Positions 1 through 32,494 of a stretch of 32,494 nucleotides of DNA are shown piece after piece (positions within the stretch are counted from its first letter, which is position 1; each line of letters begins with the position of its first letter). Where the stretch lies: positions 1-32,494 of the IMG/VR virus record IMGVR_UViG_3300023174_008661; one strand, 5' to 3'. Both the position numbers and the translations under genes were made by a program. Origin of the DNA: a virus. The notes beneath the pieces were generated by a model. It ran no database searches, was not told the origin of the DNA, and saw nothing but the letters and a program-made list of their open reading frames with translations.

Positions 1-20
1 AGGGTGGGTTAAGTAAGCTG

Positions 21-716
21 TTACTTTCTTTTGTTTCGTCTCTGCTTTCTGCTGGTGGTAACCGAAACCTTTTCGCTCTGAACGGTAGTGGGTGAGGTCT
101 GGTCTGACAAATCAGAAGTGGTTTCAACACCCAATAGCTGCTCATCTGAAACCTGAATATCGACAAGCTCTTGTTGTAATGATTCGGTTGACACCTCTAC
201 TTCTAACTCAGAGGATTCTAAGGTCTCCGTGGCAATCCCTTCTCCAGAAACCAAAACATCAGATTCTAATATTGCAGATACTTCAGAGGCTGTCAATACT
301 TGAAGGTCCTGAACATCGACTTCAACAGAAACTTCTACAGAATCAATCTGGATCTTTGCCTCCTCCGCTTTTGTACTGATATCAGAATCCTGAAATAAGG
401 TATTTTCAAAAGTTAGAATCGTAGAATCTAGCCATCTAACCATCTCATCACAGAAACCGATTTTAAACTTTTTTACATTTTCAATCTCTGGTTTTAAAAA
501 AGAAAAACTAAATTGAATTTTTTTACCAACTAACGCATTTTTTATTGGAAATACATATACGCTATCTGCAAAAGTTGGATCCCTAACTATTTTTCCATCC
601 TTCATCTCTACTGAATGAATTCTGAAGTTTAGCCTATTTTTTACTTTATAGTTTGGAACACTGGTTACAATATTTATGTGGCAGTGATTGGTTAATTCAT
701 TAAAAACAAAGCTCAT
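21..716 (-). CDS. Hypothetical protein with acidic low-complexity tail and basic C-terminus
   Basis: I do not recognise a family. The first ~110 of 231 residues look folded, with alternating hydrophobic strands and a Trp/Cys-containing segment (GFCDEMVRW). From about residue 115 to 215 the chain is dominated by Glu, Ser, Val, Thr and Asp and is probably disordered or extended. It ends in a strongly basic tail, KQRRNKRK. There is no signal peptide or membrane segment. The start is supported by an AAGGA motif 7 bases before the ATG. It is transcribed away from the plus-strand glycosyltransferase, with only 52 bases between their starts. Its place at the end of the glycosyltransferase cassette gives no firm role; it could be a small virion or accessory protein. 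The coding status is fairly certain and the function unknown. Confidence 0.7.
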   Translation of the reverse strand: MSFVFNELTNHCHINIVTSVPNYKVKNRLNFRIHSVEMKDGKIVRDPTFADSVYVFPIKNALVGKKIQFSFSFLKPEIENVKKFKIGFCDEMVRWLDSTILTFENTLFQDSDISTKAEEAKIQIDSVEVSVEVDVQDLQVLTASEVSAILESDVLVSGEGIATETLESSELEVEVSTESLQQELVDIQVSDEQLLGVETTSDLSDQTSPTTVQSEKVSVTTSRKQRRNKRK

Positions 717-768
717 ATTTTTTCCTTATTATATTTTTTAATTTTACTAAATTGGTAAAAATAAAATA
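717..768. promoter_or_regulatory. Divergent intergenic region with short inverted repeat
   Basis: This 52-base, almost pure A/T spacer separates the only divergently transcribed gene pair in the window, so any promoters for the two genes must lie here or inside the opposing genes. It contains a perfect 6-base inverted repeat, TTTTAC (742-747) and GTAAAA (755-760), around a 7-base centre, and TATATT-like -10 candidates. In such AT-rich DNA a short palindrome may be chance. No clear -35/-10 pair is visible, and the plus-strand gene has no Shine-Dalgarno motif before its ATG. Confidence 0.25.
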
Positions 769-1719
769 ATGTCAAACATACTTTATATTTCATGTCATTC
801 TGTACTGGAGTATGACGAAATCAAAATACTCAAAGAGCTAGGACATCAGGTATTCTCTTGTGGTGCTTATATTACACCGACGAATCCACAAGAAAAGCTG
901 AGAGATCCCGTCAATTTAATTCAAAATAAAGAATGGATCAATATTTTTAATCAAACAAAATGCAGAAATCTTGGAAATGGTTTTTGGTACTTCTCGAAAG
1001 AATTTTTAGATAATTTTGATACTATTATATTTATGCACTCCTATCAGGGTTTAATCAACTCTATGAAGATGTTTTCCGGAAAAAGAGTATTCTGGAGAAC
1101 AATAGGACAATCAAATACGGCAATTGAAAAATCAGTGTCTAAGATAAAGAATGACATAAAAATTATTAGATATTCAGAAAGAGAAAGCTTAATTCCAGGA
1201 TATTGTGGTCAAGATTATTTAATAAGATTTTATAAAGATAGAAAAGAATTTTATCAGTGGGAAAAAAAGATAGATAAAATCTGTATTTTTTACAATGCTT
1301 TTCATGCCAGATCAAAGCATTTCAACATACATAATTATGAGCATTACATATCAAAATTACCGCATGAAATTTTCGGAAGAAATAATATTGAAAAAAATTT
1401 TATGGGCGAAAAAACATATGATGAGCAGAAAAAAATATTATCAAGTTATGCCTCAAATTACGTCATAAATACAAATCCCGCTTCATATACGCTTTCATTT
1501 ATAGAGGCTATGGCATCAGGCTGCCCCATGATAATAGATCGTTCATTTGAAAATAATTTAGATGAAAGGATGGACCTTTTAGGCGGAAATCAAATTTTCT
1601 ACAATACAAATATAAGTGACGAATCTATATTAAATGAAAAAATAAGATTACAGAATTTGTGTTTCGATAAGTTTTTCAACAAAGAAGCGATAAAAAAGCA
1701 GTGGAACAAAATTATTTAG
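769..1719 (+). CDS. GT-B-type glycosyltransferase, divergent
   Basis: Probable glycosyltransferase of GT-B fold that would transfer a sugar from an unidentified nucleotide-sugar donor. The N-terminus (NILYISCHSVLEYDEIKILKELG) fits a first Rossmann half with a ...KELGHQVF strand-helix. The C-terminal half carries NTNPASYTLSFIEAMASGCP (235-252), the usual donor-site FIEAMASG motif of GT4-like enzymes. The first Glu of the E-x7-E pair is replaced: Ala238 lies eight residues before Glu246, so the enzyme may be atypical. At 316 residues it is slightly short for GT4. It is the only plus-strand gene here and is very AT-rich (about 20% GC in one line I counted), which suggests separate acquisition. 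No Shine-Dalgarno is visible. Its TAG stop overlaps the TAA stop of the convergent glycosyltransferase by four bases. Confidence 0.75.
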   Translation: MSNILYISCHSVLEYDEIKILKELGHQVFSCGAYITPTNPQEKLRDPVNLIQNKEWINIFNQTKCRNLGNGFWYFSKEFLDNFDTIIFMHSYQGLINSMKMFSGKRVFWRTIGQSNTAIEKSVSKIKNDIKIIRYSERESLIPGYCGQDYLIRFYKDRKEFYQWEKKIDKICIFYNAFHARSKHFNIHNYEHYISKLPHEIFGRNNIEKNFMGEKTYDEQKKILSSYASNYVINTNPASYTLSFIEAMASGCPMIIDRSFENNLDERMDLLGGNQIFYNTNISDESILNEKIRLQNLCFDKFFNKEAIKKQWNKII

Positions 1720-2771
1720 TAATTCATGATTGAGGCAATTTGCGAGGAAACGCTCGATATGCTTGTCCTTAGAGCCAATTCCTCAAGCATCGCTGGCTTG
1801 CTCCTCATCCTTGGCTCATTATGATTGGAGTATACATCACGCATTAGAAATTTGAGATGATCAACTGATGGGTACGCCCAATTTTGCCCCGGATTGTAAG
1901 CCGGATTCCACTCCATATTTGTCACAGGGCCCATCTTATGCTCGATGATATTTGCCGAGTTTTCATCCAAGAATTCTGTGACGCCACCATATTTTGTTAC
2001 GATAAGATGCCTCTGTGCAAATATAGCGTCATGAATGGGCATACCCCAACCCTCACCATGATGAGGTGAAACATAACAATCTGCATACTCATGCAGGGCT
2101 TGTATTTGCTCGTATGGGATGAATGAATCTATTAAAAATAATTTTGGATAAAAACCTAATCCCAAACTTCTTTTTAAAGAATCGATATTCTCCATTATCT
2201 CCTTATTTCCTGCCGGACCATGGATTGAATTTACCTTAAGTATTAGAACCACATCATCTTCTTTTTTAAATTCGGTAAAGTACCCAGTGAGCAACTCCTT
2301 CCATCCCTTCCTGGTGTGCCACTGAAAAACGGAATAAAATTTAAAAGTATCATCAGATATCTCTGGAAGATTTATTCTTCCTGAAAAATTAATGTTCCAA
2401 GGTCTATGTGGAGTAGGAACTATTTTTATAGGACCTCTAAATCCAGACTCAAGGCAAACTTTTCTTACGAGTTCGCACGGCGCCCATATCTCATCGGCTG
2501 TAGATAGGGATTGTGCCCATGGCTGAGGAAGTTTATCACACTCCCAATAAAAATAACCAATCCTCCTTTTGCTCCTCTCCGAAAACCATCCGGGAGGTCT
2601 TAAGAAAAAGTCGGTAGTAAAAATTCTAGATTTTACCGATGTCTTACATTCGTTGACATTCAAGGTTCTAATTTCTTTGAAGGCATCTAGCATATTTCTT
2701 GTTGCCATGCCATACCCACTGAAAAGACTATCAGTTATATAGTGAAAATTTATTGAGTTTATTTTTTTCAA
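1716..2771 (-). CDS. GT4-like glycosyltransferase with TTG start
   Basis: GT-B fold glycosyltransferase. Features in order: an N-terminal glycine-rich acceptor-domain loop (SLFSGYGMATRN, 15-26), YFYWECDKLPQPW (73-85), the interdomain segment GPIKIVPTPHRPW (113-125), a basic R154-K155-G donor-phosphate loop, and SPHHGEGWGMPIHDA (235-249). In the last, E240 and D248 form an E-x7-D version of the E-x7-E motif. The start is TTG at 2769-2771: the reading frame has no ATG until Met22, which lies inside the conserved loop. This TTG overlaps the TGA stop of the upstream gene as TTGA, so translation is probably coupled. The gene is richer in GC than its neighbours (about 38-52% in lines I counted). 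The sugar donor and acceptor cannot be read from the sequence. Confidence 0.85.
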   Translation of the reverse strand: MKKINSINFHYITDSLFSGYGMATRNMLDAFKEIRTLNVNECKTSVKSRIFTTDFFLRPPGWFSERSKRRIGYFYWECDKLPQPWAQSLSTADEIWAPCELVRKVCLESGFRGPIKIVPTPHRPWNINFSGRINLPEISDDTFKFYSVFQWHTRKGWKELLTGYFTEFKKEDDVVLILKVNSIHGPAGNKEIMENIDSLKRSLGLGFYPKLFLIDSFIPYEQIQALHEYADCYVSPHHGEGWGMPIHDAIFAQRHLIVTKYGGVTEFLDENSANIIEHKMGPVTNMEWNPAYNPGQNWAYPSVDHLKFLMRDVYSNHNEPRMRSKPAMLEELALRTSISSVSSQIASIMNY

Positions 2772-3607
2772 ACCAGCCTACCCTCAAAATCAAAAACAAT
2801 CTTCTTTTTCTCGAAACCCCTCTGGTTGTGAGACAGATCTTCTCTTTTGTTTTTGTTGTCAACTATAAAAAAGTTGCAATCAACACTTTCTTTTATTTTG
2901 TCAAAAGTTTCATTCTTAGAAAAACAAAATACACCATCAGGTTCATTTATTTTAATATAATCAATAAGTTCATCAATCTCATTGAAAACTCTACAGTCTA
3001 ATAAGTTGGAATACTTCTTTTCAAAGGAGCTTCCATCTATTAAATTTAGTATTTTTGAGTTTGAGAATGCCAATCTTCTATCTCTTATAAATTTTTCTAA
3101 GTTAGGATTAATACCTGTTAAATCGTCTATAAGAAATGTTTTTCCGTCTTTAGCTACCGGTATAAGCTCCATATCTTCTTTTGTATAAAGCTTTGTTTCT
3201 AAAACTGAAGCTGCCGGAGATAGACCGACCTTATCTATAAGATCACTTGTTTTTGTTATCCTGATGGAGTCAAATAAAATTGTGCCTATAGACTCTCCGC
3301 CTCTAGTTATTTTAATGTCAAGTATTGACGGATTGTCAATAAAAAAATTGAATACAATAGAATTTAGATTGTTATTTATAAAATTAAATTTCTTAGATAT
3401 TATGCAGTCTTTTTCTTTGAAAATCTCAAATAAAAAAGTACCGTTTCCAGAATTCCTTCTACCTGAAAACTTTATCTGATATTCCCCAGATCTAAAGGTA
3501 ACTCTTTGTCTTAAAAAAGACATCTGAAGACATCTGATTTTCTTATTTTCAAGAGAAAAACCAGTGCCTGTCCATCCAGAGCTTTTATTTGAATCAAATA
3601 TGATCAT
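2768..3607 (-). CDS. Unrecognised protein between two glycosyltransferases
   Basis: This 279-residue protein matches no family I can name. Residues 1-115 are rich in short beta strands with a WTGTGFSL opening and GEYQIKFSGRRNSGNGTFLF near 42-61, a pattern like a jelly-roll or carbohydrate-binding domain. The rest is mixed alpha/beta (an IDELIDYIK helix, then a DGVFCFSK strand) and could be a Rossmann-like half-domain. It overlaps the upstream glycosyltransferase by 14 bases and the downstream one by 4, so the three are almost certainly co-translated. It may be an accessory or substrate-binding partner for the glycosyltransferases, by inference only. The gene is very AT-rich (about 25% GC in one line I counted). 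Confidence 0.7.
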   Translation of the reverse strand: MIIFDSNKSSGWTGTGFSLENKKIRCLQMSFLRQRVTFRSGEYQIKFSGRRNSGNGTFLFEIFKEKDCIISKKFNFINNNLNSIVFNFFIDNPSILDIKITRGGESIGTILFDSIRITKTSDLIDKVGLSPAASVLETKLYTKEDMELIPVAKDGKTFLIDDLTGINPNLEKFIRDRRLAFSNSKILNLIDGSSFEKKYSNLLDCRVFNEIDELIDYIKINEPDGVFCFSKNETFDKIKESVDCNFFIVDNKNKREDLSHNQRGFEKKKIVFDFEGRLV

Positions 3608-4688
3608 ATAATTCTAATATTTTTTCGGCAGTATTTTGCCATTTAAAATTTTCAAGCGTATGGCTGTAGTTAGGTAAGAATCTGTCTCTTAATTTTTCTT
3701 TGTTTTCGTAGATAAGTCTCATTTTCTTTGAAATATCATTGCAGTCTGGCATGTATGTCATGCCTGATGGGTGCGCCCTCCAGTATTGGATATTCTTATC
3801 TGCTCTAACATGATTCACATCGAAAAGTATTGAGTTCTCATCATTTAAAAAATCAAGTTGGCCGGTTGCTCTTGGGGCGGCAACAAGAATATTGGATGCC
3901 ATGGCTTCGATAAAGGGAAGTCCAAATCCCTCAGACGAAGAGGTACTTATCAGACAATCAGATGCTTGATATAGTCCGGCCATGTTTTTAATCCTTTCAT
4001 TTAGAATGATTAGCTGTGGAAATATCTTTCCTGGCATTGATCTTTGAACATCAAGGATTATCTCCGAAACATCGCACTCAAATTTTGTTTTTGGTTTGTT
4101 AAGGCTTGTTTTTAAGATTAGTGTTACGTCATCAGCATCAGAAAATTCTTGATAATAAGACCTAATTAGTTTGTCAATATTTTTTCTAAAATGATTTATT
4201 GATATATTGAGAAATTTAAAATTTTTTGCGGTTGCTATCTTATAATTTTCTGGCTTTGAAAATTGCTCTTGATTATAACCAAGACTTACCATCTTGATTT
4301 TCTCTGCCGGCCAGCCATTATCAATCATGATTTTTTCAGAAAAGTAGCTTGATGGCAAAACATAATCAATATGCCTTAGCTCACTCTTCCATTCGACAGG
4401 GATAATCGAAGTCTCATAATTAAATATTGATAATTTTAATTTTGATTTTTTCTTAAATCTGCTCTTCCAATTTAATGGAAGGGTATAGCAAATATCTATA
4501 TCTGGGTCATCACAATCTCTATTATAAAATGTGGAAAGATCGTGAGATAAGTTTTGATATCCGTCGGTAGATGATATATAGAGGTCATGACCCATCTTTG
4601 CAAATTGAATCATGATCTCTTGCATTGTTATCGACCAAGAATGGCTTGTCCCAAACATCGTTTGGGTTCTTATCTTTAGCCTTTTCAT
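3594..4688 (-). CDS. GT4-like glycosyltransferase
   Basis: GT-B fold glycosyltransferase of 364 residues with the classic layout. The N-terminal acceptor domain includes FGTSHSWSITMQEI (12-25). It is followed by LPSSYFSEKIMIDNGWP (111-127) and the linker MVSLGYNQEQF (133-143). The donor domain begins around NISINHFRKN (161-170), where R168-K169 would contact the donor phosphate. STSSSEGFGLPFIEAMAS (248-265) contains the complete E253-x7-E261 pair. Near the C-terminus a W..HP.GM.Y.P pattern resembles the W.P....W.YPS stretch of the other minus-strand glycosyltransferase, so the two are probably related. It begins 27 bases after the amidase stop with only a weak ribosome site. Substrate is unknown; virion or host-surface glycosylation are both possible. 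Confidence 0.88.
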   Translation of the reverse strand: MKRLKIRTQTMFGTSHSWSITMQEIMIQFAKMGHDLYISSTDGYQNLSHDLSTFYNRDCDDPDIDICYTLPLNWKSRFKKKSKLKLSIFNYETSIIPVEWKSELRHIDYVLPSSYFSEKIMIDNGWPAEKIKMVSLGYNQEQFSKPENYKIATAKNFKFLNISINHFRKNIDKLIRSYYQEFSDADDVTLILKTSLNKPKTKFECDVSEIILDVQRSMPGKIFPQLIILNERIKNMAGLYQASDCLISTSSSEGFGLPFIEAMASNILVAAPRATGQLDFLNDENSILFDVNHVRADKNIQYWRAHPSGMTYMPDCNDISKKMRLIYENKEKLRDRFLPNYSHTLENFKWQNTAEKILELYDHI

Positions 4689-4715
4689 AAGGCTAATTAT
4701 ACTTGATTTTTTAGT

Positions 4716-5561
4716 TTATTTTAATAACTTTTCTAAATCAAGTCCAGCACAATCTATTTTCTGGTCCGTTATATGGAAATGACAAACGACTCCGGAGAAC
4801 TTTCCGGAGGCTACCTCTGGATGCTCTCCAGTGGCGTATACGCCATTCTGCTTTGGGACCTCAAGTGGAATACCATAATAACCGCAGACGGCCTTTATAA
4901 GGGCAGCCAGGGCCTGTTCCTGATGTGGATAGAACATGAGGTGCTCATCTATCTTTCCGGAACCAACTTTGGTGTTTTTTAGGACCGGCCTTGGACCAAA
5001 TCCCTTCTTGATGTAATGATCTTGATACTTTGTATAAAAAGCATTTGATATTTCAACGCCAATACTGAGAGAATTAGCCCCACCAGCATGGTAAGCGACA
5101 TTTTCAGTATCAACTAGTTGATATATCGTTCCATCATTGTCTATGCAAAAATGAACAGAAAGACCTCTTTGATTTAGGACCTCGGCGCAAGATGCTGATG
5201 ACAAGCAGGCGTCCCAGTGAACGACAAACATGCTTGGCTTTCTTCCGGGCGATTTTTTGTATGTTTTGCTGGAAACAGATAATGCTCCCGGCTCATCCAT
5301 AGTTATGACTTTCGGCCAAGAGATACCAACCTTGTTTCCACCGCAAATGATAAACTCTCCCGCCTTAGACTGTCTTTCTGTAAAGATAAGTCTATGCGTA
5401 GTGGGACCAACCAAACCATCTGCGGTAACACCCATGCTTTTTTGAAATTCAATAATTTTCTGAATCAGGACATCATCAAAATCGGTGCAGCCAAACCAGT
5501 CTGGTTTCCACCCCATCTTCTTAGAGGAGGAGATGTTATATTTTATTGCTTCTTCTGACAT
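4716..5561 (-). CDS. N-acetylmuramoyl-L-alanine amidase with N-terminal peptidoglycan-binding domain
   Basis: Zinc amidase expected to cut the bond between N-acetylmuramate and L-alanine in peptidoglycan. Residues 15-62 form a peptidoglycan-binding type 1 repeat (IIEFQKSMGVTADGLVGPTT). The Amidase_2 fold follows: FVVHWD with zinc-ligand candidate H115, SVHFCID (135-141), AYHAGG (156-161), GVEI with E170, and VCHFHITDQKIDCAGLD (259-275). In the last, H261 or H263 and D270 or C271 would complete the site and K268 fits the catalytic lysine. There is no signal peptide, as is usual for a phage endolysin or tail lysin. Placement straight after the fibre gene favours a virion-associated or end-of-operon lysis role. 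A GGAG motif sits 7 bases before the ATG. GC is clearly higher than in neighbours (about 40-57% per line counted), which suggests a different origin. No holin is visible. Confidence 0.9.
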   Translation of the reverse strand: MSEEAIKYNISSSKKMGWKPDWFGCTDFDDVLIQKIIEFQKSMGVTADGLVGPTTHRLIFTERQSKAGEFIICGGNKVGISWPKVITMDEPGALSVSSKTYKKSPGRKPSMFVVHWDACLSSASCAEVLNQRGLSVHFCIDNDGTIYQLVDTENVAYHAGGANSLSIGVEISNAFYTKYQDHYIKKGFGPRPVLKNTKVGSGKIDEHLMFYPHQEQALAALIKAVCGYYGIPLEVPKQNGVYATGEHPEVASGKFSGVVCHFHITDQKIDCAGLDLEKLLK

Positions 5562-5585
5562 GAGTTATCTCCGGCTATAACTAAT

Positions 5586-8500
5586 TTATTGCTTTATATA
5601 TTTAACAAGTATTGAGGCAGTTTCAGATGTCCACTCTGCAAGATCTGCATCTATTATATTAAATGTAAATCCATTTAGAGTTGTGCTTTCATCAAAGTCG
5701 ACCTCTTGAGTTAGCTTATACCCATTTAAATAAACTTCGAGAGTGGCAGCAACAAACTTATAAGAAGTGCTGTATGAAGCCAAAGATGGAACTAACTGAA
5801 TGCTCAAATCTTCTTCAATGTAAACAATCCCATTTGCAGTTATCTCTATAATGCTCTGACCGTAGGATGTGTCATCCAACCTTCTGGTAGAGACGTCACC
5901 AAGTGTTGGTGTTTCGGGGGCTGGTATAGCAAAGGCACAATTAAATGGACCTTCGACAAACGTTCCAACGCCAGTGGTTCCAACTATAAAGTAACACTCT
6001 GTTGTCAAGTCTATTGCAAGATTTTCATCAGCACAACTTCCAAGACCTATTTTCTTAAGATCTGATATGGTTAGGTTTATATCACTATTACGGAATCCAG
6101 ATTTCTTCAGAAATACGCCGAACTTTATAACAGTCCTGTTTTCAGAGTTGATGGAGTCAAAAAGAATATTTTTCGTCTTAAATGAAGCAATTCCTGTTGT
6201 CGGATCTATATTGACACCAACCTTGAATATAACACCTGTGGTTATATCCTCGTAGGATATTTCGAAGAGTACTTCATTTAAAATGCTAATCTCTGAATTT
6301 GCAGTATAGTCAGGCTCAATGACGAAAGCTTTATAATATCCGGGTAGGAATCCGGGTTCCGACATAAATTTCTTAATTATCTCAGTTATATCGACCTGAA
6401 TTGAATCTCCGGAGATCACATCGCCAGGTATGAAGGACTTAATAACGGAATTATCTTGAATTACCGGATAGTTGTAATATATCGGTAGATTATCTGCGTT
6501 GATAATTTCCAATGGAATTATATTGAATGTATCTAGAGATGAAATGTCTGCAGCAGCAGTCATTGTCATGGTCGCAGATATTATATTTGTTCTTGGTGTA
6601 ATTTGGATTGGAAATGATATGGCAGTTCTAGAAATTTCGTTTGTAGAAGAATCTCTTGAGATTAATATATCAGATACATTTACAGATGTTGTATACAGGC
6701 TTCTTACTTCTGTATTCTTAAACCTTGTAACATAATAGAGTCCAGGATCTGGAGAGTCTGACTGCTCTAGAACGAAAGAGATTGCCACAGTACCGGAGCC
6801 AGGCTGAGTGGATGGATTTGTTCCAATTCTTATATACTGTCCAAAGTTCTCTTCAGTTTCACCGCTCATTATATTTAATGGGTTTATGTAATAAGCGAAA
6901 AAAGCATCGTCAATTCTTCTTATTCTAAATAGAATTTCCTGACCGACGGTATCTGGAAGATCAGCTAGGTCTTCAAATGTATAATCTATGTCTCCGAAGC
7001 TATCGTAAATGACGCCTGAATAAAATAGTTTTACCTGATTTGTTCCAAATTGTTTCCAGCCTAACTTCAATATAGAGTAGCTTGAATCTGGGTTAGTAAC
7101 ATACATCTGTATATAAGATGATACAGCTCCCTGTGGTGGAGTTGTAGCCCAAATAACTCTGGCGCCATTAATGTCTACAAGAAGATCTCCGCTTAATGCT
7201 GAAATTTCAGATGGTCCATCAATTTTTCCATATCTAACGCTTGAGCTAGACGTAGTTGTCATCTCAAATGTAACTGGATTGTTTGCTCCAGATGGCTTTG
7301 TTATAACTATTGATGTGGAATTTCCAGGATCTTCGGTCCAAGAGCTAAATTCGGAATATGAATAGTCGACATAATTTTCGGCTATTACATTCTTACTTGA
7401 GGAATTTGAGGTCGAATCTGCATAGCCATCTACCGCATATCCGTCCACTAGCCCGTCAACATAAAGACTTGCTATTGAGCTGGAGAACTTAACTCTTCCC
7501 TTCGATATATCATTGTCAAGTCCGCTGTCCTGACATCCAACATAAGTTCCGTCAGAATATTTCATGGCAGGATAACCTGCTGCAGTCAAGCAGGAACTTC
7601 CACTGGCCTTAATGAATGTATTGTATAGATCAACTTGGCAATCATCTATAGAGCCGGGTGGCAGAGGAACTGTAACAGTCGTATATTCAAAATCTCCGTG
7701 GTATGGAATTCCGGGTTCAGAGTAAATCTCTCCAGCAGGAATATAGATATCTCCTGCAACATACTGCTGATTTCTATAGTTTGGCTCACAAACTGGAGTT
7801 GTATCGCAAGTATCCTCTTCACAAACACAAGAGTTTAGTTTTTCTTCTATGAAATTTCTTGATACAAATCTTCTCAAATCACAAACTTGGAGTGATGATT
7901 GTCTAAATACAGAGTCAATATGCTCAATTCTGTATGATGTCGCCTTAAATGGAACCTGAAGCAGAAGATTATTATCTGCTATAATATTTGTTTTCGTTCC
8001 GCTCAATACTGTTACGGAGAATCCTGTAACAAAAGAGAAGGATGGTAGGGAGCCGTCATCAAGCTCAAGTTCGACTGTTACAGTAAGGTTGTCGGTTGCA
8101 ATTGTCTTTGATGTTATATAGTAGAGTCCCGCACCAACATCCTCGTTTGATACTGAAAGAATATCACCAACTCTTATTGCACAAGCCAATTCTTCTGATG
8201 TTGTTGCGAAAGTGATTTTATTTGTTTCAAACTCAGTAAAAGCAGAGGAAGCAAGATCTTCGAATACGGTTGGGCTATCAGCCGACTCTAAAATGTTCTC
8301 AAGATAGATTTTTAAAACCTTAAATGAAGAATCTACGGAGAAATTTTCATTTCCATCTATAGCGTCTTCGAGTAATTCTAAATCTGTTCCATCGACAGTA
8401 TCATCCCCATTTAAGTCTGACTGCTTAAACTTAACATACTCAAGCTCTCCGGATAATAAGGATCTTTCTGTTCCGGTTGAGTTTATTGTTTTTCCTATAT

Positions 8501-10463
8501 AATTTAAAAACTCGCCCAAATCGCTGGTATTTATTTTTCCATCATTATTAAGATCGCCAACCTTATATGTTAGGCATTCCGACTTAACAATCCTGTATTT
8601 ATAACTACAATTGCAATCTGTATCTGGAACGAATATTCTGTCGACAAGGTTTTCTGAGAGTAATGTAGGCTCTGGAGATACAATGAGAACATAATCCCTA
8701 TTGATCAAACCTGGCTTATTCAGGTCTCCTGTTATTTCAGAGGCGTATCTTGTATTATAATCCGAAATACTTGATAATATTAAAGGATACTGATCTGCCG
8801 AAACTTCTTCTAAATCTTGCGAATTTACTACTGCAATACCGCCGGTATCAAATATTCTTGAGAAAACAAAGTTTCCTGTTCTTGGGTGCGTTACTGGGGT
8901 GATAAATTTTTCTATGTGTTGCAATAAGACATAGTTTATTCCAGAAGAAGATATGTCTACTAGAGATATTCCATCCACATAATTAGATATTTTTGTATCA
9001 CCAACGTATTCTTGCGTCTTTGGAATTGTAATCAAGAAGCTATCGGCAGAATAAGCCGTACCTGGTGTCACCTCTACTGTATCTGAGTAGATTCTATGCC
9101 ATAGAGAAAGATCTGGATAATCTACATATTTTTTGGTAGAAGTGTCATACTCAAAGTATCTTGTGGTTTGATTTCCGAACTCCTGTATAGCATTTTTTGG
9201 TTGACCATTTGAAGTTCTTCTTTCCGCCTCATCCCATCCAACATGGATATTTAAAGTTCCAGTGGAAGTGCTTCCTCTGCGACTTAATATAAAAGAATAG
9301 AAGTTATTGACTTCTAAATTTGGTGATATTGCAGGATCTGCAAGTAGGGTGTTGGAAAAGTTGAAACTAACAATTTGCGGCTGAGTTCCCAGCACAATTC
9401 CCATCGAAGCAAGATCATCTTGATTTACAGATATCTCCATAACTGGCTCGATTTCTGGATCAAAATCAATTAAATTATCTGGGACAACATCTGTTGCGCA
9501 TTTTGTTTCGGTGGATAGTTTATGAATTGATAGAACTAAGTCGCCGGAAAAATCATATTGATTGGCGATAGGAAGGCTGGTGTCCTGGTTTATGGACATC
9601 AAAAGATCAATTCTTTGAAGGTTTGATGTCTTTGCTAAGAACTTCTGTCCGTAGGATACTGTTACGGAACCATTCTTCTGAAAAGAAGATACCTTAGCAT
9701 CAGATAGCTCAAAGTAGAGATCGCTAAAGTTAGCATCAGAACCAATCGCTTCTTTTATTAACTCTTCGATAGTTACTTCGTTGCTATAAGTAATAAACGA
9801 AGCAAGATCTTGAGATGGGGAGTATACCTGGCTCTGAATAACGGCGGCAGGATAGACCTTTAGCTGCTCAGCCTCCATAATCTGTATCTTACCTGAGGTA
9901 AGAGCGAGATTTGAACTGACCATATCAAGACCAAACTCATTTCTGCCTACTCCACCAGAAAAGTTATTCAAAAAGAAAGAGACTACATTTGTATAGTAAT
10001 ATTTTGTAATTAATGTCTGATTTTTATCGAAAGTCAGAAGCTCATATACAAGCTGACCTCCAGAATTGATGCTATCAAATGCGTATCCTACGATAAGCAC
10101 TTTTACGACATCTCTACCTTTGGCTTCCGTGCCAGATACGGATACTTCAAGTCTATTTCCAGCATCAACATCGGATGGCTGCAAATCAAGATAGAGCGGC
10201 TTTCCATCAAAAGTTCCGGCTTCAACGACATCCTTTGAATTTAAGGAGCCTGAAGCAGAATAAAAACCCGGCTTGGAACTATCAAAAAGAACATTTGATT
10301 TGAATATGTTTTCTTTAATTATACCGCTACCATGAAAGTCATTTATAATACCTCCGGTAACAGATTGAATATGAAGCTGCTCAGTATCTAAGTCCGATTC
10401 TGTTATTTTCTGTCCATCGAAAAAATTAACTTTTGGCAAAACGGAGCTTGCTTTATTTTTCAT
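5586..10463 (-). CDS. Large tail-fibre-like protein with dockerin-type calcium-binding pair
   Basis: A 1625-residue, beta-rich, presumed virion protein. The N-terminus (VNFFDGQKITESDLDTEQLH, 12-31) resembles a motif seen at the start of many phage tail structural proteins and may be the attachment end. C617/C619/C630 precede two dockerin-type loops, DLNNDGKINTSD (637-648) and DLNGDDTVDGTD (683-694), with every calcium position filled. A Cys cluster CxCx4Cx5C lies at 879-892. A VDG-rich stretch near 1000-1015 leads into a region that looks like a LamG-type sandwich (about 1060-1230). A DNRLRE-like segment (VDITEIIKKFMSEPGFLPG) follows around 1375. The C-terminus ends with EVYLNGYKLTQEVDF, typical of tail-fibre beta modules. 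A GGAGAG site lies 5 bases before the ATG. It sits after the tail-protein-I-like gene, the position of the fibre gene in P2-type clusters. Confidence 0.75.
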   Translation of the reverse strand: MKNKASSVLPKVNFFDGQKITESDLDTEQLHIQSVTGGIINDFHGSGIIKENIFKSNVLFDSSKPGFYSASGSLNSKDVVEAGTFDGKPLYLDLQPSDVDAGNRLEVSVSGTEAKGRDVVKVLIVGYAFDSINSGGQLVYELLTFDKNQTLITKYYYTNVVSFFLNNFSGGVGRNEFGLDMVSSNLALTSGKIQIMEAEQLKVYPAAVIQSQVYSPSQDLASFITYSNEVTIEELIKEAIGSDANFSDLYFELSDAKVSSFQKNGSVTVSYGQKFLAKTSNLQRIDLLMSINQDTSLPIANQYDFSGDLVLSIHKLSTETKCATDVVPDNLIDFDPEIEPVMEISVNQDDLASMGIVLGTQPQIVSFNFSNTLLADPAISPNLEVNNFYSFILSRRGSTSTGTLNIHVGWDEAERRTSNGQPKNAIQEFGNQTTRYFEYDTSTKKYVDYPDLSLWHRIYSDTVEVTPGTAYSADSFLITIPKTQEYVGDTKISNYVDGISLVDISSSGINYVLLQHIEKFITPVTHPRTGNFVFSRIFDTGGIAVVNSQDLEEVSADQYPLILSSISDYNTRYASEITGDLNKPGLINRDYVLIVSPEPTLLSENLVDRIFVPDTDCNCSYKYRIVKSECLTYKVGDLNNDGKINTSDLGEFLNYIGKTINSTGTERSLLSGELEYVKFKQSDLNGDDTVDGTDLELLEDAIDGNENFSVDSSFKVLKIYLENILESADSPTVFEDLASSAFTEFETNKITFATTSEELACAIRVGDILSVSNEDVGAGLYYITSKTIATDNLTVTVELELDDGSLPSFSFVTGFSVTVLSGTKTNIIADNNLLLQVPFKATSYRIEHIDSVFRQSSLQVCDLRRFVSRNFIEEKLNSCVCEEDTCDTTPVCEPNYRNQQYVAGDIYIPAGEIYSEPGIPYHGDFEYTTVTVPLPPGSIDDCQVDLYNTFIKASGSSCLTAAGYPAMKYSDGTYVGCQDSGLDNDISKGRVKFSSSIASLYVDGLVDGYAVDGYADSTSNSSSKNVIAENYVDYSYSEFSSWTEDPGNSTSIVITKPSGANNPVTFEMTTTSSSSVRYGKIDGPSEISALSGDLLVDINGARVIWATTPPQGAVSSYIQMYVTNPDSSYSILKLGWKQFGTNQVKLFYSGVIYDSFGDIDYTFEDLADLPDTVGQEILFRIRRIDDAFFAYYINPLNIMSGETEENFGQYIRIGTNPSTQPGSGTVAISFVLEQSDSPDPGLYYVTRFKNTEVRSLYTTSVNVSDILISRDSSTNEISRTAISFPIQITPRTNIISATMTMTAAADISSLDTFNIIPLEIINADNLPIYYNYPVIQDNSVIKSFIPGDVISGDSIQVDITEIIKKFMSEPGFLPGYYKAFVIEPDYTANSEISILNEVLFEISYEDITTGVIFKVGVNIDPTTGIASFKTKNILFDSINSENRTVIKFGVFLKKSGFRNSDINLTISDLKKIGLGSCADENLAIDLTTECYFIVGTTGVGTFVEGPFNCAFAIPAPETPTLGDVSTRRLDDTSYGQSIIEITANGIVYIEEDLSIQLVPSLASYSTSYKFVAATLEVYLNGYKLTQEVDFDESTTLNGFTFNIIDADLAEWTSETASILVKYIKQ

Positions 10464-10542
10464 AAACTCTCCACGTTATCATAACAATATTACATTAATA
10501 ATTAATATATAGCAAAATAAACATTATAATAAGCGAAGAGAG
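10464..10542 (-). promoter_or_regulatory. Intergenic region with inverted repeat covering the fibre gene ribosome site
   Basis: This 79-base gap is the longest in the window. On the minus strand AACTCTCTTCG (10544-10534, overlapping the upstream TAA) can pair with CGTGGAGAGTT (10475-10465), which contains the GGAGAG ribosome site of the 1625-residue protein. Pairing gives seven consecutive Watson-Crick pairs, then a G-U pair, one mismatch and two G-C pairs. The loop of about 58 bases is almost all A/T, with smaller palindromes and a TATAAT hexamer that could act as a -10 box. It may make fibre translation depend on ribosomes finishing the upstream gene, by inference. Confidence 0.35.
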
Positions 10543-13500
10543 TTATTCCTTACAATATCTTTCATCAAAATTAATAACTGCGTTTGAATGAGCAGGCTTT
10601 ATTCTGTTAATCAATTCTACAAGAAGATCTTCCAAGCTTCCATCTCCTATTCCGGCGACCTTTCCGAAAACATCATAAATATCGACATCAAAGTTAAATA
10701 TGCCGCTAACTTCGTCTATGATTGTTGCGAACGAATCTATTTGTTCTGATGGTATGTCAAAGTCAAACATTGCAGTTGTTAAATCATCAGATTTGACCGG
10801 AAGAACTGTGCTTATATTGCTAGAATATGATGGATCTATAATTGTTCCAGAGGAGTCTCGAATTACCGATCTTGCTTGCCTTGAAATTCTCAAGTTATCT
10901 ATTCTAGATTTTGCAGAATAATCATCAAAGAGATCGTTTCCGATTGTAATTTGAGAGAATTGATCATCAAGCTTTATTCTTAATTTAGAAACTAGAGTCG
11001 AAGTATCCAAATCATAATCTTCATTCTGGTTTATTCCGGAAACTCTAAAATAAACCTCCTCCTCTCCGATACCATCAACAACCATTCTTAAGAAATCTGA
11101 CTTTGTACCAGTAGAATAAGAGCAGTTAATTCTGTGCCATTCGCCTGCATCCCAGTCAATGTTTTTAATTACAAAATATTCGCTATCACCACTTATAATT
11201 CTAAATACTATTCTTGAGAATCTATCCTTCAGTATAGATATTCTCTGTCCTGAAAATTCTTTCGGAATATATGTAACGACAACATCTACATTTGCTCCAG
11301 GCATTGCCTCAGATAATATAATCGTCCTTCCATCTGGAGATAGGGCTGCTCCGCCAGAGAAATCTTTTTCCACTCCAGTTCCGCCCTGAAGCATTCCGCT
11401 TATTTCGCTTCTGGAAATTTCGTCAAAAAGAATATCCTGCATATTCTTATCTACAAGATACTCAGAAAACTCCTGAGTGTTCTTAAGTAGTTTTACGCTA
11501 AGTATCTTCGAAGCTGGGTTCGAAAGCTTTATTAAGCTGCTGGATATTGTCTTTGTTGATATTCTTACGGCAGAATAAGCATCAAAATAATATCTGGGTC
11601 TGAAATCATACTTTGTGTCAATCATTGGGCTGACCCAAAACTCAACCTGCCCAGAATCATTTCTCAATATTGAGTTATTATTAAAGAATGAATATTTGTT
11701 ATTGCTAAATTTTGCGGAGCTTCCAAAAGAATCGTTTACGCTAGAGGAGCTTGTGGATACATCTGAGAATATTGGGTATGACTCAGCAATGTTCTTGATT
11801 GGTCCGCCATTTGCACCGTGACATACGACAAATACCTTGGTTGCATCTTCCAAAGAATAACCCATATTTATCATAGTTGAGATAAATTCTTCCTTGTTAT
11901 TTATTAGCCTTATTAGAATCTCTCTTTCTGAAAGATCTAGATTATAGGAGATATTATTTTCCTGGTCCAAGAATTTGTATGTTCTCAGCAACCTTGCTTG
12001 ATAATCTACTGGATTATTGAATGTAATTAGGGACAAAACATTGCTTGAAAGGCAGTGATTTTTTTGCTTATTAAAATCATGCGTTATTGTCTTGGACCCA
12101 CTTAGATTAGACTGATATGGTCTTAAATCTAATAACATTTCGTTTTTGATTACAAAATCATCTATTACTGCGTTTAACTGATTTTTTTCAAAAATAGAAG
12201 AACCAATATATAGTTTATTTCCAATCATCGGGATATCAACAAACAAAGTGCTTGGATACTGAAGCCTATAATATCCTGGGGGCAGCTCAAATGGATCATA
12301 AGCGTCGGAACCAGACGTTCCAATGATTATCTTCCCATCAACAAATCTTTCTATTTTTGCGAAATCGCTGATTCCGTTCTGAACATCAATATTGTCTGAT
12401 TCTTCTAGGGATATTTTGCATACCTCATAATCTGAATCTATTGGCTTCACCTTTCCAGATATGCTATCAACAGAGTAGAATCTTTCGGACGTCTTAAATG
12501 AACCATTTTTATTGAAGAATACTCTCTCGTAAGGACTACCGGAGGAGTTATCTCCATAAACATCTATATAATTGATCTCCTCAGAGTATCCATCCGTTCC
12601 GCAGAATTCTATATTGTCAGTATCTATAATTAGCGATAGGTATCTTCCATCATTAAATTTTGATTTTGATACATATTCACTTGTTAATAGACTTATTTCC
12701 TTATCAACTGTATAGTTAAATTCACTGACAGGTCCATCTTCAATTGTTATGGTGGTCTCGTCAACAATGTAATCTTTAATTATTATTTTTTTAATCTCAA
12801 CATCTAGCAGGTCTCTAGGCTTTGGTCCACTCGTTTGAATCAAACTTATTGATTCACTCTTATCCAAATAGAAAGAAAGATCATTGCTAGCTTCAGTGTA
12901 TAGAGAAGATCCAGAAAGCTGAATTATTTGATTTAATAGTCTTATCTTTAGACCATAAGTTATAATGCTGACTGAAATATCAGTCTTGGAGGCGGACTCG
13001 ACCCATGAGCACGTAGCATCATCATATTTTATAAATTCTATAACTCTTAATTTTGAATTATATCTAAATGACTGCTCGTAAACATTGTTATTTGTTATGA
13101 ATATAGCGCCATCCAAGACTCCGACTTCAACGCCACCCATTTCAAATTGGTTGTTATCACAATCAGTCTTTATAATGGAGAATCTATCATTATATATGTC
13201 GGTCTTTACGTTATAAATATCCCCACATGTTGGTGGAAAAGAGAATGATATATCCGAAGCTGAAACTTGAAATATTACTGGATTAAATGTTTCAGGATCT
13301 CCAAGCTGAATAAAGCCGTCACCAACATCAATTATTGTATAATAGTTGCCAATCAGTGAGTCTGCAAGGACGGAATCTTTTATAATAATTCCTCTCGATA
13401 CTATATTTTCGGTTCCAGTGAAGTAGTCCGAATAAAGCTTGCTATCTCCAGCAAGTATTGCTCCAGAAGTAATGACATCAGAATAAACTATATTTTTGTA

Positions 13501-16500
13501 TATATGATCTTGTAATGTCTCCTGGCTAATATCGGAAAACTTTGCATTTAACTTCAAAGGTATTCTTCCGCCAAATTTATAAATATTTGGAGCCTCAAGG
13601 CCATCAACAAAGAGGTGCATCTCATCTGACTCATTATGAGAGTTCAGCTTCCAACTTGCAGCAATATGGTGCAGCTCTCCAACCCTGAACCCTCTTACAT
13701 CGGTCGATATATTAAATAATGTGTTTTGTTCGCCAATCTTTCTATCGTAAATTCTAAAATTTAAGAATCCCTTTCCGTCTTTGAAAATTGAAAATCTTGA
13801 ATTTGATTCAGATACGCCAGAGTCAACTATATATTTTGGACGATCTGATGTTATAAAAATTTCATCAAGATCCGATAGTGTGGTATATCCATCGATCTGG
13901 TAGAAATCTTCATCAGAGTTTCCGGTTAAACTGAAAGATATTACTGAGTCATTCTCTTGAATAAAAAGATCTCCATCTTCGAGTTTAATGTCTCCATCAA
14001 CGTATTCATATGACATCATTATCAAGTTTATATCAATACTATTGCTAGATACTGAAGATATAAATTCTGATATATTAACAAGTTTTGCATTCAAAATTGA
14101 AGTAGCTATATAATTAGATGGATTAAACTCACATGCTTCTAAGCTTCTTTTGCTGAAACTGGATAGATTTGCAACTAAAATTATTGAGTTGTCCGCAAAG
14201 ACTCTAATAACTCCATCTTTATTTAGAACTTCAAGATTTATAGTATGAAAGTTAAAATCATTCCAGTTAAATATTGCGGAGGTTATCTCCTCTCCTGCAG
14301 CTTGATCTACCAAGCATACGATCTCTTGACCAAATTGGTCAAATGCATATGATACAGAAATCTCGTATTCGTCGGTCGAATATATTATTGGGGAGATACC
14401 TGTGTAGAAAAATGTAGATTCTATTTTATTTAAACCTAAACTTATAACCGAAGAATCTGCAGAATTTACCTTTATTGAGTTGGATATAGAAGTATCACCA
14501 AGATTACACTCATGGGCGGTTAGCAATCCGTATCCAAAATAATTTACTTTTTCATCATATGTGGCCTGGAGAGATTCCATCCTATAGGAAGAACCCGTTA
14601 CAGATGTTGAGAAATCTCCTATTTTTAACCATGGAATTAATTCTTGCTGTCTTCCTCCGAAAACATTTATTAGGTCTGAGTTTGTATCAGAATATCTAAT
14701 CCAACCTTCCTCAAGTGGCTGTTCCGCACAATATCGGAGGAAGCCAGAACAATCTAGCGAATCATTTCCGCAGGATCCGCCAACCAGTCTCCTACCCCTT
14801 GCTGCAGATGAAAACTCTCCATCGGTAGTTATTTTTCCTATCAGTGGCGATGGAATCATTTCTGAAGAATATAGATTTTCGTATCCAGAGCTATTGATTA
14901 TGACATCATATGGCAAATCAGAGAACTTGTTATTTCTAACTTTCACTACCCACTGACCAAGATTTTGGTCTATTGGTGACTTACAGTTGGGATCAAATCC
15001 TATAAAAATACCTTCGGTGTTATCGACCTTTGGGTTGATTCCTACATTATTGCTTGAGTTAACTCGACTCAAGTCAAATATATTTCTATTGGGATGGTAG
15101 CCTGATACCCCAAGGTATATGTCATTTAGACCGAATTTATTTTCTAGCTCAAGCCTAAATCCCTTTATGCTTATTGAGGCTATTGATTTCACACCAATCG
15201 AAAGTTTATTTTTTTCTAGATTTTGAAAGTAATCAGGAATAATAGAGCTAGATTGGTAAAAATCTGTATAGAAATATTGAAATGACTGCCCTAATATAGA
15301 TATATTTGCCAAGTTAGAAACAGGATCTCTGGAGATTACAACTCTGCTAAACTCGGACCAGTTCAACAAGGCGTTATTTGGAGAGCCGAAGAATACATTT
15401 GACTTGTTTGAGCCTGACAAGTCGCTATCATCTGGCTTTAGCTTTATAACTTTGTTTAGAATCATAAAGCTTGTTATTTGAACGGAATTAATCTCGCTAG
15501 CTGATTTTGAAGAAAGTTCTCTGTAATTTTCAGGATACCTCTTCACGGTTATTTTTGATATTACACTTGGTATGTCTGACTTATGTTCAATTCCAAATGA
15601 GTCAAACATAGAGACGACTTCGTATAGATATCCGGATTGATCTACGATAGAGAGGGACTTTGGACTTGATGTTATAACGAAATCTGAATAGATTATATCT
15701 GAAGAATTTAAGCCTAAATCAAAAGATATGCTGAAAGTTAAGTTGTTGAAATTTTGCAAAACTTCATTTTGATTTACGATTTCGCACTTGCAATTTCTAG
15801 TCTGATATGGTGGATCGAAGTTTAACAACTCTTCTGAGGTTATATCAGAAGAAATATAGACGGTTGTAATAGCAGAAGAGAGATACCCCAGTTCTAGCAA
15901 TATCGTCTTAAAATCATCATCAATGGCTATAAAACCACCAGACAAAAGCCTTCTGGAGCCAAAAGATAGATACGGCGTTAATTCACCTGTATTTAAGTAA
16001 TTCTGTTTTATATTTAACGTTAGGCTTGTCTTATTTATTCTTTTTATATCTGATTTATCATGAGTTATTGAGAAATTTAAATCTACATAAGATGGATCAT
16101 ATCCATCTGACTCTGCCCCAGCCTTAAATATTGTTAGCTGTGAACCGGAAGGGTCAGTTCCATGATTGCCAACCTCTATATTTGTAGATGTCTTGAAGCC
16201 ATTCTTAAAGTCAAATGGGTCTCCACCACCTACATAAGAATATATACTTGTTCCGACATTTTCAAAATTAAAGGTTATGGTGGCATCATTATCAATGCCA
16301 TTCCAATTTGGTCTAATCCAGGCCTCTAAAGTTCCTTCGTTCAAAGAGAGGTTTGATATTGCTGGTATACTTACGATGTTGTCGTTATTTATAACTAGTC
16401 CATCGTTAAATTTTGCCGGCTCAAAAGAAAGATTTCCATCATATCTGACACTTTGATGATTTAGATAATCTCTTCCTAAAATCCAATTGCCAAAGATAGA

Positions 16501-19500
16501 TTCCGTTATATCCGGCTTTGTCTTTGTTACAGAACTTACCAAACCTGAAATGGATGGAATTGTTGGGCCCTTAGGAAATGATTGCAATACGCCAATTAAA
16601 AAGTCTCTATAGGTTTCCCTATTCATACTTAAGGGAAAATTCTTTAGCTTTGGTATGTTGGTTAATGCCGCAAAATTCTTCCTTAGCGCATTTCTTAGAG
16701 CTCCATAATTATATGTTACGTAGTATGCATCACCTTCATATATGGAATTATTTATGCTCCAATCAATCTGATTATCACCATGCTCATACCATACTGCCAA
16801 ATTATCATATACATAGGTATAATCTATATAAATTGAGCCATAATGATAATCTATAGCTAGAGCAGTTCCAACTGACGGTGTAAAGGTTGTTAGAAAACTT
16901 ACCTTTATCTTTGTAAAGTTCGAAAATACAAAATTATCAGGTATGGAGATGCTCATAACTCCAGAGGATACAGTTATGGTTGGCTTTAGAACTAAGTCAA
17001 AATAATTTGATGAAAACTCAAATAACGGATTATTTGTGGCATATCTTTCTATAGTAAGATATCCATCAATTTGATTGTATTCGGTTATTAAAAACTCGTT
17101 AAAGATATCGTCTACAACAAAGTCATATCCATCATTAAAATAATAATTTGAATCAATTTGATCGAAGTAAATCTTTATTGTCGTTGGATTTGTAACTTGA
17201 GATGTTACTGATATTGCGCTCTGAAGACGGATATTCTGATGAATATCTATAATTTCCTCACCAGAGTTTGGTTCTACGGCATTATAAAAGCTTGCTATCT
17301 GATCATTCTTTACCTGTATTTCGTATGTTCCGCCCATACCAAGAGTCAATCTTGATGTATAGCTGCCTTTAAAATCTATTATATTTTTATTAAAACTTAC
17401 GTTTGTCGAATCGAAATAATTAAAGCCCCCATCAACAATTGATGTTGTTAGTTCCTGGGCAGTTTTTTCGATAAGGCGATTATAAGGATATACTGAATTT
17501 AAGTTTGAACCAAAAAGATCAGTCAATGTATTTACTGCTGATATGGAGCTAATGTCATAAGTGGTGTAAACCGTGTAGTCAGGCATTACGATAAAAGTTT
17601 CTTGATATTCGCCGTTTGAATTAACTATGGTATCACCAGAATAGTACTGGTATGTAGTTTCAAAATCAAGAATCTTAATAGAGTCCTGCTTGGAGAAGAT
17701 AGAATTATAGACCACCTGAGATTGATTTTTGTCTTCTGATATTTTCTTTCTTTTAGATATAAAATCCGCAGAAATTATATTGTAGTTCTGAGTTGAATGC
17801 TCACCATGAGCATAAGAAACTTCTCCAGCAAAATAAGCTTGGCCGTAATTTACTCCAAGGTAGATTACACCGTTCTGATAATCAACGGAATAATCTCCTG
17901 CTGCTCTTATTTTAGATAGATTCCCGTAAAGTGTATCGGTCGAATCAGAAGAAACGGTGTAGAATATCGAGCCAGATGATGTTGGGAGGATAACATTATT
18001 TTTATTTATTTTTTTAAAATATCTCTCTGATTTAAAAAGGTTGCTGCTAAAATCTAGAGAAGAAGATACAAAGCTTCCTACACCATCTTCATTTTGGTTT
18101 AAAATTACATTGTTTTTTAGATTAAAAACAAATGTTTTAACACCAATTATAATACTTTGTCCGACAGATGGGACCACATCGGATGGAGAGATGGCTAGAG
18201 TTGATATATTATTATTAAAATCCGCAGAATGGAAATATGAAATTTGCTTATCTGTTACTGATATAACTCCATCAACATCCTGATCTATCCTCATAACATA
18301 ATTTGAAGAAGAATCTAAGAATTCCGCAGGGAGGGGAGGACTTATCGATATAGAGCTTGTTGAAGCATTGGAGGTAACAACACCTTTATACATAGGTGAA
18401 ACAACCTCTGCGTTTGCTACTAGCGGTTCATTAAACTCAGTCTTAAAATTAGAAGGCTCGTCTACTTTTGATATTATTCTGGGTAAATTTCTACCCGATA
18501 TGAAGATCTCATTATCATTGAAATAAAGTACGGAATAAACTTCTCCTGTAGTCTGATTCAAAACTCTAAAGACATCTGTAATTGGAGAATTTTCTGTCTT
18601 TAGCGAGAATGATGAAGTATATTTATTCTGAACAAGTTCGCCTAAAGATTCGCTATGAACTCTTGGTAGATAGTCAGTTCCAGGCTTAAATACTGAATTA
18701 TATATATAGTCTATATATATGGTTTTTCCGATTATTGGTCGGTTAGATTTAAAATTAATCTCTTCACTATTTGCAAAGTAATCGACATCCTGCGAGAATG
18801 TATTTTTGAATATATAGTCGCAATAATAATAATTAAATCCAGTACCCTCACCGACCCTGGTAGAACCTACAAGTATCACTTCACCCGTATCATAATTAAC
18901 AGAATATTCCTTTAGGTCTCTAGGAAGCCTGGAGAAATTGAACTCTAATTCTATAGAGAATTCTAGAGGGACTTCATCTGAATTCTCAAATTTTTTAAAA
19001 CTTACACCGCCAGTATTAGGTGTTGTCCCTAGATCATTGATAATTGGAGCGTTCTTAAGAAAGAAGTTTGTAGAATTTGATGGAACAGATTCACTAACAA
19101 CGCTTTCTTTAGAATAAACGGAAAGCGTTGACAGGTCTATATTCTTGGAAACATCATCGTAATAGTATGATACAATTACAGTATCAGTCGGCTCTAATCT
19201 TGAGATGTTTCCAAAATCAGATAGCAAGACTTGGTTAGATGAAAGTTGGTAAAAAGAAAAAGCGTTTTCCTGATCATAACGATTATTTAATATTGAGTAT
19301 TTATACTTCTCAATATCATAATATGTCCCAATATTTCCGTTACAATCTTCAACATCATCATCTTTTATTATTTTAACTGAAAGTACTTTTATGACATTGT
19401 TTTTTGACAAGCTTAAGAGAAAGCCATTGAATGAATTTTCAGAAGTGCTTGAGCTTATCTCTTCTGATTCAATGATGGTTTGCCTTAAGTTTATGGGACT

Positions 19501-20121
19501 TGTCGACGCAGAGTCTATTATCAACTGATTTGAAAAATTATTATCTGACGCTCTAAATTTTGATATAGAGATAACCTCGAAAGCATTTTCGTTAGCCAGC
19601 CTGTCATAAGCTCCAGAACCTCTAGTTCTGGTTTCTTCTATTGCTGATAATTTTAAATAATTGCTATTTAAAACACTGCCAATGTCATGCTGTGTATCTA
19701 AAATTTCTTCCGCAATACCTGAAATGACATTATATATTTTTGTTCCCTCAATATTATATATCTGAGGAATCTTAGAGAGCATGTCATCTCTAATTTTATT
19801 GACATTATCTATTCCAAGAAAGAATATATCACGAGACACAGAGTCATTAATTAACTGCGATCCGTTAGAACCTATGAAGGGCTGATAATCTGTATCCTGG
19901 AGTTTGAGTAAATAATAATTACCAGGAACTTGGGGTCTCGTCTTTAGGGTGACATAATTTGATTGAATTTCAATTGAAACGATTTCAAGATCCGAACCGC
20001 TACCACTTATAGATTGAATGTAGAAATTATCTTTAGTTAGAGATAATGAGATCTCTAGCGAGAAGAATATTTTTAATTCTGTACTAGAAGGAATAAAAAA
20101 TGAGGTTGGTCTCAAAATCAT
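10543..20121 (-). CDS. Giant baseplate protein: tail protein I-like ends around a LamG and beta-module interior
   Basis: A 3192-residue presumed virion protein. Residues 110-185 (MLSKIPQIY..., then ...YDRLANENAFEV) resemble the N-terminal helical region of P2 gpI-like tail proteins. The last 45 residues end in LVELINRIKPAHSNAVINF, a typical tail-protein-I C-terminus. Between them lie about 2,900 residues. Beta modules with the pattern VDYxxGxIxL...VxYxY occupy roughly 240-1200. Three regions look like LamG or concanavalin-A-type lectin domains: EGTLEAWIRP (from 1262), ELHHIAASW...HLFVDG (about 2149-2175), and GQVEFWVSP (2824-2832) with AGEWHRINCSY (2992-3002) and MVVDG. Weaker candidates lie near 1580-1680 and 1900-2020. 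The gene starts inside the J stop codon (TAATG). Likely roles are baseplate-to-fibre linkage and glycan recognition. Usual gpI proteins are about 180-250 residues. Confidence 0.75.
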   Translation of the reverse strand: MILRPTSFFIPSSTELKIFFSLEISLSLTKDNFYIQSISGSGSDLEIVSIEIQSNYVTLKTRPQVPGNYYLLKLQDTDYQPFIGSNGSQLINDSVSRDIFFLGIDNVNKIRDDMLSKIPQIYNIEGTKIYNVISGIAEEILDTQHDIGSVLNSNYLKLSAIEETRTRGSGAYDRLANENAFEVISISKFRASDNNFSNQLIIDSASTSPINLRQTIIESEEISSSTSENSFNGFLLSLSKNNVIKVLSVKIIKDDDVEDCNGNIGTYYDIEKYKYSILNNRYDQENAFSFYQLSSNQVLLSDFGNISRLEPTDTVIVSYYYDDVSKNIDLSTLSVYSKESVVSESVPSNSTNFFLKNAPIINDLGTTPNTGGVSFKKFENSDEVPLEFSIELEFNFSRLPRDLKEYSVNYDTGEVILVGSTRVGEGTGFNYYYCDYIFKNTFSQDVDYFANSEEINFKSNRPIIGKTIYIDYIYNSVFKPGTDYLPRVHSESLGELVQNKYTSSFSLKTENSPITDVFRVLNQTTGEVYSVLYFNDNEIFISGRNLPRIISKVDEPSNFKTEFNEPLVANAEVVSPMYKGVVTSNASTSSISISPPLPAEFLDSSSNYVMRIDQDVDGVISVTDKQISYFHSADFNNNISTLAISPSDVVPSVGQSIIIGVKTFVFNLKNNVILNQNEDGVGSFVSSSLDFSSNLFKSERYFKKINKNNVILPTSSGSIFYTVSSDSTDTLYGNLSKIRAAGDYSVDYQNGVIYLGVNYGQAYFAGEVSYAHGEHSTQNYNIISADFISKRKKISEDKNQSQVVYNSIFSKQDSIKILDFETTYQYYSGDTIVNSNGEYQETFIVMPDYTVYTTYDISSISAVNTLTDLFGSNLNSVYPYNRLIEKTAQELTTSIVDGGFNYFDSTNVSFNKNIIDFKGSYTSRLTLGMGGTYEIQVKNDQIASFYNAVEPNSGEEIIDIHQNIRLQSAISVTSQVTNPTTIKIYFDQIDSNYYFNDGYDFVVDDIFNEFLITEYNQIDGYLTIERYATNNPLFEFSSNYFDLVLKPTITVSSGVMSISIPDNFVFSNFTKIKVSFLTTFTPSVGTALAIDYHYGSIYIDYTYVYDNLAVWYEHGDNQIDWSINNSIYEGDAYYVTYNYGALRNALRKNFAALTNIPKLKNFPLSMNRETYRDFLIGVLQSFPKGPTIPSISGLVSSVTKTKPDITESIFGNWILGRDYLNHQSVRYDGNLSFEPAKFNDGLVINNDNIVSIPAISNLSLNEGTLEAWIRPNWNGIDNDATITFNFENVGTSIYSYVGGGDPFDFKNGFKTSTNIEVGNHGTDPSGSQLTIFKAGAESDGYDPSYVDLNFSITHDKSDIKRINKTSLTLNIKQNYLNTGELTPYLSFGSRRLLSGGFIAIDDDFKTILLELGYLSSAITTVYISSDITSEELLNFDPPYQTRNCKCEIVNQNEVLQNFNNLTFSISFDLGLNSSDIIYSDFVITSSPKSLSIVDQSGYLYEVVSMFDSFGIEHKSDIPSVISKITVKRYPENYRELSSKSASEINSVQITSFMILNKVIKLKPDDSDLSGSNKSNVFFGSPNNALLNWSEFSRVVISRDPVSNLANISILGQSFQYFYTDFYQSSSIIPDYFQNLEKNKLSIGVKSIASISIKGFRLELENKFGLNDIYLGVSGYHPNRNIFDLSRVNSSNNVGINPKVDNTEGIFIGFDPNCKSPIDQNLGQWVVKVRNNKFSDLPYDVIINSSGYENLYSSEMIPSPLIGKITTDGEFSSAARGRRLVGGSCGNDSLDCSGFLRYCAEQPLEEGWIRYSDTNSDLINVFGGRQQELIPWLKIGDFSTSVTGSSYRMESLQATYDEKVNYFGYGLLTAHECNLGDTSISNSIKVNSADSSVISLGLNKIESTFFYTGISPIIYSTDEYEISVSYAFDQFGQEIVCLVDQAAGEEITSAIFNWNDFNFHTINLEVLNKDGVIRVFADNSIILVANLSSFSKRSLEACEFNPSNYIATSILNAKLVNISEFISSVSSNSIDINLIMMSYEYVDGDIKLEDGDLFIQENDSVISFSLTGNSDEDFYQIDGYTTLSDLDEIFITSDRPKYIVDSGVSESNSRFSIFKDGKGFLNFRIYDRKIGEQNTLFNISTDVRGFRVGELHHIAASWKLNSHNESDEMHLFVDGLEAPNIYKFGGRIPLKLNAKFSDISQETLQDHIYKNIVYSDVITSGAILAGDSKLYSDYFTGTENIVSRGIIIKDSVLADSLIGNYYTIIDVGDGFIQLGDPETFNPVIFQVSASDISFSFPPTCGDIYNVKTDIYNDRFSIIKTDCDNNQFEMGGVEVGVLDGAIFITNNNVYEQSFRYNSKLRVIEFIKYDDATCSWVESASKTDISVSIITYGLKIRLLNQIIQLSGSSLYTEASNDLSFYLDKSESISLIQTSGPKPRDLLDVEIKKIIIKDYIVDETTITIEDGPVSEFNYTVDKEISLLTSEYVSKSKFNDGRYLSLIIDTDNIEFCGTDGYSEEINYIDVYGDNSSGSPYERVFFNKNGSFKTSERFYSVDSISGKVKPIDSDYEVCKISLEESDNIDVQNGISDFAKIERFVDGKIIIGTSGSDAYDPFELPPGYYRLQYPSTLFVDIPMIGNKLYIGSSIFEKNQLNAVIDDFVIKNEMLLDLRPYQSNLSGSKTITHDFNKQKNHCLSSNVLSLITFNNPVDYQARLLRTYKFLDQENNISYNLDLSEREILIRLINNKEEFISTMINMGYSLEDATKVFVVCHGANGGPIKNIAESYPIFSDVSTSSSSVNDSFGSSAKFSNNKYSFFNNNSILRNDSGQVEFWVSPMIDTKYDFRPRYYFDAYSAVRISTKTISSSLIKLSNPASKILSVKLLKNTQEFSEYLVDKNMQDILFDEISRSEISGMLQGGTGVEKDFSGGAALSPDGRTIILSEAMPGANVDVVVTYIPKEFSGQRISILKDRFSRIVFRIISGDSEYFVIKNIDWDAGEWHRINCSYSTGTKSDFLRMVVDGIGEEEVYFRVSGINQNEDYDLDTSTLVSKLRIKLDDQFSQITIGNDLFDDYSAKSRIDNLRISRQARSVIRDSSGTIIDPSYSSNISTVLPVKSDDLTTAMFDFDIPSEQIDSFATIIDEVSGIFNFDVDIYDVFGKVAGIGDGSLEDLLVELINRIKPAHSNAVINFDERYCKE
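18481..18558 (-). repeat. Module copy in tail-I-like protein shared with the J-like protein
   Basis: This codes for residues 522-547 of the giant protein, beginning NQTTGEVYS and ending ISGRNLP. The adjacent J-like protein has NKTTGEIYS...ISGKNLP at the matching spot. Identity is clear at protein level (N.TTGE.YS and ISG.NLP), with a nine-residue length difference between the two blocks. I see no long nucleotide identity, so the duplication is old or the sequences converged within a common fold. Confidence 0.55.
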
Positions 20122-23100
20122 TATGTTAGCCTAAAATTTTTCCGAGATACTGCTTCTAATGTTATATTACCAGGATTTATTGTTTGATTATCTAATGCCT
20201 TGATGTAAGACTTTCTTCCATTATTTCCAGAAATATTAAACAATGATATATTTACGGAATCAACGCCATCAACGCCCATGACGGTAGAAATTATGTCGGC
20301 ATAATCTATAGTTGGACCAAGGATATTTGTGCTGAGGGCAGAAGAAATTGCATTAGACGCATTTTCAAGAATTGTATCAGTGCTACCTATCCTATTTTCA
20401 TTTATTAAGATTGTTCCCTTTACATCAACCTTAAGCTCTTCAGCTTGCTTTACAAGAACGTCTGCAGTTACAGGTCTATAATTTTCTATAGAGTTAGTTA
20501 CGTCCAAAAGAAGTTGATTTATATTATATCTTACTGTAATTCTTTCTCCTTCTATTGGGGCATTAAAAGAATAATCAGAAAAATAGACAGTATTTGATAG
20601 AGGTTGGTTTGCAAAAGAAACCTGTATATTACCAGAGATGGATCCGGTCGAGCTTCTAAAACCAGAGGATGCGCTAATTCTTGATATTCTAGCGTAGGCT
20701 TTTGAGGTATACATTGTTTTATTTCCGGAAAAATATATTTCTTCCGAATCATTTAGCCTGGAAAGTATGCAATCAATATATATTTTGGTGCCAGACGAAA
20801 GTGATGCTCCGGTATTTACGGGTGTCGGTGGCAGAGAGAATTGATATGGCTCAAGAGTATCGTTAGCTCTAGATGAGAATGTATCGAATATATTATTGGA
20901 TAAATAATAACCAAGTATATCGAATGAAAAATCTTTCTTATCTTGCGAATCTAATGTGTAAATTGAATCAATTCTTGAAATATAATAATCAGTATTATAT
21001 GACGTTAATCCGAGATATTCAAGTATTTGAGCTTTCAAATCTCCGTTCAATCCATTGAAAATATTTCCGTAATTACCAGAGAATGTGACTCTTGAGAAAG
21101 AGGTTCCAGAGACCTTTATTCTTCCGGCACTGGAAGAGTTTGTGATAGAGACTGCCAATGGAGATGGAGAATTTTTAAGGATTGATGCTGGCAACAATGT
21201 GTCTTCATCGAAATTGAACGCCAAAGGTTGTATAGAAGAGTCTATAGTTGAGGAGTTCACAGAAAATATAGAGTTATTCTGGTCATTTCCTGTTGCAGGA
21301 AGGAGCGCCATACTGAAGGATGGAATAACAAAAGTTCTATCTTCAACATAATCAATATATACTGGTGTCAGTAAGTTTGAGGCGTTAATTACTAAATTTA
21401 GTAAGTTGCTATTTGATAGAACATCCGCAGATGGTAGTGTTATTATTTTTTGAGAGAATGATGCGTCAGTATTTTCAACATTATATATTTCGTTGTAATT
21501 ATAAGCGATAGTTACCGACTCTCCAAGAATTGCAGGAGTATCTGTGGGCAAATATATTGTCAGTCCAGAAAAAGTACCATCTGATTTGCTGGTATTGTAT
21601 ATCTCCAATCCGGTAGATGTTATTATATAGTTTATATTAAATATCTCCGCACTTCCTACAGGAAGTACCAATCCAAAAGAAGAGCCGGTATCAACATTTG
21701 ATATGGAAGATACGGTTGAAGATATTATATCTTGCAATTTAACAGAAACAACCCTTGAGATATTATTCGCAACGGTTATCTTGAAAGTTGTGTTGTCATC
21801 TTCCGATGATATTTCGGAAGTCTCACCTCTTATGCCGTTAGAAACACCCCAGTCTATAACATTTGAGATGTTTGGATCTCTAAAGATGGAGTTTGATTCA
21901 AAGCCATTATAATCAACATATTTATCGAAATATTGTCTCCAGGTATAGTCTACGGCTAAAATATCGGATTGATTTGGTAAGTTTTTTCCTGATATTTTTA
22001 CAAGCCCGCTATTGTTAAGACCTGTGACCGGATCTATCTCTTGAGACTCTATTGAATAAATTTCTCCAGTAGTTTTGTTTTGAATTTTTGCAACATTGAC
22101 AGTTGGCTTATGTAAGAAGGAAATATAACTCTTGTCTGAAAGTAGAACTGAAGAGTTTTCTTGAGATATATTTACATCTCTATAAATATTTTTGATTTCA
22201 GATATGACCGAAGATGAGGTCTGATCTATTGAGTTTATAGACTGCTTTGTTATATTCTCACCAACTACATTTTTTCTATAATCGATAAAGTGTAGCTTAT
22301 CAAATGAGAATGGACTCCCGCCAGTATCTGGATTCTCATCTTTAATTAACTCATAATTTCCAGATACTATTCCGAGCTCACTAACTGATTTTTCTAAGAG
22401 TAAGCCAGACTGACTTCCATAAACAGAAACTAAAGCATAAACCGGCTGGGCTGGCAAAACGCCTGTTTTAAATGCGTTAACCCTTCTTTCTTGAGACGTT
22501 CTTGTTAAGTCTGTTGTAGTGGAACCTATAACAAAGTCATTTCTTTCATCGGTTACGTTTCCGGTTCCAGACTGGTCTCTGAAGATAAATGACTCGCTAA
22601 CCTCTCTTAAGAGCTTCCCAAGAACATAGATGTCTACTTTTCCACCAGTTCCAGAGTTTAGAATTCTATATGTTCCGTCGTTTATTTTGATAGTTTCTGT
22701 TCCATCTCTTAACATTAGCGTATTGCCTGGCTCAACCACTAGTGCGTCTAAAACACCGTTAACTGTTAGTGCGGCATTTCTATATCCAAGAGAAGTTCCG
22801 GTATTTGAACCGCTGAATACGGAGGCTATTCTGGTTCTAAATATATTGTCAGACTCTTGATTTGTTCCTCCACTCATTGATGAGAGGTTGACTACCTTCA
22901 AATCGGACTGAAGATTATGATTTAAAATCTGTAAAGAGCTGACATTTCCAGAAGTTCCAGATCTTGCTGCTTGAACCGGAACCTCTAAAGCATAAATGTC
23001 ATTATTTCCTGCGATCTGAAGGCTTCTTTTCAATCTGTTTGCTGTCGCAGCGTATCTGGCCTTAGCGGAAGATTGAAAAATATAATTACCAACCGTATTA

Positions 23101-23450
23101 TAAGTTACCCCATTTTTAGCGGAAACCTGAGAACCAGAGGGTATCGAAATATCTTCAACAATAGAGTTTGTTGTAAAAACTACCACTCCGCTTGCACCAA
23201 CACCTTTTGTTCTTGAGATTCCGAAGTTAGATGCATATTTATCAAGATCTGTGCCTGATGCAGTTTCTGGGGATTGCTTTTCAGCAACTATGGATATAAC
23301 TCTATATAACTTTTCGAGCTGATCGGCAGGAAGATCTATAAAAAGATCTCTAGCAACAGTTCCTGGCTTCGTATCCAGGTTTGGCTGTGTAAAAGAGAGC
23401 CTCTCTAGCATTGACGTGATTAACTGATTGAATGATTTGAAAGTTGACAT
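20121..23450 (-). CDS. Baseplate wedge protein, gp6/J-like (Baseplate_J), enlarged
   Basis: Baseplate wedge subunit, the family of P2 gpJ and T4 gp6, which forms the iris ring linking central hub and fibres. The core matches well over residues 25-285: KPGTVARDLFIDLPADQLEKLY (28-49), QSPETASGTDLDKYASNFGISR (59-80), ISIPSGSQVSAKNGVTYNT (101-119), ARSGTSGNV (162-170), and SGGTNQESDNIFRTRI (193-208). The C-terminal arm (IENYRPVTADVLVKQAEELKVDVKG, then DYADIISTVMGVDGVDSV) fits the family end. At 1109 residues it is two to three times the usual length. The extra ~700 residues (about 290-985) are beta modules, some resembling modules in the next protein. It starts 7 bases after the gp25-like stop, with an AGGT site overlapping that stop. 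Confidence 0.92.
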   Translation of the reverse strand: MSTFKSFNQLITSMLERLSFTQPNLDTKPGTVARDLFIDLPADQLEKLYRVISIVAEKQSPETASGTDLDKYASNFGISRTKGVGASGVVVFTTNSIVEDISIPSGSQVSAKNGVTYNTVGNYIFQSSAKARYAATANRLKRSLQIAGNNDIYALEVPVQAARSGTSGNVSSLQILNHNLQSDLKVVNLSSMSGGTNQESDNIFRTRIASVFSGSNTGTSLGYRNAALTVNGVLDALVVEPGNTLMLRDGTETIKINDGTYRILNSGTGGKVDIYVLGKLLREVSESFIFRDQSGTGNVTDERNDFVIGSTTTDLTRTSQERRVNAFKTGVLPAQPVYALVSVYGSQSGLLLEKSVSELGIVSGNYELIKDENPDTGGSPFSFDKLHFIDYRKNVVGENITKQSINSIDQTSSSVISEIKNIYRDVNISQENSSVLLSDKSYISFLHKPTVNVAKIQNKTTGEIYSIESQEIDPVTGLNNSGLVKISGKNLPNQSDILAVDYTWRQYFDKYVDYNGFESNSIFRDPNISNVIDWGVSNGIRGETSEISSEDDNTTFKITVANNISRVVSVKLQDIISSTVSSISNVDTGSSFGLVLPVGSAEIFNINYIITSTGLEIYNTSKSDGTFSGLTIYLPTDTPAILGESVTIAYNYNEIYNVENTDASFSQKIITLPSADVLSNSNLLNLVINASNLLTPVYIDYVEDRTFVIPSFSMALLPATGNDQNNSIFSVNSSTIDSSIQPLAFNFDEDTLLPASILKNSPSPLAVSITNSSSAGRIKVSGTSFSRVTFSGNYGNIFNGLNGDLKAQILEYLGLTSYNTDYYISRIDSIYTLDSQDKKDFSFDILGYYLSNNIFDTFSSRANDTLEPYQFSLPPTPVNTGASLSSGTKIYIDCILSRLNDSEEIYFSGNKTMYTSKAYARISRISASSGFRSSTGSISGNIQVSFANQPLSNTVYFSDYSFNAPIEGERITVRYNINQLLLDVTNSIENYRPVTADVLVKQAEELKVDVKGTILINENRIGSTDTILENASNAISSALSTNILGPTIDYADIISTVMGVDGVDSVNISLFNISGNNGRKSYIKALDNQTINPGNITLEAVSRKNFRLT
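21975..22079 (-). repeat. Module copy in J-like protein shared with the tail-I-like protein
   Basis: This codes for residues 458-492 of the J-like protein, beginning NKTTGEIYS and ending ISGKNLP. It lies in the non-core insertion and pairs with 18481-18558 in the neighbouring gene. It is followed by DILAVDYTW, and the copy in the other protein is also embedded in strands of VxYxY type. Confidence 0.55.
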
Positions 23451-23457
23451 AATATAC

Positions 23458-23889
23458 CTATACTATTCTAATAGTAATTACTTCGTCAATGGATTCTAGT
23501 TTTTGTGTTAAAACAGAAATAAAGATATTATACATTCTTGGATCTGTTTCATCACGCTCTATTGCTATATTTTTTATATCTAAAATTATCTCAGAAGAGG
23601 AGAGGAGCTGCCTTCTTGATTGCTCTCTTTGTAGCTGCATCAAATATCTGATTGCCGATTGTGCGGATTGTTTTAAGTCCTCCTCAATTAGAGCCTGATC
23701 GAGGATAGTTCCAATCTGCAGTTGCCCGGTGTTCGATCCATATTGTGGATGAAATCTGTTCTCACCAATTTTGGTTAGTATGATTTTAACGATATCTTGT
23801 CTGATTTTGTCATTACCAGATACGATGGACATTTCACCGCTAGATTCTAGAGAAATATCTCCAGATTTTATTTTTAAATCAAATGACAT
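23458..23889 (-). CDS. Baseplate wedge protein, gp25/W-like
   Basis: A 143-residue protein of the IraD/Gp25-like family (T4 gp25, P2 gpW), which sits at the inner baseplate and nucleates sheath assembly. The family signature is a helix followed by ILTKIGENRFHPQYGSNTGQLQIG (37-60), equivalent to the conserved L...GE...YG.. region. The protein then continues through a long helix (63-97) and ends in paired strands (IILDIKNIAI, then YNIFISVLTQ). Its length is normal for the family. An AGGA motif lies 9 bases before the ATG. It is followed 7 bases later by the J-like gene, reproducing the W-J order of P2-type and many myovirus baseplate clusters. Confidence 0.92.
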   Translation of the reverse strand: MSFDLKIKSGDISLESSGEMSIVSGNDKIRQDIVKIILTKIGENRFHPQYGSNTGQLQIGTILDQALIEEDLKQSAQSAIRYLMQLQREQSRRQLLSSSEIILDIKNIAIERDETDPRMYNIFISVLTQKLESIDEVITIRIV

Positions 23890-23948
23890 TTTTTTATTCC
23901 TAATTCAATTAGAAATATTAATAGCCAAAGAATTAAACTAACTTTAAA

Positions 23949-25847
23949 TCATGTAATCTGTTCTTCATCTGACGATGATTGATCTGCCTCATCAATAACT
24001 TCTTTTTCTATTGTCATAATTTCTTCTACTTCAGTAAAGCGTACATTTGCCTCATTCATAAAGAAGGAGTAGAATGCCGCAATAGTTAAAGTCAGGGTGT
24101 TAATTGAACCAGCAGGACTTGTGGCATTGAGTTCCAAAGATCCGAAAACCTGATCTATTGTGCTGTTGGGCGCCAGAATTTTTCGAAGATTCTCCTTTTG
24201 CTTACTATTTAAAAGATTTATAAGATCTGGTTCGGTGAGGCTGAAGAGAGATAGCGCAAAAATTATTATATCTGCTAGACCAACAGGGATTGTGTCGGTG
24301 CCGACAACGGTATTGGCTTTCATCGCAAGTGCCTTTCCATCCGCATCATCTGTGTCTTGAGAGCCTGGAGTGTTTGATAGTTTTTCTAACTCAGCTCTAT
24401 ATATTGATGTCTCTGACTCTATAACAGAAATTAGTGATGATATAATTCCGTCATCATATCCAGACATATTTCTGATATATCCGGCGTACAAAGACTCTGA
24501 TTTCGCAGAGCTGTTTATGAGAGTCGATATTGAAGACGAAGAGCTCGTATCTTTAAGTATGAAAAGGACTGCCTCCTGTATCTCTATAATGTCCCTAAGT
24601 CCTTCCAAATTTCTATTGTTAGAACTTTCGTTTTTCTCAGCATCTTTTGGAGCCTCCTGACCAGATGCTGCAGCCTGCGCAGCACGAGAGCTTTTTTCAA
24701 AGTCATCTTTTTGCTTTTTTTGAGTTTTTGCTTTAGAAACTATCTCATTGATTGTTTTGTTATATTGACTAGAGAGTAATTTTAATATTGACAGCAGTTT
24801 TTCGAAAAGATACTGTTCAAAAATAGAGTATTCACCTATCCTTGATTCTGATGTTCCATCCACAAGATTGCCATCTTTATCGTAAATTCTTCCGCTTATT
24901 TTATCCAATCTTATTCTTATTAAATTTTCCAAGAAACTTGTTTTTATGGCCTCAGAGTTTACTGATGTTATGAAGTTATCATCAAATGGCTTTGAAACTA
25001 TCTTTCCAGGCTCATTGATACACTTTGCAAATCTAGAGTCTTGTATTGGAGGTATTTTTAGATAAAATATAGACGATAATTTTTCAAAATTTTTGTTAAT
25101 TTCGTCCAGAGTAACGGGGATCTTTGCATTTTCTGGACTATCTACGTTTGTTCCAGGTTGAGTTGATTCTGGGGTTGTATTGGCGCTAGTCTTGGCCAAA
25201 TCAGAAATAACTTGCTCCAGCGTATGTCCTGAGAAATTAAACTTCCGATCGGCAATCGCACGCTGTCTTTCATCTAGGATGTCTAAACCATCACTGGATG
25301 TTAGAGGTGGGTCCGAATAAAGTTCTTGAAACTTCACCTTCTTTATGCTAAAAAGAGAATTAGTTCCTCCGGAGGCGGATGGACTCATTATGAATATATC
25401 TTCATCCGGTGATATGTCTGCTGATTCTGGCATCCCCAGAATCCTCATGAAGGTATTTTCGTATGACTCTTTTAGCGCAAACTGATCTGACACCTCTACG
25501 GACTCACCGGAAAAATTACCTTCACCAAGCGTAAAGTTCTGATAATAAGATGTGAGTGATTCAACTGGTAAATAACTGGATCTCAAATCTGATATTTGCT
25601 TTGGTATCTTCTCGAATTTACTGATAAAACCACCAATATTTTTAGATAATTCTGAATTTTTCATATCGGATAGAAATGAGAAATTCTCCATGGTGCTATC
25701 TGCAAAATTAATTGACATATCCGATTTCAAAGAATTATTCATATTGTCTTTGATTCTTTGATATTCCAGCCTGATATCTTCATCCGCTGAATTTGCACCT
25801 AGCTGATCCATGATATCGCTAAGTGTTGATGTAAAGTTGTTTGGCAT
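23949..25847 (-). CDS. Unrecognised helical protein, probably tail or baseplate
   Basis: A 632-residue protein that I cannot assign. It appears mostly helical and has no signal peptide. Features: a Ser/Asn/Asp-rich N-terminal third, and a Pro/Ser/Thr linker around residues 225-245. A highly charged and Ala/Gln-rich stretch follows near 371-406 (KAKTQKKQKDDFEKSSRAAQ), likely coiled coil or linker. A hydrophobic helix, VGLADIIIFALSLFSL, lies near 522-538, and the acidic tail ends SSSDEEQIT. It starts 2 bases after the stop of the 2160-residue gene, with a GGAT site inside that gene's last codons, so the two are probably co-translated. Position just before the gp25-like gene suggests a structural or assembly role. 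The hydrophobic helix may pack with the hydrophobic block of the upstream protein, which is speculation. Confidence 0.65.
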   Translation of the reverse strand: MPNNFTSTLSDIMDQLGANSADEDIRLEYQRIKDNMNNSLKSDMSINFADSTMENFSFLSDMKNSELSKNIGGFISKFEKIPKQISDLRSSYLPVESLTSYYQNFTLGEGNFSGESVEVSDQFALKESYENTFMRILGMPESADISPDEDIFIMSPSASGGTNSLFSIKKVKFQELYSDPPLTSSDGLDILDERQRAIADRKFNFSGHTLEQVISDLAKTSANTTPESTQPGTNVDSPENAKIPVTLDEINKNFEKLSSIFYLKIPPIQDSRFAKCINEPGKIVSKPFDDNFITSVNSEAIKTSFLENLIRIRLDKISGRIYDKDGNLVDGTSESRIGEYSIFEQYLFEKLLSILKLLSSQYNKTINEIVSKAKTQKKQKDDFEKSSRAAQAAASGQEAPKDAEKNESSNNRNLEGLRDIIEIQEAVLFILKDTSSSSSISTLINSSAKSESLYAGYIRNMSGYDDGIISSLISVIESETSIYRAELEKLSNTPGSQDTDDADGKALAMKANTVVGTDTIPVGLADIIIFALSLFSLTEPDLINLLNSKQKENLRKILAPNSTIDQVFGSLELNATSPAGSINTLTLTIAAFYSFFMNEANVRFTEVEEIMTIEKEVIDEADQSSSDEEQIT

Positions 25848-25849
25848 AT

Positions 25850-28800
25850 TTAATTATCCAGTCTATTACCAAATATTTGAGGTTCAGTTTTGATTACATC
25901 ATCCAGGCCGGATTCTCCAGTAACAATGGTAATTACTTTGGCCTTTTCGGTAAATTCAACAGTTATGATGCGGTCAATCTTTGATAATGCTCCAAGTGGT
26001 GTTACGTCTAATACATTTGTCACTGGGGAATCTGGTACGCAGTCTATTCCTGCGTCAACTCCACCATCAATTATACCTTCAATTCCGGAATATGTTAAGG
26101 CTTGAATCGTCTTATTGCAAACCTTCACTTTTAACTTAACTATCCCCGGCCTTGAAGAGGTAACGTAAGAATAATAGTAACCAAAATCAGCTTTTGTAAC
26201 AGGCTTTAATATGCCATTAACATTTTTGTTTACTATTCTCGCTGCACCAGTTGTATCAGAGATTATTTGGACAAGTATTTTATCAGACATATCGTACTGA
26301 CTTGTGATAATGTCATCGTAACTATCTCTTGGTATAATTTCTATAGTTGCTTCCTTATCAATTTCTATAGTTGCATAATTTCCAATTCCAGCCGCATATT
26401 CTCTTGCGCCAGTTAGGGGTGGACCAGATGTTTCAAAGCCCTCCATAACATTTGGCGGAACAATAAGATCTGGTAAGGCTGTAATTGGTGTTAAATCTGT
26501 ATCTTCAAGGACCTTTAGAGATGTATTGAGCATGTTGACAACCTGAGGGCAGACATCATCTAAAGCTTTATTTATACAACCCTTTAGTTCATCAGCAAGA
26601 TCTTCAACAAAATTCTCTGAGAACGTTGTTGGTATTTTTCCTTCAGACATCTCTATTCGCATGCTTGAAACTTTACCAAGGATAGTTCCTGTAAATTTAG
26701 TCAAACAATCATTTACAGAGCCGATAATATCGGATGTTATATCTGGGTCTGATTGGTCTAACACAAAGTTATTTATAGATGCGGTAGAGCACTGAGTCTG
26801 TATTAATTCTGCTGCTGCACGGACGTCCACAAAATAAAGTTTTGGAAATCTATAAATATTGATATTTTCAAATTCTTCATCATCTTCAATATCAGGTGTG
26901 TTATCAATTGTTTCGTTTGCAACATTGTAGTCATTTTGTGGTGCATAACTTGTATTTACAATTTTTGCAGAAATTGACTTTATTTTAAAGTCAGAGTCAA
27001 GGTCTATACCTTCTTCGTCTACATAATAAATGTTATTTAATTCATCCATTAGGACCATTTTAGGTATACCTTCAAATACCCTTTGTACGGTAACCCCATC
27101 AACCTCTATTGGCAGACTTAATGGCTTAACGGATGCCTTATTTCCATCGGATAATATATTTAAGAACTCCTCACCATCAGTTAAGCTAAAGATGTTTCTT
27201 TCGGTTGGCAAGGTATTTCCGCTTATGAGCAAAGAATTCCCTGTCGAATCCTTATTCAATAGTGATATCGGGGAATCGATTGGCGAGTTAGTATCTACAA
27301 GCTTTCTGAAGAATTGAGGCTGGCCAGCAGATTTAAATAGAAATTTAATATCCGTTGGCTTACCAAATGTTTTAGTGGTTTTAGTTATGGATGCTATTAA
27401 GCATACATTCTGATTGGCTGTAAATCTATAATTTGTAGAATTTACATTCAAGTTATCAAAAAAACTTTCTTCGGATGTCTTTGATATAGCTACTGAACCG
27501 GAGATTGGCTCCTGAACATCGGATGCTCCACCACTTATAGTTCCCCTTATTTCTGAAATGGTGAGGTCTTCATCAGAGAACGATGATGTTGATATCGGAA
27601 TTGTCTGTGCGACGGGTAGGAGGTACTCTTCTTTTAACGTTCCATCATCATTGGTGATTGTTCCGATGACCATGCCGGCCAACATCGATCCATCTATTCC
27701 GCAATCAACAGCCCCACTTTGAGGACCAATTTCACATGGGAATCGGAAAGATATCTGCAGTAGTTGTAAAAATAGCCCTAATATTTGTGCGATGGGTCCA
27801 AGAACCTGAAGGTCTGCCTCTATAACTATAAGATTTTCAAGTATTAAAGATTCGAGCATTGCAAGATATCTAAAATCAACAGGTTTATCTTGTGCAATTA
27901 AGTTGGCAAGTTCCGTTATCGCCCCAATAATGATGATTATTATTGCAACTGTGTTTATAACCTTTGTTATGATACACTCTAGTAGTTCAAGTAAATGCAG
28001 GCAAAGCTGCAAAAACATGACTGGTATCGATATCTGTGGTAGGAGTAGTAATAAGTCATAAAGACATTCGAAAAGTCTTATTATGGCTTTGGCAAGCTTT
28101 ACAGGGTTCAATAGAGAGCAAATAACATCAATAATACAAAAGATTACCTTTATTGGTATCAACAATATGCTGAAATTCTTTAAATATAGATTTAGCTCTA
28201 ATGTTAAGTGGAATGACATGTCGCAAAAAGAATTGATAAATTCTTTTGCAATATTTGCTTTATCAAGAGCTATATTTATGAATTTTAAGAAGAAATCTTT
28301 TACTTTATTTATTAGGTCTTCTACTTTGCCCATAGCATCTGCAGTGAATCCATTGATTTTTGCAGTAAGTGCATTAATGCTATCGTTCACAAAGTTAAAT
28401 CCAAGATCTGCCTCTGCAGCCAAGAGGGAGGCTGACGTTGGCTTGACTTCTATCTCCTGACATTTTCCATCTATGATTTTTATGCCATCAATTGATTTTG
28501 GTGCAACCACAATAATTTTATTCTTACCATCATTATTCTTAACTCTAGCTCTTTTGCCCTCAATATATACTTTTGCTTTCTTTACATTTATACCGCTAAC
28601 AGTTATTTCTACATCCTGTCCGCCAACAAAAGACTTTGGCTCAACATTTATGATTGTAGCATAATTAATTAAAATATTTGCATGATTAGTTACCTTAAAT
28701 CTATGATAGCTCTTATAATTTCCAGCATACGAACCTATGGACGTAGGGCTATAATTGAAAATAGTGCTCCCTGATGGTATTTTTACATATAGCGGAAGGT

Positions 28801-31800
28801 AAGAAAGCTCTCTTGGAAAAGAAGTGAGAGAAATATCTGGTGCGGAAATACCTTTATCAGAAAGTGTCTTGGCATAAAGCGGATCGGTATAAAGAGTTGC
28901 GTCAGAATATTCTGACGACATCTCTATTGGATAGAATGGGTTTGAAGCAGCTCTGGCATTAGATTCTGACGTCCCTTTTCTAATTGCTTCTTGATACAGG
29001 ATGCCTTCGGTAAAATCAACGAGTTGATCTGCCTCATAATAATTGTTTCCTAACACAGTAGAGGAAAGAGTTAATTTCGCTTGATTTCCAAAAATATAGC
29101 TTTTTGGAGAATAAAAGTTAAAAATATTTTTTAAGCTTGAGTCATTAATTCCTGATAGACCCAAAGAAACCGAATCAGAAGGTGTTCCAATTAAGCTAGG
29201 AACAATGATATCTTTATTAGACTTTAGGACCGGACCGGCAGGTGTTTCTACTGTAGAGAACAGCCCAGAATCATCATTCTTGCTGGTGAGATCATAATAA
29301 AGGCTTTCGGAATCTATCTCTATATTTCTTTTCTTGTCTCTTCTTTTTACAACAACATTGGCAAAACCATTTGCATATGGCTTTGTATCTAAATTTTTTA
29401 TTACAGCTTTCCATATATTTGTATTTTTTATTCTTTCGACATCAAAGACTTTAAGTTCAGATACTTTGGAGCCACCAATATAAAAAGAATGCTTTTGGGT
29501 TGACTCTCTTATTTTTGATGCAGAATTAAAAAATATAATTAACTTTGAAAGATTTTCTATAGATTTTATCGGACCAAAGAAATCATTCAAATCTTTTGAC
29601 GACGTTCCTCCGAAAAGCTCTTGCTTTATAATTTCCTCTAGGCTTGTACCTATATCAGAGCCATTAAATTGGTTTATTTTAAAGTTAACAAAATAAGATT
29701 GCTCATCATCAAAATCACTTGATGAGCCTGCCATACCAACTATAAATGGCTGTCCAGAGAATATTGGAGTCTTTATATCATCAGCAATTTTAAATGAACA
29801 TGCCTTAGAATTACTGGATGTTATAGAAGAGATATTCACTTCGGATGTTATGTAAACTCCAGCTATAGCTTCCGGACTCAAGTCAGAAAGATACTGAAGT
29901 GGCTTATTTGAATTTCCGCTTCCTGGAAAATTAAGGGTTGCCTTTTTATCAGAAATTCTTATAAAATCAGAGGCTAAATTTGATGAGAGATTCCACCTTA
30001 TATTGTTGAATACGTAAGTTGTAGGATCTTCTGCAAGAGTTTGGAAATCATTAGATATAAAATTTATTAACTTTATATCATCTGCGTTCTTAGTTTTTAT
30101 ATAGAATAGGGCATTTAGCTTTCCTAACTTTGATTCCTCGAACGTCTTCTTCTGTGATTTTAATGTAATTTTTGAAGTTGGAACATCATAAGATATAGGT
30201 ATTTCTCCAAGTGTTTTTGCAGAAATCTCATTAAATAAGGTTTTAACTCCATATGTCCCTTCGCTTGGAAGATCTGCGACTTTTGTATCCACCTCTCCTA
30301 CGAAAACTTTCCTAGATGAGTCTTCGCTTGTTCCGTTTGTTACTACGACATTGTGCGATCCGGATACACCAGCAGGTATTTTTACTTTTATTTTCTTAGT
30401 TGTAAGCGTAATTATTTCTGCATCAACTCCACCGACCTTTACTTTTGTCCCTTTTGAAAAGTTGTCACCTATAATGGTTATAATTGACGATACTTTAACT
30501 ACAATTCCTGATTCTTTAAATCCGCTTGGGTTTGCCTCGACTACATCTGGTGGTGATGCAGATATCTCTATGACTTGATCTGAAACCCTATAAATCTGAC
30601 CTTTTCCATCCGAAAGATAAAGCGCAAAAGATATGATGCCATTATATGCAGAAAAATTGTTTAAATCTTGAGAGTTAAACGTTGCAACAAAATTATCTGG
30701 ATTATCCGAAGACTCAGAAAGAGTGCCCTTTATCCATGATTTTGGTATATGATAATCTTGGTAAATTCTTGGTCTAATTTGAAGTCCAAAGTTAGATGAA
30801 TTCATTGACTTTGAACTAAAATAATTTTTAGTTACAGATTGTTTTTTTAGGTTTAATATTCCGTCCTTGGAAGCTGCAAGAAGCTCATCTTGCCTGGAGA
30901 GATCTCCAAAAAGAGACTGTGCGTTAGATCCCCTATTTATATCACCATAACTAAAGATTGAAGTTGGAATACCAGATGATCCATCAAAAGAAAAAGATCC
31001 TTCAGAGCCAGAAAGAGAAAATGATGATAGTAACGAAGTTCTTTTTGATGCATTAAGATAATTTTTAATTAAATTATAATGACTATCTAGTATGGTTTTC
31101 TTGCTAGACTTTGAATCTAAAGTTTTTTGAATTGCAGAGTTTGAAATAGAGTTTGAGTCACAAAAAAATTCAGAATTTGGACACGGATAAAGATCTGGGA
31201 ACTGATAATCCACATCATTATAACCTTCTATTTTGACGTTGAAAGGTTTTTTGCTTGGATGGATCAATGATAAATATGGTGTCAAATCCTGGCTTAAATT
31301 AAAACCGCTAATTTCAACATTATATTGTTCAACACTCTCTCCGAACAAATATGATTCGTCGTAATCTGCTATTTCTGCGCCAAAAACACTTTCAAAATCA
31401 ACAACAAAGTTTGTTATATTTGCAGAAGACTTATTATCTTTTTGGTTAGAATTTGTAGAGCCCGGTGCAAAATAAGTCTGTAAAATAAATTTTGATTCTA
31501 ATAAGTCTTCATAAAAATTGCCAAACTTAGCCCTATAATCTCTGGAAGAGATATCGGGTAGTTTGACATACATATCTCCATTGAATATTGTGAAATAACC
31601 GCCATGATCTTTGTAGTTCCGGAGTGCATTTTCACCTTCTAGTTCTCGTTCTGATATATTAAAATATGGTACAAATTCCAGCATTAATTTTGCTAATGCT
31701 TCTGCAGAGCTTTGCTCAGTTTTGTAATCATCAAAATTTATAGATATCCCGCCCGCACCAGAAAGGATATTCTTCAACTTCTCTTTTTGAAATAAATTTT

Positions 31801-32332
31801 GAACAAGCTTGGTTAGTACATTATATGGAATATAAGTTAGCTTAGCTATCTTTTTTATTTTTGATGAATTTTCAGATGCAGGTGGGAGGTCGGAGGCAAA
31901 ATCCGTCTTATAAATAGAGAAATATGTGTTTGGAGCTAGTGAATTTTGATTTGTTATTGGTGATTTGAAAAAAATATCATATAAAGATTTTGAAATCTCT
32001 CTTTTTAAATCGAAAAGATTCATAACGGATGTGTTTGTCTCAAGATTGGAGACTGCCAATTCAAATATTCTTACCTTCTCACTTATATTATCTGAAGCGA
32101 GATCGGGATTAGGGAATCCTGAAAGTTTTATTATACATCCACCAGAAGGTATTGCTTTTGTAGCACCGCTAGGAAAAACAATAGTTTGTTTTCCATTTGA
32201 GGCATCTAGAGTTTGGTCTGTCTCACAGTTAATATCAAATTTTGAAACCTTACTTGTTGGAATAGTAAGCGCTGGATCTGCCGATACCAGCCCAGTAACT
32301 GTAGCAACAACTATTTTTGAGTCTTCTGCCAT
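25850..32332 (-). CDS. Giant virion-type protein with IPT/TIG-like domains and a hydrophobic helical block
   Basis: A 2160-residue presumed structural protein without a signal peptide. Residues about 595-676 form an IPT/TIG Ig-like domain (VVEANPSGF..., then ITIIGDNFSKGTKVKVGG and SGSHNVVVTNG). A second, weaker one lies at about 1213-1297 (INVEPKSFVGGQDVEITVSGINV). Next is an amphipathic helical run (about 1300-1365) and a very hydrophobic Leu/Ile/Cys-rich helical region (about 1370-1528) including NTVAIIIIIIGAITEL. The C-terminal 600 residues return to beta structure with a helical Cys-containing segment (LKGCINKALDDVCPQVV). They also include a filamin- or invasin-like Ig stretch (ATIEIIPRDSYDDII) near 2010. 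An AAGG site lies 7 bases before the ATG. Its place upstream of gp25 and J suggests a hub, baseplate or tail-end protein, but no characterised homologue is recognised. Confidence 0.7.
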   Translation of the reverse strand: MAEDSKIVVATVTGLVSADPALTIPTSKVSKFDINCETDQTLDASNGKQTIVFPSGATKAIPSGGCIIKLSGFPNPDLASDNISEKVRIFELAVSNLETNTSVMNLFDLKREISKSLYDIFFKSPITNQNSLAPNTYFSIYKTDFASDLPPASENSSKIKKIAKLTYIPYNVLTKLVQNLFQKEKLKNILSGAGGISINFDDYKTEQSSAEALAKLMLEFVPYFNISERELEGENALRNYKDHGGYFTIFNGDMYVKLPDISSRDYRAKFGNFYEDLLESKFILQTYFAPGSTNSNQKDNKSSANITNFVVDFESVFGAEIADYDESYLFGESVEQYNVEISGFNLSQDLTPYLSLIHPSKKPFNVKIEGYNDVDYQFPDLYPCPNSEFFCDSNSISNSAIQKTLDSKSSKKTILDSHYNLIKNYLNASKRTSLLSSFSLSGSEGSFSFDGSSGIPTSIFSYGDINRGSNAQSLFGDLSRQDELLAASKDGILNLKKQSVTKNYFSSKSMNSSNFGLQIRPRIYQDYHIPKSWIKGTLSESSDNPDNFVATFNSQDLNNFSAYNGIISFALYLSDGKGQIYRVSDQVIEISASPPDVVEANPSGFKESGIVVKVSSIITIIGDNFSKGTKVKVGGVDAEIITLTTKKIKVKIPAGVSGSHNVVVTNGTSEDSSRKVFVGEVDTKVADLPSEGTYGVKTLFNEISAKTLGEIPISYDVPTSKITLKSQKKTFEESKLGKLNALFYIKTKNADDIKLINFISNDFQTLAEDPTTYVFNNIRWNLSSNLASDFIRISDKKATLNFPGSGNSNKPLQYLSDLSPEAIAGVYITSEVNISSITSSNSKACSFKIADDIKTPIFSGQPFIVGMAGSSSDFDDEQSYFVNFKINQFNGSDIGTSLEEIIKQELFGGTSSKDLNDFFGPIKSIENLSKLIIFFNSASKIRESTQKHSFYIGGSKVSELKVFDVERIKNTNIWKAVIKNLDTKPYANGFANVVVKRRDKKRNIEIDSESLYYDLTSKNDDSGLFSTVETPAGPVLKSNKDIIVPSLIGTPSDSVSLGLSGINDSSLKNIFNFYSPKSYIFGNQAKLTLSSTVLGNNYYEADQLVDFTEGILYQEAIRKGTSESNARAASNPFYPIEMSSEYSDATLYTDPLYAKTLSDKGISAPDISLTSFPRELSYLPLYVKIPSGSTIFNYSPTSIGSYAGNYKSYHRFKVTNHANILINYATIINVEPKSFVGGQDVEITVSGINVKKAKVYIEGKRARVKNNDGKNKIIVVAPKSIDGIKIIDGKCQEIEVKPTSASLLAAEADLGFNFVNDSINALTAKINGFTADAMGKVEDLINKVKDFFLKFINIALDKANIAKEFINSFCDMSFHLTLELNLYLKNFSILLIPIKVIFCIIDVICSLLNPVKLAKAIIRLFECLYDLLLLLPQISIPVMFLQLCLHLLELLECIITKVINTVAIIIIIIGAITELANLIAQDKPVDFRYLAMLESLILENLIVIEADLQVLGPIAQILGLFLQLLQISFRFPCEIGPQSGAVDCGIDGSMLAGMVIGTITNDDGTLKEEYLLPVAQTIPISTSSFSDEDLTISEIRGTISGGASDVQEPISGSVAISKTSEESFFDNLNVNSTNYRFTANQNVCLIASITKTTKTFGKPTDIKFLFKSAGQPQFFRKLVDTNSPIDSPISLLNKDSTGNSLLISGNTLPTERNIFSLTDGEEFLNILSDGNKASVKPLSLPIEVDGVTVQRVFEGIPKMVLMDELNNIYYVDEEGIDLDSDFKIKSISAKIVNTSYAPQNDYNVANETIDNTPDIEDDEEFENINIYRFPKLYFVDVRAAAELIQTQCSTASINNFVLDQSDPDITSDIIGSVNDCLTKFTGTILGKVSSMRIEMSEGKIPTTFSENFVEDLADELKGCINKALDDVCPQVVNMLNTSLKVLEDTDLTPITALPDLIVPPNVMEGFETSGPPLTGAREYAAGIGNYATIEIDKEATIEIIPRDSYDDIITSQYDMSDKILVQIISDTTGAARIVNKNVNGILKPVTKADFGYYYSYVTSSRPGIVKLKVKVCNKTIQALTYSGIEGIIDGGVDAGIDCVPDSPVTNVLDVTPLGALSKIDRIITVEFTEKAKVITIVTGESGLDDVIKTEPQIFGNRLDN

Positions 32333-32371
32333 ATTTTTGCCTTAAAAGTTATCCCTATATAACAAATAATA

Positions 32372-32494
32372 TTACCTCTGTCTGCTCTCTAAAGTTTTCA
32401 AAACAGACATATCTTCTCTTCCAAATGGAACGGCCCTGATGTCAGCACCAGACTTTAATATAATCTCACCTTCAGTAGACTCCATCATAATGGA
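32372..32494 (-). CDS. C-terminal end of an unidentified upstream gene (partial)
   Basis: Forty codons ending in TAA at 32372-32374, open through the window edge, so the 5' part is missing. The peptide includes MMESTEGEIILKSGADIRAVPF and ends LKTLESRQR. The alternating pattern EGEIILKSGADI suggests beta strands, as in spike or other structural proteins, but the fragment is too short to assign. The stop lies 39 bases before the start of the 2160-residue gene on the same strand, and the good codon continuity and orientation make it a credible gene end in the same operon. Confidence 0.55.
   Translation of the reverse strand, partial: SIMMESTEGEIILKSGADIRAVPFGREDMSVLKTLESRQR

Follow-up and report, generated by a model that had tools for sequence, protein, structure and literature searches.

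The window analysed here is the whole 32,494-nt stretch of IMG/VR virus record IMGVR_UViG_3300023174_008661, which is probably a fragment. Along one strand, the minus strand, it encodes in order a 2,160-aa protein, a 632-aa protein, a gp25-like protein, a Baseplate J-like protein, a 3,192-aa protein with a Laminin_G_3 domain, the 1,625-aa protein that is the subject of this report, an amidase and two glycosyltransferases. The first of these (25850-32332) contains a TIG (Ig-like) domain and has no PHROG match. The gp25-like sheath initiator or baseplate wedge protein (23458..23889, minus strand) scores just below the cut-off of the Pfam Sheath_initiator profile and matches a PHROG baseplate family with an E-value of 9e-14. 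The wedge protein (20121..23450, minus strand) is recognised by Pfam Baseplate_J (E 7e-24) and is a relative of phage G gp188. The giant Laminin_G_3 protein (10543..20121, minus strand; Pfam) is a candidate virion partner of the 1,625-aa protein. It carries a lone EF-type loop at aa 613, DQDVDGVISVTD, which is retained as DENIDGVISVTD in L004; a second loop is absent. The glycosyltransferase genes (1716-2771 and 3594-4688) lie downstream of the 1,625-aa gene in the window and also in near and distant relatives (L005, L046 and L086), which hints at glycosylation of the virion or of the host surface.

This neighbourhood is a contractile-tail baseplate module, and its genes place the 1,625-aa product, annotated initially as a virion fibre protein, in the tail/baseplate module. 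From the gene order we infer that it is a fibre or peripheral baseplate protein. Searches of the 1,625-aa sequence against known fibre families gave no match, and the only PHROG hit was a weak one of unknown function.

The gene (5586..10463, minus strand) is the sole long ORF in its interval, and approximately 1,500 of the 1,625 residues can be aligned across 20 near orthologs. The N-terminal region, aa 1-330 (9474..10463, minus strand), contains an NFFDGQ motif and is kept in all members of the family; it is probably the baseplate anchor, a role suggested solely by its position. An OB-like beta-barrel at aa 730-824 (7992..8276, minus strand; VIA-align) is optional in the family. It resembles T5 pb9 and tailspike domains with middling Z-scores of up to 7.5, a likeness of the model that may reflect just a common arrangement. 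Five distant members have only a shrunken OB-like domain (approximately aa 725-830) or none at all and lack aa 1011-1400, yet they retain the dockerin described below. A C-terminal extension of about 110 residues, aa 1516-1625 (5586-5915), is absent from most relatives; in L026 its place is taken by a different one, roughly 270 residues long. DGY triplets are scattered and unusually frequent in the distant dockerin proteins L084, L085, L086 and L088, and the window protein contains the stretch DGYAVDGYADS. Sequence searches with alignments of the N-terminal region, of aa 1010-1265 and of the C-terminal region found no solved relatives.

Dockerins are best known from bacterial cellulose-digesting complexes, in which they are the plug-in tags of the enzymes. 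The initial annotation had proposed a dockerin-type calcium loop pair within positions 8379-8614 of the window, corresponding to aa 617-695; the full domain covers approximately aa 636-704 (8352..8558, minus strand), as judged from the Pfam profile, the AF2 model and VIA-align. The residue numbers and coordinates given for the loops proved correct in the single long minus-strand ORF. Predicted calcium loop 1, DLNNDGKINTSD, occupies aa 637-648 (8520..8555, minus strand) and predicted loop 2, DLNGDDTVDGTD, aa 683-694 (8382..8417, minus strand), and both indeed have D/N at positions 1, 3, 5, 9 and 12. The linker between them, aa 649-682 (8418..8519, minus strand), is modelled with helices at 647-652, 663-670 and 676-682. 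The loops are spaced 46 residues apart, whereas the CelS dockerin of C. thermocellum has a spacing of 32, which makes this linker longer by about 14 residues. The two repeats are identical at 7 of 22 residues.

The Pfam Dockerin_1 profile (PF00404) matches aa 636-701 with an E-value of 5.8e-6 and a score of 26.8 bits, above its cut-off of 22.9, and a search of the whole record located Dockerin_1 at nt 8361-8558 with 30.8 bits. The EF-hand models, on the other hand, remain below their cut-offs (EF-hand_7, 14.7 vs 30; EF-hand_6, 13.1 vs 25), and we rejected a plain EF-hand pair (PF13499 and related profiles) for that reason. When solved structures were searched with phmmer, dockerins came first (CelS, E about 1e-5) and generic EF-hand proteins next. 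Shuffling the protein 5,000 times produced a loop pair of this type, 20-70 residues apart, in 0.02% of cases; a chance match is rejected by these shuffles, by the profile score and by the family-wide conservation.

Structure prediction with AlphaFold from 3 sequences gave a pLDDT of 40 and was not usable, whereas with 20 sequences the mean pLDDT rose to 78, with values of roughly 79-93 across the dockerin. The four best chains found with this model by VIA-align are all dockerins (Z 8.5, 7.8, 7.7 and 7.6), with many more at lower scores; the top dockerin match, at Z 8.5, has an rmsd of 2.2 Å over 66 residues. For a domain this small such Z-scores, near 8, are modest, but the fold agrees with the sequence profile. 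The best Foldseek match in the PDB is also a dockerin, with a weak E-value of 3e-2. In the model the domain is preceded by a predicted beta strand at aa 623-634 (8562..8597, minus strand; model strand 39-50) and followed by another at aa 713-723 (8295..8327, minus strand; model strand 129-139). The predicted fold is the loop-helix fold of dockerins, so that neither a missing profile hit nor a separation of the loops speaks against the original assignment, and the pair is a genuine dockerin by both the profile and the predicted fold.

To assemble the family we used queries from different parts of the protein. The dockerin by itself retrieved 2 viral relatives and aa 585-1004 retrieved 24 loci, while the two queries that exclude the dockerin, aa 850-1010 and aa 1-330, retrieved 9 and 35 loci, respectively, the latter including members that are just 28-35% identical over aa 1-584. 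Removal of duplicates left 29 distinct proteins, namely that of the window and 28 others from uncultured phage contigs, most of which came from the queries without the dockerin. At least 13 of the contigs are longer than 200 kb, with a maximum of 459 kb; many family members thus belong to jumbo phages. The loop pair is found in all members with contigs that extend to the site (29/29), down to 25-30% identity; the contig of L002, whose protein is 91% identical, ends at residue 584, ahead of the dockerin. The universal presence of the dockerin is not an artefact of the search, as two of the queries do not contain it. A recent acquisition or an add-on module was rejected, since no member lacks the domain, not even those retrieved by the queries that exclude it. 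Dockerin_1 exceeds its cut-off in the window and in several relatives, with uneven scores: several near members score approximately 10-18 bits and distant ones up to 38 bits. There is one dockerin gene per genome.

Beyond this family, tblastn of the full protein and three relatives against 50,697 phage records returned no match, and a search of genome contigs for bacterial relatives found none. Searches with the dockerin stretch and the CelS dockerin recovered just short unannotated faecal contigs and one hypothetical protein of a Ruminococcus phage, located near the end of its record.

The dockerin is under purifying selection. In both loops the Asp residues at positions 1 and 12 are invariant (29/29), and loop 2 has D/N at positions 1, 3, 5, 9 and 12 in all 20 near members. 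In loop 1 the ligand at position 3 or 5 is lost in 3 near members, and site 1 may therefore not bind Ca2+ in every member. Ligand columns are far less variable than the remaining D/N columns of the protein, with a mean entropy of 0.54 vs 1.59 bits (p 1e-4), and they retain D, N, S or T in 99% of cases vs 71%. In the domain dN is well below dS, to be read qualitatively as synonymous sites are near saturation.

The length of the region is constant too. In 28 of 29 members the loops are spaced 46 residues apart (53 in L081), and among the 20 nearer members there is not one indel in the 124 residues of aa 585-708. These data bear on the earlier suggestion of a calcium-dependent hinge, considered here as a flexible, calcium-controlled joint that would alter the shape of the fibre at adsorption. 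Ca2+ can switch the conformation of EF-type loops and the domain is flanked by predicted beta regions; the lack of indels and the constant spacing, however, better suit a rigid packed unit, and we regard a hinge as improbable.

Dockerins act in bacteria by binding cohesins, and the Pfam cohesin profile (PF00963, E<=10) was accordingly run on the window record and 24 related virus records. No cohesin was detected in these 25 records, but most of them are fragments and cohesins diverge, so that a partner may have been missed. A weak cohesin-like match was noted at 309757-310032 of phage G (L049), at an E-value of 5e-4 yet short of the Pfam cut-off, in a genome that has no dockerin match. We then considered the cohesin-facing positions of the dockerin, which we take to be positions 10 and 11 and the subsequent helix positions, as in type I complexes. 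In the first repeat, positions 10, 11, 14, 15 and 18 fall in the 92nd-100th percentile of variability for the domain. In the second repeat the cohesin-facing positions are conserved, position 11 excepted. With a variable first face, and repeats that share only 7/22 residues, the symmetric, dual-mode surface for cohesin binding is not preserved in its usual form. The second half of the dockerin looks from its sequence conservation as though it is packed against something constant.

The proposal that the dockerin docks the virion to a cohesin on the host surface, as an adsorption factor, is not supported by these observations. Cohesin binding is the canonical function of dockerins in bacteria and the variable first face could mirror differing receptors, but the domain is fixed at constant length in the conserved core of the protein in 29/29 members and not in a variable distal part, the contact positions have no shared code, and the presence of the domain in every member across deep divergence would require cohesin-bearing hosts throughout. 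We consider host docking the least probable of the readings, and very unlikely. As the dockerin is a permanent part of the core family-wide, it most probably serves to stabilise or assemble the virus particle and not to hook a host cohesin.

The main rival is docking inside the virion, an alternative already raised in the initial annotation. Here a second virion protein, such as the Laminin_G neighbour, would offer a cohesin-like beta-sandwich into which the dockerin plugs, and two tail parts would be joined through a calcium-dependent dockerin joint. The constant position of the dockerin is compatible with such a constant virion partner. Every member has the domain, the helix positions of the second repeat are conserved, and the Laminin_G giant is directly upstream of the dockerin gene in the window and in L005, L046, L081 and L086, a set that includes near and distant members. 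Against this, the Pfam cohesin profile had no match in the 25 records searched and the first-repeat contact positions are among the most variable of the domain. Docking within the virion is a possibility that we hold to be fairly unlikely, and less probable than the explanation given below. Its specific form, a calcium-dependent cohesin-dockerin pair in which the cohesin-like domain of a neighbouring tail protein has diverged too far for Pfam, is about as unlikely in our estimation. Internal docking would be the more novel outcome, if true.

We favour, with reasonable but not high confidence, the explanation that the dockerin forms an integral part of the core of a family of baseplate-proximal tail proteins of large phages and is stabilised by calcium. 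It builds on properties obtained by computation: the domain itself, its predicted fold, its universal presence at constant length and the purifying selection. Ca2+ binding, the packing partner, the location in the virion and the role in assembly are what we infer from them. Each of the two loop-helix units would hold one Ca2+ ion, and together they would form a compact knob held fast between two beta strands of the chain. For the second half, which is the more conserved, the most likely packing surface is its own chain or a neighbouring subunit. Such packing would make the region rigid and could provide a calcium-dependent step in the folding or assembly of the tail protein. We consider a rigid role of this kind, in stabilisation or assembly, more probable than either a hinge or docking to the host. 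If confirmed, it would mean that the dockerin fold serves a structural role in virions and would offer a testable reason for a calcium dependence of phages of this family. The NFFDGQ motif, the dockerin and the Laminin_G neighbour would then together constitute a sequence handle for tail proteins that are currently unannotated.

In the open-licence literature, searches for dockerins together with phage, tail fiber or baseplate yielded no study that describes such a domain as part of a virion protein. A structural protein of an E. coli phage has been described with a structural resemblance to a dockerin/CBM-like protein (2WZ8; PMC5967307), which is not a calcium loop pair. The UniProt entry A0A6J5RS54, a large protein of an uncultured Caudovirales phage, is named 'Dockerin domain-containing protein' by automatic annotation, which indicates that such annotation has already picked up something similar; our AF2 model matches its predicted structure weakly (E 6.6e-3, TMq 0.34). 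The baseplate region of Bacillus phage G (gp188, gp189) is comparable in that gp188 is the Baseplate_J relative of the window wedge protein, but phage G contains neither a dockerin nor any protein recognisable as a counterpart of the 1,625-aa one, and it was therefore discarded as a source of homologs. The CHAP domain of LysGH15, a staphylococcal phage lysin, contains an EF-hand-like Ca site with a 12-residue loop that lacks one flanking helix and has been likened to a dockerin (PMC4022735). It is a single site in an enzyme, whereas a dockerin pair in a tail protein is found here. The closest comparison is with type I dockerins (CelS Doc48S; the second dockerin of Clo1313_0689, PDB 8x39). The phage domain differs from these in being internal rather than terminal, in its longer linker, in its repeats with just 7/22 identical residues, in that no cohesin was found alongside and in its unconserved first cohesin-facing surface. 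It shares with them the two calcium loop-helix units, a profile score over the cut-off and a predicted fold that matches the solved dockerins. What we rate as new is the occurrence of a genuine dockerin in the unusual, fixed structural setting of a tail protein.
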